Positions 1-64,000 of a DNA stretch of 64,000 nt are shown piece after piece. Where the stretch lies: IMG/VR virus record IMGVR_UViG_3300022752_000052, positions 1-64,000 of that record. One strand, given 5' to 3'. The notes under the pieces are model-generated. The model ran no database searches and had not been told where the DNA came from. It worked only from the letters and a program-made list of their open reading frames with translations. Position 1 is the stretch's first letter; the number at the start of each line of letters is the position of its first letter. The stretch is from a virus. The translations under genes and the position numbers were made by a program.

Positions 1-191
1 ACTTGATTCCATACTTTATGACTCACTCGATCCCCTACTTGCTCCCCTACTTGATACTCTACTTGACTACTTAATTGCTCCCATACTTGATTCCTCACTT
101 GAATACTTACTTGCTCCCATACTTGACTACTTACTTGATTCCTTAGTTGATACTCTACTTGACTACCTGCTTGATTATTTACATTCTTCAT
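1..191 (-). CDS. QVxx tetrapeptide-repeat protein, 3' part cut by window edge
   Basis: The minus strand is open from an ATG at 191 to the left edge. After a short MKNVNNQAG start it is almost entirely four-residue units of the form QVxx (x often W, R, S, E, Y, N), coded by 12-bp DNA units. Its ATG overlaps the stop of the upstream copy in an ATGA arrangement (191-188), so the two are probably translationally coupled. The start context, AAAGTT-ATG-AAG-AAT, is the same as in the upstream copy, which suggests gene duplication. No signal peptide or known domain is visible and the function is unknown. The C-terminus lies outside the window. Confidence 0.5.
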   Translation of the reverse strand, partial: MKNVNNQAGSQVEYQLRNQVSSQVWEQVSIQVRNQVWEQLSSQVEYQVGEQVGDRVSHKVWNQ

Positions 192-390
192 AACTTTACA
201 TTTTGTTTTACTTGATTCCTCACTTGACTACTTACTTGATTCCTTACTCGAATACTTACTTGCTCCCATACTTGACTCCATACTTGATTCCTTACTTGAT
301 AACATACTTTATTATCTACTTGATTATATACTCGATCACTTACTTGCTCCCATACTTGACCCCATACTTGATTCCTTACTTGTCCTTTTA
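1..390 (-). repeat. 12-bp tandem repeat array in two blocks
   Basis: On the plus strand the array reads as diverged copies of a 12-bp unit built on TACTTGATTCC and TACTTGCTCCCA. Blocks at about 1-180 and 211-385 are separated by a shared 29-base sequence that begins ATTCTTCATAACTTTAC (182 and 392). The larger unit is therefore about 210 bp and present twice, running off the left edge. Units vary but keep length 12, so the minus-strand frame is preserved within a block. Confidence 0.8.
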
Positions 391-400
391 TATTCTTCAT
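188..400 (-). CDS. QVxx tetrapeptide-repeat small protein (70 aa)
   Basis: The reading frame is open from 631, but I place the start at the ATG at 400, because the downstream copy has the same start context and the upstream extension is hydrophobic low-complexity sequence. The product is about 14 units of QVxx with occasional R or K replacing Q, ending QNVKL. A strict period of four with Val at a fixed place would put Val on a slowly rotating helix face or on alternate sides of a beta ladder; which of these applies cannot be told. The frame persists across the whole array although units differ in sequence, which favours real coding. Function unknown. Confidence 0.5.
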   Translation of the reverse strand: MKNIKGQVRNQVWGQVWEQVSDRVYNQVDNKVCYQVRNQVWSQVWEQVSIRVRNQVSSQVRNQVKQNVKL

Positions 401-420
401 AACTTTACATTTTGTTTTAC

Positions 421-1451
421 CTGGTTTTCTAAATATTTCGCGGGGACACCACATAATACATAATCCCAGCATAACATATAATAATAATAATAAACATGAC
501 AAAGATACAACATTAAAATAACATATCCAAACATTAATAACAATAAAAAATAAAAACATCCAACATAACATTAATACATTTATACTATCATGTATACTAT
601 CATGTCCTCCATACATCATCCAATATAACATGTAATAAAGACATCAATAACAATAAAAATAAAATCATAATCAACATGATAGTAACATATAATGCAATAA
701 ATAAAAAATTAAATAAAAAACATGATAAAATAATATATCATTTATTTTACCATTCCCCTAAAATAAAATACCATCATGACAATCTTCAAAAAAATCATAG
801 TAACATGATATTCAATGAGTAATATAACATGAAATAAAAAAATAATACAAATAATGTCTATCCCATGTAAAAGCCATGTTGGAAATGATGTTAATTTATC
901 GTAAAATGTGCAGCAGAAAATACGCTCTATAATGTATGTAAACTTGAAGTGCATTCCTAGTAATTGATGAGGTAATTGGTTGTTTGTGAGCCCCGTTTTC
1001 ACACCGAATGCCTTTATTTCGCACACAGAGGCCGTCTAAAAGACTCTAGGTGCAACCCTTCGTCTAGTTCCACCCACCATGAGAAGATGCAGCAGAATGA
1101 ACGCTACATGCCTTAAAATTGATTCTATGATGTCTATGGGAAATTCATTTTAAACACATATTTAATATTAAAAAAACATGCATAATGATGGATTTTTTCA
1201 TCATTTTGTGCATTTTTTAGACATTTTGTGCATTTTTTAGACATTTTGTTGTGCATTTTTAAGGATTATCGATAAAAAATAGCATTGATTGTCAACGTTT
1301 TATGATTTTTTATATTTTTTTCAACATAGGGAGATAGAAAAAAATGCATTAATTCCATCTAAAAAGCATGTTTGAAAATATTATATCATTGACAATCAAC
1401 ATTTTACATTTTTTTTATATTTTTTTCAACATAGGGAGATAGAAAAAAGAA
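421..1451. other. Non-coding low-complexity region
   Basis: About 470-740 is made of ACAT, AATA and CATGA-type words with almost no GC, like the stretches at 23.4-23.9 and 26.0-26.3 kb. About 880-1130 is more complex: GCAGCAGAA followed by ACGCT occurs twice (near 911 and 1088), suggesting a diverged duplication. A 94-codon frame at 742-1026 is open on the minus strand, but it is hydrophobic, biased by base composition and has no promoter, so I do not call it a gene. I see no RNA gene here. Confidence 0.6.
1196..1447. repeat. Short direct repeats upstream of the first terminator
   Basis: Two kinds are present. A 20-bp word ATTTTGTGCATTTTTTAGAC is repeated in tandem from about 1203 with a third partial copy. 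A roughly 60-bp unit occurs at about 1284-1344 and 1386-1447; both copies end in CAACATAGGGAGATAGAAAA. The role is unknown; both lie downstream of the transcribed minus-strand genes. Confidence 0.7.
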
Positions 1452-1485
1452 AAAAGGGCCGGATTATAACTTGGCCGGCCCTTTT
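1452..1485 (-). terminator. Rho-independent terminator
   Basis: A perfect 11-bp stem, AAAAGGGCCGG (1452-1462) with CCGGCCCTTTT (1475-1485), and a 12-base loop. On the minus strand it is followed by a T-rich tract. It ends the small operon 1489-2788. Confidence 0.85.
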
Positions 1486-1488
1486 CCG

Positions 1489-1677
1489 TTAGATTAAAAT
1501 TAGTACACTTGCAATTAGGGACAAGCTAGATACAATTAGGAGCCATCCTGGTACATTCTTTTCCCATGCTGATGATACTGATCCGGATGGTTCTTTTGAT
1601 GCTAAGATTACAACTCCCATGATTCCAAAAATAAGTGCAATAACTGATAATAAAACAAAAACACTAGTTGATAACAT
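1489..1677 (-). CDS. Small membrane protein, two TM segments (62 aa)
   Basis: The 62-residue product has a hydrophobic segment at about residues 4-26, a polar loop containing SKEPSGSVSSAWEKN, and a second hydrophobic segment at about 44-62. This is a hairpin membrane protein with no recognised family. It is last in an operon-like run with 1743-2135, 2152-2457 and 2459-2788 and sits directly before a strong terminator. A holin-like or host-membrane role is possible but has no specific support. Confidence 0.6.
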   Translation of the reverse strand: MLSTSVFVLLSVIALIFGIMGVVILASKEPSGSVSSAWEKNVPGWLLIVSSLSLIASVLILI

Positions 1678-1742
1678 GATTAAAACATTTATTGATTGAG
1701 AATAAATACTGATTTTGGCTACGTTTTACTACCGGAGTTGGT

Positions 1743-2135
1743 TTAGAACGGTAAGTCATCATCGGATAGTAGAGAATCGGATGTATTGGACAAGCTGGCT
1801 ACCTCAAATGAATCATCGAATACATTTTCTTTAGCTTTCTTTTCCGGAGCTTTGTACGCTTGTTTGCTTGTGGCATCGTCTTTCTTATATGTGTCGATGC
1901 TTATTGCGTGCGTTCTTAGCTTTTCTCCTTCTTTAATATCTTTTAGGGGCCATGCGATGAGGGGTATGTATTTCTTTCCGGTCTTTTCCGACTCATATAC
2001 AAACTCCATAACTTCCGGATCCTTCATGCACATTTCGAACAGGTCGGTGATGCAGAGGTTCATTCCAAAGCCGGTCGAATCTTTTGTGTTTATCAACCTG
2101 CCGTTTCCTACAAACTTTTTCTTTTTAGCTTCCAT
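1743..2135 (-). CDS. Putative single-stranded DNA-binding protein (SSB-like tail)
   Basis: The 130-residue protein has a compact N-terminal domain (about 1-85), then a flexible Lys/Ala/Ser-rich linker, and ends in LLSDDDLPF. That ending matches the acidic tip with terminal Pro-Phe that bacterial SSBs and several phage ssDNA-binding proteins use to recruit replication partners. The N-terminal part has no motif I can match with confidence to an OB fold, so the call rests on the tail, the length and the linker layout. An accessory protein that mimics the SSB tail is an alternative. Start: ATG at 2135, 17 bases after the upstream stop. Confidence 0.55.
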   Translation of the reverse strand: MEAKKKKFVGNGRLINTKDSTGFGMNLCITDLFEMCMKDPEVMEFVYESEKTGKKYIPLIAWPLKDIKEGEKLRTHAISIDTYKKDDATSKQAYKAPEKKAKENVFDDSFEVASLSNTSDSLLSDDDLPF

Positions 2136-2151
2136 GATAATTTTTGGGGGG

Positions 2152-2457
2152 TTAACCTTTTTTTATTGATAATTTAAACTCTTCTATGCCCTTAGCAACC
2201 TTTTTTGTGATCCACGGGAAAAGCTTACCGTTCTCTAACATGTCGAACCATTCAATCTTTTTTGATGGTCTATGAATGGCTGCAATGTATGTCATGTGTG
2301 TTTTGACTGCCGGTTCATAATCACCGGTTATAACATACAATTCTATTCCGTCTGTTTGAAGTCGTTTACCGCAGTATCTAACACCGTTCGCAATGATAGA
2401 CATTTCATCGTAACATCTTTCTAATATGTTAGCCGGTATATTACTATTGTTATTCAT
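2152..2457 (-). CDS. Hypothetical protein (101 aa)
   Basis: I prefer the ATG at 2457 (MNNNSNIPANILE) to the longer frame from 2484, because it begins one base after the stop of the upstream gene at 2459. The product is mixed alpha/beta by composition, with Cys residues early in the chain and a basic C-terminus (EEFKLSIKKG). No family is recognised. It lies between the coiled-coil protein and the SSB-like protein in one operon, so a replication- or recombination-linked role is possible. Confidence 0.65.
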   Translation of the reverse strand: MNNNSNIPANILERCYDEMSIIANGVRYCGKRLQTDGIELYVITGDYEPAVKTHMTYIAAIHRPSKKIEWFDMLENGKLFPWITKKVAKGIEEFKLSIKKG

Positions 2458-2458
2458 A

Positions 2459-2788
2459 TTAGATGTCGTTAGAATTATTTTCAATGTCTTTATTCAAGGT
2501 ATACATGTAGTGACTTTTTAAAACGTATGTCGCTACTCCGTATTCTTCTTCCTGTTGCTTCATTACTTTTAGTTCTCGTTCTTTCTCCTGTATTTTTTTA
2601 GAGTAAGTGTAATTCTTTTTCGTTACCTTAGTTATTGTTACTTCTTTTGTTGATATGGATGATAAGTCGATATCGCTTATCGCCTCCGATATTTTTTCCC
2701 TAAGATCCGTTTCTTTTTCTTTGAGAATCTTTTGTTGTCTAATGAGGCTACCAACCTGGTTTATCCATTCCGTTACTTCATTTTTCAT
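2459..2788 (-). CDS. Coiled-coil protein, paralogue of 18566-18865
   Basis: The 109-residue, highly charged protein has a predicted coiled coil at about residues 15-38 (QKILKEKETDLREKISEAI) and a second at about 62-82. It shares its layout with the product at 18566-18865: a charged helix ending in LREKI/LRAEI, a beta-like stretch, an aromatic YSK motif (TYSKK against AYSKW), another charged helix, then GVATY against GIATY. They are diverged paralogues. It is first in its operon and has its own promoter. Function unknown. Confidence 0.7.
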   Translation of the reverse strand: MKNEVTEWINQVGSLIRQQKILKEKETDLREKISEAISDIDLSSISTKEVTITKVTKKNYTYSKKIQEKERELKVMKQQEEEYGVATYVLKSHYMYTLNKDIENNSNDI

Positions 2789-2808
2789 AATTTCATTTAT
2801 TTATTTGG

Positions 2809-2839
2809 CAAAGATAAAACATTCTATTGATATATGCAA
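2809..2839 (-). promoter_or_regulatory. Bacteroidota-type promoter for 2788 operon
   Basis: Minus-strand TATCTTTG (2809-2816) fits the -7 consensus TAnnTTTG, with TTG at 2837-2839 exactly 20 bases upstream. The ATG follows after about 20 A/T-rich bases. Confidence 0.75.
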
Positions 2840-2904
2840 CACCTGGTCAAAGTTTTTTTCGCATAAATTTTTCCCATCTATCCAGGATGCGTTCTTCAAT
2901 TTTC

Positions 2905-2931
2905 CGCGGGGCCATTTTTTTCAGCCCCGCG
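2905..2931. terminator. GC-rich hairpin, possible terminator of 2938-3348
   Basis: An 8-bp stem CGCGGGGC/GCCCCGCG surrounds a loop rich in T on the plus strand. It lies directly downstream of the minus-strand stop at 2938. There is no clear T tract beyond the stem, so termination is plausible but not certain. Confidence 0.5.
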
Positions 2932-2937
2932 ATTAAT

Positions 2938-3348
2938 TTATGCCGGTAGGGTTAATATACCTTTACATGATTTATAATATTTTCCTTTTTCAGAATCTAT
3001 TTCTATTTCATGATTTATCTCATTTATGAATTCTGTAAGTTTTGGAACTTTTACATTTTCAGATACTTTCTCCATGTAATTTAAAAACACTTTTGTATCT
3101 TCTTCCGTTTTCAATAAGAATGCCTGCATGTTCTTTTCTTCATCTTCAAACAATGGAAAGAAGAATACATTTGTCACATCTTCCGGATCTTCTAGTAACA
3201 GGTAAGCCGTACATAAATAATTTGAATCTGGGAATGTTTTAATAGATGTAATGACGTTATTGAATATAGACATCTTATTATCTATGGACTCTCCTAATGA
3301 TAATGAATCTAATGATATGAGATCCTTTGTTTCTAATTTTTTAGACAT
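2938..3348 (-). CDS. Hypothetical protein (136 aa)
   Basis: An acidic 136-residue protein, rich in Glu and Asp in its C-terminal half (INEINHEIEIDSEKGKYY). It has no signal peptide, membrane segment, cysteine pattern or motif I recognise. It starts 14 bases after the stop of the secreted-protein gene at 3363 and is probably cotranscribed with it. It is followed by a GC hairpin. Confidence 0.6.
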   Translation of the reverse strand: MSKKLETKDLISLDSLSLGESIDNKMSIFNNVITSIKTFPDSNYLCTAYLLLEDPEDVTNVFFFPLFEDEEKNMQAFLLKTEEDTKVFLNYMEKVSENVKVPKLTEFINEINHEIEIDSEKGKYYKSCKGILTLPA

Positions 3349-3362
3349 GTTGTGAGATGTTT

Positions 3363-3716
3363 TTAATTTGTTAGTAAAAAGAACTTCACCGCCGAAATTA
3401 GGTCCCCGAAATTCTTGTAGTGGCCTCCTTCAAAGTAGTATCGTTTTTTCCTGTCGTTGTAAATCACTTCCTCTTCCCGGCCGTTAAAGGCTACTACAAG
3501 GTTATCCTGTTTCGGTTTGATGAAGGTTAGCATGTGATTTAATGTCTCTACGAAATCATCATGTCTGCTAACAATTACGTATTCGAATTTGTTTTGATCA
3601 GGCACAAAGAAAACCGTGTTATTGACTATAGAATAAATCGGGCAATCTGTACTATCCGTTTGGCCGTAAGATAGTAAAGATACGAATAATAAAGCACATA
3701 AACTAATTTTTCTCAT
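3363..3716 (-). CDS. Secreted hypothetical protein (117 aa)
   Basis: The N-terminus MRKISLCALLFVSLLSYGQ is a typical Sec signal peptide, with likely cleavage after SYG or near Gln19, as is common in Flavobacteriia. The mature part is about 98 residues with one Cys (Cys25, in TDCPIY) and alternating hydrophobic strands. No family is recognised. Export from an infected cell suggests an envelope or periplasmic role, for example superinfection exclusion, but this is inference. It is first in a pair with 2938-3348. Confidence 0.65.
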   Translation of the reverse strand: MRKISLCALLFVSLLSYGQTDSTDCPIYSIVNNTVFFVPDQNKFEYVIVSRHDDFVETLNHMLTFIKPKQDNLVVAFNGREEEVIYNDRKKRYYFEGGHYKNFGDLISAVKFFLLTN

Positions 3717-3742
3717 ATAATTTTTTGTTTGTTTTTTAAAAG

Positions 3743-3779
3743 GAAGACAGGATAACCGGAGAGATTAGAGCCTGTCTTC
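3743..3779 (-). terminator. Terminator after the epimerase gene
   Basis: A 9-bp perfect stem, GAAGACAGG (3743-3751) with CCTGTCTTC (3771-3779). On the minus strand it is followed by CCTTTTAAAAAAC, a short T tract. Confidence 0.65.
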
Positions 3780-3805
3780 TAAATGCACCACTTAAACTTT
3801 GCTCT

Positions 3806-4801
3806 TTATAAACCGGTCTGTTCTAATATTTTCCGGTGTGTTGTATTGTCTATCGAATCATACCATTTTAAAAACCGTTTGATCCCTTCTCTATATTTTA
3901 CTTTTGGTTCGTAACCTAGATTTTTCAGCGGGGCTACATCAGATGCAGTAAATAAAACATCTCCGTCTTGCATCCGTTCAAAATTCCGCAGGGCCCCAAT
4001 ACCAATCTCCTCCTCCAGGACATCAATAAAATCTAATATCTTAATACTCTCATTGCTACCTATATTATATAACATGTACTTGACATCCGTTTCATTTTTA
4101 ATCACAATATTAATCCCATCAATAATATCATCAATGTAAGTAAATTCTCTAAACATCTCTCCATGATTATAAATGTCAATAGGAATCTTATTATAGATGT
4201 TATATGTAAATTTATAAACCATCATATCTGGTCTACCCCATGGACCATACACTGTAAAGAATCTAAGACCTGTAGTACGCATGTTGAACAAATGACTATA
4301 TACATGTGCCGTCAATTCATTCATCTTCTTAGTCGCTGCATAAAAGGATACTGGCCCATCCGTTCTATCATCTGTACTAAATGTCATATCCATGTTATCT
4401 CTCATTCCATATACACTTGAACTAGATGCATACACTAAATGCTTTACATCATATTTCTTACATGCTTCTATAATGGTTAAAAATCCCTGGACATTTGATC
4501 GGGCATAGAGATCCGGATTTTTAATGCTAGATCTCACTCCTGCCTGGCCCGCAAGATTTATAACCATGTCAAACTTGTGAAGAGAGAATATAGGTTCTAC
4601 CTGATCCCTGTCTGCTATGTCTACGTTGTGATACTCAATGCCCTTCGTCTTATGCAGGTTATCCAATCTCATTCTATTTAATAACCGGGCATCGCTTCTC
4701 TCAAAGAAGTCCACACCTATCACTTTGTGCCATTGGGTTAACATAGAGTGTGCTAGATGACTGCCTATAAATCCTGCGACGCCCGTTATTAGTACTTTCA
4801 T
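3806..4801 (-). CDS. NAD-dependent nucleotide-sugar epimerase (UDP-glucuronate 4-epimerase type)
   Basis: An extended short-chain dehydrogenase of 331 residues, the usual length. It has the NAD-binding GVAGFIGSH at residues 7-15, then SSSSVYG and YAATKK, which supply the catalytic Ser/Tyr/Lys. The stretches GLRFFTVYGPWGRPD and REFTYIDDIIDGI are typical of UDP-glucuronate/UDP-galacturonate 4-epimerases, although related UDP-sugar epimerases cannot be excluded. It would supply a sugar nucleotide to glycosyltransferases such as those at 38-53 kb, but it lies more than 30 kb from them. It is probably a transferred host metabolic gene. No -7 box was found directly upstream. Confidence 0.85.
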   Translation of the reverse strand: MKVLITGVAGFIGSHLAHSMLTQWHKVIGVDFFERSDARLLNRMRLDNLHKTKGIEYHNVDIADRDQVEPIFSLHKFDMVINLAGQAGVRSSIKNPDLYARSNVQGFLTIIEACKKYDVKHLVYASSSSVYGMRDNMDMTFSTDDRTDGPVSFYAATKKMNELTAHVYSHLFNMRTTGLRFFTVYGPWGRPDMMVYKFTYNIYNKIPIDIYNHGEMFREFTYIDDIIDGINIVIKNETDVKYMLYNIGSNESIKILDFIDVLEEEIGIGALRNFERMQDGDVLFTASDVAPLKNLGYEPKVKYREGIKRFLKWYDSIDNTTHRKILEQTGL

Positions 4802-4818
4802 TTTAGTTATTTTTTTGT

Positions 4819-4841
4819 AGTCAGGACAGATTCTAACCTGT
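4819..4841 (-). pseudogene. tRNA 3'-end-like fragment (T arm and acceptor)
   Basis: On the minus strand this reads ACAGG-TTAGAAT-CTGT followed by CCTGACTAC. This is the same T-arm/acceptor pattern as at 5234-5257 and 9544-9567, but the T loop is altered (TTAGAAT rather than TTCAAAT). No matching D or anticodon arm is visible. Confidence 0.35.
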
Positions 4842-4866
4842 AAGAGTACACGCCCTCTTAATTATT

Positions 4867-5100
4867 TAAAATTTAATATATAAATGTTTCTAAAAATCCA
4901 AAAAAACTAACACCCTAATTTATCCAACTTACAGATGTTATGGCTGTCCCCCTAGACAAGGGGTTAGGAATAGTCATTTCGTCCTAACGAGGTCGGGTTG
5001 ACACCCCCTGACGTTCTCCCTATACGTCAATGTACGTACCTATACAGTAATCACTCTGTTTCATCATATTAGGCATACTATCTGGTGATTAACCAGAACG
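4867..5100 (-). other. Non-coding region with several hairpins
   Basis: No open frame is seen. Several short inverted repeats are present: CTGGT/ACCAG (5082-5096), GACGT/ACGTC (about 5010-5028) and CCCCT/AGGGG (4949-4964). The region lies downstream of the tRNA on the same strand, so it may be a transcript trailer or a structured RNA. There is no direct evidence for a product. Confidence 0.4.
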
Positions 5101-5102
5101 TG

Positions 5103-5175
5103 TGGTCAGAATAGGATTTGAACCTATATTATCAAGCTATTACCCCTGAGGTGTTACCAATTTCACCACCTGACT
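5103..5175 (-). tRNA. tRNA, anticodon not assignable
   Basis: The minus strand folds as a tRNA. The 5' acceptor is AGTCAGG with 3' TCTGACC (one end mismatch, one G-T), followed by T8-G9, a D arm GTG..CAC with the GG pair, and a T arm ATAGG-TTCAAAT-CCTAT. The anticodon stem TCAGG/CTTGA encloses eight bases, GGTAATAG, instead of seven, so the anticodon (TAA or AAT) is uncertain. It lies downstream of the 5275-6199 genes and may be cut from their transcript. Confidence 0.6.
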
Positions 5176-5233
5176 AACCCCTTTGTTTATCTTCAGAGAA
5201 CGGGTACTCTTGCACAACATTTAAGCTGTTGGT

Positions 5234-5257
5234 AGTCAGGACAGGATTTGAACCTGC
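5234..5257 (-). pseudogene. tRNA 3'-half fragment
   Basis: A perfect T arm, GCAGG-TTCAAAT-CCTGT, is followed by acceptor strand CCTGACT and ACCA. No 5' half is found upstream: the sequence there is the end of the gene at 5275-5544. This is probably a relic of a tRNA partly overwritten by that gene. Confidence 0.5.
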
Positions 5258-5274
5258 CCCGACCATTTTATTTA

Positions 5275-5544
5275 CTAAGAAAACGGTCTATGCACTATGT
5301 CTCCCTTGTCTTCTATGGAGAGCATTACATAAGCATCATCCTCACACCATGAATTCCAACCATCGTACCAATCATCTTTTGTGTAGTTAGTCCACTTAGC
5401 TGACCTGTCTCTATTTATTTCATCTAAGACATCTTCTATATACCATGTTAATTCTTCATTAGATATAGGGTCTAACATAGTGAATACAAAATCATTGACA
5501 TTTCTGCCTGGTAAGAAATCATCTAAATACTTGAATATTGCCAT
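5275..5544 (-). CDS. Hypothetical acidic protein (89 aa)
   Basis: The 89-residue protein is rich in Asp, Glu and Trp, with a KDDWYDGWNSWCEDD stretch at about 55-70. No family is recognised. It starts 28 bases after the methyltransferase-like gene stops, with a TTTTTCGCGGTGA leader and no promoter, so the two form an operon. Its last codons abut a tRNA fragment. Confidence 0.65.
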   Translation of the reverse strand: MAIFKYLDDFLPGRNVNDFVFTMLDPISNEELTWYIEDVLDEINRDRSAKWTNYTKDDWYDGWNSWCEDDAYVMLSIEDKGDIVHRPFS

Positions 5545-5572
5545 TTTTTAAGTTTTTCGCGGTGACTAATAA

Positions 5573-6199
5573 TTAATATTTTTTACAAGAAGTTAGAATT
5601 TCATGACACAACTCTTCTGGAATTCTGCTTCTTTCATAAGAACCCTTCCTTCCTTGAGTTCCTGTCTTTGAACCTCTAGGAGCAGGGGTATGGTGACATT
5701 TCTTATTACCATTTTTACATATTGGTCTAGGAACCCAATCTTCTGAATTAGTCCATATATCTGTAGGCTTCGCTCTGTCGTCTCCGTACTGGCAATACCA
5801 TACTGTATGTCTTTTAAATTCTTGCATCCATGGCATCTTTCTTAACATGCCTCTTGGATTCTCTATGAAGAAAACCATGTTAGGATTAATCTCTAACCAT
5901 TCCTTTATCAATGATATGAAATGTTGATTAGTGATGTCGCACTCGCTAGCGTACTTGCTCTTCGGCTCTACGCCATTTCTGTGAGTAGATATAGCAGCAA
6001 TAGTGTATGTTGTACAATCTGGAGATGCCCAAATAATATCTGGAACAAACGGAACATCTTCTTTCTTTAGTTTTGAAATGTCTATCTGCAAATCAATACC
6101 ATCAAAGTTTTCCCAATCAACAGAGAATACGTTCATGTCTAATTGAGCAGCAGCTTTGCCAATAGACTTACTGCCTGCGAATAATTCTAATACGTTCAT
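5573..6199 (-). CDS. DNA cytosine-5 methyltransferase-like protein (208 aa)
   Basis: The N-terminus MNVLELFAGSKSIGKAA (residues 1-17) is the AdoMet-binding motif I of C5 methyltransferases. SPDCTTYT (59-66) takes the place of motif IV, with Cys62 as candidate nucleophile but SPDC instead of the usual PPCQ. IENPRG (112-117) resembles motif VI with ENPR for ENV. At 208 residues it is much shorter than Dcm enzymes and has little room for a target-recognition domain. A conserved-looking QYGDDRAKPTDIWTN follows. It is probably a compact phage methyltransferase modifying phage DNA. It is first gene after its own family-A promoter. Confidence 0.7.
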   Translation of the reverse strand: MNVLELFAGSKSIGKAAAQLDMNVFSVDWENFDGIDLQIDISKLKKEDVPFVPDIIWASPDCTTYTIAAISTHRNGVEPKSKYASECDITNQHFISLIKEWLEINPNMVFFIENPRGMLRKMPWMQEFKRHTVWYCQYGDDRAKPTDIWTNSEDWVPRPICKNGNKKCHHTPAPRGSKTGTQGRKGSYERSRIPEELCHEILTSCKKY

Positions 6200-6228
6200 C
6201 TTTTAGTTTAGTGGTTAATAATATGATA

Positions 6229-6285
6229 CAAAGATAGGGGTACCGGATCTACTATACAATACCCCTATAGTTAATTTTTTGTTAA
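6229..6285 (-). promoter_or_regulatory. Family-A promoter with dyad operator
   Basis: TATCTTTG at 6229-6236, TTG at 6257-6259 and TTAAC direct repeats at 6270-6274 and 6281-6285. The inverted repeat built on ATAGGGGTA overlaps both promoter boxes. The distal TTAAC overlaps the stop codon of the upstream gene. Confidence 0.8.
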
Positions 6286-6482
6286 TTAGCGTAGATGTTT
6301 GTATTCCTTCTAACTTCCTTGCTAATCTTGTAAGTACCGAAGTAATGCATTTTAGCCTTAGAGAGCAATCGTATGGCCTCTTTTTTAGTGTAGGCAGTAA
6401 CACAAGCGGCACCACAATAAAAGCCATTAGAATCAATCCTTGTGCCATTTAGGATAGCTACCCATTCCTTATTATTTCTCAT
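6282..6482 (-). CDS. Hypothetical protein (66 aa)
   Basis: A basic 66-residue protein, with a CGAACVTAYTKKEAIRLLSKA segment suggesting a short strand followed by an amphipathic helix. No family is recognised. It begins one base after the stop of 6484-6777, so it is translationally coupled to that gene. A second frame over the same DNA (6215-6448) reads through the promoter and is not a gene. Confidence 0.6.
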   Translation of the reverse strand: MRNNKEWVAILNGTRIDSNGFYCGAACVTAYTKKEAIRLLSKAKMHYFGTYKISKEVRRNTNIYAN

Positions 6483-6483
6483 A

Positions 6484-6777
6484 TTATTTTTTATAGTTGT
6501 TTAAAAATTCGGTGTACACATGGTCATACAATACTTCATCGGAATCATCTAAAATATTCATGTCAACATTCTCTACAATCTTACATGTCAATGCATCCAA
6601 ATTTTCCATGATAGACTCAAATGAACCCATCATGTGAGTAAATAGTAGGACATCTTTAGCATCTTTTGTTCCAAGTTTTTCTGATGTCTTATCGTCCTCA
6701 TTCATGATTTCATTACAGATGTTTGATACATGATAGGAAACAATCTTGAATAAATAAGAACTTCTGTCAATGTTCAT
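6484..6777 (-). CDS. Hypothetical acidic protein (97 aa)
   Basis: The open frame reaches 6906, but that extension translates the family-A promoter. I place the start at the ATG at 6777 (MNIDRSSYLF), after the conserved leader. The product is acidic and largely helical by composition, with Met-rich HMMGSFESIMENLD. No family is recognised. It is coupled to 6282-6482 downstream. Confidence 0.65.
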   Translation of the reverse strand: MNIDRSSYLFKIVSYHVSNICNEIMNEDDKTSEKLGTKDAKDVLLFTHMMGSFESIMENLDALTCKIVENVDMNILDDSDEVLYDHVYTEFLNNYKK

Positions 6778-6809
6778 TTTTTTTAGTTTAGTGGTGAATA
6801 AATATAGTG

Positions 6810-6866
6810 CAAAGATAAGGGTATCGGATATACTATGCAATACCCTTATCGTTAATGTTTTGTTAA
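6810..6866 (-). promoter_or_regulatory. Family-A promoter with perfect 11-bp dyad
   Basis: TATCTTTG at 6810-6817 and TTG at 6838-6840. The inverted repeat GATAAGGGTAT (6814-6824) / ATACCCTTATC (6840-6850) is perfect. TTAAC repeats at 6851-6855 and 6862-6866. Confidence 0.85.
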
Positions 6867-7102
6867 TCTTCGTCCTCGTCGGAAAGGGGAACATATCCTT
6901 CCTCATTTTCTAGAGCATCGGTAATTGAATACCATATCTGCTCCATGGTCGCTCCGTTGGTAAGAGCATCATTTAATATTCTATGAGCATCTTCCACACT
7001 TGCTCCCTTGTGTAAGGATTGTACGTCCTCAATGTGCCATAGGTTATCAACAAAGTAACCATGGTCTCTTAATACCTTTTTTGCATCTTCTACTGCGTCC
7101 AT
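6863..7102 (-). CDS. Hypothetical protein (79 aa), homologous to C-terminal half of 7470-7910
   Basis: It starts MDAVEDAKKVLRDHGYFVDN, nearly identical to residues from about 74 onward of the 146-residue protein at 7470-7910, and continues with LWHIEDVQ against LWHIQNVQ. The rest is acidic and ends LSDEDED. No promoter separates it from 7130-7369, so the two halves are separate genes in one operon here but a single protein at 7470-7910. Function unknown; the strict pairing suggests the two parts work together. Confidence 0.7.
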   Translation of the reverse strand: MDAVEDAKKVLRDHGYFVDNLWHIEDVQSLHKGASVEDAHRILNDALTNGATMEQIWYSITDALENEEGYVPLSDEDED

Positions 7103-7129
7103 TTTTTTTTTAGTTTAGTGGCGATTAAT

Positions 7130-7369
7130 TCAAAACAATATTATTCGAGCATCTCTTTCGGTTATATAGCCAACCTCTAAGGCTATGTCACAACCATTCT
7201 CTAATGCTTTCAAAAGGTCTTCGTAGGATTCGCATAGTCCTTCGCTTAGGTCGTCATCTAGTACATAGATAGAGCCGTCGAATAAACCTGACTGATAAAC
7301 TTCTTTAGCTTTATCGGTAATCAATAACCATACAAAACCATCAACAATTTTAATTTTTTGGTTGTCCAT
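7130..7369 (-). CDS. Hypothetical protein (79 aa), homologous to N-terminal half of 7470-7910
   Basis: The start is the ATG at 7369 (MDNQKIKIVDGFVWLL), not the longer frame that reads through the promoter. Its first 34 residues are identical to those of the 146-residue protein at 7470-7910; afterwards the two diverge (VLDDDLSEGLCESYEDLLKAL against an ETYEELIDAL region). It is acidic and small, with an N-terminal strand-rich part and a C-terminal helix. It is cotranscribed with 6863-7102. Confidence 0.7.
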   Translation of the reverse strand: MDNQKIKIVDGFVWLLITDKAKEVYQSGLFDGSIYVLDDDLSEGLCESYEDLLKALENGCDIALEVGYITERDARIILF

Positions 7370-7401
7370 TTTTTTTAGTTTAGTGGTGAATAAATATAGT
7401 G

Positions 7402-7458
7402 CAAAGATAAGGGTATCGGATATACTATGCAATACCCCTATCGTTAATGTTTTGTTAA
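7402..7458 (-). promoter_or_regulatory. Family-A promoter
   Basis: TATCTTTG 7402-7409, TTG 7430-7432, and TTAAC repeats at 7443-7447 and 7454-7458. The dyad arms GATAAGGGTAT and ATACCCCTATC differ at one position. Drives the split gene pair 7130-7369 and 6863-7102. Confidence 0.85.
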
Positions 7459-7469
7459 TCTCCGAATTC

Positions 7470-7910
7470 CTAGAAGATGTTCTCATCTTGGAAGTACAAC
7501 TCAATTGCATCAATAATTGCTAACGAGATTTGATCCGTGATATCTTCGTTGGTAAGAGCCATTTTTAAAATCTTTTGAGCATCTTCATCGCTAGCCTCCA
7601 TGTAGTTAAATTGAACATTCTGGATATGCCATAGGTTATCAACAAAGTAACCATGGTCTCTCAATACCTCTTTTGCATCTTCTACTGCGTCAGTATTCCT
7701 AGACCGTCCGATTTCTATTGCAATTTCAAGACCTCTCTCTAATGCATCAATAAGTTCTTCATAGGTCTCTATAAAGTCTGTTTCTACATCGTCATCATAT
7801 AGCGCGTAGATAGAGCCATCGAATAAACCTGACTGGTAAACTTCCTTAGCTTTGTCGGTAATCAATAACCATACAAAACCATCAACAATTTTAATTTTTT
7901 GGTTGTCCAT
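7470..7910 (-). CDS. Hypothetical two-domain protein (146 aa), fused form of the split pair
   Basis: The N-terminal domain (about 1-70) matches the product of 7130-7369 and the C-terminal domain (about 74-146) matches 6863-7102, in the same order, so this gene is the joined version of the neighbouring pair. The junction reads EIGRSRNTDAVEDAK. Both copies sit behind near-identical promoters, which points to a recent tandem duplication followed by splitting of one copy or joining of the other. No known domain. Confidence 0.75.
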   Translation of the reverse strand: MDNQKIKIVDGFVWLLITDKAKEVYQSGLFDGSIYALYDDDVETDFIETYEELIDALERGLEIAIEIGRSRNTDAVEDAKEVLRDHGYFVDNLWHIQNVQFNYMEASDEDAQKILKMALTNEDITDQISLAIIDAIELYFQDENIF

Positions 7911-7941
7911 TTTTTTAGTTTAGTGGTGAATAAATATAGTG

Positions 7942-7998
7942 CAAAGATAAGGGTATCGGATATACTATGCAATACCCCTATCGTTAATGTTTTGTTAA
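7942..7998 (-). promoter_or_regulatory. Family-A promoter
   Basis: The same sequence as at 7402-7458: TATCTTTG 7942-7949, TTG 7970-7972, TTAAC 7983-7987 and 7994-7998. The distal TTAAC overlaps the stop codon of 7995-8483. Confidence 0.85.
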
Positions 7999-8483
7999 AA
8001 GGGTAAGTTGGTATTTAGAATGTTAAGACCTTCTTCTCTCTTCTGCTTGCATAGGTTTCTTAAGTAATTAGAACCTTGCTCAGTCATTAACAAGTCTTCT
8101 ATTTTTGTACGCTTACCGCCTACAAGTACTTCAAGCAAATTGTAGAAGTTTTCTGTACCAATACATAACCCCTTACTAAAATCCTTTTCTCGTTTTTTCT
8201 TATAATAGTCTTTTAACCAAGAATTGAACAGTTCATCTACTACATTCTCTACGCTAGGCTTACCTACATAATTATCATTGTCAGGAAGAGTTTTACAGTA
8301 AGACTCCATTTGGCCGTACAACTCTCTATCGCCTATACAATAACAGTAGGTATATCCCCCCATTCCATCATTTTTACAGTACCCTACTTTCTTTCCGTTA
8401 AAGAAAACATTTGCTTGGAAACAACAAGTCTCTTGTGAATTCCATTCAGAGAATTTAACACTCTTTAATTCAATCTTATTCAT
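7995..8483 (-). CDS. Hypothetical protein (162 aa)
   Basis: The N-terminus FSEWNSQETCCFQANVFFNGKKVGYCKNDGMGG (residues 11-43) looks like a small conserved beta domain with paired cysteines. I recall similar openings in uncharacterised Bacteroidota phage and mobile-element proteins but cannot name a family. The C-terminal half is helical and basic. It ends NILNTNLPF; the LPF ending resembles an SSB tip but lacks the acidic residues. Single gene with its own promoter. Confidence 0.65.
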   Translation of the reverse strand: MNKIELKSVKFSEWNSQETCCFQANVFFNGKKVGYCKNDGMGGYTYCYCIGDRELYGQMESYCKTLPDNDNYVGKPSVENVVDELFNSWLKDYYKKKREKDFSKGLCIGTENFYNLLEVLVGGKRTKIEDLLMTEQGSNYLRNLCKQKREEGLNILNTNLPF

Positions 8484-8513
8484 TTTTTTAGTTTATGTGG
8501 TGAATAATATAGT

Positions 8514-8556
8514 GCAAATATATGGGGGATATTTGAGAAAGTCAATACCCCCCTAT
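8514..8556 (-). promoter_or_regulatory. Promoter with GGGGGTAT-type dyad (family C)
   Basis: TATATTTG at 8514-8521 and TTG near 8543. The dyad is built from CCCCC and GGGGG runs flanked by AT, with the same geometry as family A. Degenerate TTAAG and TTAAA repeats 11 bases apart lie upstream. Confidence 0.7.
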
Positions 8557-8568
8557 TTTAATTATTTC

Positions 8569-9141
8569 TTAATTTTCCGCGGGGCTACCCTCTCTATATA
8601 TCCTAATCATTTCTTCCATGTCTTCAGCATCAACATAAGAATAATCTTCCTTAATTTGTTCTTCACTTTCAATAAATCCCTCTTCAACATCAATAACAAA
8701 ATCTTCAAAAAAACCATCAGTACCTAAATGCTTATATTGATATTCCCTATAAGACATTTCAACTATACTCAATTCATCCCCATTTTCATCAATATCTATA
8801 ATACCTGCAAAGCCCATCCCTGGCTCTGAATATTCAATCCGTCCGTTCACTCCGTACTTCTTACATACTTTTTGAACAAATTCATTACATGGACTCCAAG
8901 CCGTTTCACAATTAAAATAATCATGTTGCTCCATTGTATCCCTAATGTCGTCATCCATCATCACACTCCATTTAGTACCGAACTCCGCATTCCATACATC
9001 ATAATTCCATTCACTCTTAATGTCCGTCAATGCAGTGAACATGCAATGACCATCCTTAATCATGCTAACATCTTTTTTCAATGTCTGCATAGCTTTTTCC
9101 GTACCTTCAAATGAGATACAATTTGAACACCAATTTGGCAT
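8569..9141 (-). CDS. Api92-like / DUF1281-type protein (190 aa)
   Basis: The N-terminus MPNWCSNCISFEG and the later ETAWSPCNEF and YSEPGMGFAGI follow the pattern of the Api92-like family with a ferredoxin-like fold (MPNWC start, NxAWSPP, then a GMxFAG motif), known from phages, plasmids and integrative elements. The molecular function is unknown. The C-terminal third is strongly acidic (VEEGFIESEEQIKED). The last codons, GSPAEN, are written in the GC-rich word CCCCGCGGAAAA that recurs near other gene ends. Confidence 0.75.
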   Translation of the reverse strand: MPNWCSNCISFEGTEKAMQTLKKDVSMIKDGHCMFTALTDIKSEWNYDVWNAEFGTKWSVMMDDDIRDTMEQHDYFNCETAWSPCNEFVQKVCKKYGVNGRIEYSEPGMGFAGIIDIDENGDELSIVEMSYREYQYKHLGTDGFFEDFVIDVEEGFIESEEQIKEDYSYVDAEDMEEMIRIYREGSPAEN

Positions 9142-9174
9142 AATCTAAAAATTTAAATGGTTAATAATATGTCG

Positions 9175-9216
9175 CAAAGATAATAACATTCTATCTAATA
9201 TCATAATCATAGAATG
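9175..9216 (-). promoter_or_regulatory. Promoter with CATTCTAT dyad
   Basis: TATCTTTG at 9175-9182. The inverted repeat CATTCTAT (9187-9194) / ATAGAATG (9209-9216) has different half-sites from family A but a similar position. No clear TTG at -33. Confidence 0.6.
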
Positions 9217-9440
9217 AAAAATATATGTTAAATAAATGTTAAAATGAAATGCAGTAAAATGTAACTCATACTATATCTCATCTATTCCCTATCATCTAAT
9301 TGACATTGCAAAAATACACCCCATTTCCCTATTATCCTAATTTCAAATGTTAAAAGGATCTAAGAAAATGTTAAAAAAATGTTAAACCCGAATCCCCACA
9401 CATTACTGGCCATGCTGGAAAGAGGGGCCTGGAAAATTTA
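9217..9440 (-). other. AT-rich upstream region with a second promoter candidate
   Basis: Non-coding. Minus-strand TATTTTTG (9309-9316) fits the -7 consensus and could be a distal promoter for 8569-9141. Beyond it are several AACATTT words spaced about 11-17 bases apart, as in the other distal promoter regions (12.2, 13.8 and 15.6 kb). Confidence 0.4.
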
Positions 9441-9467
9441 CTCGGGCAAGGCTTTGCCTTGCCCGAG
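9441..9467 (-). repeat. Class-1 palindrome
   Basis: A perfect 12-bp stem, CTCGGGCAAGGC, around TTT, flanked by CGAAATTCACTAG. On the minus strand it is followed by TAAATTTT. First of seven copies between 9.4 and 18.3 kb. Confidence 0.85.
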
Positions 9468-9491
9468 CGAAATTCACTAGCAACAAAAAAA

Positions 9492-9514
9492 CTCCTGACA
9501 TAGACTGCCAGGAG
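9492..9514 (-). terminator. Terminator of the 10143 operon
   Basis: CTCCTG (9492-9497) with CAGGAG (9509-9514), followed on the minus strand by seven T. It ends the unit 10143-9544, which includes the tRNA-like gene. Confidence 0.8.
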
Positions 9515-9543
9515 CGAACCACTTAAACTTATTAACCTTTGGA

Positions 9544-9665
9544 AGTCAGGGCAGGACTTGAACCTGCAAGGCTACCGCGCTACCGCGTTGATACTTTTTT
9601 TATTTAACGTGAGGATAGCGTAACCTCATTACAGTTTTTTAGCGTCTACCTTCCGCCACCTGACT
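9544..9665 (-). tRNA. tRNA-Leu-like gene with large insertion or degenerate
   Basis: The acceptor stem AGTCAGG/CCTGACT is perfect. T8-G9, the D arm GCG-GAAGGTAGA-CGC and the T arm GCAGG-TTCAAGT-CCTGC are canonical and of the leucine type. Between the D and T arms are about 75 bases, where a leucine tRNA needs about 40, and no normal anticodon stem-loop is visible; TGAGG/CCTCA with a 9-base loop is the best hairpin. It could contain an intron or be a pseudogene. It lies at the end of the 10143 operon, before the terminator. Confidence 0.5.
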
Positions 9666-9682
9666 TATCATTTACTTATTAA

Positions 9683-9892
9683 TTATTTCCTTTTTTCATA
9701 AGAATTAAATACATCACTAGATGGGATATAATTAGCCTCGTTCTTATAAAACAAAGCTGCATTAATTATAGCACTAATAAGTTCTTCTTCAGTCAAGTAC
9801 ACAAGTTCTGATGAATCAAACTCGTCTGAAAGTAAGTCTTCTAAAGTAATTACTAAATCTTTTCTAGTAAGATTTTTTAGTTCTACTAACAT
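9683..9892 (-). CDS. Hypothetical acidic protein (69 aa)
   Basis: The ATG at 9892 (MLVELKNLTRKDLVIT) follows the common leader; the longer frame to 9937 overlaps the upstream gene. It is rich in Glu, Asp and Leu (LEDLLSDEFDSSELVYLTEEEL) with two helices likely. No family is recognised. Second gene in the 10143 unit. Confidence 0.6.
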   Translation of the reverse strand: MLVELKNLTRKDLVITLEDLLSDEFDSSELVYLTEEELISAIINAALFYKNEANYIPSSDVFNSYEKRK

Positions 9893-9915
9893 AATTTTAT
9901 AATTTAAAGTGGTGA

Positions 9916-10143
9916 TTAATAATCTTCTTCGATACACTCGATATGAAATGCTATTACATCTTCATCATCTTTAGTAAGAGTGCCAGCTTTAGCTCTCTCC
10001 AATAATTCAATTAATTCATTATAATCATCAAACATTTTATCTTCTTCTTCTTCGTCCATATAAGGTGAGTATATCATACAATGAGGATTGTAGGTTTCAA
10101 ACCAAGATTCTAACTTATCTAACATTTCATTGTCTAGCTGCAT
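9916..10143 (-). CDS. Hypothetical acidic protein (75 aa)
   Basis: A very acidic 75-residue protein (MDEEEEDKMFDDYNEL) with a Glu/Asp-rich C-terminus (IAFHIECIEEDY). No family is recognised. Small acidic phage proteins often act as decoys or inhibitors of nucleic-acid-binding host proteins, but nothing specific supports this here. First gene after a family-A promoter. Confidence 0.6.
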   Translation of the reverse strand: MQLDNEMLDKLESWFETYNPHCMIYSPYMDEEEEDKMFDDYNELIELLERAKAGTLTKDDEDVIAFHIECIEEDY

Positions 10144-10177
10144 GATTTAAAATTTAAAGTGGTGAATAATTATAGTG

Positions 10178-10234
10178 CAAAGATAAGGGTATCGAATATA
10201 CTATGCAATACCCTTATCGTTAATGTTTTGTTAA
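10178..10234 (-). promoter_or_regulatory. Family-A promoter
   Basis: TATCTTTG 10178-10185, TTG 10206-10208, and TTAAC at 10219-10223 and 10230-10234. Perfect GATAAGGGTAT/ATACCCTTATC dyad at 10182-10218. Confidence 0.85.
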
Positions 10235-10236
10235 AA

Positions 10237-10791
10237 CTAGTATATTAGTTTTTTCTCTTGAATTAATAGTTCTGTGATGTCCTTTATATCTCTACCTAAG
10301 ATATGGAGCTTGATTACATCTTGCCCTAGTTCGATGATTTGAGAAACAGATTCTAGGGGGTATTCCTTATAAGAAGAATGCTCTAACCATCTTTTGCCTA
10401 TCCTAATAGTTCCCGTAAAATTGCAAGATAATTTTCTTCCACAACTTTCAAAAGGAGCGGCAAGATAGATTTTTATATATCCTCTACCATGGCCAAACAT
10501 TAAAGATTCACTAATCCCGTTATAATATAAAGTGATTTCATAATCTCCTCCACAAGCTAAATGAGCATACAGATTGTTGTAACCATTAACTTCAAAATAA
10601 GGTAAATCTAATTTATCCATAACATTGGATAGTTCACCATAATAACTAAGCACAAGTTCTTTGAATCTTTTAATAACTTCTAGATTGTGAGAGTCTATAT
10701 CTCTTACATTCTGATTTGACTCTTGAATCAAAGTTGACAAATTAAATACAGACAAATCAATATTGCCTTTGGTGGCTTTTAGTTCAAACAT
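10237..10791 (-). CDS. Hypothetical protein (184 aa)
   Basis: The start is the ATG at 10791 (MFELKATKGNIDLSVF); the frame to 10854 includes promoter sequence. Residues 1-65 are probably helical; the middle (about 70-140) has strand-like stretches and a HGRGYIKIYLAAP segment with two Cys. It ends with a charged helix. No family is recognised. Single gene with a family-A promoter. Confidence 0.65.
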   Translation of the reverse strand: MFELKATKGNIDLSVFNLSTLIQESNQNVRDIDSHNLEVIKRFKELVLSYYGELSNVMDKLDLPYFEVNGYNNLYAHLACGGDYEITLYYNGISESLMFGHGRGYIKIYLAAPFESCGRKLSCNFTGTIRIGKRWLEHSSYKEYPLESVSQIIELGQDVIKLHILGRDIKDITELLIQEKKLIY

Positions 10792-10823
10792 AATAAATAA
10801 ATTTAGTGGTTTAAAATATAGTG

Positions 10824-10880
10824 CAAAGATAAGGGTATCGGATATACTATGCAATACCCTTATCGTTAATGTTTTGTTAA
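10824..10880 (-). promoter_or_regulatory. Family-A promoter
   Basis: TATCTTTG 10824-10831, TTG 10852-10854, TTAAC 10865-10869 and 10876-10880, with a perfect 11-bp dyad. The GC word CCGCGGGG follows directly upstream. Confidence 0.85.
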
Positions 10881-10896
10881 TTTTCCGCGGGGATTT

Positions 10897-11307
10897 TTAA
10901 CTCTTATATTCCCCCAATCCCATACCGTCAGGAATAGAATCAATACACAATTTATAGTCAACCGAAACAATGTGAGAAATATCCCTATTATCAATATCTT
11001 CCCCCAGAAAAGTCCAATTAGGAGCAACTTTAGGATTGTACTTAATTTTAAAATCAGACTCTTTAATAAAATCAGAATATCTAATCTCTAAATGATTACA
11101 TAAAATCCATGCACATACAACCTTAGTACTTTCCCCATTAAAAATCTTAGTAGCTAATTTCTTATTATTCTTTAAAGTGCATCCCATCATGATTAATTGA
11201 ACTTCACATGGATTGTAATATGTGACAACTCCATTATTGCCAATCACTCTCCATTTCATATAATTTTCTCCACGTTGTAAAGAGAATCTAACTTTAATCC
11301 TTTTCAT
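10897..11307 (-). CDS. Hypothetical protein (136 aa)
   Basis: Starts MKRIKVRFSLQRGENYMKWRV; an internal Met17 is an alternative. It is basic at the N-terminus, with three Cys between residues 37 and 71, and a mixed strand/helix profile. No family is recognised. Just after its stop is CCCCGCGGAAAATTAAC, the GC word that also occurs at other gene boundaries. Confidence 0.6.
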   Translation of the reverse strand: MKRIKVRFSLQRGENYMKWRVIGNNGVVTYYNPCEVQLIMMGCTLKNNKKLATKIFNGESTKVVCAWILCNHLEIRYSDFIKESDFKIKYNPKVAPNWTFLGEDIDNRDISHIVSVDYKLCIDSIPDGMGLGEYKS

Positions 11308-11339
11308 GTTTTTTAATTTAAGTGGTTAATAATCTGATG

Positions 11340-11397
11340 CAAATGTAGGGGGAATATTTGATAAAGTAAATACCCCCCTATGTTAATGTTATGTTAA
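11340..11397 (-). promoter_or_regulatory. Family-C promoter with TTAAC repeats
   Basis: TACATTTG 11340-11347. A dyad of CCCCC/GGGGG runs lies between the boxes. TTAAC at 11382-11386 and 11393-11397 are 11 bases apart, the distal one overlapping the upstream stop codon. TTT stands in place of TTG at -33. Confidence 0.7.
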
Positions 11398-12101
11398 TGG
11401 ATTACATTGTAAATATTCTTAGCTTTCTTTCCACCTTCACACAATCCACATTTAGCGCAGCTTACTTGCTTTTCTTTTGCTATGGTTGGTGCTGATGGAC
11501 AAAGGATAGCACCTTCAACCTCACTAGCATTGTAAGACCTGAATCCAAGGCCTTCGGCTAATTTTACGTCAAAGATATTATGCGTACTAGCCATTAAGTA
11601 TTTTGCATAAGGCTTATTCTCTGGTTTGTGCCATTGGTGAGTATAGCCTGAAACCTTACCAACCAAAGGCCTTATTTGTTCTATCAACTCAAAAGGTAAT
11701 AATGTAGGCTCTCCATACGTTCCCAATCTAGCAAAGGATATTTTAACCTTTTTTGTAACGCTCGTAATTTGTTCCATTACGCCTTCAGCTCCTTCCGGAA
11801 TTAATCCGTTATCCAAACGCTTTTTTAAGGCTTTTAATTTTGCAATCAATCCCCATGCTAGGGATCCGTTCGCATGGGTATAGCAACCTCCTGACTTTCC
11901 GTCGTTTGCATTATAAGAGAACTTACAATCAAAACATACCTTTGAGTCATTTTTTAGGCTACCTTCATTAATCTGGTCAATAGAAAAATGATAAGTTTGT
12001 AAGATAATTTCGCCTTTTTTAGCGAGCTTCGGAGTGGCACTAGGCTTGATATCGATACAGTGGATAACGTCGCCTAATCTGAAATTAATTTGCTTAAGCA
12101 T
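11394..12101 (-). CDS. Cysteine-rich phage protein, DUF7227-like (235 aa), paralogue of 16125-16844
   Basis: The start is the ATG at 12101, chosen by alignment with the paralogue (MLKQINFRLGDVIHCIDIK). Motifs in order: CFDCKFSYN, GKSGGCYTH, ARLGTYGEPTLLP, GYTHQWHKPE, MASTHN, LGFRSYN, ILCPSAP, and SCAKCGLC at the C-terminus. The Cys/His pattern suggests metal or Fe-S binding. It resembles a family of phage and plasmid proteins I know as DUF7227 (name from memory, uncertain). The molecular function is not established. Confidence 0.7.
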   Translation of the reverse strand: MLKQINFRLGDVIHCIDIKPSATPKLAKKGEIILQTYHFSIDQINEGSLKNDSKVCFDCKFSYNANDGKSGGCYTHANGSLAWGLIAKLKALKKRLDNGLIPEGAEGVMEQITSVTKKVKISFARLGTYGEPTLLPFELIEQIRPLVGKVSGYTHQWHKPENKPYAKYLMASTHNIFDVKLAEGLGFRSYNASEVEGAILCPSAPTIAKEKQVSCAKCGLCEGGKKAKNIYNVIH

Positions 12102-12134
12102 AACTTGTGTATTTAAGTGGTTAATAATCTGATG

Positions 12135-12240
12135 CAAAAATAAAAAGTAATTTTCTATTTTCCAAATTTAAGGCAAACTTTTTTTAAATTATTTTTTTGC
12201 CTTTCTAATTACTCTCTCTCTTAACAACACCACAAAGATA
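12135..12240 (-). promoter_or_regulatory. Tandem promoters P1 and P2
   Basis: P1: TATTTTTG at 12135-12142 with TTG at 12163-12165. P2: TATCTTTG at 12233-12240, with TTAAC repeats upstream spaced 11, 21 and 11 bases (to about 12310). Nearly the same pair occurs at 13740-13844. Confidence 0.65.
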
Positions 12241-12332
12241 AGCATAAAAACAATACCTAGTAGTTAAGGGAGTGTTAATGTTTTCCCTATTTTAGTTAAG
12301 GAAATGTTAAGATCCGCCCCTGCAAAAAATTA

Positions 12333-12359
12333 CTCGGGCAGGGCAAAGCCCTGCCCGAG
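12333..12359 (-). repeat. Class-1 palindrome
   Basis: CTCGGGCAGGGC, AAA, GCCCTGCCCGAG: a perfect 12-bp stem. On the minus strand it is followed by TAATTTTTTGC, so it could act as a second terminator. Confidence 0.85.
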
Positions 12360-12378
12360 CGAAATTCACTGGCATGAA

Positions 12379-12410
12379 AAAACCCTCCCGGAGTTAACCA
12401 GGAGGGTTTT
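12379..12410 (-). terminator. Rho-independent terminator
   Basis: AAAACCCTCC (12379-12388) with GGAGGGTTTT (12401-12410), directly after the stop at 12414; T tract on both strands. Confidence 0.85.
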
Positions 12411-12413
12411 TAT

Positions 12414-12890
12414 TTACGAGTGCATATTCACTAAGACAACAAAAGTAAATTTGCCATTAGTGTATAATTCAGAAATACCAGGTTCGTCAATACTTCCGTC
12501 ATAAAAAGTATCTGACCATATATCAACTTTAGTAGGGTCTGAAAGACTTGCTATTTCAGATTGCTCTTTGCAATAATTAGCGGCACATCTCCAATCAAAA
12601 GGATGAACTATTTCAGTATTCTCTAAATTAGACACCTTAAGGAATGCTTGCTTGTAGTAATCATTTACCTCTGTTAAAAAATTAAATCTATTTGGGTCAT
12701 TAAGTAATTCATCCTTAGTTATCCATTTCTCATCAAAAGATTCAGAGAATGATTTGTCTTCTTTGCAATGAGAACCCATGATAGTAAACCAATTATTCTC
12801 TGTACCCCAATCAAATAGATAGTCCTCAACAATGCCAATAGCGTCGGAATGAGAATCAGCTTTTGTTCTAATTAAATGCAGATTGTGCAT
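12414..12890 (-). CDS. Hypothetical protein (158 aa)
   Basis: The start is the ATG at 12890 (MHNLHLIRTKADSHSDA) after the standard leader; the frame to 12968 covers the promoter. It is acidic, with Trp-rich patches (FDWGTENNWFTIMGSH) and two Cys in the middle (HPFDWRCAANYCKEQ). It ends GKFTFVVLVNMHS. I recall similar small proteins of unknown function in Bacteroidota phages, without a family name. Single gene. Confidence 0.65.
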   Translation of the reverse strand: MHNLHLIRTKADSHSDAIGIVEDYLFDWGTENNWFTIMGSHCKEDKSFSESFDEKWITKDELLNDPNRFNFLTEVNDYYKQAFLKVSNLENTEIVHPFDWRCAANYCKEQSEIASLSDPTKVDIWSDTFYDGSIDEPGISELYTNGKFTFVVLVNMHS

Positions 12891-12924
12891 AATTTTAAAA
12901 TTTAAAGTGGTGATTAATATTTTA

Positions 12925-12966
12925 CAAAGATAGGAGGAACATTTTACATTTCCAAACATTCCCCCC
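12925..12966 (-). promoter_or_regulatory. Family-B promoter with GGGGAAT-type dyad
   Basis: TATCTTTG 12925-12932, TTG 12953-12955. The dyad has arms near GGAGGAAC and ATTCCCCC, at the same geometry as family A but with different half-sites and no TTAAC pair. Confidence 0.7.
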
Positions 12967-12979
12967 ACATTTTTTTAAA

Positions 12980-13705
12980 TTAATTTGCGAACTCCATAGA
13001 AAGATTAGCTAACCTCTCATTGATAATTGCAGTCTTGTTTGGGTCTTTCAATGCAGAATATTTTCTTCTACCTGCAAACCCATTAATCAATTTTTCTTGA
13101 ATGCGATTCTGAATTGCCCAAAGCGTATTTTCATCATCTGCGAACCTTTCTGACGCAAGTAATACCTTAGCCTCATTTTCTGTAAAGGCTCTCTTAAAAC
13201 GCAAAGCAGCAGCCTTCATGGCGAATTCAATAGCCTTTTCTTCGGTCAAGTTTACAGACATTTGCTGCAATACATATTCCTCGAGTTTAGGTAGCAATTC
13301 AAAAAAGTTGGCTACAATCTCACCTGAAATAACTTTCTCTGAAATATCGATTGCCTTCTTTCCAAAATGCCTTATTTTGAAAATCTTAGATTCAAATCTT
13401 GAATCCGATACAGTTAGTCCGTTTGAGCATACTAATCTAAATATCCCCATTGAACATTCAAACCCAACCGTTCCGTCAAACGAATTACGGATAACGACCT
13501 CTGGATATAAGGTTTCACCATTTAAGATTAATTCCTTATTGTACCTCATTCTAATAAGGTGCGCGGAACTTTTAGCACCTTTCTTTTTAGTCTGAAAGCC
13601 CGAAAGCTCAAAACCATTAGACTGAAGGTCATTAATTAATTTCTTTGAGCTAATAGCTACATACTTTGCGCTTAGATTTGCGCTTACTTCTTCTGTGAAA
13701 AGCAT
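12980..13705 (-). CDS. DUF932 family phage/plasmid protein (241 aa)
   Basis: The core from about residue 47 to 105 (HLIRMRYN, YPEVVIRNSFDG, FECSMGIFRLVCSNGLTVSD) is the signature of DUF932, a widespread phage and plasmid family of unknown function often annotated from genomic islands. A helical C-terminal domain follows. At 241 residues it is a normal or slightly short member. Tandem promoters upstream are shared with 11394-12101 by duplication. Confidence 0.8.
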   Translation of the reverse strand: MLFTEEVSANLSAKYVAISSKKLINDLQSNGFELSGFQTKKKGAKSSAHLIRMRYNKELILNGETLYPEVVIRNSFDGTVGFECSMGIFRLVCSNGLTVSDSRFESKIFKIRHFGKKAIDISEKVISGEIVANFFELLPKLEEYVLQQMSVNLTEEKAIEFAMKAAALRFKRAFTENEAKVLLASERFADDENTLWAIQNRIQEKLINGFAGRRKYSALKDPNKTAIINERLANLSMEFAN

Positions 13706-13739
13706 ACATTAAAAATTTAAAGTGGTTAAGAATCTGATG

Positions 13740-13844
13740 CAAAAATAAAGAGTAATTTTCTATTTTCCAAATTTAAGGCAAACTTTTTTTAAATTATTTT
13801 TTGCCTTTCTAATTACCCTCTCTCTTTATAACACTACAAAGATA
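13740..13844 (-). promoter_or_regulatory. Tandem promoters P1 and P2 (copy of 12135-12240)
   Basis: P1: TATTTTTG 13740-13747 with TTG 13768-13770. P2: TATCTTTG 13837-13844, with phased TTAAC words further upstream. Confidence 0.65.
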
Positions 13845-13936
13845 AGTATAAAAACAATACCTAGTAGTTAAGGGAGTGTTAATGTTTTCCCTATTTTAGT
13901 TAAGGAAATGTTAAAATCCTGGTCCTGCAAAAATTA

Positions 13937-13963
13937 CTCAGGCAGGGCTTTGCCCTGCCTGAG
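13937..13963 (-). repeat. Class-1 palindrome
   Basis: CTCAGGCAGGGC, TTT, GCCCTGCCTGAG: a perfect 12-bp stem with compensating changes relative to the copy at 12333. Confidence 0.85.
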
Positions 13964-13985
13964 CGAAATTCACTGGCATGAAGAT

Positions 13986-14012
13986 CCCCGACGGACACTA
14001 AATCCGACGGGG
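13986..14012 (-). terminator. Hairpin terminator
   Basis: CCCCGACGG/CCGACGGGG with one A-A mismatch and a 9-base loop, downstream of 14034. The T tract is weak; the adjoining class-1 palindrome supplies a better one. Confidence 0.6.
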
Positions 14013-14033
14013 CAAAAAACAAGTCATGTATTC

Positions 14034-14243
14034 TTACCTTAGCTTTGCTCTAAAATAATTAAAAACTTCGGGGATATCTTTCTTGTAATACGGTTGATTA
14101 TCCTTAAGCCATTCCTTTAGTTCTTTGTCATTTTTAAAAGGTGCTGTCCAGGAATGACTATTAATAATTCTATTAAAAGTGGGCTCAAGTTCATCTATAA
14201 AATCTTGAACTGTCCAACCTTCCCAAATATGTTTATTATTCAT
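14034..14243 (-). CDS. Hypothetical protein (69 aa)
   Basis: The start is the ATG at 14243 (MNNKHIWEGWTVQDF) after a CCCCGCGAAAAACTT leader. A Trp-rich N-terminal half is followed by a helical, charged part (NDKELKEWLKDNQPYYKKD). No family is recognised. Confidence 0.6.
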   Translation of the reverse strand: MNNKHIWEGWTVQDFIDELEPTFNRIINSHSWTAPFKNDKELKEWLKDNQPYYKKDIPEVFNYFRAKLR

Positions 14244-14282
14244 TTTACTTTTTTTAAGTTTTTCGCGGGGATTAATATAATT

Positions 14283-14323
14283 TAAAGATAGGGAGAACAT
14301 TTATATTTTTAAACATTCCCCCA
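14283..14323 (-). promoter_or_regulatory. Weak family-B promoter
   Basis: TATCTTTA at 14283-14290 departs from the consensus in the last base. GGGAGAAC and the ATTCCCCC arm lie at the family-B positions. Confidence 0.45.
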
Positions 14324-14336
14324 TCTTTTTTAAATC

Positions 14337-14729
14337 CTATCCATATATAATTTCATTTAAAAATACAATCTGTAAAACAACATCTCCAGTAACTGCATCA
14401 TCATTATCATTTATCATGTCTAACAGATGGTCTAAGGGAACATTCTTAACTCTTTCATGTACTGTATCTAATGTAATATATTCTGTATCCATTCCACCTT
14501 CAAGGTCTTTCAATCCAATTCTAACTCCATCTCTTAACATTTGCATTAAAACATCTTCATAACATGGACTACTCAATTTAGCCTTAGCATTATTGTAGTC
14601 AGATTGTTTGTACTTTAAATCAAGTCCATATCCACTACACATATAATCCAATGAATTACATAAAGCATTGAAAAAAATCTCTTCGCTCAATTCATTTGTA
14701 AGCGAAACTTTTAAACCTTCTTTGTTCAT
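14337..14729 (-). CDS. Hypothetical protein (130 aa)
   Basis: A helical, acidic 130-residue protein with two Cys near 24-32 (ALCNSLDYMCSGYGL) and one later. No family is recognised. It is 42 bases downstream of 14772-14999 with no promoter between, so the two are cotranscribed. Confidence 0.6.
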   Translation of the reverse strand: MNKEGLKVSLTNELSEEIFFNALCNSLDYMCSGYGLDLKYKQSDYNNAKAKLSSPCYEDVLMQMLRDGVRIGLKDLEGGMDTEYITLDTVHERVKNVPLDHLLDMINDNDDAVTGDVVLQIVFLNEIIYG

Positions 14730-14771
14730 TTTTTAAGTATTTAAGTGGTGATTAAGATATTGAAATTCTAC

Positions 14772-14999
14772 TTATCTGTTTTCCATAATTTGACTAATCA
14801 TAATATCCATTGCTTCCTTATGCGTGAGAATGTTTCCAAACTCTAACATACTTTCTTCATCATAATATACTCCATTTCTGTCATTCCATTTTAACCAACT
14901 AATTAAGCTTTCTCTTGTCCATTTGCTTAATTCCTCTCTTAATTGTGATTCATTCATAGAATCATCTAAGATTCCATAAAAATTATGTCTTGTTCCCAT
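14772..14999 (-). CDS. Hypothetical protein (75 aa)
   Basis: The start is the ATG at 14999 (MGTRHNFYGILDDSMNES); the upstream part of the frame belongs to the leader. It has repeated aromatic/charged stretches (LSKWTRESLISWLKWNDRNG) and a helical end. No family is recognised. First gene after a family-B promoter. Confidence 0.6.
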   Translation of the reverse strand: MGTRHNFYGILDDSMNESQLREELSKWTRESLISWLKWNDRNGVYYDEESMLEFGNILTHKEAMDIMISQIMENR

Positions 15000-15032
15000 A
15001 GATACTTTATTTAAGTGGTGATTAATATAAGG

Positions 15033-15071
15033 CAAAGATAAGGGGAATATTTTACATTTCCAAACATTCCC
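15033..15071 (-). promoter_or_regulatory. Family-B promoter
   Basis: TATCTTTG 15033-15040, TTG 15061-15063, with the dyad GGGGAAT/ATTCCCC across the spacer. Confidence 0.75.
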
Positions 15072-15081
15072 CTCACATTTT

Positions 15082-15576
15082 TTACGCTAATTGAAAAACT
15101 TCTTTTGCTTTTAGATTCTGAATGCAGTCAACCTCAATCATTCTCAATTCAAACTCATTAGATTCCGTTTCTGGTTCTATTTCTTGCATTCTTTTAACTA
15201 ATGCTAACCGATTCCGTTCTGTTGTTGCGTCTGGAAAACCCCATCTAACTTGTTTTCCTGGAATTAAGAAAATGCGTAGAAATTTCTTTAGGTTCTTTGG
15301 ATTGTCGAATAAATGACCTTTGTTATCCAAAGCTCTAGCCCAACCTGGATTTACTACAACTTCCTCGCCCTCTCTATTCTCTAATCTTTTTTTGTAGGTG
15401 CTACCCAATTGGCAGGTACGAAAAGTAATGCAGCGCACTTCTTCGCGAGAAATACCATTAGCAGCCAACCAACCATAAGTTAGCTTTTTTGCTACCTTTT
15501 CTGCTGATGACTCATACTGGATAGCAGCAAAAGTGTTTCTAGGCGATAAGCCCTCGATGAAATTTAGAATACTCAT
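15082..15576 (-). CDS. Hypothetical protein (164 aa)
   Basis: A basic 164-residue protein. The first half is helical (SAEKVAKKLTYGWLAANGIS), then CITFRTCQLGSTYKKRLENR and a basic RWGFPDATTERNRL region. The charge suggests nucleic-acid binding, but no motif is recognised. Single gene. Confidence 0.65.
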   Translation of the reverse strand: MSILNFIEGLSPRNTFAAIQYESSAEKVAKKLTYGWLAANGISREEVRCITFRTCQLGSTYKKRLENREGEEVVVNPGWARALDNKGHLFDNPKNLKKFLRIFLIPGKQVRWGFPDATTERNRLALVKRMQEIEPETESNEFELRMIEVDCIQNLKAKEVFQLA

Positions 15577-15611
15577 AAGACTTGTTTATTAAGTGGTTTA
15601 AAATTATGATA

Positions 15612-15619
15612 CAAAGATA
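15612..15619 (-). promoter_or_regulatory. Promoter -7 box
   Basis: TATCTTTG about 35 bases upstream of the ATG at 15576. The region upstream carries the P2-type TTAAC words (CTCTTAACTAC, CATTAAC). Confidence 0.6.
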
Positions 15620-15711
15620 AGGGTAAAATCAATACCTAGTAGTTAAGAGAATGTTAATGTTTTCCCTATTTTAGTTAAAGAAATGTTAAAATCCGCCCCT
15701 GCAAAAATTTA

Positions 15712-15738
15712 CTCAGGCAGGGCGGAGCCCTGCCTGAG
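15712..15738 (-). repeat. Class-1 palindrome
   Basis: CTCAGGCAGGGC, GGA, GCCCTGCCTGAG: a perfect 12-bp stem. Confidence 0.85.
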
Positions 15739-15761
15739 CGAAATTCACTGGCATGAAAGAT

Positions 15762-15788
15762 CCCCGACGGACACTAAATCCGACGGGG
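15762..15788 (-). terminator. Hairpin terminator
   Basis: The same hairpin as 13986-14012 (CCCCGACGG/CCGACGGGG), downstream of 15812. Confidence 0.6.
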
Positions 15789-15811
15789 CTAAAAAACAAG
15801 TTATTATATTT

Positions 15812-16042
15812 TTAGTAGTTTATGCCTCCTTCGCATCTACCGTTATTAAAAATTTGGTCGTCGCTTGGGTCTTCGTCGTAAATTGTTAGTATGTAATTTA
15901 CAAATTTTTCTAAGTCCTTTTTTGATATACCGTTGAACCCGTCGAAGTCCTTAAGTTCTGATACCGTTTCTTTTGCAAGTATTATAAGCTCTTCGTTTAT
16001 GTCGTTTTGAGAGCTTGCAGATATCCTACTGTTGATTGCCAT
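15812..16042 (-). CDS. Hypothetical protein (76 aa)
   Basis: An acidic, helical 76-residue protein (NDINEELIILAKETVSELKD) with a GISKKDLEKFVNYIL segment. It ends NNGRCEGGINY. No family is recognised. Confidence 0.6.
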   Translation of the reverse strand: MAINSRISASSQNDINEELIILAKETVSELKDFDGFNGISKKDLEKFVNYILTIYDEDPSDDQIFNNGRCEGGINY

Positions 16043-16076
16043 AACTTTATAATTTTAAGTGATTAATAATATGTTG

Positions 16077-16117
16077 CAAATATAAGGGGAATATTTGAAA
16101 TATCCAAACATTCCCCT
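16077..16117 (-). promoter_or_regulatory. Family-B promoter
   Basis: TATATTTG 16077-16084, TTG 16105-16107, with the dyad GGGGAAT/ATTCCCC between them. Confidence 0.75.
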
Positions 16118-16124
16118 ATATTTT

Positions 16125-16844
16125 TTAGTGTTTAGGAATATAAATATTTTTTGCGCTTATTGAATTTCCCGCACAAAGTCCACAATTGGCGCAAGATACC
16201 CTTTTTTCCTTTTCTATCGTTGGTGATGATGGACACATAATACTGTTTTCTATGGTGCCTACATTGAACGTCCTGAAGCCTAAATCATTGGCTATTTTTG
16301 CCTCAAAAATATTATGCGTCGAAGCCATCAATAATTTAGCGTATTCCTTAAATTCCGGTTTGTTCCACTGATGGGTATAACCCGTTTTACGTTTTGCTAA
16401 TTTAGATAAACCGTTTAACAAATCTAAAGGTAGTGTAACCGCTTCACCATACGAGCCAAACCGTACTAATGAAATATTTAGATTTTTGGCAGTCAATTTA
16501 TCTAAATACTTGTTTAATAAAGGCAGTACGTCGCTATAATCTGTAGCTAATAAACCTAATTTATACTTTTTATTAAGAGAGCGTAATTTAGATTTTAAGC
16601 CTTTTAGCATATTACCTTTATGCGTATAACAGCCACCACTTTTACCGCTGTTTTGATTGTAGCTAAAAGGACAATCTAAACAATTTTCTTTATCTTGAGT
16701 AAAGTCATTGTTTATAACTTGCTGCAAATCATAGTGATACGTTTGTACAACAAAACGACCACCAAGTTTTTTTGTAGCCGATAATTTAAGGTCTATAGAA
16801 TGTACTGTTTGACCTAAAATAAAATTGAAACCTAAGATTTTCAT
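16125..16844 (-). CDS. Cysteine-rich phage protein, DUF7227-like (239 aa), paralogue of 11394-12101
   Basis: All motifs of the paralogue are in the same order: CLDCPFSYN, GKSGGCYTHKG, VRFGSYGEAVTLP, GYTHQWNKPE, MASTHN, LGFRTFN, IMCPSSP and SCANCGLC near the C-terminus. Overall identity by eye is moderate, so the duplication is old. Conserved Cys, His and Arg residues suggest a metal-dependent activity. Each copy has its own promoter of a different family, so they may be expressed at different times. Confidence 0.7.
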   Translation of the reverse strand: MKILGFNFILGQTVHSIDLKLSATKKLGGRFVVQTYHYDLQQVINNDFTQDKENCLDCPFSYNQNSGKSGGCYTHKGNMLKGLKSKLRSLNKKYKLGLLATDYSDVLPLLNKYLDKLTAKNLNISLVRFGSYGEAVTLPLDLLNGLSKLAKRKTGYTHQWNKPEFKEYAKLLMASTHNIFEAKIANDLGFRTFNVGTIENSIMCPSSPTIEKEKRVSCANCGLCAGNSISAKNIYIPKH

Positions 16845-16881
16845 AACCTGTTTTTGTTTAAGTGATTAATTAATTGCATTA

Positions 16882-16889
16882 CAAAGATA
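16882..16889 (-). promoter_or_regulatory. Promoter -7 box
   Basis: TATCTTTG upstream of 16844, followed upstream by the P2-type region (AAACATTAACACTTTTTTAAC). Confidence 0.6.
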
Positions 16890-16991
16890 ATACTATTTTT
16901 TAAATTTTAATAATAAGTTTAGTTAAAAAAGTGTTAATGTTTTCCCTATTTTAGTTAAAGAAATGTTAAGATTCGCCCCTGCAAAAATTTA

Positions 16992-17018
16992 CTCAGGCAA
17001 GGCTCCGCCTTGCCTGAG
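16992..17018 (-). repeat. Class-1 palindrome
   Basis: CTCAGGCAAGGC, TCC, GCCTTGCCTGAG: a perfect 12-bp stem; flank GCGAAATTCGCTAGC. Confidence 0.85.
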
Positions 17019-17041
17019 CGAAATTCGCTAGCATAAGAATG

Positions 17042-17067
17042 CCCACCAAACCGTTCCGTTTGGTGGG
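17042..17067 (-). terminator. Hairpin terminator
   Basis: CCCACCAAAC (17042-17051) with GTTTGGTGGG (17058-17067), a 10-bp stem just downstream of 17080. The T-rich side faces the gene. Confidence 0.65.
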
Positions 17068-17079
17068 TTTCTTTATTTA

Positions 17080-17316
17080 TTAGTGAGCTAAAAGATATAT
17101 CCCAGGTTGTCCCTTTGAAGGTCCGTTTCCAACAGGTATCGGCCTTATGGGCTTTTGTATTTTAAATTGGTTTTCAAACCGATTAATTTCGTTATCCAAT
17201 TCATAGGCTACATCTATAAAATCGGTAAAATCTAAATTACCGTTTTCTGAAATTGCCTTTTTAATAGCCGATTGAAGAGTTTTTAAAGCGCCTTTTTTTT
17301 CTTTTAAAGTAACCAT
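17080..17316 (-). CDS. Hypothetical protein (78 aa)
   Basis: A basic helical N-terminal half (LKEKKGALKTLQSAIKKAI) and a Pro/Gly-rich tail (RPIPVGNGPSKGQPGIYLLAH). No family is recognised. Its promoter is a diverged family-A copy. Confidence 0.6.
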   Translation of the reverse strand: MVTLKEKKGALKTLQSAIKKAISENGNLDFTDFIDVAYELDNEINRFENQFKIQKPIRPIPVGNGPSKGQPGIYLLAH

Positions 17317-17349
17317 TTTTAAGTTTTTTGTGGTTTAAAAATTATAAAG

Positions 17350-17406
17350 CAAAGATAAGGGTATTGAATGTATTATGCAATACCCTCGGTGTTAACGTTT
17401 TGTTAA
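17350..17406 (-). promoter_or_regulatory. Family-A promoter with degenerate dyad arm
   Basis: TATCTTTG 17350-17357, TTG 17378-17380, TTAAC 17391-17395 and 17402-17406. One arm is GATAAGGGTAT; the other, ATACCCTCGGT, has lost its outer bases. Confidence 0.8.
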
Positions 17407-17579
17407 ATTATCAGTACTGCAAATAATACAATTAGCAATATCCATAAGGACGAACCAATAAAAAATTTTGTTAACGTCTGTTTTACTGTATCGCCGTCGG
17501 CTTCGCTATTTAAAATCATAGCGTATAAACTAATCGGAAACCAACAGCCTAAAAAGAAAATTAAAATGAATAGGTACAT
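17403..17579 (-). CDS. Small membrane protein, two TM segments (58 aa)
   Basis: An ATG at 17579 begins 58 codons: MYLFILIFFLGCWFPISLYA, a polar loop NSEADGDTVKQT, then WILLIVLFAVLII at the end. It is a helical hairpin like the proteins at 1489 and 19736. The stop codon lies in the distal TTAAC of the next promoter, and it has its own -7 box and leader. Function unknown. Confidence 0.65.
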   Translation of the reverse strand: MYLFILIFFLGCWFPISLYAMILNSEADGDTVKQTLTKFFIGSSLWILLIVLFAVLII

Positions 17580-17621
17580 AACTTGTTTATTTAACGCCTT
17601 CGCTTCATTGCGACTGCATTA

Positions 17622-17629
17622 CAAAGATA
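17622..17629 (-). promoter_or_regulatory. Promoter -7 box
   Basis: TATCTTTG upstream of 17579, within an ACTATTTTTTAAATTT context shared with the box at 16882. Confidence 0.6.
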
Positions 17630-17731
17630 ATACTATTTTTTAAATTTTAATAATAAGTAGTAGTTAATAAGTGTTAATATTTTCGCTATTTTAGTTAAAG
17701 AAATGTTAAAATCCGCCCCTGCAAAAATTTA

Positions 17732-17758
17732 CTCAGGCAAGGCGGAGCCTTGCCGGAG
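17732..17758 (-). repeat. Class-1 palindrome
   Basis: CTCAGGCAAGGC, GGA, GCCTTGCCGGAG: one mismatch in a 12-bp stem. Confidence 0.8.
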
Positions 17759-17819
17759 CGAAATTCGCTAGCGGATTGATTCGGACAAAATCCAGGATTT
17801 ATAGGTAGCTATTATTTGA

Positions 17820-17843
17820 GGGGTTGAGCCGTAACTCAACCCC
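17820..17843 (-). terminator. Hairpin terminator
   Basis: GGGGTTGAG (17820-17828) with CTCAACCCC (17835-17843), just downstream of 17855. No T tract on the minus strand. Confidence 0.55.
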
Positions 17844-17854
17844 GAATTTCCGTT

Positions 17855-18052
17855 CTACAATCGGTTGTATTGAGACTTTGCGACTCTTAGCTGACCTTCT
17901 GTTAGAACATCCTTAGCCCACCTCTTGAAGGAAGCAAAGTTCACCACGGTATCTATGTCCCTACCGTTCTGGGTTACTCTAACTTTTTTTCCTAGTACAG
18001 AAGCTGAGAAAATGATTCTGATACCGTTCGATTCTAAAATGGTGCTTTTCAT
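17855..18052 (-). CDS. Hypothetical protein (65 aa)
   Basis: A basic 65-residue protein: a strand-rich first half (IRIIFSASVLGKKVRVTQNG) then a helical RWAKDVLTEGQLRVAKSQY. It could bind nucleic acid, but no motif is recognised. Single gene. Confidence 0.6.
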   Translation of the reverse strand: MKSTILESNGIRIIFSASVLGKKVRVTQNGRDIDTVVNFASFKRWAKDVLTEGQLRVAKSQYNRL

Positions 18053-18103
18053 GGTACTTGTTTTTACGTTTAAGTGATTAATTAATTGCTTTTGATTGCA
18101 TTA

Positions 18104-18111
18104 CAAAGATA
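18104..18111 (-). promoter_or_regulatory. Promoter -7 box
   Basis: TATCTTTG about 50 bases upstream of the ATG at 18052; P2-type TTAAC words lie upstream. Confidence 0.6.
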
Positions 18112-18202
18112 AACAAAAAAGTAATAAGTAGTAGTTAATAAGTGTTAATATTTTTGCTATTTTAGTTAAAGAAATGTTAAGATCCGCCGCTGCAAAAATT
18201 TA

Positions 18203-18229
18203 CTCAGGCAAGGCGGAGCCTTGCCGGAG
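18203..18229 (-). repeat. Class-1 palindrome (last copy)
   Basis: CTCAGGCAAGGC, GGA, GCCTTGCCGGAG, as at 17732, with the flank CGAAATTCGCT. Confidence 0.8.
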
Positions 18230-18263
18230 CGAAATTCGCTCTGACAAGGGTCCTTAAGTTTCC

Positions 18264-18500
18264 TTAGTTGCACTCACATTTTATGCGTAGTGTGTTTACG
18301 TCGACTTTGATACTGTTATACTCAAGGTCTATACCGTAGAACTTAACCGTTTCATTAATCAAAGAATCCGTTTTGGTAAACGTTCCAGGCATCTCCCATG
18401 ACCGCGTACCTACTTTTTCTAAGTACTCCGTTTTGCCTCCGTTTGACTGTGGAACGCATACATAAACATAAATGATAATGATTATTAATTTGCCTAACAT
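18264..18500 (-). CDS. Secreted or membrane-anchored small protein (78 aa)
   Basis: The N-terminus MLGKLIIIIIYVYVCVPQSNGG is a short hydrophobic segment fitting a signal peptide or anchor; VPQSNG could be a cleavage region. The remainder is soluble and ends RIKCECN with two Cys. No promoter box lies between it and 18566-18865, so it probably depends on readthrough past the hairpin at 18538. Confidence 0.6.
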   Translation of the reverse strand: MLGKLIIIIIYVYVCVPQSNGGKTEYLEKVGTRSWEMPGTFTKTDSLINETVKFYGIDLEYNSIKVDVNTLRIKCECN

Positions 18501-18537
18501 GATATATAATTTAAAGTGTTAAAAATTTGTTAAAGTA

Positions 18538-18557
18538 GGGTAGGCTTTCGCCTACCC
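18538..18557 (-). terminator. Hairpin terminator
   Basis: GGGTAGGC (18538-18545), TTTC, GCCTACCC (18550-18557), after the stop at 18566. The following minus-strand TACTTTAACAAATTTTT is only partly T-rich, so it may attenuate. Confidence 0.6.
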
Positions 18558-18565
18558 CTTTTGGT

Positions 18566-18865
18566 TTACTTTGTGCTTAAGAATTGCCATGTAGGCGTCT
18601 CTTCGTAGGTTGCAATGCCGTTATTTTGCTCGTTGGTTTTACGCGTTTTAAGCATTTTTTCCAACGTTCTAACCCATTTTGAATATGCCCACGTTTTGTT
18701 CTTACGAATGCTTACAGTGAACCCACCTACTTTTAATAGGGTTAAGTTTTGGGACTGTAAACCTTCAATGATTTCAGCGCGAAGCGTTTTTTCCCTTGCT
18801 TCTAAAATTGATTTTGCAGCCAATACCTCTTTTAATTCAACTGCAACACTTTCTAAATTTTTCAT
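18566..18865 (-). CDS. Coiled-coil protein (99 aa), paralogue of 2459-2788
   Basis: A charged helix at about 6-35 (AKSILEAREKTLRAEIIEGL), a strand-rich stretch GGFTVSIRKNKTWAYSK, a second charged helix, and GIATYEETPTWQF at the end. The same order of elements is found in the 2459-2788 product. The YSK and G(V/I)ATY motifs are the best marks of common origin. Function unknown. Confidence 0.7.
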   Translation of the reverse strand: MKNLESVAVELKEVLAAKSILEAREKTLRAEIIEGLQSQNLTLLKVGGFTVSIRKNKTWAYSKWVRTLEKMLKTRKTNEQNNGIATYEETPTWQFLSTK

Positions 18866-18907
18866 AACTTTGTTTTTTAGTGCTCTCGCTTCATTGCGAT
18901 TGCATTA

Positions 18908-18915
18908 CAAATATA
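18908..18915 (-). promoter_or_regulatory. Promoter -7 box
   Basis: TATATTTG in the context GTTGTATATTTGTAATGCAATCG; the leader resembles that of 22944-23156 (TTTTTTAG, CATTGCGA). Confidence 0.6.
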
Positions 18916-18987
18916 CAACAAGATTTTTATATTTAATAACTTTTAGCAAATAAATTTCAATATTTTTTTAAATTGATCCGCAAAAAA

Positions 18988-19027
18988 TTTACTCGGGCTT
19001 CCTGTTAGTCAGCCCTAGCAAAATTCG
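18988..19027 (-). repeat. Class-2 element
   Basis: TTTACTCGGGCTTCCTGTTA followed by GTCAGCCCTAGCAAAATTCG; core stem GGGCT/AGCCC. First of seven copies from here to 23.3 kb. Confidence 0.85.
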
Positions 19028-19063
19028 TTCGCTTCCGTTCGGTTCCGTTTGGGCATAAAAAAA

Positions 19064-19087
19064 CCCCGAACCGTTTCCGGTCCGGGG
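19064..19087 (-). terminator. Rho-independent terminator
   Basis: CCCCG and ACCG arms with a short loop (CCCCGAACCG / CGGTCCGGGG), followed on the minus strand by seven T. The same terminator recurs at 20734 and 22099. Confidence 0.85.
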
Positions 19088-19097
19088 CTGTTTGGTT

Positions 19098-19529
19098 TTA
19101 GAACTCTTGCCACATTTCTTGAGTGACGTCCTGCATTTCTTGTACCCATATATCGAATAAGGGGTGTTGAGATTCGTCGAACTGTTCCCATTGTTCCTTT
19201 TGGTACATCCCCTCCCAAAACTCAGATTCTTCAGGTAGTGCATCTATTTGTTGAGGGAAAAACTTTTCGGGGTGATAAGATAACAAAGACATAAAAATTA
19301 TCTCTTCTGATTTCTTTGCCCAATTTTTGAATTCTTGGATAAAAAATTCAGGACCAATTGAAATTTCTGTACCGTCCTGTAATTCTTTTTGGCATTTCCG
19401 GAACGCTTCATAGAATGCCAATTTTGTATCTTCCTGCCCAACTCCAAATCCAACATAGACTTGAGCAGTGTTTAAAATTGGGAACATGGCATTGAATATT
19501 GTCGCCACATAATTCTGATTGTTTTCCAT
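19098..19529 (-). CDS. Hypothetical protein (143 aa)
   Basis: A 143-residue acidic protein rich in Glu, Gln, Phe and Trp. It starts with a hydrophobic VATIFNAMFPIL and ends DVTQEMWQEF. Probably helical and cytoplasmic; no family is recognised. Frames at 18989-19243 and 19015-19218 are shadows over its end and terminator. Confidence 0.65.
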   Translation of the reverse strand: MENNQNYVATIFNAMFPILNTAQVYVGFGVGQEDTKLAFYEAFRKCQKELQDGTEISIGPEFFIQEFKNWAKKSEEIIFMSLLSYHPEKFFPQQIDALPEESEFWEGMYQKEQWEQFDESQHPLFDIWVQEMQDVTQEMWQEF

Positions 19530-19563
19530 AAGGATAAAGTATTTAAGTGATTAATTAATGACT

Positions 19564-19571
19564 CAAAAATA
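19564..19571 (-). promoter_or_regulatory. Promoter -7 box, family D relative
   Basis: TATTTTTG in the GAGTCATTAATTAATCACTT leader context shared with 20567 and 21234, but the upstream ATATTCCTAATAT dyad is poorly kept. Confidence 0.55.
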
Positions 19572-19645
19572 CAACATAAAACTATATAATCATAACTTTT
19601 ACCTAATTATTTTGCTAAAAACACCATATTTGATCCGCAAAAAAA

Positions 19646-19684
19646 TTACTCGGGCTTTCTGTTAGTCAGCCCTAGCAAAATTCG
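19646..19684 (-). repeat. Class-2 element
   Basis: The same core as 18988-19027 but without the usual terminator beside it; CGGCGGGGATTAAT follows. Confidence 0.8.
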
Positions 19685-19735
19685 GCGGGGATTAATCATA
19701 AACCAATCCCAGCCGTAAACTACATCTATCATCAT

Positions 19736-20005
19736 CTATAAAAACCAATACTTCATGCAAACTAATGCTATATAAATCCAAACTAAATCATTAAATATAC
19801 ATTTTAAATCAATCCTATCATCTTTACTTATAATGTTTAATAATTCCTTACATATATCCCAAATGTTATTAATGACAATGATAACCAATAATAATTTAAT
19901 CCAGAATGCCCAATCATGAGGAACTGCATCAATGGATAAAAATCTCATTACATGCGTTCCAAATTGGATTGCATCATTATTCAAAAGAGATGATAGACTA
20001 TTCAT
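19736..20005 (-). CDS. Small membrane protein (89 aa)
   Basis: Hydrophobic segments at about residues 33-48 (FWIKLLLVIIVINNIW) and 72-87 (LVWIYIALVCMKYWF) flank a polar loop. No signal peptide and no known family. It has no -7 box of its own and probably shares a transcript with the genes upstream (20532, 20227). Confidence 0.6.
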   Translation of the reverse strand: MNSLSSLLNNDAIQFGTHVMRFLSIDAVPHDWAFWIKLLLVIIVINNIWDICKELLNIISKDDRIDLKCIFNDLVWIYIALVCMKYWFL

Positions 20006-20058
20006 GTTAATGTGTTTGAAATGTGATATGATAAAATGTAATCCGTTCTAATGATAAA

Positions 20059-20090
20059 ACGAACCCCGACCGTTATAAGCCGAGGTTCGT
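20059..20090 (-). terminator. Hairpin terminator
   Basis: ACGAACC (20059-20065) with GGTTCGT (20084-20090) and further inner pairing; TTTTATC follows on the minus strand. Downstream of 20096. Confidence 0.65.
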
Positions 20091-20095
20091 CCGTT

Positions 20096-20227
20096 CTAAA
20101 TGTTTTTAATTATAGTGCCTATGATTACTAGCACAATCATTAATAACATTCCTACATAGAATGACACGCAAACAATCTCGATATGATTGTTTTTGATGTC
20201 GATTAACATTCTTTGAGTTCTCGACAT
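20096..20227 (-). CDS. Single-pass membrane protein (43 aa)
   Basis: The start is the ATG at 20227 (MSRTQRMLIDIKNNHIE); the longer frame to 20305 overlaps a terminator and the upstream gene. A basic N-terminus is followed by one TM segment, VSFYVGMLLMIVLVIIGTII. Topology is probably N-in. Function unknown. Confidence 0.6.
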   Translation of the reverse strand: MSRTQRMLIDIKNNHIEIVCVSFYVGMLLMIVLVIIGTIIKNI

Positions 20228-20255
20228 AACTATTTGTTTAAGGGGTTTAAAAAGT

Positions 20256-20278
20256 GCCCCGCGATATAACCGCGGGGC
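20256..20278. terminator. GC-rich bidirectional hairpin
   Basis: GCCCCGCG (20256-20263) with CGCGGGGC (20271-20278); T runs follow on both strands. Almost the same hairpin occurs at 22915-22938. Confidence 0.75.
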
Positions 20279-20286
20279 TTTTTTGT

Positions 20287-20532
20287 TTAGGCCTTTTTTA
20301 AGCAATCCTCGATAAATTCTACGGCATTGTTCAATAACCTTTCTGTTGAATGCATGTGGACGTTTTCAACTTCATTTGGAAATTTACCTTTTAATCTGTA
20401 AAATTCCTCTCTTGTTTTTACCATAGATTCTAAGTACTTTTCCTGTGATTCTTTAGAACCATAGTACTTTTGTTCAACCATTGTTGAAATAATCAAATCC
20501 GCGAATACTTGGCTTACAATGAATGCTGACAT
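20287..20532 (-). CDS. Hypothetical protein (81 aa)
   Basis: A helical protein with a partly hydrophobic N-terminus (MSAFIVSQVFADLIISTMVE) and a charged middle (KYLESMVKTREEFYRLKGK). It ends EFIEDCLKKA. No family is recognised. Confidence 0.6.
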   Translation of the reverse strand: MSAFIVSQVFADLIISTMVEQKYYGSKESQEKYLESMVKTREEFYRLKGKFPNEVENVHMHSTERLLNNAVEFIEDCLKKA

Positions 20533-20566
20533 AAGGATAAAATATTTAAGTGATTAATTAATGACT

Positions 20567-20610
20567 CAAAGATACAACCAGTTACGCTATATTCCTAATA
20601 TTTTGTCAAT
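20567..20610 (-). promoter_or_regulatory. Family-D promoter
   Basis: TATCTTTG 20567-20574 preceded by AACTGGTTG, then an AATATTAGGAATATAG dyad region (ATATT/AATAT) in place of the family-A operator. Confidence 0.7.
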
Positions 20611-20647
20611 TATTTTACCAAAAACACCCTATTTGATCCGCAAAAAA

Positions 20648-20687
20648 TTTACTCGGGCTTTCTGTTAGTCAGCCCTAGCAAAATTCG
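20648..20687 (-). repeat. Class-2 element
   Basis: TTTACTCGGGCTTTCTGTTA, then GTCAGCCCTAGCAAAATTCG. Confidence 0.85.
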
Positions 20688-20733
20688 TCGGCGTCCGTTT
20701 CGTTTTGATACGTTCCGTTTGGGCATAAAAAAA

Positions 20734-20757
20734 CCCCGAACCGTTTCCGGTCCGGGG
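20734..20757 (-). terminator. Rho-independent terminator
   Basis: Same as 19064-19087 with T7 on the minus strand; downstream of 20772. Confidence 0.85.
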
Positions 20758-20771
20758 ATTCTGTTTAGGAG

Positions 20772-21200
20772 TTACATAAAAAGCAGCCACTGATATTCTA
20801 ACCCTCTTGCGAGTAAATAATCCCCAAAGGACATTGAGCCGTGAGTAGAAGAGTGACACACGCAATCGTGAATGTTAACACCTACCGCTGGAGTGATATG
20901 AGGGATTAAAGCCTGCTTCAGGAACCCTTTAACCGCGCCATTATAGGTGCAGTATGTTTTGCCGTCTCTTTCCTCAATTTCATAGGTGAACTGGCTCCAC
21001 GCCGTGTAGATTAGCATGTAGCCCTCTTTCCAGATTATCTCCGCATAAGAGTCGGTAAACTCTAAATCTACCATTCTAGCTTTGTTACGGTAAGGTATCC
21101 CGTTTTCGTCGTGTACCATTTCAAAATCAGAGTATTTGTCAGATTGGCAATACTCTAATAGGTCTGCAATTGATTGAGAAATTTCAAATGTGATTTTCAT
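20772..21200 (-). CDS. Hypothetical protein (142 aa)
   Basis: The N-terminal half is acidic and strand/helix mixed. The C-terminal half has IHDCVCHSSTHGSMS, with two Cys and two His close together, a possible metal site. It ends LEYQWLLFM. No family is recognised. Single gene with a family-D promoter. Confidence 0.65.
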   Translation of the reverse strand: MKITFEISQSIADLLEYCQSDKYSDFEMVHDENGIPYRNKARMVDLEFTDSYAEIIWKEGYMLIYTAWSQFTYEIEERDGKTYCTYNGAVKGFLKQALIPHITPAVGVNIHDCVCHSSTHGSMSFGDYLLARGLEYQWLLFM

Positions 21201-21233
21201 GATGTAAAATATTTAAGTGATTAATTAATGACT

Positions 21234-21277
21234 CAAAGATACAACCAGTTAAGCTATATTCCTAATATTTTGGCAAT
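21234..21277 (-). promoter_or_regulatory. Family-D promoter
   Basis: TATCTTTG 21234-21241 with AACTGGTTG and the ATATTCCTAATAT dyad upstream, nearly identical to 20567-20610 and 21942-21985. Confidence 0.7.
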
Positions 21278-21314
21278 TATTTTGCTAAAAACACCATATT
21301 TGATCCCCAAAAAA

Positions 21315-21354
21315 TTTACTCGGGCTTCCTGTTAGTCAGCCCTAGCAAAATTCG
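21315..21354 (-). repeat. Class-2 element
   Basis: Same core as the other copies; TCGTCGGC follows. Confidence 0.85.
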
Positions 21355-21395
21355 TCGGCATCCGTTCCGTTTCGATACGTCCGTTTGAGCATAAA

Positions 21396-21427
21396 AAAAC
21401 CCTGAACCGTTTCCGATTCAGGGTTTT
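21396..21427 (-). terminator. Rho-independent terminator
   Basis: AAAACCCTGAA (21396-21406) with TTCAGGGTTTT (21417-21427), a variant of the CCCCGAACC type with compensated stem changes. Confidence 0.85.
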
Positions 21428-21436
21428 ATCTATCAC

Positions 21437-21688
21437 TTACAGTTGTTGAATCTTAATCAACACTTCATCTACTTGTGAAGGTGATAAGTACCCAAGTACG
21501 TCGTCCGTTATGGGTGTAGTATAACATAACTTGTCATTTTTTAAGACGGCTAACTCATACAATCCCATATTGCCACCGTAGCTAAATGGGTGTTTTACAA
21601 CACTAGCGCCGTAACCATTAGTAAATTCAATACGGCTAACGACTCCTCCCATTTTTGGTTCAAAAACTAAATCCTTAAATGACTTCAT
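21437..21688 (-). CDS. Hypothetical protein (83 aa)
   Basis: An 83-residue protein with a glycine-rich, strand-like middle (GYGASVVKHPFSYGGNMG) and a helical end (SPSQVDEVLIKIQQL). No family is recognised. It follows the 50-residue gene at 21757 with only the GC-rich element between. Confidence 0.6.
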   Translation of the reverse strand: MKSFKDLVFEPKMGGVVSRIEFTNGYGASVVKHPFSYGGNMGLYELAVLKNDKLCYTTPITDDVLGYLSPSQVDEVLIKIQQL

Positions 21689-21724
21689 GATAATAAAATT
21701 TAAAAGTTAATAATATTAAAAAGT

Positions 21725-21752
21725 ACGCGTTTTAGGTATGCGCGCCCCACCA
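21725..21752 (-). promoter_or_regulatory. Intercistronic GC-rich element, copy 1
   Basis: On the minus strand GTGGGGCGCGCATACC then an AAAACGCGT arm; a GCGCG/CGCGT stem is possible. The same element precedes three genes at 24.4, 24.8 and 25.3 kb. No -7 box is present, so it acts inside a transcript or marks processing. Confidence 0.65.
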
Positions 21753-21756
21753 TTTT

Positions 21757-21909
21757 TTATAAGGGTGTCCCCTCCTTCTCTGTGATACGGTAATAAGTAC
21801 CATTATCAAATTCAGTAACGTGTATTACGTTCCAGTATTTGTCTTGATTCTTGGCAATTGCGTTTTTTGCGCACTTCAAATACTTATAAAATTTAACTTT
21901 GTACAGCAT
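21757..21909 (-). CDS. Small protein (50 aa), paralogue of 24881-25033
   Basis: An ATG at 21909 opens 50 codons: MLYKVKFYKYLKCAKNAIAK through YYRITEKEGTPL. It aligns end to end with the 50-residue product at 24881-25033, sharing MLY-VKFY, KCA-NAI-KN, KY and YY-ITE-EG-PL. Conservation of length and reading frame shows that it is a real gene. It has its own family-D promoter. Function unknown. Confidence 0.75.
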   Translation of the reverse strand: MLYKVKFYKYLKCAKNAIAKNQDKYWNVIHVTEFDNGTYYRITEKEGTPL

Positions 21910-21941
21910 AGCCGTAAATATTTAAGTGATTAACAATGACT

Positions 21942-21985
21942 CAAAGATACAACCAGTTAAGCTATATTCCTAATATTTTGGCAAT
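21942..21985 (-). promoter_or_regulatory. Family-D promoter
   Basis: TATCTTTG 21942-21949 with the same upstream ATATTCCTAATAT dyad as 20567 and 21234. Confidence 0.7.
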
Positions 21986-22022
21986 TATTTTACCAAAAAC
22001 ACCATATTTGATCCGCAAAAAA

Positions 22023-22062
22023 TTTACTCGGGCTTCCTGTTAGTCAGCCCTAGCAAAATTCG
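22023..22062 (-). repeat. Class-2 element
   Basis: Same core, followed by TTCGCTTCCGTTCGGTTCC as at 19027. Confidence 0.85.
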
Positions 22063-22098
22063 TTCGCTTCCGTTCGGTTCCGTTTGGGCATAAAAAAA

Positions 22099-22122
22099 CC
22101 CCGAACCGTTTCCGGTCCGGGG
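22099..22122 (-). terminator. Rho-independent terminator
   Basis: CCCCGAACCG/CGGTCCGGGG with T7 on the minus strand, downstream of 22137. Confidence 0.85.
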
Positions 22123-22136
22123 CTTTTCTGATTTGA

Positions 22137-22541
22137 TTAATGACCATAATCAAATCCGAAAAAAATCTTTTTGCCAGATTTCAATACATACTCAGATGTA
22201 TGAATACCACAGCACATTTGATTAACTGATTTGATGAATTCATGTTCATCATCATTTATGGTGTAATTACCGATGAATTCATAATTATCATTGTTAAAAT
22301 CATCAAGGGGAATGAGTTTTTCCACCTCAATTAACTCTTCAATAGTAATGTTTGATCCGACACCCATTACTCTTTTAAGGAAGAATACATTTGGGTCATT
22401 GGATTCAATAATTAATCTAGCTTGTGCTAGTGCATTTTCTAGTTTTCCTCTCTCAGATGGGTTCGAGATTGCATCATTAATTTGATTAAATAAATAATCA
22501 ATTGCATTTAATGCCAACTCAATTTTAATTTCCTTATTCAT
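22137..22541 (-). CDS. Hypothetical protein (134 aa)
   Basis: Helical first half (IKIELALNAIDYLFNQINDA, then ENALAQARLIIES), a middle with VGSNITIEELIEVEKLIP, and a strand-rich end KSGKKIFFGFDYGH. Two Cys in NQMCCG. No family is recognised. Single gene with a family-D promoter. Confidence 0.65.
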   Translation of the reverse strand: MNKEIKIELALNAIDYLFNQINDAISNPSERGKLENALAQARLIIESNDPNVFFLKRVMGVGSNITIEELIEVEKLIPLDDFNNDNYEFIGNYTINDDEHEFIKSVNQMCCGIHTSEYVLKSGKKIFFGFDYGH

Positions 22542-22571
22542 AACAAAATATTTAAAAGATTAACAATGACT

Positions 22572-22615
22572 CAAAGATACAACCAGTTAAGCTATATTCC
22601 TAATATTTTGGCAAT
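22572..22615 (-). promoter_or_regulatory. Family-D promoter
   Basis: TATCTTTG 22572-22579 with the conserved AACTGGTTG and ATATTCCTAATAT upstream. Confidence 0.7.
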
Positions 22616-22652
22616 TATTTTGCTAAAAACACCATATTTGATCCGCAAAAAA

Positions 22653-22688
22653 TTTACTCGGGCTTCCTGTTAGTCAGCCCAAGCGAAA
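22653..22688 (-). repeat. Class-2 element, hybrid flank
   Basis: Class-2 core, but followed by AAGCGAAATACGCTAGC, a flank like that of the class-1 palindromes (GCGAAATTCGCTAGC). It links the two classes. Confidence 0.8.
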
Positions 22689-22730
22689 TACGCTAGCCCT
22701 CTTTGGCTACGTTCCATTGAATAAGAGAGA

Positions 22731-22756
22731 GCCTCCGTCCGTTTCCGTCCGGAGGC
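22731..22756 (-). terminator. Hairpin terminator
   Basis: GCCTCCG (22731-22737) with CGGAGGC (22750-22756), downstream of the stop at 22764. Confidence 0.65.
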
Positions 22757-22763
22757 TTCCGTT

Positions 22764-22889
22764 CTACTCTTCTTCCTCTTCGTCCTCTTCCTCTTGTCCC
22801 TCAATTAATTCACATACTAAGAGGTCCGCCTCATAGTCATCAAGTAACTCCTCGGTTACTAAGGTTCTTAAAAACTCTTCGTGGCTCAT
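22764..22889 (-). CDS. Very acidic small protein (41 aa)
   Basis: An ATG at 22889 opens 41 codons: MSHEEFLRTLVTEELLDDYE..., ending in a run of Glu/Asp (EGQEEEDEEEEE). It lies between two terminators with the usual leader (CACTAAAATTAAAGTT). A polyacidic tail suggests DNA mimicry or binding to a basic partner, which is inference. It has no -7 box of its own and may depend on readthrough from 23199. Confidence 0.6.
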   Translation of the reverse strand: MSHEEFLRTLVTEELLDDYEADLLVCELIEGQEEEDEEEEE

Positions 22890-22914
22890 AACTTTAATTT
22901 TAGTGGTTAAAAAT

Positions 22915-22938
22915 AGCCCCGCGTTTTACCGCGGGGCT
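22915..22938. terminator. GC-rich bidirectional hairpin
   Basis: AGCCCCGCG (22915-22923) with CGCGGGGCT (22930-22938), T runs both sides; same type as 20256-20278. Confidence 0.75.
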
Positions 22939-22943
22939 TTTTT

Positions 22944-23156
22944 CTAGCATTTAGAATAGAACAAGTGGAAACTTGAACGCTCTTCTGGTGTTGCCAAGAT
23001 AGCTTCTGTCTTGCGTATGTCATCAGGAGCATCACCTATGGCATACTTTTCAACTGAAACATAAATCATACCTTCGCGAGTAATACCGGCCCATTTACCA
23101 GTTTTTAACTGAATAAATTTTGAAGCCTTAACTTCAGAAAACTTTACTTCGTACAT
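22944..23156 (-). CDS. Hypothetical protein (70 aa)
   Basis: The start is the ATG at 23156 (MYEVKFSEVKASKFIQL); the longer frame to 23180 would begin only about 19 bases from the -7 box. Strand-rich (VKFSEVKASKFIQLKTGKW, MIYVSVEKYA), ending HLFYSKC. No family is recognised. Confidence 0.6.
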   Translation of the reverse strand: MYEVKFSEVKASKFIQLKTGKWAGITREGMIYVSVEKYAIGDAPDDIRKTEAILATPEERSSFHLFYSKC

Positions 23157-23198
23157 AACCTGATTTTTTAGCGCAGCCACCCCATTGCGACTACCCTA

Positions 23199-23206
23199 CA
23201 AATATA
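23199..23206 (-). promoter_or_regulatory. Promoter -7 box
   Basis: TATATTTG in GTTGTATATTTGTAGGG; the leader is like that of the gene at 18566. Confidence 0.6.
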
Positions 23207-23279
23207 CAACAGAAAAGCATAAATTCATAACATTAGTACATATATTTTACCAAAAACACCATATTTGACCCTCAAAAAA

Positions 23280-23319
23280 TTTACTCGGGCTTCCTGTTAG
23301 TCATCCCTAGCAAAATTCG
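23280..23319 (-). repeat. Class-2 element (last copy)
   Basis: TTTACTCGGGCTTCCTGTTA then GTCATCCCTAGCAAAATTCG; one base of the AGCCC arm has changed, weakening the stem. Confidence 0.8.
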
Positions 23320-24105
23320 TTCTGTCCGTCAATTCATCCGTCCATCTATTCGTTCTATCCGTCATTGCATCTATCCGTCTTTTATATGGGTCTGTCCGTC
23401 GGTGCCGTTCTATTGTGCTGTTCTGTTTGTTTTTTGCGGGGAACTATCATGTACATATAATATCAATCCAGAAATATAATACATCTTTTATAAACATTCA
23501 ATTATACATCACTTACATTATATAACATTTAATATAACATCTATCATAACATCTAAACTACATTATATCATATCATCTTATATACATTATCCTATACATA
23601 CATCTAATAATACATCTATCTACCATACATCTAATATACAACATTTATATTACATATCCTAACATCTATCTATATAACATTAAATAAAAAATATAATATC
23701 TAATATACATCTATCTATCATCTAATATAACATCATTTAATCTATATAACATCTATACAACATAAGGTATATCATTTAATCTATATAACATCTAATATAC
23801 ATCTAATATACATGGTACATATCTTATCAGGCAATTCATTATATGTTTTATTATATCCTATTCATCTATCATCTATCTATCATCTATTGTATCATGTGTA
23901 TCTAATGTATCTAATGTGTGTGATGTATGTAGTGTGTGTGATGTAATTGGGCCCCGCGATATTGTCCTGTCTATTGTATGCCTGTCTAATGGTCTATCTA
24001 ATGCACTATCTAATGTGTGCCTGTTATTGTATGTGTGTGTCGTTGGGTGCCCCCTACGTCGTCGGGCGAAGCCCAGATCTAATAGGGTTAGAACCAGGCA
24101 AAAAA
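23320..24105. other. Non-coding, CATCTA/ACATCTAAT low-complexity region
   Basis: 23330-23430 consists of CCGTC, ATTCATC and CTATCC words; 23450-23930 of ACATCTAATAT and CTATCTATC words; 23890-24040 of ATGTGTGTG and TATCTAATG words. Short plus-strand frames at 23916-24174 run into the terminator of the opposite strand and are not genes. I see no RNA gene. Confidence 0.6.
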
Positions 24106-24134
24106 AAACCCCGAACCGTCACCGGCCGGGGTTT
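24106..24134 (-). terminator. Rho-independent terminator
   Basis: AAACCCCG (from 24106) pairs with CGGGGTTT (to 24134), with inner CCG/CGG pairs and a T9 tract on the minus strand. It ends the 25487 operon. Confidence 0.85.
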
Positions 24135-24138
24135 CTGT

Positions 24139-24384
24139 TTAGTTTGGATAGGTAGGTGGCACACCCTCCCATGACCCGCTAAGGTCTAGTTTATTTACTA
24201 ACCATTGAGCTAACTTATTATTGTTTACCGCTGACTTAGGCAACCATACCAGTCTATTTAATTTTACCGCGCCGCCCCAATGAATATCTATATGAAGGAT
24301 CTCACATTGGTATGCTTTCTCTGTTTCCTTTTGCACATAGGCGGCGAAGAAAGCGCCGTTTCTTTTAAACTCAATCGTAATCAT
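24139..24384 (-). CDS. Hypothetical protein (81 aa)
   Basis: Strand-rich beginning (MITIEFKRNGAFFAAYVQK) and a basic/Trp-containing middle (WGGAVKLNRLVWLPKSAVNN), then a helix. It ends EGVPPTYPN. No family is recognised. Last gene of a five-gene operon. Confidence 0.6.
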   Translation of the reverse strand: MITIEFKRNGAFFAAYVQKETEKAYQCEILHIDIHWGGAVKLNRLVWLPKSAVNNNKLAQWLVNKLDLSGSWEGVPPTYPN

Positions 24385-24413
24385 AATATAAAATTTAAGT
24401 GATTAAAAAATTT

Positions 24414-24440
24414 ACGCGTTGTTGGTATGCGCGCCCCACC
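24414..24440 (-). promoter_or_regulatory. Intercistronic GC-rich element, copy 2
   Basis: GTGGGGCGCGCATACC, ACAACGCGT on the minus strand, between 24447-24806 and 24139-24384. Confidence 0.65.
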
Positions 24441-24446
24441 TTTGAT

Positions 24447-24806
24447 TTATCTATTTTCGTAGGCTTTTTCGTAGGCTTTGTTTTGTTCCTCTTCGTACAA
24501 GTTAGGAAACCATCTGTTAGTGACTGCCCATTCTACATTGTAAGCCGCATGGTCAAAATAACATGCAAAGTATTTTGTGTATGCTGTTTCTCTTTGGTAT
24601 TGTTCGTCCTCAAGAGAGAACAACCTTTGTATTTCAAGGTCAATTAACTCATACCACAATTTATTATTACAAGCATACCTTGATGACTCGTTTTCGATAC
24701 GATTTATAATACGATACCCATCTTTTTTTCCAATTTCTTTATTAATGTTTGCATAAAGAAGCTCAATGATGGTATTTTTTGAGAAATTAAAATTAATTAT
24801 TGACAT
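24447..24806 (-). CDS. Hypothetical protein (119 aa)
   Basis: A charged, mostly helical 119-residue protein with many aromatic residues (YQRETAYTKYFACYFDHAAY) and a Glu/Lys/Arg-rich end (EEEQNKAYEKAYENR). No family is recognised. Third from the end of the 25487 operon (second-last is 24139). Confidence 0.6.
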   Translation of the reverse strand: MSIINFNFSKNTIIELLYANINKEIGKKDGYRIINRIENESSRYACNNKLWYELIDLEIQRLFSLEDEQYQRETAYTKYFACYFDHAAYNVEWAVTNRWFPNLYEEEQNKAYEKAYENR

Positions 24807-24847
24807 GACTGTAAATTTAAAAAGTTTAAAATAATTTTTTGAAATTT

Positions 24848-24874
24848 ACGCGTTGTTGGTATGCGCGCCCCACC
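24848..24874 (-). promoter_or_regulatory. Intercistronic GC-rich element, copy 3
   Basis: The same 27-base element as at 24414, between 24881-25033 and 24447-24806. Confidence 0.65.
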
Positions 24875-24880
24875 GACTTT

Positions 24881-25033
24881 TTATAGAGGTATTCCCTCTA
24901 TTTCTGTTATTTGGTAATATATTTTACCAAAAAACTCAACTTTTTTATAAGAATTCACATATTTATGTGGATTCTTATTAATAGCGTTTACTGCACATTT
25001 GCGGTAAACATAAAATTTCACATTGTAAAGCAT
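24881..25033 (-). CDS. Small protein (50 aa), paralogue of 21757-21909
   Basis: An ATG at 25033 opens 50 codons: [20 protein letters not shown] to [12 protein letters not shown]. It is the same length as the 21757 product and matches it along its whole length. Both are followed downstream by the intercistronic GC-rich element, so the gene and its 3' element were probably duplicated together. Function unknown. Confidence 0.75.
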
Positions 25034-25064
25034 AACTAAAAATTTAAAAAGGTTAATGATTTTT

Positions 25065-25295
25065 TTAAGCGTGATTTATGCAATAGATTAAACAGTCCAA
25101 TTCAATGGCAAATAGGATAACTTGTAAATATAACCAAAAAAATAGTAAAGTAGTATTTCGTTTATTTGGGTCTGTTTTTATGACCTTATCAATCCATATT
25201 ATGAAATAGCCCAAAGATAGTAAAATCATTGTTATAGAGGCTAATAAGGACCAAAAAAGTTGTTCGTGTGTTAATGATGTTAATAAGTTAAACAT
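25065..25295 (-). CDS. Small membrane protein, two TM segments (76 aa)
   Basis: Hydrophobic segments at about 12-34 ([20 protein letters not shown]) and 47-72 ([19 protein letters not shown]), separated by [14 protein letters not shown]. The second segment contains acidic and Cys residues near its end. No family is recognised. Confidence 0.6.
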
Positions 25296-25333
25296 AGCTA
25301 AAAAATTTAAAAGATTAAAAAGTGGTTAAAATT

Positions 25334-25360
25334 ACGCGTTTTAAGTATGCGCGCCCCACT
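25334..25360 (-). promoter_or_regulatory. Intercistronic GC-rich element, copy 4
   Basis: The element with AAAACGCGT in the 3' arm, between 25368-25487 and 25065-25295. Confidence 0.65.
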
Positions 25361-25367
25361 GTTTTTT

Positions 25368-25487
25368 TTAGAAAGTACCGTGTAAACCGGCGTTAGCCGT
25401 GTCTACAAATTTGCATACTACATAAAAAAGAGTAGCAAATAAAGCTAAAATAATAACGATACATACAATTTTTTGTGAAGTTTTCAT
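25368..25487 (-). CDS. Single-pass membrane protein (39 aa)
   Basis: An ATG at 25487 opens 39 codons: MKTSQKIVCIVIILALFATL then FYVVCKFVDTANAGLHGTF. A basic start and one hydrophobic segment fit a membrane anchor or signal peptide. It is first gene of the operon ending at 24106, with a standard leader (AACCTTTAAATTTTTTGTT). Confidence 0.6.
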   Translation of the reverse strand: MKTSQKIVCIVIILALFATLFYVVCKFVDTANAGLHGTF

Positions 25488-25526
25488 AACAAAAAATTTA
25501 AAGGTTAAAAAGTTAATTTGTTAGTG

Positions 25527-25534
25527 CAAATCTA
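25527..25534 (-). promoter_or_regulatory. Promoter -7 box for the 25487 operon
   Basis: TAGATTTG fits TAnnTTTG, about 40 bases upstream of the first ATG. No good TTG at 20 bases. Confidence 0.5.
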
Positions 25535-25539
25535 AAAAC

Positions 25540-26343
25540 TTTTTTTGAAAGTAAAAACTATTTGCAAAGTTTTTTTAATTTTTTTTATTCCATACTTTAC
25601 TTTATTTATGTTCCTCACATTGTAAGTAAAGCATTTTTCAGTCTTTCAAATATACGCGCTAAACTTTTTTAGTGCGTCGTACTTCGTAACCGATTAAGTA
25701 CACCACAAATATCGGTTTTCAGATATTGGCTGTCAAGCATTAGGCTAAAAAAATTTTCAAAAAAAGGACCGATCCGCCAAAACCCGCATGGTTATTGGGT
25801 TCTAGCCTCCTGGATATTTTCGATAAGCTACAAAAAACGCAAATTTAACGTGCGCAAATATACCTCTTTTCATATCGAGGTCCATTTTTTTCCCTACTAG
25901 TTATTTATATACCATTTGAAGTAACTTACTAGGCAACCTATTAATTATCAGGCTTTTACGATTTTCCCTATACAGTTTCGGCACTTCTCCGGAATCAATA
26001 TTTAAAAAACCGGCGGGAAAAAAAATTACCACAGATGTCTTTTGGAATCCATATAACATGAGACATACATCAAATAAAAATGACAAGATACATGAAATAG
26101 AAATTAAAAATAACATGAACTCAAAATGAAAATAAAATTTAAAATAACATGAAATATTAAATGAAAAAAGGATGAAAAATAACATTTAAGAAAGCATGAA
26201 ATATAACTTTAAAAACAATGATAAGTAAATGTAGAGAAAATGTATAAAATGAAATGATGATAATATGTAAAATGAAATGAAATGAAAAAAGTGATGTCTC
26301 TAAATGTACTTATATGAGAGAAGCAACATGAAAAAATAATGAT
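25540..26343. other. Divergent non-coding region
   Basis: It separates minus-strand genes (left) from plus-strand genes (right). 25660-25900 is of normal complexity, with small hairpins (GCGCTAAA/TTTAGTGC near 25656; ACCGAT/ATCGGT near 25689) and another minus-strand -7 box, TATATTTG, near 25855. From about 26040 it is repetitive ATGAAA/AACATGA sequence. A 94-codon minus frame at 25901-26185 follows base composition and is not called. This could hold a small RNA, control region or origin, but none is proven. Confidence 0.45.
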
Positions 26344-26907
26344 ATGAAGAAGACTCCCAAAATGTTAATGAAGGAAGATGAGATAAAGATGTTTGAGGAT
26401 GTAGTGAGGAATTGCGGTTTTTATTTTGAATTTGGATGCGGGGGGAGTACTTTTCGGGCGTGTGAGTTAGGGGCAAAGAAGATTGTTTCCGTAGAGTCTC
26501 AAAAAATGTGGATAGATGAGATTAAGCAGTATGAGCAAGTAAAGGTCCACCCAGATATAACTTTCCTGGCTATTGATATTAATGCTGGAGATATGGGTAG
26601 GCCGATAAATAATACCAAGCAAAACAACTTTCCTTTGTATTCTTCTGCTATTGACAACTACAAAAACATTGATGTTGTATTAGTTGACGGTAGATTTCGT
26701 GTAGCATGTGCCTGTAAAGCTGTCATAAATCGCGTACAATCAATTTTAATACACGACTTTACTAATCGGGCTCACTACCACGATATCCTTCCTTATATTG
26801 AGATTATAAAGCAAACTGGTACATTAATCCAGGCCCGGCCGAAGAGTGATATTAACATGCAGGATTTAGAAAAATTATATGAAAATTACAAACTAAACCC
26901 AAGTTAA
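26344..26907 (+). CDS. Methyltransferase-like protein (187 aa)
   Basis: FEFGCGGSTFRACELGAKKI (about residues 29-48) resembles the glycine-rich motif I of class I AdoMet methyltransferases, followed by VSVESQKMW, an acidic residue after strand 2. VVLVDGRFRVACA (about 111-123) and ILIHDFTNRAHYHDIL (about 133-149) match the later strands of small sugar- or capsule-linked methyltransferase-like proteins. The substrate is unknown. First gene of the plus-strand run, two bases before the protease gene, so the two are cotranscribed. Confidence 0.6.
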   Translation: MKKTPKMLMKEDEIKMFEDVVRNCGFYFEFGCGGSTFRACELGAKKIVSVESQKMWIDEIKQYEQVKVHPDITFLAIDINAGDMGRPINNTKQNNFPLYSSAIDNYKNIDVVLVDGRFRVACACKAVINRVQSILIHDFTNRAHYHDILPYIEIIKQTGTLIQARPKSDINMQDLEKLYENYKLNPS

Positions 26908-26909
26908 AA

Positions 26910-28781
26910 ATGAAAAAAGTATTTAGTATTATTTCTTTGTTTTTTTTCTTTTTTTCGCTACATGCACAAAAAGAAAATCCGGTATCTATATTTTTCAAAG
27001 ATGAATTTTTTTCGTTAATTGAAGAAGAGGTACAACATGTAAAATATATGATGATAAACAAAAGCCAGGTAGATTATATTTTTGAGTCGAAGCCTGATAG
27101 TGTTTCCATTATTTTACCTACTCCAAAAAGAAAAGAGATTATAGATTTGGAGAGAATTGATTTATTTACGGATAGCGCGAGTATATATACAAGTTCTGGA
27201 AAATCCCATAAACCTACTTGTTTAGTTTACTATGGAAAAGTGCGAGGAGATGATGGAGGATTTGCTAGTGTTGTTATAGATAAAGACGTTTTCTACTCTC
27301 ATATTATGGGTGATGGCCAAGGATGGATTTTTTCTTCTGTAGATGGATTGCTTTACGGAACGTGGAATCAAGAAAATTACAAAGATACTACAAATTTTAA
27401 GTGTGTTATGTTAGATAGGGAGGGGAGTGTAATTACGAATGAAGTAAATAAAAAGGTAGGTACTCCTGTAGATAAATTAATAACCATGTATATTGAAGCT
27501 GATTATGGCATGTATACTAAGCTAGGTAGTGCTAAAAAAGTAATTAGTTTTATAGAGAATGTATTTGCGCAAACTTTTATACTGTACAAGAATGAAAAAA
27601 TAAACATAAAAATAAACAGGTTAAAAATATGGGATACTCCTAGTGGGTATACTTATAATAGTTATGAGATGTTATTTAGTTTTGGTTATCAAATGAGAAA
27701 ACAACCTTTGACAGAAACCTTTGGAAAATTAGTATCTCTTGAAGGATCTTTTGGTGTTGCGTGGTTGAATTCATTATGTGATGATCCTTTTTATAGAACT
27801 AGTTATTCTGGATTAACGGAGAATACCTTACCTTATCCGAATTATTCTTGGAACTCTCACGTAATGACACATGAAATTGGGCATAACATAGGTTCTCCGC
27901 ACACACAATCATGTTCTTGGAATGGAAATAATACTGCGCTTGATGGTTGTTGGTTTATAGAGCCTACCGGTCCTGTTCCCTGCAAAACTCCTGAAATTAC
28001 CCCATACACAAAAGGGACTATAATGTCTTACTGTCACTTAAATCTAAATGTAGGAGTAGATTATAAATGGGGCTTTGGATTGCAGCCCGGAAATTTAATA
28101 CGCCAAAAAGTATCTTTCGCTAATTGTCTAGAAAAATATTTGCCTGAAAGTAAAGAATGTCCGGGTAAAGATTCTTCTTACACAAAGATAAATATAAAAA
28201 TTTCTGCGAATAAATTTTTTGAGGATTTTTACTATTCTATAAAACAAAACAATAAAATAGTATTAGAGTATAATCCAAATCAAAAGAGGTTAACACAAGA
28301 TACTTCGGTTTGTATTTTAAAAGACTCCTGTTTTACTTTGACTATAAGACATATGGCTAAGCCTCCTTTTGTGAATAAAATAAACTTTTCTATACATCAT
28401 GATTCTATTGTTATTTATGAAATATCTAATGTATACAGAACAAATGATTCAATAAAATTATGTCTTAATAATCAAACTGTAAAAAAAATAAATCAAAATC
28501 TTTTACCTCTGTCCAAAGATAATATAATGTACAATGATTGGATGAATGATGAAATGCAAATTGATAGATGGAACATGTTTTTGAATTTTAATGACATGCT
28601 ATTTACAGATTTATTTAGCGAATGGAAACTATATAATCTTAACGGTGTTTTAGTGGGATCCGGTAATAGTATTAATGACTTAAATGATAAACAAAGAAAA
28701 TTAGCAACAGGAATTTATATTTTATTAGGAAATAATAAATACTATAAGAAAATTTTTATATCAAACAATACAATTAAATAA
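26910..28781 (+). CDS. Secreted zinc metalloprotease with T9SS-type C-terminal signal (623 aa)
   Basis: An N-terminal Sec signal peptide (about 1-19, ending FSLHAQ), a long propeptide-like region, then the metzincin zinc motif HEIGHNIGSPH at 321-331 with catalytic Glu322, and a downstream TIMSYCHL as Met-turn. The last 50-60 residues (WKLYNLNGVLVGSGNSI, LATGIYILLGN, YKKIFISN) have the pattern of the type A C-terminal sorting domain of the Bacteroidota type IX secretion system. The product would therefore be exported by the host T9SS, or attached outside. A phage use could be degrading envelope or host surface proteins. Reprolysin-like family; the substrate is unknown. Confidence 0.85.
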   Translation: MKKVFSIISLFFFFFSLHAQKENPVSIFFKDEFFSLIEEEVQHVKYMMINKSQVDYIFESKPDSVSIILPTPKRKEIIDLERIDLFTDSASIYTSSGKSHKPTCLVYYGKVRGDDGGFASVVIDKDVFYSHIMGDGQGWIFSSVDGLLYGTWNQENYKDTTNFKCVMLDREGSVITNEVNKKVGTPVDKLITMYIEADYGMYTKLGSAKKVISFIENVFAQTFILYKNEKINIKINRLKIWDTPSGYTYNSYEMLFSFGYQMRKQPLTETFGKLVSLEGSFGVAWLNSLCDDPFYRTSYSGLTENTLPYPNYSWNSHVMTHEIGHNIGSPHTQSCSWNGNNTALDGCWFIEPTGPVPCKTPEITPYTKGTIMSYCHLNLNVGVDYKWGFGLQPGNLIRQKVSFANCLEKYLPESKECPGKDSSYTKINIKISANKFFEDFYYSIKQNNKIVLEYNPNQKRLTQDTSVCILKDSCFTLTIRHMAKPPFVNKINFSIHHDSIVIYEISNVYRTNDSIKLCLNNQTVKKINQNLLPLSKDNIMYNDWMNDEMQIDRWNMFLNFNDMLFTDLFSEWKLYNLNGVLVGSGNSINDLNDKQRKLATGIYILLGNNKYYKKIFISNNTIK

Positions 28782-28783
28782 TA

Positions 28784-29044
28784 ATGTTTGACTGTATACT
28801 TCTTTTTACATTTCAAGTATTTTTTAACATTTTAAAGACATTAGAAATAAGATATACATATAATAATCAAATTACTAAATCTTTGATAAATACCATTATG
28901 ATAAACGTAATATCTTTAGCATCATTATATTTTTCTATTGATGCTTTAATACAAGGAAATTTATACATGATAGCATCCTATATCTTGGGTAGCTTTAGTG
29001 GAAAATTTATTAGCATGAAGTATATGAATAATAAAAAAATGTAG
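28784..29044 (+). CDS. Small membrane protein (86 aa)
   Basis: Hydrophobic stretches at about 4-17, 38-55 and 60-75. FFNILKTLEIRYTYNNQI and YILGSFSGKFISMKY look like conserved blocks of a small phage or bacterial membrane protein I have seen but cannot name. It begins two bases after the protease stop. With an endolysin nearby (30322) it is one holin candidate, but it lacks distinguishing features. Confidence 0.6.
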   Translation: MFDCILLFTFQVFFNILKTLEIRYTYNNQITKSLINTIMINVISLASLYFSIDALIQGNLYMIASYILGSFSGKFISMKYMNNKKM

Positions 29045-29062
29045 AATAGTTTAAAAAAATGC

Positions 29063-29092
29063 TTGTAATTGTACTATAAGTACATATTTATG
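29063..29092 (+). promoter_or_regulatory. Possible weak promoter
   Basis: TTG (29063-29065), 19 bases, then TATTTATG (29085-29092), which differs from TAnnTTTG at one position. A TGTACT/AGTACA palindrome lies between. It precedes 29108. Confidence 0.3.
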
Positions 29093-29107
29093 CTAAAAAA
29101 TAAACTA

Positions 29108-29464
29108 ATGAAAATTTATTTGACTATACTGCTATTGTTAGCTAGTACTTTACTCCTTAGTCAAGAGTATAAAGATTCTATATCAATTAACTACGGGCCC
29201 TGGGGAGTTTACCGAGACGGTGTATATACCTATGGAGGAAAAGTCATGAAAAATAAAGAAAGTTTTATATACGAGTTAATGAGCAATTTATACATAGATA
29301 GAGACAACAGAATTATAACAGAATACGATTTTATCTATTGTTATTCTTTATGGAATGGCAATTTTTACATCAGAGATAAAACTTTTGTGTACTTTGATTT
29401 CTTTAAGTTAAGTGTAAGAAAAGAAATAAAATCTTGGATAAAGAGAAAAAAACTTGCGCGGTAA
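29108..29464 (+). CDS. Secreted hypothetical protein (118 aa)
   Basis: I choose the ATG at 29108 (MKIYLTILLLLASTLLLSQ), which gives a clean signal peptide; upstream in-frame starts add a polar extension. The mature part is about 100 residues, aromatic-rich (INYGPWGVYRDGVYTYGG) and with a basic C-terminus (KSWIKRKKLAR). No family is recognised. It is likely periplasmic or external, like its neighbour the metalloprotease. Confidence 0.6.
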   Translation: MKIYLTILLLLASTLLLSQEYKDSISINYGPWGVYRDGVYTYGGKVMKNKESFIYELMSNLYIDRDNRIITEYDFIYCYSLWNGNFYIRDKTFVYFDFFKLSVRKEIKSWIKRKKLAR

Positions 29465-29484
29465 ACTTTTTTTTCTTATATTTG
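29454..29484 (+). promoter_or_regulatory. Bacteroidota-type promoter for tRNA and following genes
   Basis: TTG (29454-29456), exactly 20 bases, TATATTTG (29477-29484). The best plus-strand match in the window; it overlaps the end of 29108-29464. Confidence 0.7.
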
Positions 29485-29497
29485 TTGAAATATTACG

Positions 29498-29617
29498 ATG
29501 AATAAAGAAAATAACGCGAAAGAAAACCTTTTATCTTCGGGAAAAGTTTTTAAGGTAAAAATACTTTTACAAGAAAGTATTATATATACTACTGTAATAA
29601 ATAAAAAAGCGGGATAG
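29498..29617 (+). CDS. Possible small ORF in the tRNA leader (39 aa)
   Basis: An ATG at 29498, 14 bases after the -7 box, opens 39 codons (MNKENNAKENLLSSGKVFKV, ending KKAG) and the stop lies inside the tRNA 5' end. It is basic and polar. Overlap with the tRNA argues against a conserved protein; it may be a leader peptide or chance. Confidence 0.3.
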   Translation: MNKENNAKENLLSSGKVFKVKILLQESIIYTTVINKKAG

Positions 29618-29678
29618 TGTAATGGTTAACACATAGGACTCATGATCCTATACTGCTAGTTCGACTCCAGCTCCCGCT
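29609..29678 (+). tRNA. tRNA with CAT anticodon (Met or Ile2)
   Basis: Acceptor GCGGGA/TCCCGC; D arm GTGT..ACAC with GG; a perfect anticodon stem TAGGA/TCCTA with loop CTCATGA, anticodon CAT at 29641-29643; T arm GCTAG-TTCGACT-CCAGC (one mismatch). CCA is not encoded. Whether it reads Met or, after lysidine modification, the Ile ATA codon cannot be decided. ATA codons are common in this AT-rich genome, which would favour Ile2. Confidence 0.85.
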
Positions 29679-29788
29679 ACTAATTCTTTTTCGATTTCCT
29701 CTCAAACAAAGTAATATTTTATAACATAACTCACACGTAATATGTGAGCATACTAAAAATTTTTTATAACAAAACAAAATCTTTAAAA

Positions 29789-30319
29789 ATGAAAAAGGAC
29801 TCTTTAGAACAAGTTGTTAAATTTCAAAAAATGTTAGGTCGACATGAAGAAAAATCTGTGGAACATGTACAAAATGCTTTATCTTTGTTTATGGACGAAG
29901 TCGCAGAATTTATAGATGAATTTGTTGTACTTGATGAAAGCGATTTACAAGATAATGTAGATTTTGATATATTAGACCGCAGAAATATTGCTAAAGAGTC
30001 TATAGATATTATTTACACATTAGTAGGTATATTAGAGATAATGAATATACCTGTTGTTGAATCTTTGCAGAGAGTAAATGAAAGTAATTTTTCTAAGTTT
30101 TTACCTTCAAAAACTATGGCGGAATCTCAAGTTTTAGCAGTAAGAAAAAAGTATCAAATGATTGAAGGAGGAGAAACTGTAGATGTTAAATCTGTAAATT
30201 TTGAGGGGGAAGATTATTTTTATTTATCTAGAACCTCTGATGGTAAAATGTTGAAACCTATGTCTTATGAAGAAGCCGATATGTCTCACATCGATTCTCC
30301 GGGAATTGAAAGAGTGTAA
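29789..30319 (+). CDS. MazG-like nucleotide pyrophosphohydrolase (176 aa)
   Basis: The start is the ATG at 29789 (MKKDSLEQVVKFQKMLG), rather than an upstream GTG. The all-alpha NTP-pyrophosphatase pattern is visible: FMDEVAEFIDEF with acidic metal ligands, then KESIDIIYTLVGIL, and VNESNFSKFLP. About 120 residues of this domain are followed by a short C-terminal part (EGEDYFYLSRTSDGKML). Such phage enzymes hydrolyse dNTPs or alarmone-type nucleotides; the exact substrate is unknown. Near the tRNA in a plus-strand operon. Confidence 0.75.
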   Translation: MKKDSLEQVVKFQKMLGRHEEKSVEHVQNALSLFMDEVAEFIDEFVVLDESDLQDNVDFDILDRRNIAKESIDIIYTLVGILEIMNIPVVESLQRVNESNFSKFLPSKTMAESQVLAVRKKYQMIEGGETVDVKSVNFEGEDYFYLSRTSDGKMLKPMSYEEADMSHIDSPGIERV

Positions 30320-30321
30320 AA

Positions 30322-31239
30322 ATGGGAGAAAAAATGGAAACCTATGTGAGGGAAAATAAAAAATTGCCGATATATCTAGGTTTGGCTATTGTTATATCCT
30401 TTCTTTTAGGGTCTTTATCAAGCCATAATTCTTTTCCTAGTTATGATAAACATGAAATATTTTCCGGGGGTTCTATTGAATATGTTGTGAAATATGTATA
30501 TGATACCGTGTATGTAGAAAAATCGTCTTACAAGATAATTAAAGATACGGTGTATATAGAAAATAAAGTAAATATGGTAAAGGACGGAGTTGCGGTTAAA
30601 CCTAACAAATCCGTTCCTTTTACTATTCCTTTTACAACATTTTCATCTAGATCTCATGGTCACGATTTTAAAGAATATACTCATACTGAGGCTATAGAGT
30701 ATTTACAGAATAAAGGATTTAGAAATCTAAATGGACTTAGTCTAACGACTTTACGTAGAATAAACTTACTTTATAATTATGACTCTCTTCTATATGCCGT
30801 ACATCATATGACAGATTTTCCTGTATCATTTATTTATGCGTACTTTATATTAGAAGCTACTTCAGCAGGGGTAGAAACAGATTTATGGAGGTTATACGGC
30901 AATCCTGGAGGAGTGAAGAAATTGGGTAATCATAACTGGATTAATTTAAAAACAGTTGAGTACATTAAAGGCCGTAGAAGAACTGTAAAACAAAAATTCT
31001 TCTCCGCTAAAAATACCGAAGAAGGTCTTAAAGTATGGGCATCCGTTTTTAATGCTAATAGATATGAGAAGTGTAAAAAAACAGATTATAGTCTTCCTCA
31101 AATGCAAATTTACAGAAACTTATGTAAATGTATGATGAAGTCCGGATATCATACAAGTCCTGATTATGAAATTAGAGCTGAGTATATGAAAGAATATTGG
31201 GATTTTAAAAAATTATATTTTCCTAAAAGATTAAAATAA
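30322..31239 (+). CDS. Membrane-anchored endolysin, glucosaminidase-like (305 aa)
   Basis: One N-terminal membrane segment (about 16-34, YLGLAIVISFLLGSL), a spacer, then from about residue 165 FIYAYFILEATSAGVETDLW, NPGGVKKLGNHNWINLKTVEY, FFSAKNTEEGLKVWASVF and a Tyr-rich end, matching the layout of glucosaminidase (lysozyme-like) domains: catalytic Glu in FILEATSAG, then a GIK-like strand and an F..Y...Y tail. This is probably a signal-anchored cell-wall hydrolase for lysis. Two bases separate it from the MazG-like gene. Enzyme specificity is inferred. Confidence 0.65.
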   Translation: MGEKMETYVRENKKLPIYLGLAIVISFLLGSLSSHNSFPSYDKHEIFSGGSIEYVVKYVYDTVYVEKSSYKIIKDTVYIENKVNMVKDGVAVKPNKSVPFTIPFTTFSSRSHGHDFKEYTHTEAIEYLQNKGFRNLNGLSLTTLRRINLLYNYDSLLYAVHHMTDFPVSFIYAYFILEATSAGVETDLWRLYGNPGGVKKLGNHNWINLKTVEYIKGRRRTVKQKFFSAKNTEEGLKVWASVFNANRYEKCKKTDYSLPQMQIYRNLCKCMMKSGYHTSPDYEIRAEYMKEYWDFKKLYFPKRLK

Positions 31240-31273
31240 TTTTGCCCTATACTATTTATTTAAAAATGAAGAT

Positions 31274-31573
31274 ATGAACCAAAAAGTAATTGAACAAATG
31301 AAGGAATCTCTAGCTGAGTATGAAATGCTAGATTTAGGTGTAAATAAACTTGAAGATAAGGATATGTTCAGAGAAATTCTGAAAATTTTCTTTAGGAACA
31401 TGGATAAAACAATTTTCAAAACAGACAAACAAGGAAATGTTTTATTTAATGATGAGGGTGAGGAAATAATTAACTGGTTTGAATTAGTTAAACTTGTTTT
31501 ATTTAGTTTATCAAAATTAATTGGTAATTATATGGCCCTCAAAAAAATTGCTCAAGTAAAAAAATTATTATGA
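31274..31573 (+). CDS. Hypothetical protein (99 aa)
   Basis: A helical acidic first half (IEQMKESLAEYEMLDLG), a DKQGNVLFNDEGEE turn, then a hydrophobic helix WFELVKLVLFSLSKLIGNYM that might be amphipathic or membrane-associated. Its end overlaps the subtilisin start in ATGA, so it is translationally coupled to that gene. It could be a chaperone or inhibitor for the protease, but this is inference only. Confidence 0.55.
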   Translation: MNQKVIEQMKESLAEYEMLDLGVNKLEDKDMFREILKIFFRNMDKTIFKTDKQGNVLFNDEGEEIINWFELVKLVLFSLSKLIGNYMALKKIAQVKKLL

Positions 31574-33102
31574 AATTTTCCGTATCTGATTTACAATTCG
31601 CACAAAGAGTTAATTTTGATCTATTAGCCAAGTATTTTAATGCTTTAGGAGAAAACCATGATATTATCCTTCCGCCACCGCCTACTCCTATTTACGCAAC
31701 ATTACAATCTAGTATATTATCAAATGGTAACTGGGGATATTCGTTTTTGAAAACTGATTTTATTGCTGAAAAAATAAAAAAGGGTGAGAAACCTTCTCGT
31801 AAAATATTGTATTGTGTTGTCGATACCATGGCGTATCCAAATCACAATGATTTATTATCGGGCAATCAATTTGTTCCAAAAAAGTTTTGCTTGGATCACA
31901 CTACGGATAAAACCGGAATCGATGGTCATGGACATGGTCACCACGTTTCAGGTACTATTATGGGGAAACATCCTAATGGATTCCCGCTTGGTCTTGCCTA
32001 TGTTAAAGACGTACCTACCGAAGATCTTATTATGGCACAAAAGGGATTAAATTCCAATGGTTCTGGCGCATCCGATTGGCTAGTAAACGCAATTTTACAT
32101 GCGGCTAATGTATGGGAAACGGAGTATAAAAAACTAGGTTATTTGCTTGTTTACAATTTCTCTTGGGGAGGCGGGAGCGAAACTCCGGCAATATCAAGAG
32201 CAATTGAGCAAGTTATTGCTAGAGGAGCCTTTGTAAATGCTGCTGCCGGTAACGACGGTAGCGGAGTGGTAGGTTGGCCTGCTGCTCATAAGGAAGTAAT
32301 TTCTTGGGCGGCTTGTGATCAATCAGGTAGAAGAGCTAATTTTTCTCAATATGGAAATGAATTAGAGGCAATAGCTCCAGGTGTTTCTATCTGGTCTACC
32401 TTTAAAGACCCTAATAGTTATGTTTCTTGGGATGGTACAAGCATGGCTACTCCACACGGAACCGCTGCCATGGGACATGTTCTTAAGTGGTATCCAGAAA
32501 TAAAAACTCAAGCAGATTTAATTTCCTTCTTAGCAACCAATAGCACTGATGGGGGAGTTGAGGGCAAAGATATTGAGTACGGTTTCGGTTATCCTATGCT
32601 AGATAAAATGCTATCTAAGAAAACTATCATACCAGAACCAGTTAAACCTCCTGTAGAAGCTGAGGAGCCAGTAATTCCTAGTCCGGAAGCTAGGACTTCA
32701 TTTAGAAATCTTACCATAGAAATAGATGCTACACAATCGTTATTATGGAAAGTGCAGCATCCTTGGAATGATAAAAAAATAAACGCATTATTATATAATA
32801 TTAACAAATTGTCTCTTCCGGAAAAAGATAAATTAAATAATCCTAGAATTTATAAAAAAATATATATAAACAAAGTATTTTTTAAAGTTAAAAGCATGTT
32901 AAATTATGATGTAGCATTGAATTATTATAAAGAATATCTAGATTCATTCTTTAATAATCATTGTGTTTTTGTTAACAATGGTTCGGATGTTCATGATGTT
33001 CTTGCTTTTATATCTTTATCACTACAAAATTTAAAAGTTAATATAGAAACAATTCAAGCTGTAGATGAAAAAGGAAATAAAATAATTTATACTATCAAAT
33101 AA
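31570..33102 (+). CDS. Subtilisin-like serine protease (S8), 510 aa
   Basis: The catalytic triad is visible: Asp85 in VVDTMAYP, His122 in HGHHVSGT, Ser291 in GTSMATPHG, with oxyanion Asn228 in AAAGNDG. There is no signal peptide and the first 40 residues end in a proline run (ILPPPPTP), so it is not a classical secreted subtilisin. After about residue 335 a Pro/Glu-rich linker (PEPVKPPVEAEEPVIP) leads to a 140-residue helical C-terminal domain of unknown type. It may be a virion-associated or maturation protease, or act with the endolysin. Confidence 0.9.
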   Translation: MKFSVSDLQFAQRVNFDLLAKYFNALGENHDIILPPPPTPIYATLQSSILSNGNWGYSFLKTDFIAEKIKKGEKPSRKILYCVVDTMAYPNHNDLLSGNQFVPKKFCLDHTTDKTGIDGHGHGHHVSGTIMGKHPNGFPLGLAYVKDVPTEDLIMAQKGLNSNGSGASDWLVNAILHAANVWETEYKKLGYLLVYNFSWGGGSETPAISRAIEQVIARGAFVNAAAGNDGSGVVGWPAAHKEVISWAACDQSGRRANFSQYGNELEAIAPGVSIWSTFKDPNSYVSWDGTSMATPHGTAAMGHVLKWYPEIKTQADLISFLATNSTDGGVEGKDIEYGFGYPMLDKMLSKKTIIPEPVKPPVEAEEPVIPSPEARTSFRNLTIEIDATQSLLWKVQHPWNDKKINALLYNINKLSLPEKDKLNNPRIYKKIYINKVFFKVKSMLNYDVALNYYKEYLDSFFNNHCVFVNNGSDVHDVLAFISLSLQNLKVNIETIQAVDEKGNKIIYTIK

Positions 33103-33690
33103 TTACCTATAAGGCAATCCTCCTAACCAAAGAACCAAAGACTTTCTAGTACCAAATTCAATAGGAGTAACGCGATGTAACATAAAGGATGGGAAGATTA
33201 CAACCCGTCCTTTATTTTTTGGTATGATTGTATCATGTTTTCCGTATTTTAAAACTAAGTCTCCTCCGGAATAATCTTCTGGTCCTGTTAATTGAACTAC
33301 AATTGATATTTTTCTAAAACAAACAGGAGGTACTCCTCCGCAATCTATATGCCAATCGTACATTCCTGAATCAGCGCTATCGTATATAGTGTATTGTATA
33401 TTTTCTACACTGTCTCCTATGTTAAAGTTCCACATAATATTATTTGCCTCATCAGCAAATTTAAATAGCTTCTCATACAACCAATTGCTTTCATCGGTTA
33501 TAGGAAGCCATTTTATAGTACTTCTTCTATATTCTGTAATATCTTCCGGAGATCCTAGTACGGATGCATTTTGAGAAGCTACTTTTGAAGCTATGTTCTC
33601 TACTGATTCTAATTCTAGATCAGTGAATCCAGAAGAAAATGTATAATAATTTGTTAAGTTTGGAACAAATTGTTTGAAACCTATTGCCAT
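33103..33690 (-). CDS. 2-oxoglutarate/Fe(II)-dependent oxygenase (195 aa)
   Basis: Iron ligands HxD in YDWHIDCGG (about 118-126) and His in SFMLHRVTP (about 168-176), followed by GTRKSLVLW with the Arg that holds 2-oxoglutarate. The intervening GGDLVLKYG is the usual prolyl-hydroxylase-type strand. Phages often carry such enzymes; substrates could be protein or nucleotide. It is converged upon by the plus-strand subtilisin gene, with stops one base apart. Confidence 0.8.
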   Translation of the reverse strand: MAIGFKQFVPNLTNYYTFSSGFTDLELESVENIASKVASQNASVLGSPEDITEYRRSTIKWLPITDESNWLYEKLFKFADEANNIMWNFNIGDSVENIQYTIYDSADSGMYDWHIDCGGVPPVCFRKISIVVQLTGPEDYSGGDLVLKYGKHDTIIPKNKGRVVIFPSFMLHRVTPIEFGTRKSLVLWLGGLPYR

Positions 33691-33691
33691 A

Positions 33692-33898
33692 TTATCCTAG
33701 TATTACTTTTTTATTTTCTGTTAATGTAAATGATTTTTTAATTCTATCAATATATTCCTCGGTAACATATACGGAAATCCAATCTGAACTACTTTCTTCA
33801 GATAAAAGAATAAAGTCTTTTTCTAATATGCAATCTGTTACAGTAATGTCATTATTTACTTTTTCTACATCCTGTCTTTTAACCCAAATCTGTTTCAT
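33692..33898 (-). CDS. Hypothetical protein (68 aa)
   Basis: Strand-rich, charged 68-residue protein (KRQDVEKVNNDITVTDCILE). Its start overlaps the end of 33879-34076 by 20 bases. No family is recognised. Ends one base before the oxygenase gene. Confidence 0.6.
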   Translation of the reverse strand: MKQIWVKRQDVEKVNNDITVTDCILEKDFILLSEESSSDWISVYVTEEYIDRIKKSFTLTENKKVILG

Positions 33899-34076
33899 TT
33901 TCTTCTGTTTTTAAATTTTCTGTATTTTTTATAAGGTAGTCCTGTATAGCAGATACTACTCCAGTTTTCTTTCTTTTAGACTCTTCTAAAATACTTGTTA
34001 TATATATAATATCATATTCTAAACGACCCAGTTCTAAATACAAATGGTCTAATAAATTTTCTTTTTTTTCGCTCAT
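33879..34076 (-). CDS. Hypothetical coiled-coil protein (65 aa)
   Basis: Mostly one charged helix (LLDHLYLELGRLEYDIIYIT then ILEESKRKK), probably a coiled coil. Overlaps 34073-34309 by 4 bases (ATGA type). Function unknown. Confidence 0.6.
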   Translation of the reverse strand: MSEKKENLLDHLYLELGRLEYDIIYITSILEESKRKKTGVVSAIQDYLIKNTENLKTEENETDLG

Positions 34077-34309
34077 TTTAAAACTTCGTAGTTTTCTAAA
34101 AATTTATCTATTCTTTCTTGAACTTCGGAAAAATCCGGATTAATTTTATTGGAGATAAGATATTTTTCTAGCTTCTCTCTTTTTCTCGGGAATTCACTCC
34201 TGTTATTCAAGTAAATATTAAACAAATATTCGTTGTAATAAGTTTTGTAATCTTCTGTATTTTCAGCTGAATTGTATAAAATACTTTCGCTCCATTCTAA
34301 TGAAATCAT
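34073..34309 (-). CDS. Hypothetical protein (78 aa)
   Basis: Acidic start (MISLEWSESILYNSAENTED), many Tyr/Asn residues, then a charged helix (EFPRKREKLEKYLISN). No family is recognised. Two bases after the HTH/zinc-finger gene. Confidence 0.6.
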   Translation of the reverse strand: MISLEWSESILYNSAENTEDYKTYYNEYLFNIYLNNRSEFPRKREKLEKYLISNKINPDFSEVQERIDKFLENYEVLK

Positions 34310-34311
34310 AA

Positions 34312-34836
34312 TTAAAAGTTTTTGGGTCCTATTAAATTTCCTACATTTATATAATAACAGTTATAGCATAGAACTCTTATATTATCTATTTTTTGATTGT
34401 CGCTATTTCCATCTTTATAATCAAGTAATAAAGCGCTAGTATCATCCGACAACCTTTTTTCTTCAAATCCACAAAGACAGCATTTTTCTTTTACTAGTCC
34501 GGACATAAAGAGTCTTTTCTTGAAGTAAGTTTTATTACGAGATATTTTTTTTCCCTCTAATACTTCTTTCAAATCACTAAAAAAATCTGATGCTTTAGGA
34601 GATCTAACAATACCTACACCTTTTTTATTATTAGAAATCTCGTACCAAGTTAATCCATTTTCAGGATTTTTGTATATTGATGCATATTTTTTAAATGTTG
34701 CAGGAGATACTCTTAAGAACTTTGCTGCTTGCGCAGATGACCTTGTGTTTTCTATTGCATATCTAACTTCGGACTCACTAAGATTAATTTGAGGTCTTCC
34801 GCTAGGATTAAAAGATTTTCTTTGAAACAGGCCCAT
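34312..34836 (-). CDS. HTH plus degenerate HNH-like zinc protein (174 aa)
   Basis: N-terminal helix-turn-helix-like part: SESEVRYAIENTRSSAQAAK then FLRVSPATFKKY. C-terminal zinc/HNH-like part: CCLCGFEEKR, LLLDYKDGNSDNQKIDNI, VLCYNCYYINVGN. The spacing matches HNH proteins (LxxHHxDGNxxNN, LCxNCH), but the catalytic His positions are D-Y and the last His is Tyr, so nuclease activity is doubtful. It probably keeps the zinc fold for DNA binding. Confidence 0.65.
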   Translation of the reverse strand: MGLFQRKSFNPSGRPQINLSESEVRYAIENTRSSAQAAKFLRVSPATFKKYASIYKNPENGLTWYEISNNKKGVGIVRSPKASDFFSDLKEVLEGKKISRNKTYFKKRLFMSGLVKEKCCLCGFEEKRLSDDTSALLLDYKDGNSDNQKIDNIRVLCYNCYYINVGNLIGPKNF

Positions 34837-35249
34837 TATATATTAGTTACGATTAATTCAAAATTTAATTTATCTAATAAAAGTTCTTCGCATAACTCGT
34901 AGGCTAAATCAGCATCGACAATTGTTTTAAAATCTACTTTCTTATTTTTATATAATATAGTAGCTAATTGCTCAGCTTGTGTAGAAGTTATACCTAAAAA
35001 ATTATAAAAACTTTTTACGTAGTATTCATAATCATAACCGCATTCAAAAACTGTTATCTTGTATTTGAATTCATCATCTTTTTTTATCCATTCATCAGGT
35101 AATGTAACATTGGATATATCATTAGGAATATCATCTATAGCATCCATGAAATTATCATATTCTTTTGATGATAATAAAGAATTTGTATTAGGATCTACTA
35201 AATACATGAAAACTTTTTCTAATGATAAAATCCACTTTAATTTATACAT
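34836..35249 (-). CDS. Hypothetical protein (137 aa)
   Basis: Acidic 137-residue protein; N-terminal strands (WILSLEKVFMYLVDPNTNSL), a DEFKYKITVFECGYDYEYYV strand segment, and helices to the end. No family is recognised. Its stop shares a base with the start of the HTH/HNH-like gene. Confidence 0.6.
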   Translation of the reverse strand: MYKLKWILSLEKVFMYLVDPNTNSLLSSKEYDNFMDAIDDIPNDISNVTLPDEWIKKDDEFKYKITVFECGYDYEYYVKSFYNFLGITSTQAEQLATILYKNKKVDFKTIVDADLAYELCEELLLDKLNFELIVTNI

Positions 35250-35451
35250 GTTTCATTTTTTTTAGAGCATTTTTAATTACAATACATTTAGTAAAATCAT
35301 TAGTTTTTTCAAAGTAGGATAACATTTTTTCAGATATGTCTATTTTTTGTTTTTTAGTAGCTTTCTCCGACCAATTAGAGAAATTATTTTTTGATGTGAT
35401 ATCATATATTAAATTCATTGCTGCATCTTCATAATCACGTATCTGAGCCAT
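35242..35451 (-). CDS. Hypothetical protein (69 aa)
   Basis: Helical and basic (SNWSEKATKKQKIDISEKML, FTKCIVIKNALKKMKHV). It overlaps its neighbours by 8 bases (34836-35249) and 17 bases (35435-36169). No family is recognised. Confidence 0.6.
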   Translation of the reverse strand: MAQIRDYEDAAMNLIYDITSKNNFSNWSEKATKKQKIDISEKMLSYFEKTNDFTKCIVIKNALKKMKHV

Positions 35452-36169
35452 CTTCTTTAGATTTTTGAGGTGCTATTTGTTTTTTAGGTGTTATTTCTTG
35501 TTTTTTGGGCTCTTCTTTATCTTTGTTATTTTTTGTGTCACTAGATTTATTTTTAGGCTCTTCTACTGGTTCCACTTCTTCTTCAATAAATTCGCTTATA
35601 TGCAAAGTCATAACAGGATTTTTAAGTTCTCTTCCGTTTATTTTTAACTTTGCAGGTGATAGCTCTGATGGGTCTTCGGTAAAATATCCTATTGAAAATT
35701 CGTTATCTTTAAGCAGTCTCACTATAACTCCACTATCTCCTGAGTCGTTTCTTACAATTTGATAGCCACTTTCTTCTAGAGTTGTATCTGCTCCTTGAGC
35801 TCCTAAATCTTTTACTTTAGTTTTGTCTTCTTCTTCCGGCTCTGTTTGATTTTTTGTTGTATCTTCTTCTTCTGTAAAAGTATCAAAAAATTTCTCCCAT
35901 AGTGCTCTTGCCTTTTTTATGTTGAATATTTTTATTTTATCTTTTGTTCTACTTAAGGCACTATCAATACGGTTTAAAATACCTTGTGCTACTTTAGATT
36001 TATATCCTCTAGGTAAGTCTGATCTTTTCAAAGTTAAAATTGATTTAGCAGCTCTTTTAGAATCTGCAAACTCAAATTTCATACCTTGCTTCTTTACTCT
36101 CTGATCTAGCTCGGCTGTAGAAAGTGTTTTTAAATCCTTATCATTTTGTTTTAAATCAGAATCGGCCAT
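35435..36169 (-). CDS. Hypothetical protein with disordered tail (244 aa)
   Basis: Helical basic N-terminal region (KRAAKSILTLKRSDLPRGYK), an acidic Thr/Glu/Lys linker (about 95-120), a compact middle (SGYQIVRNDSGDSGVIVRLL), and a Lys/Glu/Pro-rich tail from about 200 (KNNKDKEEPKKQEITPKK). It looks like an extended phage structural or scaffold-type protein, but no family is recognised. Confidence 0.6.
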   Translation of the reverse strand: MADSDLKQNDKDLKTLSTAELDQRVKKQGMKFEFADSKRAAKSILTLKRSDLPRGYKSKVAQGILNRIDSALSRTKDKIKIFNIKKARALWEKFFDTFTEEEDTTKNQTEPEEEDKTKVKDLGAQGADTTLEESGYQIVRNDSGDSGVIVRLLKDNEFSIGYFTEDPSELSPAKLKINGRELKNPVMTLHISEFIEEEVEPVEEPKNKSSDTKNNKDKEEPKKQEITPKKQIAPQKSKEDGSDT

Positions 36170-36170
36170 A

Positions 36171-36785
36171 TTATTTTATTAGGGATTCATTAATTGCAAT
36201 ACCTGTTATTCCTAAGGTTACTTTACCTAATTTTCTAGGGAACAGGATAAAAATGAAATCAGTGACAATACCTGATAATTTTACAGACTCTTTATAAATC
36301 ATAACGGAGCCATTAGATAGTATTTCTTTTTCTTTTTTAGTGATTGTATCATGAGCTTCTTGTCCTAATATGCATTTATCAGATTGTCCTAAATGATTAG
36401 ATATTGATTCAGTGCAATTCTTTACAAAAGTATCAACATAAGCCGTATTAGTTGCTAGTAATTTTCCATCTGAACTTTTTAACCACATAGGCAAAGGCAA
36501 ATCTAGTGCTGAGCTTTCTAACAAAGATATTCCATTTTTTAAAACAAATATTTCTTGTTTTAGTTTTAGATTATCTTCAGAAGTCGTTGCGGTCTTAGAT
36601 TCTAACTCGTGAAGTTTTTCCTCTAAATCTTCAATAATTTTATCTTGCCTTTCTAGTAGAGTATTATAATCTACAGATTTTTGCTTATTTTTATTTATCC
36701 AATAGGAAAATATGTGTCTTATACCTAGCGCACTAAGTATAGCGGTTATACCATAGAATAAATTGGTTATTTCAGGTAATTTCAT
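36171..36785 (-). CDS. Membrane-anchored coiled-coil protein with PAS-like domain (204 aa)
   Basis: Residues about 8-30 are a membrane segment (FYGITAILSALGIRHIFSYW), 40-88 a coiled coil (LLERQDKIIEDLEEKLHELE), and about 95-200 a PAS-like fold (LPLPMWLKSSDGKLLATNTA, LGQSD, then GSVMIYKESVKLSG). PAS sensor layout without an output domain is unusual in phages. A structural role (tail-fibre or spanin-like) is an alternative. Confidence 0.55.
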   Translation of the reverse strand: MKLPEITNLFYGITAILSALGIRHIFSYWINKNKQKSVDYNTLLERQDKIIEDLEEKLHELESKTATTSEDNLKLKQEIFVLKNGISLLESSALDLPLPMWLKSSDGKLLATNTAYVDTFVKNCTESISNHLGQSDKCILGQEAHDTITKKEKEILSNGSVMIYKESVKLSGIVTDFIFILFPRKLGKVTLGITGIAINESLIK

Positions 36786-37483
36786 TTTTTACTCTTTTTA
36801 TCGGCGGCATCCATTTGCCTCACCACTTTATTTGCCCACGATTTTCCTGCATTTCCTCCCCATAATAACCCTGCAATATAACCTCTGTCTTGGACAGGAG
36901 TTTTACCGGCGTCTACTTTTAAATTTTTATTGTGCCTGCTAAAGAAATTTCTCATTCTCCTGACTGTTTCAGGACTCATTTTACTTTTATTTTTTAGGTT
37001 TGAAGCTCTCTGTACCCCGGATCCAACCCCTGCTTTTTTAGCCTGTTTTGCATTAAGTCCGCCTTTTCCTCCAGATTTTTTTCTCATTTCTAATCCCCTC
37101 TCTGCTGCTTTTGCAACGCTGTCTGGAGGAGTGAAATTTATATGGTCATATTTACCCTCTAGTATTTTAATTATATGCTCTTTGATAAAAATAATAGATT
37201 CTTTATTCATCGCATCTTCTCCATCTGTACTCCCTATATCTGGTATTGATGCATCAGATTTATTTAGCATATCAAGAGAATAAGAAGTAGACCCTATCTT
37301 AATTTTAGTTATAGCTTTATAATCAAATGGAGTTGGTTTACCTGAGGGATTATAGCCAGTCCCTCTAATTTTACCTAAATCGTCTTTAGAAGATACAGAA
37401 AGTACATTGCCGTCAACAAAAACTTTCAAAGATAAGCCAGTGTCTAAATACTGTGATAGATATTCTTTATCAAAATATAGCAT
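36782..37483 (-). CDS. Phage protein of unknown function, RMRNFF/LLWGG motif (233 aa)
   Basis: The C-terminal segment has RRMRNFFSRHNKN, GYIAGLLWGGNAGKSWANKV, a combination I associate with uncharacterised proteins encoded near structural genes of large phages. The N-terminus is strand-rich (LSLKVFVDGNVLSVSSKDD). Low-complexity KKSGGKGGLNAKQAKKAG in the middle. It overlaps the PAS gene by 4 bases. Function unknown. Confidence 0.6.
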   Translation of the reverse strand: MLYFDKEYLSQYLDTGLSLKVFVDGNVLSVSSKDDLGKIRGTGYNPSGKPTPFDYKAITKIKIGSTSYSLDMLNKSDASIPDIGSTDGEDAMNKESIIFIKEHIIKILEGKYDHINFTPPDSVAKAAERGLEMRKKSGGKGGLNAKQAKKAGVGSGVQRASNLKNKSKMSPETVRRMRNFFSRHNKNLKVDAGKTPVQDRGYIAGLLWGGNAGKSWANKVVRQMDAADKKSKK

Positions 37484-37489
37484 AATGTT

Positions 37490-37532
37490 TTTTATATAAA
37501 TAGTATAAAGAGAACTATAAAATATAAATAAT
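37490..37532 (-). promoter_or_regulatory. AT-rich intergenic with TATACTATTTATA motif
   Basis: Minus-strand TTTATACTATTTATATAAA about 15 bases before the ATG at 37483, and a second ATTTATATTTTATA. Similar words lie upstream of 31274 (+), 46823 (-) and 54544 (-). Possible late or middle promoter; weak evidence. Confidence 0.3.
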
Positions 37533-37534
37533 GA

Positions 37535-38047
37535 TTAAGACTTCTTTTTTTTCTTTCGAGCGGCCTGTGCTTGTTTCCATAACTTATCATCTGCGCTTCT
37601 AGCCCCTCCAACTCCGGTTATAAAACTATTAACTCTGCCCATAGCCCATTGGTCTTGACTAACCCCTGGTCTGTGCCCGGAATTCCAGGCTGCTTTACCT
37701 TTGTTATATACCTGTCTTAAAATACCTAGAGGAATATCCGATTTCTCTGCTTTATTTTTCAAACCTTCTTCAGAAGAGTCCTCATCAAGAGAAATTGCGT
37801 CCATGTATTCAACAATTTTGTTTTTAATAATTTCTCCAAATCTCTTTTTAAAAGCACTAGTTGCGGCTCCTTGTTTCGTTTTTATCCTTTTACCGTCATC
37901 ATTATAATCAGCATCCCAATCTTTTTTGTACGTGTCTTTTCCTTTGTACTTTTCAATTTCTTTTTTCATAGCTTCTTTAGACCCCATTTTACCTTTATCT
38001 TTTAGTCCTTTAAGATATTTTTTAGGTATTTTATTTTGATCTTCCAT
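37535..38047 (-). CDS. Phage protein with GHRPGxxQxQW motif (170 aa)
   Basis: Opens IPKKYLKGLKDKGK and contains LGILRQVYNKGKAAWNSGHR then PGVSQDQWAMGRVNSFITG, motifs I know from uncharacterised conserved proteins of large phages (DUF5824-like; the name is from memory). It is very basic, ending ARKKKKKS. Such proteins may be virion-associated DNA-binding proteins; unproven. Confidence 0.65.
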   Translation of the reverse strand: MEDQNKIPKKYLKGLKDKGKMGSKEAMKKEIEKYKGKDTYKKDWDADYNDDGKRIKTKQGAATSAFKKRFGEIIKNKIVEYMDAISLDEDSSEEGLKNKAEKSDIPLGILRQVYNKGKAAWNSGHRPGVSQDQWAMGRVNSFITGVGGARSADDKLWKQAQAARKKKKKS

Positions 38048-38055
38048 AATAATTT

Positions 38056-39426
38056 TTATAAGATATTATTTAATTTTTCCATTTCTAAAAAGCTTAAAAC
38101 AGGTCTATATCTATCAAAATATTCCGGGTAAATTTCTTTATATATCCTTAATTGATAGATATTATTTACTGTTATTAAATTATTTTCATAAGTTTTTGAA
38201 ATAGATTTGTCATTTTTAATATGTATTGTGCCAATGTTACTTTCATACATTCCGGGACTATAATTTTCAATAATAAATGGGAATTTTTGCAGAAAGTCAA
38301 ATACCTCATTAACTTTAATCTTATCCCATTCCATGCTAATAACTATGCTATCATCTATCACTATCTGATTTACAGGAGTGTATTTATAGTTGTATCCATA
38401 AAGTCTGTCAGCTAAGTAGTATAATGTATTTGCCTGTTCTTTATCTATGTAAAACTTAATTAAATCTCTATATTTTTTATCTCCTACGATATGCAAAGAA
38501 TCGGAAAAAATTTCTAAGAATCCAATAAAATCTATAAACTCCTCATCGCTTGGTTGATTCATTTCAGAAGACATGTCGACAATGATTCCAATATTATATT
38601 TTTTATTTGGAGAAATTGCATGATATTCATTTTGAAGTGGCATCCCTCCCCATTTTCTAATGAAATTTCTTGTAGATATAATGTTTTGCTTCTCCCACTC
38701 ATCAGAATTTTTACCAACTTGTGTAATAGTTGGGTTGAATCTGGATCCTCTGCATGTCATGTGATATACAAATCCTTCCCATGTTTGTATAAATGTTGCT
38801 CCATTTAGCATTAATCTATTCCAAATGTCAGAATCTTCTTTTGATTGGACATAAAATAAAGAATCATGACCTCCAATTTTCAAAAATTCCTCTTTGTAAA
38901 AAGCCCATGGAGCAAATACGCCGTTTGTTGTTTTATCTTTTTTCGAAGATTTTGTTTTCATGTTGTGAACTAATTCTATGAACTTACTCTCCATGAATGT
39001 TTCCGGCTCCGTTCCTAAATCTGATATTATTTTTTCATGTCCCGGAGGATGTAGAGGAGGTTCCACTCTAGTAAGTGAGACAATGGTTTTTTTATCTACC
39101 ATGTTTTTTTCAATAGCGTCTAATGCTCCAGGAGCTAAATACATGTCGCAATGCCATATAATGCATATGTCATAAGAAGATCTTCTAACTAAAGCATCGT
39201 ATAATATAGTGTGTCCCAATCTCGTATTTCCTTCATTTCGCATGACTTTTAGCATAGGATTTATTAAAGATTCACTATAAACCCAATCCCATGTACCATC
39301 AGTAGAAGCGTCATCGGCAAAGCAAATTTCAACTTCATGATTTCCCTTATTTTTCATAATAGAATCATAAGACCATTTAAAGTATTTTAAGTTGTTTCTT
39401 CCGGGTACAATAAAACTAATTTTCAT
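38056..39426 (-). CDS. Glycosyltransferase, GT2 type (456 aa)
   Basis: MKISFIVPGRNNLKYFKWSY and VEICFADDASTDGTWDWVY are the GT-A/GT2 nucleotide-binding start; WHCDMYLAPGALD carries the metal-binding D-x-like motif. SKEDSDIWNRLMLNGATFI fits the acceptor/catalytic region (ED motif). About 190 residues after this are not recognised. First (3'-most) gene of a run of overlapping glycosyltransferase genes; its start overlaps the next gene by 11 bases. Confidence 0.8.
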   Translation of the reverse strand: MKISFIVPGRNNLKYFKWSYDSIMKNKGNHEVEICFADDASTDGTWDWVYSESLINPMLKVMRNEGNTRLGHTILYDALVRRSSYDICIIWHCDMYLAPGALDAIEKNMVDKKTIVSLTRVEPPLHPPGHEKIISDLGTEPETFMESKFIELVHNMKTKSSKKDKTTNGVFAPWAFYKEEFLKIGGHDSLFYVQSKEDSDIWNRLMLNGATFIQTWEGFVYHMTCRGSRFNPTITQVGKNSDEWEKQNIISTRNFIRKWGGMPLQNEYHAISPNKKYNIGIIVDMSSEMNQPSDEEFIDFIGFLEIFSDSLHIVGDKKYRDLIKFYIDKEQANTLYYLADRLYGYNYKYTPVNQIVIDDSIVISMEWDKIKVNEVFDFLQKFPFIIENYSPGMYESNIGTIHIKNDKSISKTYENNLITVNNIYQLRIYKEIYPEYFDRYRPVLSFLEMEKLNNIL

Positions 39427-40414
39427 TTACTAAATTATTAAGTTTGTTTATGAAACGGTTTTTGAATGCTGATTCAGAATAGTGAGAGTCATATAAATGT
39501 TTTGTTTCCTCTGAACACATTTCATAAAAACCTGGATTCGCTAGCTTTTTTATAATATCTACTGCTTGTGATGTGTTTCCTAGTCTAACTGTAGTATACG
39601 GATGTAGATTATCCTGAGTGTCAAGTCCCTCATAACCAACACAAGGAATACCTAAAAAAGAACAATTTAAAGCAAAAGTACCTGCTGCATGCGTTCGCAT
39701 TAAATGTACGCCTATTTTAGCTTTAGATGCTAATTGATTAATCCACTCCATCCAAGAGCAATAAGGCAAATGTGTAATGTCGGGAATGTAGTCCTCATCT
39801 TCTTTTTTTCGACCCATAGAAGGAGCAAAGATAGGTATTAAAGTATTTCCCGTAGACCATTCTTTTCTTGATGACGCAGAAACTATAAACGAATCCATAC
39901 CTCCATACCAAGAACAAAAATTACCTCCTATGACAATACCTTCAGCATCTCTTCTTTTTGGAACTACGTTTTTTATGGTATCTTCAATCATAAGAGAAGG
40001 CATTACTAAACACTCTAGATTAGTTATTCCCTTATAGTATTTTTTATCTGCTGAATTATGACAAAGAATAAAGTCGCACTCTCTTAATGCGTTATAAAAA
40101 TTAAACTGACCTTTTATATCATAATCTTGCCAATACCAGTTTGGACCTTCCTGCATCATAGTAACTTTATCAGCAAAATATTCTCTAATAAAATTAATTT
40201 CTAAATATGGTTTATTTTTACCGGGTATTATAATAGCTAGGTCAAACTTTTTAAAAGACGTAAACGATTCAATATACTTTTTTATTAAGTGAGAATCAGC
40301 GGGTACACTAACTGCATCTAAAGCAATCGACCAAGCTACATCTGTTCTAGCATTCTCAAAATTTCTAGGATATTTAGTAAAATTTCCTATTTCGGATATT
40401 ATTGCTATGTTCAT
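39416..40414 (-). CDS. Glycosyltransferase, GT-B type (332 aa)
   Basis: The start is the ATG at 40414 (MNIAIISEIGNFTKYPRNFE), after the stop of 40417-41004. The C-terminal half has HLMRTHAAGTFALNCSFLGI, PCVGYEGLDTQDNLHPYTTV and a helix-rich end, as in family-4-like glycosyltransferases where the sugar-nucleotide site has a GxP(C/V) pattern. Donor and acceptor unknown. Confidence 0.65.
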   Translation of the reverse strand: MNIAIISEIGNFTKYPRNFENARTDVAWSIALDAVSVPADSHLIKKYIESFTSFKKFDLAIIIPGKNKPYLEINFIREYFADKVTMMQEGPNWYWQDYDIKGQFNFYNALRECDFILCHNSADKKYYKGITNLECLVMPSLMIEDTIKNVVPKRRDAEGIVIGGNFCSWYGGMDSFIVSASSRKEWSTGNTLIPIFAPSMGRKKEDEDYIPDITHLPYCSWMEWINQLASKAKIGVHLMRTHAAGTFALNCSFLGIPCVGYEGLDTQDNLHPYTTVRLGNTSQAVDIIKKLANPGFYEMCSEETKHLYDSHYSESAFKNRFINKLNNLVNEN

Positions 40415-40416
40415 AT

Positions 40417-41004
40417 TTATAAAACTTTGCAAATTATCCCTTCGCTGTCAACTAATACAACAGAATTAAAAACATTAAATCCGGATTCGTGGCCTATTCT
40501 ATGAGTATCCTCAAGTCTACCGGAAGTTATAGCCTCATCTATAGCTTTTTTAACTCCTCTTGCTGTTGGATGTCCATAATCATCAAAGACAATATATAAG
40601 TCTTTATCCTCTTTTTTCATTCGTAAGCATCTCTCAATATCTTCTTTAACATTTGAGTAATCATGAACACAATCAATAAAACATAAATCAATGCTATCAT
40701 TTATGTTTATGTATGTTTTATTTGAGTAAGCATCTCCAATAATACAAGTTATATTCTTTCTGCCCTTCGTATTTTCTATTACCTTTTTAATATTATCTTC
40801 TAGGTGATCAATAGTATATACTTTTTCAGATATGTAAGACAATACTCTAGTTGTATACCCCCAGTTAGATCCTATTTCTAAACAAACTTTTATATTTTTG
40901 TCAGAAAAAAAATCGAGTAAATCTTTCTTAAATTTGTGAGATGTAGTGTTTTTATTCTCCTTTTTATCGGGAATGTCTTTTAAAATTTCTTCGTAGTTAT
41001 ACAT
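40417..41004 (-). CDS. Class I AdoMet methyltransferase (195 aa)
   Basis: Motif I VCLEIGSNWGYTTRVLSYI (about 35-53), then VYTIDHLEDNI (motif II acid), ITCIIGDAYSN, and LCFIDCVHDYSNVKEDIERC, the pattern of Methyltransf_24-type small-molecule or sugar O-methyltransferases. It could methylate sugars built by the flanking glycosyltransferases. It overlaps the next gene upstream by 8 bases. Confidence 0.75.
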   Translation of the reverse strand: MYNYEEILKDIPDKKENKNTTSHKFKKDLLDFFSDKNIKVCLEIGSNWGYTTRVLSYISEKVYTIDHLEDNIKKVIENTKGRKNITCIIGDAYSNKTYININDSIDLCFIDCVHDYSNVKEDIERCLRMKKEDKDLYIVFDDYGHPTARGVKKAIDEAITSGRLEDTHRIGHESGFNVFNSVVLVDSEGIICKVL

Positions 41005-41926
41005 AAAGTAATCTAGTTAATTTTTCGTAAAATATTTTATTCTGATTAACAATGAAATCCCTAAAAAGGTTACATTTATAATGATATTTATCAGGATTTC
41101 TAATTATTTCCGATACTAATTTGTGTAGTTCGGAAGGGGATTTTATAAAGTTCATGTAATTTTCAGCACCAAACCAATCGATATCATAAGGATAGGTAAC
41201 TATAGGACATTTAGAAAAAGCTATTTCAGAGTATCTATTATTAATCATACCTAATTCTCTTTGGCCTTTACCTATTATGGCTATAGCACTCTTAGCTGAT
41301 TTGTATAAGGAACCAATATCATCAGGAGGTAAAATACCAACTAAATTTTCATGATTACCCCAACCTTGACCATATATAGATAATGAATCATTACCTCCGG
41401 AAAAAAATATTTCTCTTTCTAGCTTGTAAGATTCATCTGTAAGTCTATTAAATCCCATTCCCAAAAATACACATCTCTTATCATACATGGGATTGTATAT
41501 TAATTCAGAATCATTTATAGCTAAAAAATAATAATTAAATGTTTCAGCGCATATGTTAGTATAAACATCATCATATAATTTTTTAGAATTAGTTATCAAT
41601 TTATCGTAATATGTTCCCCATCCTTTCAAAATTCCATCGTATCCTAAAACTCCATTAGATGTAGCGCATAATATTCTATTCCTACATTTTACATTTTTTA
41701 TGATATTAAATGTAGCAGCATCTAACATTTCATAATAAATAACATCAGGATTTAATTCATCTATACTATTTTTAAATTCTTCTGACATCTCTTCATTTAT
41801 TTCTGACATGTTAAGTTGATGTACTGTAGTTACTTCATGTCCTCTTAAATGCAATTCTGATCCTAATGCTTGGGATAATTTATAATTACCCATAGGGAAA
41901 GGTTGATGTATGATTAATATTCTCAT
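40997..41926 (-). CDS. Glycosyltransferase, GT-B type (309 aa)
   Basis: MRILIIHQPFPMGNYKLSQA and GSELHLRGHEVTTVHQLN form a GT-B N-terminal strand-helix start. The C-terminal domain has INNRYSEIAFSKCPIVTYPY and a terminal helical region, like CgeB/family-1-like transferases. No DxD is expected in this fold. Overlaps 41923-42576 by 4 bases. Confidence 0.65.
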   Translation of the reverse strand: MRILIIHQPFPMGNYKLSQALGSELHLRGHEVTTVHQLNMSEINEEMSEEFKNSIDELNPDVIYYEMLDAATFNIIKNVKCRNRILCATSNGVLGYDGILKGWGTYYDKLITNSKKLYDDVYTNICAETFNYYFLAINDSELIYNPMYDKRCVFLGMGFNRLTDESYKLEREIFFSGGNDSLSIYGQGWGNHENLVGILPPDDIGSLYKSAKSAIAIIGKGQRELGMINNRYSEIAFSKCPIVTYPYDIDWFGAENYMNFIKSPSELHKLVSEIIRNPDKYHYKCNLFRDFIVNQNKIFYEKLTRLLYV

Positions 41927-42576
41927 TCTTGAAATATAATTAATAATTCCATGTTATAAGGTTGAGATGCATATACGGAATATCCATAGGAGTTAGATAA
42001 TTCTTTTATTAAGTTAATTGTTATTTTTGTATAATCGCATTTGCCATTTTGATTTGTACCGAATAAGTGAGCGTCATCAATACCTATTAAATCATTTTCC
42101 TGGGCAGTTTCAAAGATTAGTTCAAGTTCTCTAAGTAGGGGTACATCTTGTTCTCCTCTAGCGTATTTTTCGGCACCTGCGTGAGCATCTAACCAAAAAC
42201 ATATGGGATTCGTCCTGTCTTTTAAAAACTCTGATAGGAAAGCAGTGCTGTCGTTTTTATATAACGTTAATTTTCCATCAAAGTAAGTTTCCTTTTCAAT
42301 AAAATCTGAATCTTCCGTATCGTCCGAAAGAATCTCATCATAAAATTTCCCCCTTTTTTCTATTTGCTTGAATCTATTAGAGGCAATTTTTGCAATAGAA
42401 TCTCCTAACTCAACTGTGTGCCACTGAGAGAAGTCGTCTAAATTTCCAACATGCCGTAAGGTTGTAAGCGCCGTACCTCCTTTAAAAGTTCCTGTCTCTA
42501 CAAAAATTTCCGGACAAGGTCTTTTTAATTTTTCGCTTGCTATTGCATGATAAAACGATGGTAAAATGTAACCCAT
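41923..42576 (-). CDS. Methyltransferase-like / class I fold protein (217 aa)
   Basis: EIFVETGTFKGGTALTTLRH (about 19-38) is a motif-I-like glycine loop (ETGTFxGG), with WHTVELGDSIA as the following acid and ICFWLDAHAGAEKYARGEQD in the metal or catalytic region. Similar proteins are linked to capsule loci. IGIDDAHLFGTNQNGKCDY follows. The substrate is unknown. Confidence 0.65.
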   Translation of the reverse strand: MGYILPSFYHAIASEKLKRPCPEIFVETGTFKGGTALTTLRHVGNLDDFSQWHTVELGDSIAKIASNRFKQIEKRGKFYDEILSDDTEDSDFIEKETYFDGKLTLYKNDSTAFLSEFLKDRTNPICFWLDAHAGAEKYARGEQDVPLLRELELIFETAQENDLIGIDDAHLFGTNQNGKCDYTKITINLIKELSNSYGYSVYASQPYNMELLIIFQE

Positions 42577-42588
42577 GATATAAATTAT

Positions 42589-42843
42589 TTAATTAGTTTC
42601 GGTATCTGTTTGTTCATCAAAGTATAATCCGTATATATTTATCAGTAAATCAGCTATTTTGTTGTCTATTCCGTCAAGCCAATTAAATTTTCTCTCGTAG
42701 TAAATTTTTCTAACTTCATCTATGTAAGAATCTTCATAATTTGAAAGCATAAAAGCTACATCTAATTCTGAGTCTTCTTCATCATCTGAAAATTTAATTA
42801 AATCTCTGAGGGTTTTTTGAATTAATTTTAAGTTGCTTTCCAT
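42589..42843 (-). CDS. Hypothetical acidic protein (84 aa)
   Basis: Acidic and helical (LKLIQKTLRDLIKFSDDEED). No family is recognised. It sits between the methyltransferase-like gene and 42846 with two-base spacing, so it is in the same operon. Confidence 0.6.
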   Translation of the reverse strand: MESNLKLIQKTLRDLIKFSDDEEDSELDVAFMLSNYEDSYIDEVRKIYYERKFNWLDGIDNKIADLLINIYGLYFDEQTDTETN

Positions 42844-42845
42844 TG

Positions 42846-43763
42846 CTATTTAAATGTTAAGTTAAACAAATCTCTGTCAATTTTATTTTCGACATAATCT
42901 CCTAGTGTTTTCATACTATAAGAGTTATCTGATAAATCAAAATATCCATCCCAATCATCACCCTTCTCTCTCCAAAAATTCCTGCCTGTTTCCGTTTTTA
43001 GGAAATCTTCTATTTTATTTACTCTATTATTAGGATATTGATTATTAAATTCATCTATTAAGTTTCTAAAATTGCTTTGAGCTGATTCATCCGGAACAAA
43101 ACCATATCTTAAATATACATAATAACCTGTAGAATTACTTCTTCTCAGGAACTCTCCTTCTATTTTTCTTATTTTATTCTGGTTTTTTAAATTAGCTATT
43201 TGTCTAACAAGTAAATTTAAACCGCCGCCAGAAATATTCTCTCCCTCGGATTTTATGGTTTGTATGGACTTATTTATCAAATTTTTAGTGTTGAAATTAT
43301 ACTCCGTTTCAACATAATATCTCTTAGATTCAAATAAAAAGTAAGTAGCTCCGGAACTTTTTTTGGATATAACTACTCTTTGAACATCCGATAAATCTGT
43401 ATTCGGAGATATTCCGCTCATATATGCCAAAAGTCTATATTCTCTTTCTACTTTTTTGTCCATAAATTTGGGATTGTCCAATTTTTTCTGCTTCTTCCAA
43501 GATATCCTTGCCTCATCATCTGATCCTCCAAAAAACATATTTTCGTCACTTTCTTTAACCGCCCTATAATTTAAAACTTTTATAGGATACTTGAATTCTT
43601 TTTTATCTACTTTAAAATCTTTTATAGAAGAAGGTTTATTATTATTTTTTACTTCTTTAGCGAGATTCTTACTTATTTTTTTCAGATTTCTTCCACTAAC
43701 TTGTATTTTTTTAAGACTTTTTTCTAAATCTTTCACTATGTTTTTTAAATCTTTAGAATCCAT
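42846..43763 (-). CDS. Hypothetical protein (305 aa)
   Basis: Basic coiled coil at about 1-45 (DLKNIVKDLEKSLKKIQVS), a middle with FGGSDDEARISWKKQKKLDN, and a C-terminal part GYYVYLRYGFVPDE, TGRNFWREKGDDWDG, YFDLSDNSYSMKTL. The last block recurs in phage and mobile-element proteins I know of without a function. It breaks the glycosyltransferase run and may be unrelated to it. Confidence 0.6.
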   Translation of the reverse strand: MDSKDLKNIVKDLEKSLKKIQVSGRNLKKISKNLAKEVKNNNKPSSIKDFKVDKKEFKYPIKVLNYRAVKESDENMFFGGSDDEARISWKKQKKLDNPKFMDKKVEREYRLLAYMSGISPNTDLSDVQRVVISKKSSGATYFLFESKRYYVETEYNFNTKNLINKSIQTIKSEGENISGGGLNLLVRQIANLKNQNKIRKIEGEFLRRSNSTGYYVYLRYGFVPDESAQSNFRNLIDEFNNQYPNNRVNKIEDFLKTETGRNFWREKGDDWDGYFDLSDNSYSMKTLGDYVENKIDRDLFNLTFK

Positions 43764-43764
43764 G

Positions 43765-44799
43765 CTATATATTTAATTCTTTTATATAATCTTTATAAGT
43801 AAGTAACCTTTCTTGTCTATTATTTCCGTATAGAAGTTCTAAGTTTTTCTTGTTTATGTCTCTTACTATATTGTACCAATCTCCTTTTTTTTCTTGAGTG
43901 CTTTTTTGACCATCTGATTTTGACACAGCATACTTCCTCTTTTCTGGATGTTCTCTATTATGTACTTTCAAAATATTTTTTACTACATATTGAACGTAAT
44001 AATTTTGCATAACTTTCATGCATTCTTGCATAAAAGCTGTATCTTCTCCGCTCAGGCCCCAAAAACCTAAAGGTATGTTAGCGCCAGCTTTTATTAATTC
44101 AGAACTTATACATAATAAACTACCATCAAATTTAGGACTATACAAGACATTAACATCAATATCAGATTCATATTTTTTATTAATCTTATCCATTTCATCT
44201 TTAGTCATGACATATCTTATAGAGTGTTTTTCTGTAAAGCACCTAGGATCTGATTTTTCGTAGTATGTAGAATTCAAAAATTCTGGATGTTCTAATACCT
44301 CCCAGGAAGAATCCCACATTTTTCTATCCGCAAAAGTAATAATATATCTGTAAAATTTAGCATTATCAGATGACTTTTTTATTTTATCTAATGTAGAAAA
44401 AGTATTATGAGGAACTAAGCAATCTGTTTCTCCCCAAATAACAATATCTACTTTATTAGCATAATTGTAATTCAAGTCTCTTCTGTAATTTACCATTGTA
44501 TATAAATCTGAAGAATTTGGTAAATGCCCTTGTATTATTTTACAATTAGTCTCTTGCTTTAATTTATGAATAATATTCATAAATTTCCATTGAATATTTT
44601 TAGCTGTTTCCGGACTTTCGCAAGATTCGAACAAATAACATGTATTTAAAAATAAATCAATGGTTATATTTTCTTGATTTTCAATTTCTTTTACTGAATC
44701 AATAATACTATCAACTAAGTAAGGAAGCATGTCTATTTCATAAAACATAACATTTGTTCCTATAACATAGGTATAATCTAGTTTAACCATATCTTTCAT
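43765..44799 (-). CDS. Glycosyltransferase-like, GT-A type (344 aa)
   Basis: Residues about 117-131 read NKVDIVIWGETDCLVP, with a DxD-like E-T-D, preceded by a helical half. Later PLGFWGLSGEDTAFMQEC matches the GxGxED region used by GT2-type enzymes for acceptor and base. Long C-terminal helical tail ending KDYIKELNI. Family-level assignment only. Confidence 0.6.
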   Translation of the reverse strand: MKDMVKLDYTYVIGTNVMFYEIDMLPYLVDSIIDSVKEIENQENITIDLFLNTCYLFESCESPETAKNIQWKFMNIIHKLKQETNCKIIQGHLPNSSDLYTMVNYRRDLNYNYANKVDIVIWGETDCLVPHNTFSTLDKIKKSSDNAKFYRYIITFADRKMWDSSWEVLEHPEFLNSTYYEKSDPRCFTEKHSIRYVMTKDEMDKINKKYESDIDVNVLYSPKFDGSLLCISSELIKAGANIPLGFWGLSGEDTAFMQECMKVMQNYYVQYVVKNILKVHNREHPEKRKYAVSKSDGQKSTQEKKGDWYNIVRDINKKNLELLYGNNRQERLLTYKDYIKELNI

Positions 44800-45523
44800 T
44801 TAAAAAATTATGTGTTTCAAGCATCCAAGCACCTGGAGTTGGTTTAACTCCTCCATTAAAATGATATATCCACCCAAATCTAGTATGTAGCATATTAGAG
44901 GTTAGTACCTCAAATCTATTCATATCTTGCATATTATACTCATAAGGTAAATATACTTTTTCTATATTATGAATTTCAGATAAATAATTAAGTATAGGTT
45001 GATCTTTACCTACACCTGTACTTTGAAAATCTAAAATTTTTTTATTTTCCGTATTGTAAAAATCCTTTACTGAGTCAAAAAAAGATTTATGAGATTTGTT
45101 AAATATCATAACTCCTGAGTTAAAGTATTTGAATGGGCTTAATACTTCGCTATTTGGAAAAACCAATTGCTGGCAATTCTCAACGCTTCGGCAAACCCAA
45201 TCCATACATCCGTAATTTCTTACTACGCCAAATTTATCTCCGACTAAATCAAATACATAAGGCATTTTAGGATGAACTATTGTGTCAGAATCTACATACA
45301 AAACTCTATTATACTCAATATCGTTTGCAGAGAGTAAATCTAAAATAAAAATTTTATTCCACTGAAAACCTAAATCAGACACTATTTCGGAATCTATGGA
45401 AAATAAGTCGACATTGTTTAAGTCACACCATTTTTTCCAAGATTTAGAGCTAATTGAATATCCTTGATTAGCGGATCTTTCGGATTTGTTAATAGCTATT
45501 TGAACAACTATGTCTTTACTCAT
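44783..45523 (-). CDS. Glycosyltransferase, GT8-like (246 aa)
   Basis: NRVLYVDSDTIVHPKMPYVF (DxD at about 76-78), then YFNSGVMIFNKSHKSFFDSV and GKDQPILNYLSEI, and HTRFGWIYHFNGG: all GT8 hallmarks (metal DxD, FNSG, DQ, H..G). GT8 enzymes transfer Gal, Glc or GlcNAc from UDP-sugars. Overlaps both neighbours by 8-17 bases. It is a distant paralogue of 45516-46322. Confidence 0.75.
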   Translation of the reverse strand: MSKDIVVQIAINKSERSANQGYSISSKSWKKWCDLNNVDLFSIDSEIVSDLGFQWNKIFILDLLSANDIEYNRVLYVDSDTIVHPKMPYVFDLVGDKFGVVRNYGCMDWVCRSVENCQQLVFPNSEVLSPFKYFNSGVMIFNKSHKSFFDSVKDFYNTENKKILDFQSTGVGKDQPILNYLSEIHNIEKVYLPYEYNMQDMNRFEVLTSNMLHTRFGWIYHFNGGVKPTPGAWMLETHNFLNERYG

Positions 45524-46322
45524 AATTATGTTTTATTAAATCCCATGTTTTTGACATCAACTCATATCGGTCTCCTCTAGTAGGAAATCCGCTAAATAAC
45601 CAAAACCATCCATATTTTATAAAAAATGGTGTAGTATTTTGTGTATTCCAATTATGACTAAGCCAATTAAATCTATTGAGATGAGTTAGCATAAACTTAG
45701 GATTAAGAGTATCTACGCTAAAAGGAATTTTGTTATCCTGAACAAAGTAATTAAATACAGGCTGATCTGTACCCCTTTTTATTTTTTCATTTTCGAGGTA
45801 CATTATCTTTTCTCTATTTGTCAAGAAGAAAATTTCTAAATCGGATAGAAAACTGTAATTGTCTTTATTAAGAAGAACATTTCCTGTACATAAATATTTT
45901 GTCAAATCAAAATCAACAGAAAACAAATCTTTATATCCATCTATCCCCTCTGTTATCCAAAATAAATTTTCTAAAGATCTATGAGCGTAAACTATTTTGG
46001 AATCTAATTTTTTACCCTCCCAGGGAGCGGAAGCATCCCATTTAATCATGCTAGATCCGTCTATTGCCCAAATCCAATTAGGGTCAATACCTTTCTCTGT
46101 TATTACTTTTTTCATATCAAACCATCTCTGCCAAGTAACTTTAGTCCCTTCGTGAAATGGTTTATAATTATCTAATTCGTAAGGAACAAAAGCAACATTA
46201 TTTTTATTACACCACCATTCCCATGTTTTTCTTGACACGTCTAAATACTTAAACCCCCCATGTTTATCGTTCATGTGAGGATTTGGATTTTTTACCCCAA
46301 TCCAATACACAACATTTTGCAT
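45516..46322 (-). CDS. Glycosyltransferase-like, GT8-related (268 aa)
   Basis: Similar plan to 44783: VSRKTWEWWCNKNNVAFVPY, then WIWAIDGSSMIKWDASAP (DGSS where DxD is expected), YLCTGNVLLNKDN and GTDQPVFNYFVQD. The substitution of the DxD Asp and the tryptophan-rich end (KYGWFWLFSGFPTRGD) make activity uncertain. Probably an old tandem duplicate of the neighbouring gene. Confidence 0.65.
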   Translation of the reverse strand: MQNVVYWIGVKNPNPHMNDKHGGFKYLDVSRKTWEWWCNKNNVAFVPYELDNYKPFHEGTKVTWQRWFDMKKVITEKGIDPNWIWAIDGSSMIKWDASAPWEGKKLDSKIVYAHRSLENLFWITEGIDGYKDLFSVDFDLTKYLCTGNVLLNKDNYSFLSDLEIFFLTNREKIMYLENEKIKRGTDQPVFNYFVQDNKIPFSVDTLNPKFMLTHLNRFNWLSHNWNTQNTTPFFIKYGWFWLFSGFPTRGDRYELMSKTWDLIKHNYE

Positions 46323-46325
46323 ATA

Positions 46326-46823
46326 TTATAGTTTGTTTTTATTTCTCATTAAATACCCTAGATACTTAGACTTAGATTTTTTCTCTAGTATATAATTTCT
46401 GTGTATTTGATTTCTAGAATTATCGCACCATTCTAAATTAGAAACTGTATTATTTGTTTTGTCTCCGTCTATATGATTTACTTGTGGGTAATTATTAGGA
46501 TTTGGAATAAAAGCCATGGCTACAGCCCTATGCATTGCTACATTAAATCTTGAAATAGGTCCATCCTCTTTTGTCTCATAAGAGAATCTTATCATTAAGT
46601 AGCCGGCTGTTGTAAATGATTGGGCTAGAATTATTTCATCTAATGTATAAGACAGTTCGGAAAGAGGCTTTCCATTCTCGTTTTTTCTTTTTTGTACACA
46701 TAACCTACTCATTCTTTTTACTCTTCCTAAGTTAGAAACTTGATACCATTTTTCGTAGTTAGGAAATGGTTTCCAAACCTCTCCGGGTAAATTTTCAAGA
46801 CTTCTATTCTCTCTAATACTCAT
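46326..46823 (-). CDS. NUMOD4-HNH homing endonuclease (165 aa)
   Basis: GEVWKPFPNYEKWYQVSNL and GRVKRM (about 14-38) form the NUMOD4 DNA-binding motif; HRAVAMAFIPNP, QVNHIDGDKTNNTVSNLEWC and DNSRNQIH (about 96-141) form the HNH nuclease with the essential H-N-H residues in place. A free-standing mobile nuclease gene inserted among glycosyltransferases, next to one of the few real intergenic gaps. Confidence 0.9.
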   Translation of the reverse strand: MSIRENRSLENLPGEVWKPFPNYEKWYQVSNLGRVKRMSRLCVQKRKNENGKPLSELSYTLDEIILAQSFTTAGYLMIRFSYETKEDGPISRFNVAMHRAVAMAFIPNPNNYPQVNHIDGDKTNNTVSNLEWCDNSRNQIHRNYILEKKSKSKYLGYLMRNKNKL

Positions 46824-47000
46824 TTAATTTCTAACTTATTTTCTAGTTTGTGTTCTAAAAGGTCTGTATAAATAAAAATTAAAAAAATCGGGGTGAATTA
46901 AGCACCATCTAGGATTTATCCTTATTTTATCTTAAACTACCGATTCTAATTAGTAACTAATATACTATATAATAGTTATATGACAAAATGAAAAACAACA
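46824..47000 (-). other. Intergenic region between nuclease and glycosyltransferase
   Basis: About 180 bases, AT-rich. A GGTG/CACC hairpin (46892-46906) is followed on the minus strand by seven T, a weak terminator for 47001-48263. TATTTATAC near 46866 could be a promoter for the nuclease. This gap may mark the nuclease insertion. Confidence 0.4.
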
Positions 47001-48263
47001 TCACTCTAATAAACAAGAATTTTTCCCTGTTTGTTGAATTAATTCCCAATATTTTTTATTGGCGCTATCTTGTATATAAACATCAGGTTCATTATAAGGT
47101 AATCTATTCATGTAAGCTCCTTTAAAAAAATATCCCTGATTTCCGGAAGTTACTCCTGCGTTATGGTAAATATTGTATCTGTACCAATCGTTCTCGGAAT
47201 CTGTAGACCAAGAGAATCCTAAATTACCATGAACTATTGTGTTTTTACCTAAATTCCATGCAGTGAAAAGAATAGCCCACATATCAGCGCACCAAATTTG
47301 CAGTTCCATGTAATTCGAATCATCTTGTTTTTTTACGTTATTTATTTGCGTAATATCAGTGTATAGTTTTTCGCACTGTTCTTCCACAGATAACCAGAAG
47401 AAAGGGCTAACATCTTTCATTATATATTGAGCTCCTATATTATTTTCGTTATTTTGTTGTACTATGCTTTTGGGTATTCCACTAATATTGCACATAGCAT
47501 TTAAAATGTCTTGTCCTTTACTTTCTATATAATCGGAAGAAAGATACGAATTGCAATTAGAGCCATACCAGTTATTGTCTTTTAATAAATCTGTAGTAAG
47601 CCACTCATTAATAGGCCTAGTAAAAGCAATATCACAATCATGGTAGAATATAATATCATCTTTTAAGCTAGGATTCCTTAGCCAGTGTTGTTTAAGTATA
47701 TTAGGTCTTATAGAAGATACATAATTTTTAGAAGTTCTAGTATCCAAGTAGAAAAAGAATTTAACATGTCTATACCTCATCAACAGTTTAAACCATTCAG
47801 TAGGGATTGTCTCAGTTTCATCTAAAGCACATACAATATTTATAGAAGCGGGATTAACACCCATTGATAGGAAATTATTAATCATTACTTCAACTTGCCA
47901 TGCATAATATAGAGTGGCCGGCTGTGCGCAAACAAATTGAACAGTTTTATCTTCAGTTTGTATGGGTTCGGGCATAACTGGATTTGTATTATATGTAGGA
48001 ATTTCAGCTGCTAATGCCTGTATTTCATCTGACATAGCTTTATCTACCTCCGCCCATTTTCCTTCCGGGCAAGCATTTTCTACCGGTGAATATATCTTAC
48101 CTTTAAGTAAGCATCCGCAAACACCACAATGAACCGTAGGAGATGTTTTCTTATGTTCACAGGCATCACAAATTTGAATTCTAGCTTCAGCTAATTTACT
48201 TTGTTTTTCATTTGGGTTTATAGCTATACCCCAAGACTTTAAAATTTCTACTAATTTATTCAT
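47001..48263 (-). CDS. Glycosyltransferase with N-terminal zinc ribbon (420 aa)
   Basis: Residues about 25-65 are a cysteine-rich zinc ribbon: RIQICDACEH, VHCGVCGCLLKGK, ENACPEGKW. The rest is a glycosyltransferase-like domain: IFYHDCDIAFTRPINEWL carries a DxD-like metal motif, followed by NNENNIGAQYIMKDVSPFFW and YNIYHNAGVTSGNQGYFFKG. Fusion of a DACEH ribbon with a transferase suggests recruitment to a partner or nucleic acid, which is inference. Start chosen by length; no overlap with 48275. Confidence 0.65.
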   Translation of the reverse strand: MNKLVEILKSWGIAINPNEKQSKLAEARIQICDACEHKKTSPTVHCGVCGCLLKGKIYSPVENACPEGKWAEVDKAMSDEIQALAAEIPTYNTNPVMPEPIQTEDKTVQFVCAQPATLYYAWQVEVMINNFLSMGVNPASINIVCALDETETIPTEWFKLLMRYRHVKFFFYLDTRTSKNYVSSIRPNILKQHWLRNPSLKDDIIFYHDCDIAFTRPINEWLTTDLLKDNNWYGSNCNSYLSSDYIESKGQDILNAMCNISGIPKSIVQQNNENNIGAQYIMKDVSPFFWLSVEEQCEKLYTDITQINNVKKQDDSNYMELQIWCADMWAILFTAWNLGKNTIVHGNLGFSWSTDSENDWYRYNIYHNAGVTSGNQGYFFKGAYMNRLPYNEPDVYIQDSANKKYWELIQQTGKNSCLLE

Positions 48264-48274
48264 GACTATTATTA

Positions 48275-49312
48275 CTAGTATTTAGTTACTCCGTTTAAAC
48301 TTGCTAAAATGTTATAAAAATTCAATACAAAATTCTGCGGGGAATACATATCAATCAACATATTCCTCACATTGTTATTAATATCTTTAACATCATTATT
48401 GTTCAATGACAATACAACATCAATAAGATCATTTAAATCATCCCAATTATTATTACATGCAAAATAAGTCTCCCTGTCTATATACGGATTAGGATTAGTT
48501 ATTACATTATTCATAAAAGGCTTAATCATTATACATCCAGAATTCCATATCTCAAAATCCCTAAAACATATCTCCCCCATACCAAAAGGAGATATAGCAC
48601 ATTTACTTCTCATCAATGCTATGTTATAATCCTCAGGAGAAAGCCTGCCAGAAACGATATTATAGGTATCATCCAATCTATCCAATGTATCCAAGCTCCG
48701 CTTTCTATGTCTGCTATAATATAAATCGTTGCGAATTCCAAAGTCATAATTCTCCTTATGATCCGCTTGATAAACTGCAAATATATCATGTTCCTTTTTT
48801 ACTTCATGATTCGCGAATTGCATATAATGTGGATGATAGTACCCGAGATTATAACCAGATAAAACAATGTCATCATATCTTTTTACATCATAGGAAATCT
48901 TATCCTCCCGGCCGGCATACATGTTCCACCATTCCTTACCCAATGGAGATGGAATGCTATATACATCTTTACTATATATTTGATTCTTTATTAATTTTTC
49001 TGCATTGCTATTTTCAAATACATCATAAGATCCTAAAATAGATGGAGAATCAGAACCATCATATAGCATGAATCTTCCATCTATCTCATGTAATCTCTCT
49101 AATCCATAATTAATAGACTCCTGTAAAGACTTCGCCCGCCGGTTAATAAAACATTCATCTCCTAAAATGCTTATATCCCAACTGTCTACCATATCCCCAG
49201 CAATAATAAAATCTATTCCTACATCTTTGAACAAATCTTTATACATCAAAAATCCTCTATATGTAGCCTTATTTCTACCCCTATCAACATCAACTAATCT
49301 AATACGTAACAT
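48275..49312 (-). CDS. Glycosyltransferase, exostosin/GT47 or GT-B-like (345 aa)
   Basis: N-terminal half of unknown fold; C-terminal half reads ISPFGMGEICFRDFEIWNSG, CIMIKPFMNNVITNPNPYID, a pattern of exostosin-like and CgeB-type transferases (SPxGxGExxxRxxExxxxG). Donor unknown. Confidence 0.65.
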   Translation of the reverse strand: MLRIRLVDVDRGRNKATYRGFLMYKDLFKDVGIDFIIAGDMVDSWDISILGDECFINRRAKSLQESINYGLERLHEIDGRFMLYDGSDSPSILGSYDVFENSNAEKLIKNQIYSKDVYSIPSPLGKEWWNMYAGREDKISYDVKRYDDIVLSGYNLGYYHPHYMQFANHEVKKEHDIFAVYQADHKENYDFGIRNDLYYSRHRKRSLDTLDRLDDTYNIVSGRLSPEDYNIALMRSKCAISPFGMGEICFRDFEIWNSGCIMIKPFMNNVITNPNPYIDRETYFACNNNWDDLNDLIDVVLSLNNNDVKDINNNVRNMLIDMYSPQNFVLNFYNILASLNGVTKY

Positions 49313-49338
49313 AAGTTCAACATTTAGGAATAATCATA

Positions 49339-50109
49339 TTATAATTTAGAATACATTTCATTTTGACTTATCTGCTTATTAATACTCTTAACATGCAATA
49401 AACACCAATTCCATTCATCAGGTATAGCAGCATAATGTGAATATCCTGTAATTACTTCATGTACCTTATTCTTAAATCTAATCTTATCTAAATTCCTATA
49501 TATCCTCGTTTGATAATCCGGAAAATTAATAATAGGCTTATAATAAACAACAGACCTTATATCTTTACTACTATTAATGTTATACTCCTCCTTAATCAAA
49601 TTATTAATCTCAAGCAATTTATATAAATCAGAATAAATACTTATAGGCTCTAAAGTAGATTGAATAGCTATATCTTGTTTGCTGATTTTCCAATTCCAAT
49701 GATTAATCCATTCTTGTGTAATGTTTTCTACAATGTTAACTCTAGGAACGGCAATCATTTCCATGTCTGCATTAATTTCCAACAATGTTTTTAAATTATA
49801 CAACAAAAAATCATTCAATAACTCATCTGCATCAATTTGAAAAATCCATTCTCCTCTTGCATGCTTAAACAAATTATTTTTAAATGTTGCAAAATCTCCG
49901 TTCAATGGAAAATTAACATGATTTATATGTTCTGATATAGGATGATTCTTAATTACATCCAAAACATCATTAGTTACCCTGGAGGAGTCCGTCTGCACAA
50001 TAATTTCCGTATCTACTGCAATAACTCCCTCCAATAAAGAAAGTAAGACAAATAACTCATCTTTCTCATCACAGGCAGTAACACAATATGAAAGGTAAAT
50101 GTTATCCAA
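49339..50109 (-). CDS. Glycosyltransferase, GT2 type (256 aa)
   Basis: YLSYCVTACDEKDELFVLLS and VDTEIIVQTDSS are GT2 start motifs; RGEWIFQIDADELLNDFLLY contains the DxD/ADE metal site at about 92-94. A helical end (INKQISQNEMYSKL). Overlaps 50102-50569 by 8 bases. Confidence 0.8.
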   Translation of the reverse strand: MDNIYLSYCVTACDEKDELFVLLSLLEGVIAVDTEIIVQTDSSRVTNDVLDVIKNHPISEHINHVNFPLNGDFATFKNNLFKHARGEWIFQIDADELLNDFLLYNLKTLLEINADMEMIAVPRVNIVENITQEWINHWNWKISKQDIAIQSTLEPISIYSDLYKLLEINNLIKEEYNINSSKDIRSVVYYKPIINFPDYQTRIYRNLDKIRFKNKVHEVITGYSHYAAIPDEWNWCLLHVKSINKQISQNEMYSKL

Positions 50110-50569
50110 TTTCTTTATGTTTTGGTAAATTTAATTCATATAATTTTTCAAAAGCATTAGAAAAAGCATCCGCATTAAATTCAATACAATTATCTACATC
50201 AACTTTTCTCCTTATTATAGCATTAGGGTAATTCTTAACATCATCATCCGTAAAATCAATAATCTCACATACCTTCCAAACCATCCTCTTAGTATCCCCT
50301 TCGTCCGGAAAAATTACCGCCTTGTCTAAAGAAAATACAAAAGGATACCATACCAAGTTTTCTACATCAACGTGTCTTTTATCTATACAAATTCGGGGCA
50401 GCGTCGACTCATACTGAATCTGGGCGTCGGAGCCTAGAACTAGGCTCGAGTCTGTATAGTAGCCGCTGCCCATGCAAAGTTTTGTCAGCAATCCAGTATC
50501 TGTAAGTTCTACAATTACTTCTTGTTGTCCGGTTATAGGAGATAGTTCCTCGAAAGTTACATCAATCAT
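50102..50569 (-). CDS. Hypothetical protein (155 aa)
   Basis: Strand-rich 155-residue protein with RICIDKRHVDVENLVWYPFV, PDEGDTKRMVWKVCEIIDF. I associate similar sequences with conserved uncharacterised phage proteins. It sits among glycosyltransferases and overlaps both neighbours by 4-8 bases, so it is in their operon. The DNA of about 50391-50465 is more GC-rich than its surroundings. Confidence 0.55.
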   Translation of the reverse strand: MIDVTFEELSPITGQQEVIVELTDTGLLTKLCMGSGYYTDSSLVLGSDAQIQYESTLPRICIDKRHVDVENLVWYPFVFSLDKAVIFPDEGDTKRMVWKVCEIIDFTDDDVKNYPNAIIRRKVDVDNCIEFNADAFSNAFEKLYELNLPKHKEIG

Positions 50570-51846
50570 TCTACTAGTTTTAGTTTTGGTAAATTAAGTT
50601 TATTTATCTTAGGTTGGTTTTGAATTTCAATTGAATCCAGAATTCCTTCTAATTTATCGACCATTTTCTCAAAAGTAAAATGAGCTAACGTATGAAGTCT
50701 TTGTTTTTCCGCGTTTTCTTTATGCTTATTATATCTAGTAAAAACATCTGCAATAACTCCAGCAGAATACATATAATCGACTGTAAACCATTTAGATTCC
50801 TGTATAAACCAATCATTTAGAACTGATTTATCCACGGGCTCTAGTCGGCCGGGAAGCAGAGAACAGTATTTTGGATTTAAGAAATCAGTATGTCCAGACC
50901 AATTAGATGCTATGATAGGCTTCCCAGTTACGGAAAATTCAGCTAGAGGTCTTCCATACCCCTCTCCTTTTGTAAAGGAAATCATAGCTTTTACTTTTGG
51001 GTCGTTGTATAAATTATTCATTTCTCCATCTGTCAAATCTCCATGTAGGACATAAATGTTTGGACCAGACTCTCCGTCTAAAATAGACCTAATTTTTGAT
51101 TGAATTTCATTTAAATCACCTACTGAATACTTACCTCCACTTGTTTTTAAAATTAATGCCGGTCTATTTTTGGCTGGCATTCTTTTAAATGTATCAAAAA
51201 ATACTCTTATCATAGCTCCTACATTCTTTCTATCATTACCGAAAGAACCTTGCAACCAATGTCCAACAAATAGGAAACAGAAATCTTCTTTAACATGCTC
51301 TAGAATGTTCATATTTTCATCAGGATGCATTTTGTTGGTGTAAACTGTTGTGTCCACACCCTCAAATAAAATCTCTTTTCTAAGGCTATCTCTGAGCTTT
51401 AGAGTGCCTTCTAATTGATTTGTATGTTTATTTACTTTATCAAATACAGAATCATTTATAACATCAAGAGAATGTTTGGATGTTGTCAATAGCATATCCA
51501 TATTGTTACATCCCTCAATCCATTTAGGAGAACACATATCTGTTTCTATCCCAGCAGTGAAACCTATGTTATATTTACCGCATTTGACAAATTCATTAGG
51601 TATTGTCAACTGAATAAAAATATCATCATTAGCATCCGTTTTTGGTACGATTCTTTTTATAATTTCTGCATCAGAAGGGTTGTTTTTATCTAATCCATTA
51701 GTAGGAGTATTTCCCCATGCCGTAGAAACTATTTTTAAATCATATTTATCCTTTAATGATATCAATGCCCATGCTATGTCTCTGCCGTGTGCCCCATATC
51801 CGGAAGCCGTATATACTGGTGCGACTAAAGTAACTTTCTTTTTCAT
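50566..51846 (-). CDS. Glycosyltransferase, GT4 type (426 aa)
   Basis: Classic GT4: KVTLVAPVYTASGYGAHGRD (GT-B N domain glycine loop), LFVGHWLQGSFGNDRKNVGA, and FTKGEGYGRPLAEFSVTGKP IIASNWSGHTDF, the donor-binding E-x7-E region. Start overlaps the next gene by 4 bases (ATGA). The donor is unknown. Confidence 0.85.
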   Translation of the reverse strand: MKKKVTLVAPVYTASGYGAHGRDIAWALISLKDKYDLKIVSTAWGNTPTNGLDKNNPSDAEIIKRIVPKTDANDDIFIQLTIPNEFVKCGKYNIGFTAGIETDMCSPKWIEGCNNMDMLLTTSKHSLDVINDSVFDKVNKHTNQLEGTLKLRDSLRKEILFEGVDTTVYTNKMHPDENMNILEHVKEDFCFLFVGHWLQGSFGNDRKNVGAMIRVFFDTFKRMPAKNRPALILKTSGGKYSVGDLNEIQSKIRSILDGESGPNIYVLHGDLTDGEMNNLYNDPKVKAMISFTKGEGYGRPLAEFSVTGKPIIASNWSGHTDFLNPKYCSLLPGRLEPVDKSVLNDWFIQESKWFTVDYMYSAGVIADVFTRYNKHKENAEKQRLHTLAHFTFEKMVDKLEGILDSIEIQNQPKINKLNLPKLKLVE

Positions 51847-53339
51847 AGAATTCCTATTGCTTTATTAGTTTTTTCTGGTTTTATTTCATGTAGTGAATAT
51901 CTAGATCTCGGCTTCCAATTATCAAGAGCTAAATTGATATTTTTTATAAATCTATTACACATTTCTTCTGCTGACATTCCTACTTTCGGATCAAGAGCAT
52001 AAGCCGTTCCTTTGCTCCCTAATGCTTTTCTTTCTTCTCTAGGAATTTTGTACCAATAAAATATAGCCTCGGCCACTTCCTCAAAGGATACTCTGTCATC
52101 AAAAATATAGGGAGTTGCCGGTGAACCTTGTAGAGATCTATTGTTAGGAAATACTGGAAATGCCCATTCGCCATGCTTTCTAAAGGTTCCTGCGTGATTA
52201 GTAGGGAAATCTTTTGTAAATGTTATGTACTTTCCTTTATTGTCTACGAAACCACACTGGTCTTGTAATCCTCCTGTTACATTATTTATAATAGGAGTGC
52301 CGGCCATTAGTGCTTCAGCTCCTGAAAGACCGAATCCTTCATTAGATGCAATATTTAAAACAACATCCGCAAAATTATACCAAAAATTTAGTGTCTTTGT
52401 ATCTATTTTTTTATCAGAAAAAATGACTTTTCCTTTTGGGTTTAAAGCTTTTACCGTTGCAATTAAGTCTGTACCATTTCCATCGATAGGGTCTGTATGC
52501 ATGACTAAAATACATCTACTAGCTTTATCATCATCTTTTAGATATTCGCAAAATCTAGTAAAAGCTAGAATAACATCCCCCGGTTGTTTTCTTCTTATAT
52601 TTCTATTATTCCAAAAAATTAAAAAATCAGTAGGCGTTTCTTTTTTAAAATCAGATATATAAGCATTGTATTCATCATATACTTTGCTACTTGGAAGAAT
52701 CTTATATATGTGTTTATTATTTATTCCATGAGGAATGTAAGCAGTGTAAGTTGTATCTATATCAAAAGATTTTGGTTCGCCAGAATCTAAATCATAATAT
52801 TTATATTCATTTTCTTCTAATACTACATTAACTAAATTATGAGTTTGCTTTGATATATTAAATATGAAATCACATGAAGCATAAAATTCAGAATTCCAAT
52901 GTGGATATGGCAAATCGTCCCATATATTATAATACATAATAGGAATAGATGTTCTAATTTCTCTCTCCATATCATATAACCATTCCCAAAATCTTGGGTC
53001 CGTAAAATGTAAAATCGCATCAGGCGACTCTCTAGTTATTATTTCTCTTAATTTGTGTGGATCTCCGTACCCATTATTAGGGTATATAAGCACGCTAGCG
53101 TCATCTATTCCTATTTCTTTGTTGACATCATCTGAAACATCAATAATTTTACCGGCATCAGGATTTTTTATAGCAGCTCCAATTTGAACCCAATCAAAAT
53201 ATTTAGCTGTACCTACTACAATTTCCCTAGACATTACTCCAATACCTGAGTTTAATCTTAAATCATCCGACAGGAGTAGAATTTTTTTCTTTTTAGGACG
53301 ATTAGTTATTTTCTTTAGTTTTGGTAATTCAAAATTCAT
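51843..53339 (-). CDS. Glycosyltransferase, GT4 type (498 aa)
   Basis: KILLLSDDLRLNSGIGVMSR start, then FWNNRNIRRKQPGDVILAF, and SNEGFGLSGAEALMAGTPII NNVTGGLQDQCGF: the E-x7-E donor site is written EGFGLSGAEALMAGTP. At 498 residues it is long, with extra helices near the C-terminus. It is the first gene of the island read by this operon. Confidence 0.85.
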   Translation of the reverse strand: MNFELPKLKKITNRPKKKKILLLSDDLRLNSGIGVMSREIVVGTAKYFDWVQIGAAIKNPDAGKIIDVSDDVNKEIGIDDASVLIYPNNGYGDPHKLREIITRESPDAILHFTDPRFWEWLYDMEREIRTSIPIMYYNIWDDLPYPHWNSEFYASCDFIFNISKQTHNLVNVVLEENEYKYYDLDSGEPKSFDIDTTYTAYIPHGINNKHIYKILPSSKVYDEYNAYISDFKKETPTDFLIFWNNRNIRRKQPGDVILAFTRFCEYLKDDDKASRCILVMHTDPIDGNGTDLIATVKALNPKGKVIFSDKKIDTKTLNFWYNFADVVLNIASNEGFGLSGAEALMAGTPIINNVTGGLQDQCGFVDNKGKYITFTKDFPTNHAGTFRKHGEWAFPVFPNNRSLQGSPATPYIFDDRVSFEEVAEAIFYWYKIPREERKALGSKGTAYALDPKVGMSAEEMCNRFIKNINLALDNWKPRSRYSLHEIKPEKTNKAIGIL

Positions 53340-53345
53340 AATATA

Positions 53346-54311
53346 TTATTTGTTTATATAATCTCTAGCTTCTTCTGGACATAAATCAAACCTATTTTTA
53401 AATTCACAGTAATTGCAATTAAAGCAATTATTTCCTGTTAAAGCGGGATATAGGATATCTTGTCTAGCATTTCCTTGCTTATCAAAAACTTTTTTTATGA
53501 ATGTTTTAAATTCGATTATAGAATTTTCTACAGACTTTTTTGACTGTGCAGGTTTAAATATCTGAACCCTGCTTACAGGGAAATCGTATCCATCTGTTAT
53601 TCTTCTCACTATAGTAAATCTACAATCCACATCTTTTATCTCGAGTCCTAAACTCTTGGCTAAAAAATTTTTATATAATAGTATTTGAGATATTTTTATT
53701 TTATCTTTTTTTGAATAGGAGCTCCATCCTTTTCCTGAAGTTTTTATATCGTCTATTACTAATTTATTATTTTCTTTGTCATAAAAAAGTAAATCAATAA
53801 ACAAAATAAAATAAAGAGGCTCCTCAGAATCTATTATTTTTATCATCAGAGGAACCTCTACTCCCAAAAGAGACCAATTATCTCTATTGTAATATAAATT
53901 ATGACTACTTCTTATATGATTTAAAATACTAACTCCTTGCTCCCAAAATTCCGTCAGTTCTAGGCTAGTAGAAAAATGCTTGCCATAATTAGTAAAATCT
54001 TTTTTATATACTTCTTTTATTCTATTTTTTAATTCTATACTAAAATCAATTTCATTTTTATTTTTAAATTTATTATCATGATTTTCGATTAAATATTCCT
54101 GTAAAACTTCGTGGAAAGCAGTCCCAAAAGTCATGTGTATAGAAGGAGGTCTAGTACCTAGCTTTAATACATAACTCAAAAACCATTTTTTAGGACACTG
54201 ACTGTACATAGAAAATTGAGAAAATGAAACATGTTTATGAGGTATTTCTTTTACTTTATTAGCAAAATCAATAGACTCCTGTAATTTTATCTTTACTTGT
54301 TCCAAAACCAT
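53346..54311 (-). CDS. PD-(D/E)XK nuclease, Cas4/RecB-like (321 aa)
   Basis: HVSFSQFSMYSQCPKKWFLS (RecB-type entry, with one of four Fe-S cysteines), GTAFHEVLQEYL with the catalytic His, LFIDLLFYDKENNKLVIDDI then KTSGKG (the D...DxK core), QILLYKNF, and a C-terminal cluster CFNCNYCEFKNRFDLC. The layout matches AddB/Cas4-like exonucleases with a 4Fe-4S cluster. It belongs with the replication block. Confidence 0.85.
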   Translation of the reverse strand: MVLEQVKIKLQESIDFANKVKEIPHKHVSFSQFSMYSQCPKKWFLSYVLKLGTRPPSIHMTFGTAFHEVLQEYLIENHDNKFKNKNEIDFSIELKNRIKEVYKKDFTNYGKHFSTSLELTEFWEQGVSILNHIRSSHNLYYNRDNWSLLGVEVPLMIKIIDSEEPLYFILFIDLLFYDKENNKLVIDDIKTSGKGWSSYSKKDKIKISQILLYKNFLAKSLGLEIKDVDCRFTIVRRITDGYDFPVSRVQIFKPAQSKKSVENSIIEFKTFIKKVFDKQGNARQDILYPALTGNNCFNCNYCEFKNRFDLCPEEARDYINK

Positions 54312-54322
54312 TTATTGATGAA

Positions 54323-54544
54323 TTAAGATAATTTTTCCATGTCTATAGGATTTCCGCAAGAATCGCATATGAAAACAGGAATAGTTACTATTTTATCTTT
54401 TGTGGTTCCGGTGTATAATTTGCTAATTTTTTTAAGCATTATAACTTGTTTAAAATATTCTGATTCGCAAGAATTACAACAAATTCCATCTAATTGATCT
54501 GAAGTTATTTGTAATTTTGGAGGTTCTATAGGAGGTATATTCAT
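54323..54544 (-). CDS. Zinc-ribbon protein (73 aa)
   Basis: Two CxxC pairs, CCNSCESEYF (about 22-31) and FICDSCGNPID (about 58-68), bracket a 25-residue strand-rich loop: a zinc ribbon. It could bind DNA or a replication or transcription factor. Small intergenic AT-rich region upstream (54545-54619). Confidence 0.75.
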   Translation of the reverse strand: MNIPPIEPPKLQITSDQLDGICCNSCESEYFKQVIMLKKISKLYTGTTKDKIVTIPVFICDSCGNPIDMEKLS

Positions 54545-54619
54545 ATATTATTTTTAGTAAAAAAACAAAGAAAATTATAAAAAGTTTTATTCTACTATAA
54601 ATAGTTATATATTAATTAT
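54545..54619 (-). promoter_or_regulatory. AT-rich intergenic with AACTATTTATAGTAG motif
   Basis: Minus-strand AACTATTTATAGTAG about 50 bases before the ATG at 54544; similar to the word near 37500. No TAnnTTTG box. Weak promoter candidate. Confidence 0.3.
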
Positions 54620-56977
54620 TTAATGTCCTTCTTGCCAATTTTTAGATATTTCTGGAGGGGCTTTTAGCGCAATGCTTAATTTTGTTGAGTTCTCCATTAT
54701 GTCTTGAACAATATTTAGCGCATCCTCTTTTCTATTTTCCTCAACTTTAAAAATTAATTGGTCGTGAATTTGAGCTACTACTAGTCCTTTTATTCCTCTT
54801 TTTATAAACTCTCTATTTATAAAAAGAGCTGATTTATTGACAATATGAGCTGCCATGGATTGTATTTGAATATTTTTAGCATTATTTAAACCATTCTTAT
54901 AATCTCTATACATATCAAGAACTTCTTTTTCTCCATACTCTCTTTTTAAACTTTCCCTAAAGTCATAGTCTAAAAGTTTATCCTGGTATTTTTTATAATA
55001 AAATTTAACTTTAGGCAAATGTCTTATTCTACCAGATTGGCATTTTATAAATCCGTTATTTTTTACAAAATCTTCACTCTCAATCATCCATTTTTTTAAT
55101 TCAGGATATGCATTTAAATATCCATCAATTAATATCTTGGCTTCTTTTACAGAAACATCAATTGTTTTACTTAAAGCATAGGCGGACATACCATAAGGAA
55201 TACCTAAAGAATAACTTTTTGCTTTATTCCTAATAGTTTTATTGGCCTTTTTTAGGAAATTACTATCCTCCGGATCAGCAGAGTATTGAGTTAGTTTTTC
55301 CGTATCTATAGCAATACGAGAATAAAAATCCCAATTTTTCCTAAATATTTCTCGCAACCCTTCGTCTCCGCTTATATGAGCAAATATATGAGGTTCTAGA
55401 CTTACATAATCACAGTCAATAAAAACAGTATTTTTGTCACATATAAAAAATGTTCTAATCATATTAGTATATTTATATACTCTAGGGTCTACCCCTTGAT
55501 TAGATTCAAATGGTCTTGGAAGTTGCTGAGCGTCACTGCTATATCTCCCCGAAACTGTACCATGTTGCTGATAGTAAAAGTAATATCGGTCATTTTCACA
55601 GTTATCTAAGAATCTATCCATATAAGCTGATTTTAACTTTGTCAGCTTATTATAGGTAGTTAACTTTTTACTCCACTCATATTTATCTTCAAGTGTCTCT
55701 AAAAAACTTTCGTTAAATTGAGGTGCTCCTTTATCTGTATAAGTTATGGGTTTTTCTTTAAGAAAGTCAAAAACAAAAGAGCCTAATTGCTGCTTAGAAT
55801 TTATATTTATAAGCTCATTATCATTTAATTTTTTCCAAAGATTTACTGCACAAAAAGATAAATTTTTTTTCAATTCATTTGACATTTCATAATTCGTAAA
55901 AGATTCTCCTAAGAGATATTTTTTTATTTCTGAATCAGGTAGAGACAGCACTGATTTTTTAAGTATTTTAATTTCTCCTTTGTCATTTGTAAAATGACTT
56001 ATTAATCCATATAAATTAATTAACTCCATCAGTAAAGGTCCTTTTGAGGGAATCAGGTAGTTTTCTTTTTCTTTAAAACTAGGGTATTTACTAGCAGCTG
56101 TAAAATATACCCATCGTTTAAAATCCGAAGATTGTCTTAAAGATGTATAGACTTCTTGCTTTATTTGATTTATATCATCTAATATATCTTTCTGGGCTTC
56201 TTTTATTTTTTCTATGTCCATCAAAATACCCTCCCTTTCCATGGGAACTGTTACTTCTTTATACAAAGGCATTACTTCTATGTTATAGAAAAAGTCCTCT
56301 AAATCTTCCTCTTTTAAAATTTTAGAAAATAACATAAAAATACGCATAGTTAAATCAGTATCTGCGCAGGCATATTTAGCTAAAATATCTAAATCTGCTT
56401 TATAAATCTCAAAATTATCTTGTGTTATTTGACCTCCATTTCTTTTTACAGATTCTTTCATTAAGATTTGCTCTTCGTTTGCTTCCTTATCTACGTCTAA
56501 AAAAATGTGTTTTTGAACCATCTTGCCTATTGATTTTAAAGCAAAGGGTCTTCCTAGTCCCACAGATCCTTCTTCTCTAGTTGTATGAACTAATAAAATA
56601 GTATCAGCATGTAAAGAAGGTAATAAATCTATTTCATAATTACTTAATACAATAGATGTATCATAAGAAGCATTATGCATTATTAATTTTTTACCTATCA
56701 ATTTCTTAACTAATCCGATAGCTAATTTTATATTATTGTAAGATTCTATAGAAAGATTTAAAAGCTCTTGTTTTTCTACAGACCATTCGTAAGTAGGTAA
56801 ATAATAAGAAAGCCCGGGTTTAAATCCAAAAGATAATCCTACTATTATATCTTTTCTAACATTTAAGCCTGTTGATTCTACGTCAAAGCTTATTATGTCA
56901 TAAGAATCAATCATGTTAGATAATTCCTTTATTTTATCTATAGTATTACAAGTAGTATAATTTTTTGTTATTATCAT
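54620..56977 (-). CDS. DNA polymerase I family A with 3'-5' exonuclease (785 aa)
   Basis: The DnaQ-like exonuclease starts at residue 30 with SFDVESTGL (Asp32, Glu34). Polymerase motif A is DCDYVSLEPHIFAHISGDEG (Asp521/523), motif B has KSYSLGIPYGMSAYALSK, and motif C is QIHDQLIFKVEE with His738-Asp739-Gln740 where most members have HDE. There is no 5' nuclease domain; that activity is encoded separately at 62028-63050. 785 residues, typical for a phage PolA. Replicative DNA polymerase. Confidence 0.95.
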   Translation of the reverse strand: MIITKNYTTCNTIDKIKELSNMIDSYDIISFDVESTGLNVRKDIIVGLSFGFKPGLSYYLPTYEWSVEKQELLNLSIESYNNIKLAIGLVKKLIGKKLIMHNASYDTSIVLSNYEIDLLPSLHADTILLVHTTREEGSVGLGRPFALKSIGKMVQKHIFLDVDKEANEEQILMKESVKRNGGQITQDNFEIYKADLDILAKYACADTDLTMRIFMLFSKILKEEDLEDFFYNIEVMPLYKEVTVPMEREGILMDIEKIKEAQKDILDDINQIKQEVYTSLRQSSDFKRWVYFTAASKYPSFKEKENYLIPSKGPLLMELINLYGLISHFTNDKGEIKILKKSVLSLPDSEIKKYLLGESFTNYEMSNELKKNLSFCAVNLWKKLNDNELININSKQQLGSFVFDFLKEKPITYTDKGAPQFNESFLETLEDKYEWSKKLTTYNKLTKLKSAYMDRFLDNCENDRYYFYYQQHGTVSGRYSSDAQQLPRPFESNQGVDPRVYKYTNMIRTFFICDKNTVFIDCDYVSLEPHIFAHISGDEGLREIFRKNWDFYSRIAIDTEKLTQYSADPEDSNFLKKANKTIRNKAKSYSLGIPYGMSAYALSKTIDVSVKEAKILIDGYLNAYPELKKWMIESEDFVKNNGFIKCQSGRIRHLPKVKFYYKKYQDKLLDYDFRESLKREYGEKEVLDMYRDYKNGLNNAKNIQIQSMAAHIVNKSALFINREFIKRGIKGLVVAQIHDQLIFKVEENRKEDALNIVQDIMENSTKLSIALKAPPEISKNWQEGH

Positions 56978-56988
56978 AACCTATATAA

Positions 56989-57453
56989 TTAAAAATCAAT
57001 TTTTTGAAAAAATATATAATTATCCAAAAAAGATTTCATCTCTTCTACAGATGCATCCCTTCTTCCTGTGTTAGCAAAAACAGTAGTCAATACAATATTA
57101 TCCGCATCATACCCCCTAGAATTGTCTAATCTATCTATACTAGGCTTTCTTAACTTATCCTTCATAGTAAAATCTAAAGGTATATTTAGCCAATAACAAA
57201 GACCATTCTGTTTATCTTTTAATGATTCTAAAAATTTCATGTCAACTCTTTTATCTTTAGGTTTTCTAGGTTTTCTTACACCTTTTACAAGAGTAGAAGG
57301 TGGAAGAGATTCTTTGCTAGATAAGTTACCTAATAAGCAATACTTCCAATTTTTATTATGACATTTTTTACATGTACGTCTTCTTCTACCATTTCCGGAT
57401 TGGTGAAAATCATTCTCTTCCTTCTCTATTCCACAGCTAATGCATACTTTCAT
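56989..57453 (-). CDS. HNH-type endonuclease with zinc knuckle (154 aa)
   Basis: N-terminal VCISCGIEKEENDFH and TCKKCHNKNWKYC form a zinc-binding treble-clef start. The C-terminal NGLCYWLNIPLDF, KPSIDRLDNSRGYDADNI then VLTTVFANTGRRDA match a known phage/mobile HNH subfamily (SIDRLDNSRGY). Free-standing, next to the polymerase; a candidate homing endonuclease. DRL replaces DHI. Confidence 0.75.
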   Translation of the reverse strand: MKVCISCGIEKEENDFHQSGNGRRRRTCKKCHNKNWKYCLLGNLSSKESLPPSTLVKGVRKPRKPKDKRVDMKFLESLKDKQNGLCYWLNIPLDFTMKDKLRKPSIDRLDNSRGYDADNIVLTTVFANTGRRDASVEEMKSFLDNYIFFQKIDF

Positions 57454-57462
57454 GAAATTATT

Positions 57463-57759
57463 TTAATCTTTCAAATCATCAAAATCAGTCCACTTCTTAT
57501 CTCTTAAAATTAATATTAAATATCCTATCAAATCGACTACATCATTTTTTCTTAATTCCTCAGAGTTTTGTATCCTTTTCAATTTATCATCGGCTCTGTA
57601 TCCAAATTTATGCTTATCAGTAAATATATTTAAGGGAGAGTCCGCGGCTCCATTATACTTAGAGTCTTTATATAAGACAAGATTTTCTAAGTTTTTAAAA
57701 ATTTTTTTTATTTCTTCTTCAGGAGAAGATTTTTCTTTTACTTGTTTATAATCAATCAT
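57463..57759 (-). CDS. Nucleotide-metabolism-linked small protein (DUF1599/DUF6378-like), 98 aa
   Basis: Helical N-terminal half, then YKDSKYNGAADSPLNIFTDK, RADDKLKRIQNSEELRKN and DVVDLIGYLILILRDKKW. The pattern (YGdaaenPL.iF..., DDKl.Ri, DVlDLIGY) resembles a small family found in phages and thought to be related to MazG-like pyrophosphohydrolases. The function is inferred, not certain. Confidence 0.55.
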   Translation of the reverse strand: MIDYKQVKEKSSPEEEIKKIFKNLENLVLYKDSKYNGAADSPLNIFTDKHKFGYRADDKLKRIQNSEELRKNDVVDLIGYLILILRDKKWTDFDDLKD

Positions 57760-57812
57760 GGTATAGTTATTTTACGATAAAACCAATAAATAATAATAAA
57801 GTTTTATAAAAA

Positions 57813-57834
57813 GAGGAGGCTTTTATGCCTCCTC
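57813..57834 (-). terminator. Rho-independent terminator after nrdA
   Basis: GAGGAGGC (57813-57820) with GCCTCCTC (57827-57834), T5 on the minus strand. It ends the nrd operon. Confidence 0.85.
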
Positions 57835-57893
57835 GCAAAAAAACTTTCAACAACTTAAATACCTCTTGTTTATTATATGATATAAAATAAAAA

Positions 57894-59618
57894 TTAACCT
57901 TCACAGACAATACACTCGGAATACAAATCTCTCTGTTGTTTACTATCGGCTCTTAGATTGCTCTCAGATCTTAAATAATACAAAGATTTAATTCCTAATT
58001 TCCAGGCTTCGATATGAACTTGATTTATCCATTTTGCAGGTGCATCATGAAAGAAAGCTAGATTTATAGACTGTCCTTGATCAATATATTCTTGCCTAAT
58101 TGCTGCTTGTCTAACCAACTCTAATTGATTTATTTCCTTAAATGTTCTAAATACTTCTTTTTCTTCATCTGTTAAACCATCTATATTTCTAACAGAACCT
58201 TTATCTTCCGCAATAATATCCCATATTTGAGGGGTATTAAGTCCTTTTTCGTCTAGTAATTTTTCTAAATCAGGATTTCTTCTTAGGTGAGCTCCTTTTG
58301 CATCATCATCCATATACAAATTGGCGGCAAATGGTTCAATTCCTTGAGACATTCCTCCGGCCAATTTAGATGAACTTCTATTGGGAGCTACAGCTACACA
58401 AGTTAAATTTCTATACCCGCTCTTCTCACACCAGGCAGGTTCGCCAAACTCTTTAGCCATCCACATAGAAGCTTTATCTGATTTTTCCTTTATATGACTA
58501 AAAATAACCCTAGTTAAAGAAGTTGCCTGTATTCCCACGAAAGGTATTCTCATTTTTTGTAAAAGTGAAGCCCATCCTAATGCCCCTAATCCTAAAGCTC
58601 TAGATTTTTCGGCAAATCTTATAGAGTCTTCAATTCCTTGTATATGTTTAGCTTTTTCTAAAAACTCAGAGATTACTGCATCTAAGAATATAGTGGCATA
58701 ATATACTGCATCTGTTTTTGACCATTCATCCCATTTATATAAATTCATGGAAGATAGGCAACATACAAAAGTGTGATTTTCATCAGAAGGTAACATTATT
58801 TCTGCGCATAATTGACTGTGTCTTACCTTTAAATTATATGCGGAAAATGTACTTTTAAGATTTGCATTAGCATTATCCACAAAAAATGTATATGGCTCTC
58901 CAGTTTTAACTCTAGTTTTTATATGCTCTAACCACAACTCTCTTTTGCTACCATTTTTATTAATAACTTCCTCCATAAAATCATTAGAGAATTTTGCTCC
59001 CATATGAATATTATGACATTGTCTATTAATATCCCCTTTTGGTTCTCTTATTTTTAAGAAGTCAGAAAACTCCGAGTGATTTGCGGATAAATATACAGCT
59101 ACAGCACCTCTTCTCATTTTACCTTGTTTAGATGCTATAATAGTAGAATCAAAAGATTTTATAAAAGGTATAATTCCATCAGTAGTTCCATTTGATCCGT
59201 CTTTTATTAATGCTCCTTTAGGTCTAATTTCAGAAAAATCATATGCAGTACCTCCACCGTGTTTAGATAGTATAGCCATTTCAAGATTTTTTCTGTATAT
59301 ATCGTACATGGAATCACCTACATATCCGCCAAAACATGATATAGGTAATCCCCTGTTAGTTCCAAAATTACTCATTACCGGAGTAGATGGTATCAGCCAT
59401 CCATTCCAAAGTATTTCAAAAAATTTAGAAAAAAGTTCAGGTTTGTTTAAGTACTTTGCGGCTGTAATAGCTAACCTGATATACGCATTTTTAGGAGTTT
59501 CTTTATTTTGTAAATATCCTCCTAGTATAGTTGTTAGGTAGAGGCTATTATTACCCCACTCAGGTATGTCATTTATTGTCCATCCCTGTTTTTTTGCTAA
59601 GTCGTGTAATTCGTTCAT
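57894..59618 (-). CDS. nrdA: Ribonucleoside-diphosphate reductase alpha subunit (574 aa)
   Basis: Active-site blocks: LPISCFGG, GGGTAYDFSEIRPKG, LCAEIMLPSDENHTFVCCLS and SMN, with the radical-carrying Cys and its Asn/Glu partners; LGALGWASLLQKMRIPF; MSQGIEPF; C-terminal SECIVCEG with two Cys that re-reduce the active site. Length is about 170-190 residues shorter than typical class Ia subunits because the N-terminal ATP-cone is missing (first residues are MNELHDLAKKQGW). dATP feedback would then be lost, as in several phages. Nine bases separate it from nrdB. Confidence 0.95.
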   Translation of the reverse strand: MNELHDLAKKQGWTINDIPEWGNNSLYLTTILGGYLQNKETPKNAYIRLAITAAKYLNKPELFSKFFEILWNGWLIPSTPVMSNFGTNRGLPISCFGGYVGDSMYDIYRKNLEMAILSKHGGGTAYDFSEIRPKGALIKDGSNGTTDGIIPFIKSFDSTIIASKQGKMRRGAVAVYLSANHSEFSDFLKIREPKGDINRQCHNIHMGAKFSNDFMEEVINKNGSKRELWLEHIKTRVKTGEPYTFFVDNANANLKSTFSAYNLKVRHSQLCAEIMLPSDENHTFVCCLSSMNLYKWDEWSKTDAVYYATIFLDAVISEFLEKAKHIQGIEDSIRFAEKSRALGLGALGWASLLQKMRIPFVGIQATSLTRVIFSHIKEKSDKASMWMAKEFGEPAWCEKSGYRNLTCVAVAPNRSSSKLAGGMSQGIEPFAANLYMDDDAKGAHLRRNPDLEKLLDEKGLNTPQIWDIIAEDKGSVRNIDGLTDEEKEVFRTFKEINQLELVRQAAIRQEYIDQGQSINLAFFHDAPAKWINQVHIEAWKLGIKSLYYLRSESNLRADSKQQRDLYSECIVCEG

Positions 59619-59627
59619 TTTTATAAT

Positions 59628-60593
59628 TTAAAATAAGTCATCGCTGTTCCAATCTTCATTAGGTTTAGCGTATCCGGTTTCTCTATTATCGAAGAAGTCT
59701 GTTTGTTGTTCACCAGAAACCATTATGTAAAACCAAGACATATCATCTATTGATTTTTGGTCTACTTTATATACTGGTTTTAGTCCTAATTCAATTAATT
59801 TTCTATTGGCTCTATCATACATAAAATTCTTGAGATTGTGTTTTGATAAAGTCTCTAATTCTCCCATTTCAAAAATACTCTCTATGTACGCAAACTCATT
59901 AATTAAAGACAAATGAATGCCCTGCATAATACTATTTTTAAATTCCGGCGTCCATATTTCAGGATTTTCAGCAATCAATTCTCTAAACAATCTACATCCA
60001 GCTTCGCTATGTAAACTTTCATCTCTTACAGAAAATATCATTTGTTGTCCAATACCTTTTAGTCTGTTTGATTTTCTAAATGAGAGGAGGACTGCAAAAG
60101 AACTAAATAATTGAATACCTTCGGCGCATGCAGAAAATAATGCTAAACTTCTTGCAATGTTAGATATAGATGTATCATTTTTATCTACATCAATAAGAAC
60201 TTGCAATTTATTCATTGTTGCCTCATCTTGCAGGAATGCTTGAAAATCATCTAAACCTAAAGTATCATTTAAATATGAATAAGCTGTAGCATGTATTGTT
60301 TCAAATGCTCCAAATGTTACTGCCATCATCTTAATTTCAGGAACGGGAAACCATGTAGTAACATATTGAGACCAATAGTCATTTACATGTGTTTCAGTTT
60401 GGGCAAATCCTTTTAAGATGTTACCAATGACATTTTTTTCAGATGGATTAAGATTTTCATCCCAATCTTTGATGTCTTTTTGCATATTAATTTCTGTATG
60501 CAACCAGTGGGCATTTTGTTGTTTAAACCAATAATAATAAGCCCATTGATACTCAAATGGTTTGAAATGCAGTCTTTCTTTTAATAAAGGCAT
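59628..60593 (-). CDS. nrdB: Ribonucleoside-diphosphate reductase beta subunit (321 aa)
   Basis: Di-iron ligands in HWLHTEINMQ, ILKGFAQTETHVNDYW, FETIHATAYSYLND (with the radical Tyr in the E..H...Y pattern), CAEGIQLFSSFAV and VRDESLHSEAG. C-terminal YAKPNEDWNSDDLF is the acidic tail that docks in NrdA. Supplies the tyrosyl radical for nucleotide reduction. Normal length. Confidence 0.95.
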   Translation of the reverse strand: MPLLKERLHFKPFEYQWAYYYWFKQQNAHWLHTEINMQKDIKDWDENLNPSEKNVIGNILKGFAQTETHVNDYWSQYVTTWFPVPEIKMMAVTFGAFETIHATAYSYLNDTLGLDDFQAFLQDEATMNKLQVLIDVDKNDTSISNIARSLALFSACAEGIQLFSSFAVLLSFRKSNRLKGIGQQMIFSVRDESLHSEAGCRLFRELIAENPEIWTPEFKNSIMQGIHLSLINEFAYIESIFEMGELETLSKHNLKNFMYDRANRKLIELGLKPVYKVDQKSIDDMSWFYIMVSGEQQTDFFDNRETGYAKPNEDWNSDDLF

Positions 60594-60660
60594 GTTGTTG
60601 AAGTTATGAATTTTATTGAAATATGATTGAGTAAAAATAAGTACTCAAGTAGTGAAGTTA

Positions 60661-62025
60661 TTAATTTGAAATTTCTTCGTACTCTTTAAAAAATCTATCG
60701 ACTTCTGCCGGATCAAAAGCACTTGAATTTTTTGGAGCAGGACCTCTATCATCATCATCTGACATGATATTATTTATTTGATGTTTACCGCATTGTGTAT
60801 CTAATAATCCTTCAAATGATAATCCTAATTCTCCTAATCTTGATGCTACAATGTGATAAATGTTTTTTCTTGATAATGAAAACATGAAATCACATACCAT
60901 GAGAACATTATATGATTCTGCAATGTGTTCTCCATTTACAATCTTAGCTGATTCTGATGTTCTGTTTGCTTGAGATGGAACCCATGCTGGAACTTTATAT
61001 TCATCTGCAATATTTCTAATGTCTGTAAAGATTTCATCTAATGCAAATCTTTTTTCTGTTTTAGTTGATTTTAGTAATTTAGGGTCATCTATAATGATTA
61101 GTCCCGGCGAAATTCCTTGATGATTACATTGGTCTAAATGTCCCCTAATAGTCATAGTAGATGCTTTGTAAGCCCCAAATTTTTTTATAATAAGCTTTCC
61201 TGGGATATCAGACATCTTTTTTTCTATAAGAGGCATGTTTTCTTGATTTAATTTATCTAAAGAAATGTCCGTAATGTAAGCATCAATCCTTTTAGATATC
61301 TGAGTAGGGTATAATTCCATTGTATAATAGATGACATTAACTCCTAACTCCATTGCATGCGCAGCTAGAGAAATTAATAACCAGGATTTTCCTCCTTTCG
61401 GCGGGCATAAAACAACACCTAATTCTCCAAAAGATAATCCGCCTCTCATGTATGAATTTAATACAGGCCATGGAGTAGGTATTGGATTTCTGTCGTCCTC
61501 TGTGTATCTATTTTCCAGTGTATCCTCATATATATAGCCTAAATCTAGTTCTGAACCAGCATTGTGGGCTTTGTTAATAGCAGAGAAAGCGGCGTCAAAA
61601 TCATTATTTTTTACTAAGTCTACGGCATTTCTCAATGCCTTAACGTATTCTCTATTTCTGCAAAACTCTACAATTTTATCTTTAACATGCTGTAAATCTT
61701 TAGCATCTCCTAACTCTAACGAAGATTTTAAAAATATAAAGATACTTTGCGCAAAAATTTTATTTCTCTCCGATTGAGAATCGTTGTCGTCTTTGTTTGC
61801 TAGTTCTTTAATATTAACTTTCAAAACATCTACGGTAGGCTGAAGTTTATAGGTTTCATAATAGGAGTGCATCTTTTCAATTATCCAAGACATCGACTCG
61901 TTCTCGAAATAATTAGAATCTAAGATGTCAATTATACGAGTAAAAAATAACTCGTCATTAAGTAAATTGTACAAAACTTTCTTTTGGAAATCGGAGCCAA
62001 AAGAATTTAATAAATTAGCTGTCAT
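60661..62025 (-). CDS. Replicative DNA helicase, DnaB-like (454 aa)
   Basis: N-terminal alpha-helical domain (SFGSDFQKKVLYNLLNDELF), then from about 170 PTPWPVLNSYMRGGLSFGEL GVVLCPPKGGKSW (Walker A with GGKSW), VIYYTMELYPTQISKRIDAY, and LIIIDDPKLLK (Walker B). LGELGLSFEG near the C-terminus. A hexameric 5'-3' helicase of the T4 gp41/DnaB type. Three bases separate it from the 5' nuclease gene. Confidence 0.9.
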   Translation of the reverse strand: MTANLLNSFGSDFQKKVLYNLLNDELFFTRIIDILDSNYFENESMSWIIEKMHSYYETYKLQPTVDVLKVNIKELANKDDNDSQSERNKIFAQSIFIFLKSSLELGDAKDLQHVKDKIVEFCRNREYVKALRNAVDLVKNNDFDAAFSAINKAHNAGSELDLGYIYEDTLENRYTEDDRNPIPTPWPVLNSYMRGGLSFGELGVVLCPPKGGKSWLLISLAAHAMELGVNVIYYTMELYPTQISKRIDAYITDISLDKLNQENMPLIEKKMSDIPGKLIIKKFGAYKASTMTIRGHLDQCNHQGISPGLIIIDDPKLLKSTKTEKRFALDEIFTDIRNIADEYKVPAWVPSQANRTSESAKIVNGEHIAESYNVLMVCDFMFSLSRKNIYHIVASRLGELGLSFEGLLDTQCGKHQINNIMSDDDDRGPAPKNSSAFDPAEVDRFFKEYEEISN

Positions 62026-62027
62026 TA

Positions 62028-63050
62028 TTATGATTTTAATCTGTTTACAAAATTCCTATACCAAGAATCAAAATTATCTATTTTAGAATAAAGTCCGTCG
62101 AAAGAAAACATTTCTCTAAATTCATAATCATGGCTTATAGGTACAAATTCTCTAAGTATTCTACTTATAGCACTTTTAGTATGATAAGATATATTAACAT
62201 CATGTAATTGAATCAATTTATAATTCAATTCTAGCTTGTTGAAATCATTTATAATATTATCAAGTCCTTTATATTTTTTACCTCCTGAAATCAAATCCTT
62301 GGCTCTTCTATAAAAGAAATCTATATTATCTATCTTACCTTTTTGTATTTCAGGAAAAAACTTAACAATATACTTTTCTCCCACTGACCCAAAGCTAGGA
62401 ATATTATCACTACGGTCTCCTATAAAAGCTTTGTAATATACGAAGTTTTCCGGTATAACTCCAAATTCTTCCACAACTTTTTTTGGAGAATATAGTATTT
62501 TTTTTGTTGGGTTATAAACTTGTATGTTTTCTGATACTAGTTGGAGGTAATCTTTATCCGAAGACATTATAAATTTATACTTATAATCTTCTAGTTCGGA
62601 AGACTTTACTAGGATAGAAATTACATCATCTGCTTCTACTCCGTCCATGATTAATTGAACTAGTGGTAAGCTGTTTAAATACTCAATGAGTCTTCTTATT
62701 TGTCTGTCAGACTCCTTATCAGTACTTTCCGATTTATTTTCTACTAGTCTATTCAGTTTTAAACCTTTATGTTTTCCGGATTTATAGCCTTTATACATTT
62801 TTCTTCTTCTTACTGATCCTCCTTGACCATCAAAGACTATTATTACTTTGTTTATATTATAAGTTTTAACAAAAGAAAACATAGTTTCTATAAATCCAAA
62901 GGCACCTCCAATAGTATGTCCGTCAGTATTTAAAGTAGGATAAGCGCAAAAACATCTAACAAACAAGTTTGTACCATCTATTATAAGAACTGTTTTTTCA
63001 TTAGATAAAAACCTATGATTATCTAATAATTTTGATACATCAATAGTCAT
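62028..63050 (-). CDS. 5'-3' exonuclease / flap endonuclease (340 aa)
   Basis: VLIIDGTNLFVRCFCAYP, KVIIVFDGQGGSVRRRKMYKG, DGVEADDVISILVK (Asp cluster), FIMSSDKDYLQLVSENI, YYKAFIGDRSDNIPSFGSVG EKYIVKFFPE (H3TH helix-hairpin-helix): a T5/PolA-type 5' nuclease that removes RNA primers and trims flaps. Here it is a separate gene from the polymerase. Its first codons overlap the end of the RecA-like gene by 11 bases. Confidence 0.9.
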   Translation of the reverse strand: MTIDVSKLLDNHRFLSNEKTVLIIDGTNLFVRCFCAYPTLNTDGHTIGGAFGFIETMFSFVKTYNINKVIIVFDGQGGSVRRRKMYKGYKSGKHKGLKLNRLVENKSESTDKESDRQIRRLIEYLNSLPLVQLIMDGVEADDVISILVKSSELEDYKYKFIMSSDKDYLQLVSENIQVYNPTKKILYSPKKVVEEFGVIPENFVYYKAFIGDRSDNIPSFGSVGEKYIVKFFPEIQKGKIDNIDFFYRRAKDLISGGKKYKGLDNIINDFNKLELNYKLIQLHDVNISYHTKSAISRILREFVPISHDYEFREMFSFDGLYSKIDNFDSWYRNFVNRLKS

Positions 63051-64000
63051 TTCCTGATTCTTCTATGTGAACAAAAGGTGTAGAATCTCCTTCGTCTGCT
63101 ACATTTCTATTCACATAAGTAGTAATATAGTATTCCGATATATTAGCTAAAATGTCTTTTCTAATTTCTTCTCTAGAAAAAAGCTTATCATAAAAATCTT
63201 TTCTTTGAAATCTTATGTCTTCTAGTATTTCGCCGGTTTCTTTGTTACAATACTTGTAAGTATACCAAGCGCCAGAAGACGTCGCTAAGCCCTTGTCTTT
63301 TAAAAAGTCCATAATTGAACTAACATCATCAATTCCTGAATTATACATAATATTAAAAGATGCTTTTCTATGTGGGGGACCAATTCTGTTTTTAATAATT
63401 TCTGCTTCAGTAGTAACTCCTAAAGGTAAATCTTTTTCCGGGCCTTGTATCTTTCCTTTTTTAACTAATTTTACTCGAATAGTAGAATGAAATCCGATTG
63501 CCTTACCCCCTGATGTAGTGTATGAATCTCCTCGTCCTGGTAAAGCCTGTAAATTTTGTCTCAGCTGATTAGTAAATATAAGAAGTATTTTTTCTCTGCC
63601 TAATAAGTTTGTTAATTTTCTCATAGCTTTGGAAATTATAATAGCTTTTTGAGTTGCCCATCCATCTTTATCGTAATTTCCTTCAATTTCATCTTTTGTA
63701 CTAGCCCCCATAACAGAATCTACTACAATTGTTACAATGACATCTTTATTAGATGCTCTAGTTTGCTCAATAATTGTTTCTACGGAGTTAAAAACATCCT
63801 CGATGACTTCGTGTTGGACATAGACAAAGTTTTTTGTTAAATCAACTCCTATTGCTCTTAGAAAATCTTTACTCACGGAACTTTCCGTATCGATAATAAT
63901 TCCTATTCCTCCTTTCTTTTGAGTCTCTTTAATAGCATGAGCCGCTAGTAGAGACTTACCTGATTGTTCTAATCCAATTAATTCAACTATTTTTCCTACA
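63040..64000 (-). CDS. RecA-like recombinase, 5' part outside the window
   Basis: The frame stays open to the right edge: ELIGLEQSGKSLLAAHAIKE (Walker A GLEQSGKS), IIIDTESSVSKDFL, VTIVVDSVMGAS (Walker B), ILLIFTNQLRQNLQ, and GRGDSYTTSGGKAIGFHST with the L1/L2-type loops. RecA/UvsX-type strand-exchange protein. An in-frame GTG at 63876 gives a shorter protein lacking Walker A and is not the start. C-terminal winged-helix-like part ends HIEESGNDY. Confidence 0.9.
   Translation of the reverse strand, partial: VGKIVELIGLEQSGKSLLAAHAIKETQKKGGIGIIIDTESSVSKDFLRAIGVDLTKNFVYVQHEVIEDVFNSVETIIEQTRASNKDVIVTIVVDSVMGASTKDEIEGNYDKDGWATQKAIIISKAMRKLTNLLGREKILLIFTNQLRQNLQALPGRGDSYTTSGGKAIGFHSTIRVKLVKKGKIQGPEKDLPLGVTTEAEIIKNRIGPPHRKASFNIMYNSGIDDVSSIMDFLKDKGLATSSGAWYTYKYCNKETGEILEDIRFQRKDFYDKLFSREEIRKDILANISEYYITTYVNRNVADEGDSTPFVHIEESGNDY

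Follow-up and report, generated by a model that had tools for sequence, protein, structure and literature searches.

A candidate composite terminator-promoter repeated between co-directional phage genes

Promoter modules and hairpins in the window

The window is a 64,000-nucleotide stretch of viral DNA (IMG/VR record IMGVR_UViG_3300022752_000052, positions 1 to 64,000). Its minus strand contains seven exact matches to the pattern TTAAC-N6-TTAAC-N10-TTG-N20-TATCTTTG, at 6229–6285, 6810–6866, 7402–7458, 7942–7998, 10178–10234, 10824–10880 and 17350–17406. The count remains seven when up to two mismatches are tolerated, and 100 dinucleotide shuffles give an expectation of 0.00, which bears out an earlier note on this DNA that reported a module of the same order at these sites. 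All seven carry a −7 TAnnTTTG box with TTTG or TTG (−33) approximately 20 bases upstream, as in promoters of the sigma-ABfr type, and by its sequence the core is a Bacteroidota-type promoter. A motif search over the genome and its relatives, as the note had proposed, returned the seven window modules and revealed that the TTAAC pair with TTG is present in five related records of IMG/VR as well (13, 15, 13, 15 and 11 matches; 0, 0, 0, 0 and 1 for the backwards control). Across the six records, 48 distinct TTG-N20-TAnnTTTG sites have an arm score of at least 8.

The 11-bp inverted repeat described earlier is present as a dyad at the seven sites, but its arms are not one fixed sequence. The arms GATAAGGGTAT/ATACCCTTATC are complete in three of the seven modules (6810, 10178 and 10824). 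The modules at 7402 and 7942 carry GATAGGGG facing CCTTATC with one G.T, and those at 6229 and 17350 carry ATAGGGGTA/TACCCCTAT and AGGGTATTG/CAATACCCT, respectively. The predicted hairpins of these class A modules span 6234–6268 (ΔG −15.4; TATCTTTG at 6229–6236), 6814–6850 (−17.0; shuffle z −6.1), 7406–7442 (−16.7), 7946–7982 (−16.7), 10182–10218 (−17.0), 10828–10864 (−17.0) and, with shorter arms, 17357–17387 (−11.6). The gap from the upstream stop codon to the box is 45 nt at boxes 17357, 7949, 6817 and 6236, and 60, 51 and 65 nt in the modules at 7402, 10178 and 10824. The distal TTAAC, which was said to often contain that stop codon, does so in four of the seven modules but not in the other three.

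The earlier note covered a single arm class. Hairpins over the promoter core (core hairpins) with other arms are found at six more window promoters (boxes 8522, 11347, 12932, 14290, 15040 and 16084), all on the minus strand. The element at 8515–8571 has GGGGGGTATT/AATATCCCCC arms (hairpin 8524–8553; ΔG −14.6; gap 46 nt), and that at 11340–11396 has other arms and the box TACATTTG (hairpin 11346–11380; −14.2; 46 nt). Class B arms (GGGGGAATGTTT / AAATGTTCCTCC) are carried by 12925–12981 (−16.9; 47 nt), 14283–14339 (box TATCTTTA; −18.1; 46 nt), 15033–15089 (−18.9; 41 nt) and 16077–16133 (−20.1; 40 nt). The 13 window hairpins have z values of −2.4 to −6.1, and no hairpin is matched in folding by more than 3 of 200 shuffles.

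Of 22 promoters counted in the window, 9 have no core hairpin. Separate terminator-like hairpins on the same strand lie at 9440–9468 (GC-rich; ΔG −25.3), upstream of the promoter boxed at 9182, and, each followed by a U-tract, at 12332–12360 (GC-rich; −27.7; AATTTTTTG), 13936–13964 (GC-rich; −26.2), 15711–15739 (GC-rich; −26.2), 16991–17019 (GC-rich; −23.8) and 20734–20757 (−19.9; TTTTTTTAT), which precede the boxes at 12142, 13844–13747, 15619, 16889 and 20574, respectively.

The two TTAAC elements are spaced by 11 bp, their centres preceding the −7 box by approximately 36 and 47 bases. Of the 68 core-hairpin promoters of the window and its relatives, 39 have a TTAAC beginning at −38 and 39 have one beginning at −49; where the core hairpin is missing, TTAAC is also seen at −27, −58 to −60 and −69/−70. 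These position counts support the earlier proposal of a helically phased pair at UP-element-like positions, where a contact by the RNA polymerase alpha subunit (UP-like) or by an activator would fall. The pair was also considered as a common host promoter element and rejected: the module with TAnnTTTG is found in just 4 of 198 Bacteroidota genomes, which include the phage-like contig L038 (backwards control, 0), and a control pattern of the same composition matches 0 of 198, its backwards form matching once in each of four. No on-point paper on TTAAC in Bacteroidetes was found, judged by title, among the literature matches listed.

Core hairpins and upstream gene ends

To relate the hairpins to gene ends, we counted 100 distinct promoters in the window and the five relatives (L010–L014), taking in only promoters with the leader motif and an ORF of 35 aa, with mechanical ORF ends as gene ends. 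A core hairpin is present in 68. In all 68, the box lies 29–71 nt past the stop of a co-directional ORF, with a mode of 45 nt (29/68), while the known gaps of promoters without a core hairpin are at least 137 nt. As in an intrinsic terminator, a stable RNA hairpin is thereby predicted just past the gene end in 68/68 cases (ΔG −7.5 to −24.5). The energies are bimodal, with 68 promoters at or below −7.5 and the others between 0 and −6.7. The U-tract that follows the stem has a mean of 5.5 U in nine positions, interrupted by A, C and G.

The core hairpin appears to replace another terminator. Only one promoter has both a core hairpin and another terminator-like hairpin; 67 have the core hairpin alone, 30 the separate hairpin alone and 2 neither (Fisher p = 5e-22, which overstates independence because the copies in the six records are related within and between records). 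In other words, 67 of the 68 core-hairpin promoters are without another U-tract hairpin at or below −10, and 30 of the 32 remaining promoters have one. The corresponding counts in the window alone are 0, 13, 9 and 0 (p = 2e-6). The thresholds of this set (−7 for the core, −10 for the other hairpin) were chosen after such data had been seen, as was that used for two distant phages (−9, with a wider core stretch).

Pairing, arm exchange and occurrence elsewhere

Mismatches between the arms are predominantly of the type that still pairs in the sense RNA. In fixed registers, 69 cells are G.T (G.U in the sense RNA) and 11 are A.C; A1 does not include the class A sequence at box 11272 of L010, which carries an inserted base. 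Counted by columns, the excess is modest (15 G.T versus 6 A.C, one-sided p = 0.039; 15 versus 4, p = 0.0096, when three outer class A pairs are left out). The sense RNA folds better than the antisense RNA in 54 of the 68 core-hairpin promoters; class C arms show no sense bias (7/14). Arm covariation is limited. In class B, two pairs go from G-C to A-U, with both sides changed in 12 cells, a number that 0 of 500 shuffles reach; counted as pairs, the two are not above the shuffles (349/500). In class A, one pair is changed on both sides, which shuffles equal in 148 of 500 cases by pairs and in 21 of 500 by cells.

Related genes can carry different arms. With L014 excluded as a near-copy of the window across most of the array, 9 of 25 gene families have orthologues of more than one arm class. 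One family shows a longer gap alongside a switch from the core hairpin to a separate hairpin, and one orthologous gene has the core hairpin in two phages and lacks it in the window. In the distant phages G206 and G207 (whose analysed stretches L153 and L155 contain L105 and L064), a core hairpin with unrelated arms is present at 15 of the 21 promoters whose gap is 28–75 nt and absent from the other 6. It is also missing from 13 of 15 promoters with gaps below 28 nt. At longer gaps it is found in 2 of 21, both U-tract hairpins being placed before the −33 box, and a separate U-tract hairpin is found in only 10 of these 21.

Wider searches define the range of the arrangement. At 77 other loci, TAnnTTTG boxes are not enriched in core hairpins (71/1252, versus 66/1002 and 51/1237 for control motifs). 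Arm-specific searches of viral_contigs returned only the five related records, or four of them. Cultured relatives were sought with a 7.75-kb DNA query, which matched none of 50,697 phage records. In Flavobacterium phage immuto (45–95 kb), eight boxes have an upstream TTG or TTAAC, and inspection by eye found the module in none; one qualifying promoter, without a core hairpin, was found within the 40 kb examined of an uncultured 634-kb phage. The scan of genome_contigs yielded 43 stretches, 38 of them from Bacteroidota as judged from their titles. Among the 43, a GGGTA dyad occurs only in L038, and L025, L029, L043 and L055 score at least 9 with other, mostly AT-rich dyads. A relative of the DNA polymerase was not found in genome_contigs. 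The Saprospiraceae bin that holds L038 is weak evidence on the host.

Interpretation and comparison with known systems

The promoter consensus, the pairing with its sense bias, the links to the upstream stop codon and to the lack of another terminator-like hairpin, and the exchangeable arms together suggest that the module is very probably a composite terminator-promoter that borders two co-directional phage genes. The transcript of the upstream gene would pass its stop codon, often the TAA within the distal TTAAC, and the inverted repeat, followed by UUAUCUUUG, would then fold as an RNA hairpin. We infer that the upstream gene has its intrinsic terminator, or the 3´ end of its RNA, at this hairpin, the end being expected near TTATCTTTG. 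The same bases would serve as the next promoter: its −33 TTG falls in the 5´ arm or in the loop, and its −7 TAnnTTTG coincides with the last part of the 3´ arm plus the U-rich tail. Host polymerase would presumably use this promoter and begin the new RNA a few bases downstream, so the new RNA would not carry the hairpin.

The earlier note took the dyad for an operator bound by a single dimeric regulator. Its repeated Bacteroidota-type promoters and phased TTAAC stand, whereas the operator does not hold up as the first choice. A phage- or host-coded dimeric repressor covering both promoter boxes would account for the perfect or near-perfect symmetry across the boxes in many near-identical copies. 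However, no single half-site is conserved, since the arms vary between promoter classes and phages and orthologous genes carry different arms; the position of the dyad axis varies between −14.5 and −17, counted from the −7 box, over the 68 promoters, and 16 to 25 nt separate the predicted arm centres. The mismatches are of the G.U type, on one strand, and the dyad is present where an upstream terminator-like hairpin is absent. A Pfam scan of 30 left-arm proteins gave no HTH or repressor match, which is weak evidence. Loss of the dyad with the promoters retained, which the note had named as evidence against its model, is approached within the same phages, where 32 of the 100 promoters have no core hairpin. 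We consider an operator quite improbable, and the dyad reads better as the terminator hairpin of the upstream gene.

The RNA-level evidence would be shared by a hairpin at which the upstream mRNA has its 3´ end protected or processed, by RNase block or double-strand cleavage, rather than its synthesis terminated, and the imperfect U-tail fits such a role; this is nevertheless unlikely, because where these genomes do not use the core hairpin they mostly have a terminator-like signal, a GC-rich hairpin with a U-tract after it. Duplication of cassettes alone, with a hairpin that has no function of its own, would explain the adjoining near-identical copies and one partly duplicated gene, but pairing persists while the arms change and the arms are unrelated in G206 and G207, which makes it very improbable. 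Because it is the sense strand that pairs, single-stranded-DNA hairpin promoters, of the N4- or F-like kind, were set aside.

With the composite terminator-promoter as the preferred reading, there is good support for stop codon, upstream activating site, terminator and next promoter being overlaid within approximately 57 bases. This overlay suggests that phages can have one transcription unit stop and its successor start on shared bases, which would give each small gene its own RNA and make the border portable for cassette exchange. Symmetry over promoters need not mean an operator, and strand-specific G.U mismatches, together with position relative to upstream stop codons, can tell a terminator from one. 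If termination occurs, the modules would give Bacteroidota genetics a set of insulated promoters of very small size, and they raise the question of whether the terminating polymerase re-initiates in place. More doubtful is the proposal that the overlay is selected, with freely exchangeable stems, in several distantly related lineages, and that the released polymerase lies on the next promoter and can restart. Such a relay in place is speculation; it would produce a gene array with a separate RNA per gene.

The modules contain both boxes of the Bacteroidota primary-sigma promoter (−33 TTTG and −7 TAnnTTTG, as given in PMC7366714) and differ from it in that the spacer and both boxes lie within a hairpin and many copies have a phased TTAAC pair upstream. 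They resemble an intrinsic (Rho-independent) terminator in the stable hairpin soon after a stop codon and, less clearly, in the U-rich sequence that follows, and differ in the interrupted U-tract, whose A, C and G are required by the −7 box. In the literature searched, judged partly by titles, no paper was on point for a terminator-promoter overlap. The closest known kind is the PeSL (promoter-early stem-loop) cassette of T4-like phages, reportedly described by Arbiol in 2010 and Comeau in 2014, which has sigma-70-like early promoters. The promoter here instead has the Bacteroidota form, TTG/TAnnTTTG. Judged by its DNA polymerase, the nearest isolate is Flavobacterium phage immuto (47% identity), which is not named T4-like and whose enzyme is annotated as family A, whereas that of T4 belongs to family B; T4-likeness is judged here from promoter type and DNA polymerase. 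PeSLs are reportedly small repeated composites of promoter and terminator among accessory genes and are tied to gene shuffling (cited in PMC4503421 and PMC5931544). The modules likewise combine a promoter and a stem-loop, with a predicted terminator role, repeatedly between accessory genes, and the arm-class differences among orthologues would fit shuffling. A possible difference from PeSLs is that the stem here overlies the promoter core and its U-rich tail is the −7 box. The module seems to be a very tight form of a known phage gene border, and we do not read it as a new repressor regulon.

The promoter modules and their genome

The virus record totals 77,616 bases, and the window is its first 64,000. 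The left arm (~1-26 kb) consists of small minus-strand ORFs in an array in which many intergenic stretches are repeated. Outside it, larger genes match a DNA polymerase, ribonucleotide reductase and a helicase of the DnaB-like type. When DNA polymerases are compared, the nearest isolate is Flavobacterium phage immuto, at 47% identity. One left-arm protein has 95-100% identical counterparts in five related IMG/VR records (L010-L014), and most promoters are common to L014 and the window. Relatives of window proteins (45-89% identity for the longer matches) are also encoded by L038, a 5.4-kb contig from a Saprospiraceae genome bin. The window further contains a tRNA-like gene (5102-5175), 12-base-period repeats at 1-442 that lie partly within a minus-strand ORF whose predicted product has a four-residue xQVx-like repeat, and a plus-strand gene (26910-28781) for a 623-aa protein with a signal-like start and, by eye, a zinc-protease-like HEIGHNIG motif, an unusual phage cargo.

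The seven minus-strand modules at 6229-17406, each a TTAAC pair followed by TTG and a -7 box, are exact and well above chance: a search of both strands allowing two mismatches gives 7 matches, compared with 0.00 in 100 shuffles. The order of TTAAC pair and TTG is present in all five relatives. The -33 and -7 boxes correspond to the Bacteroides consensus as outlined in PMC7366714, and the promoter reading of the earlier note is supported. The arms GATAAGGGTAT/ATACCCTTATC described there as shared are complete in three of the seven modules; the rest differ, two of them by a single G·T.

Core hairpins and the ends of upstream genes

A hairpin search over TAnnTTTG boxes revealed that the same arrays hold further arm classes, absent from the earlier note: GGGGAATGTTT/AAATATTCCCC, GGGAGAATGTTT/AAATGTTCTCCC and GGGGGGAT/ATCCCCCC, plus others. 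Promoters were then listed without regard to the hairpin: each entry needed a -7-like box, a conserved leader and an ORF of 35 aa or more. Once identical copies and double boxes were taken out, the 123 rows came to 100 distinct promoters. An inverted repeat over the promoter core (core hairpin) is present in 68 of the 100, with dG of -7.5 to -24.5, and is weak (0 to -6.7) or missing in 32. In all 68 core-hairpin promoters a co-directional ORF stops 29-71 nt before the box, and in 67 of them no second U-tract hairpin reaches -10 or below. The remaining one, L011 box 13141, has such a hairpin at -10.4, and this shares bases with the 5' arm. Among the 32 other promoters, a separate hairpin with a U-rich tail lies upstream in 30, and two have neither kind. 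The window alone contains 13 core-hairpin and 9 separate-hairpin promoters with zero exceptions. This split of 68 versus 32 indicates that the core hairpin is present where the upstream gene is otherwise without a terminator-like signal.

Of the 68 core-hairpin promoters, 39 have a TTAAC whose start is at -38 from the box, 39 have one at -49 and 38 have both. Where the gap from upstream stop to box is 45 nt, the stop codon lies inside the distal copy, which reads TTAAC in 28/29 and TTAA in 29/29. Promoters without a core hairpin carry TTAAC at -27, -37/-38, -48/-49, -58 to -60, -69/-70 and -80, and the class B promoters inspected have an A-rich tract in place of the pair. The 11-bp period upstream of -33 may reflect contacts of RNA polymerase alpha or an activator.

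Several promoter classes at 6176-25100 share a conserved leader, AATCACTTAAA / AACCACTTAAA / CACCACTAAA, between box and start codon (for example, 6780-6800 and 12893-12920); this is the leader that served in listing the promoters. Another border class is a 198-base intergenic repeat in five copies (19535-22740), which consists of separate hairpins and a TATCTTTG-type promoter with no TTG at -33. At 21702-25370, a GTGGGGCGCGCATACC...ACGCGT-like element precedes genes four times, and the gaps before these genes lack a TAnnTTTG box.

RNA hairpin or DNA operator

The earlier note read the dyad as an operator bound by one dimeric regulator of a phage-wide regulon. An operator read in double-stranded DNA should accumulate A·C mismatches as often as G·T. 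Among 48 distinct promoters with an arm score of at least 8, in registers set by Watson-Crick pairs only, G·T accounts for 43 of the non-pairs in the arms and A·C for 1, with 18 of other kinds. Fixed registers in two alignments (23 and 19 sequences) give 69 G·T versus 11 A·C cells, with 9 other non-pairs. Counted by column, which was chosen to reduce the effect of inheritance, G·T exceeds A·C by 15 to 6 (one-sided p 0.039), and by 15 to 4 (p 0.0096) when three outer pairs of class A, the class of the seven modules, are omitted. The position of the dyad axis also varies, between -14.5 and -17 from the box, and the arms have predicted centres separated by 16-25 nt, to which one rigid dimer is ill-suited. 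The operator and regulon reading is not supported.

In 54 of 68 promoters the more stable fold is that of the sense strand rather than the antisense (22/26 in class A, 18/18 in class B and 7/14 in class C), and the 13 window hairpins have z values of -2.4 to -6.1, with equally good folds in at most 3 of 200 shuffles. Class B shows both-side changes in 12 cells at two pairs; none of 500 shuffles reaches 12 cells, while the number of such pairs (two) is not above the shuffle level. Covariation in class A is weak. At the level of sequence, the analysis establishes the promoter boxes, a predicted hairpin in the sense strand and the association of this hairpin with gene ends that have no other terminator-like one. 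Transcription of the upstream gene would stop at the core hairpin and the next RNA would start a few bases past the -7 box, so that the new RNA would lack the hairpin.

Exchangeable arms, distant arrays and known systems

Among 25 gene families found in two or more phages (BLAST clusters, a few of which include paralogues; L014 excluded), arm classes differ within 9, so the arms are a property of the border and not of the gene. In the MKSTILES/MKSTMLES family, for instance, the window combines a 152-nt gap with a separate hairpin, and L011 and L013 have a core hairpin with gaps of 55 and 45 nt. At 6863-7910, near an adjacent module, a 146-aa gene adjoins a second copy that is divided into two parts (79 + 79 aa), which might be a product of recombination between borders.

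Three aligned relatives of a 235-aa protein, used as query, yielded at least 80 loci, of which 76 lie outside the records already described here (27-41% identity). Across these 76 loci and L038, TAnnTTTG boxes show no enrichment of core hairpins (71/1252 versus 66/1002 and 51/1237 for control motifs). Arrays of like design occur in two of the records, the distant phages G206 (L105) and G207 (L064). In 40 kb of each, partly inspected beforehand, and with a cut-off of -9 or lower, a core hairpin is found in 15/21 promoters with gaps of 28-75 nt, in 2/15 with shorter gaps and in 2/21 with longer gaps, 10 of which 21 have a separate U-tract hairpin. Their arms are unrelated to those of the window: G206 has GCATAAGT/ACTTATGC in four exact copies, also found on three other contigs, and GGATAAGT/ACTTATCC in two more, and further arms in the two phages are AATGGCACTATC...GGTAGTGTCATT, after which come TCTTTTTAC and the -7 box. 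The strict TTAAC module is rare in hosts (4/198 genomes, L038 included). Four host-genome promoters (L025, L029, L043 and L055) combine a TTAAC pair with a dyad over the core and other arms.

The modules are best read as composite terminator-promoters with exchangeable stems. The nearest known system is the promoter-early stem-loop (PeSL) cassettes of T4-like phages, which PMC4503421 describes as mediating gene shuffling and which the reference list of that paper describes as composite promoter-terminator motifs. Because the modules have another type of promoter and occur in another group of phages, and their part in recombination is putative, we regard them as PeSL-like in working rather than as members of PeSL.
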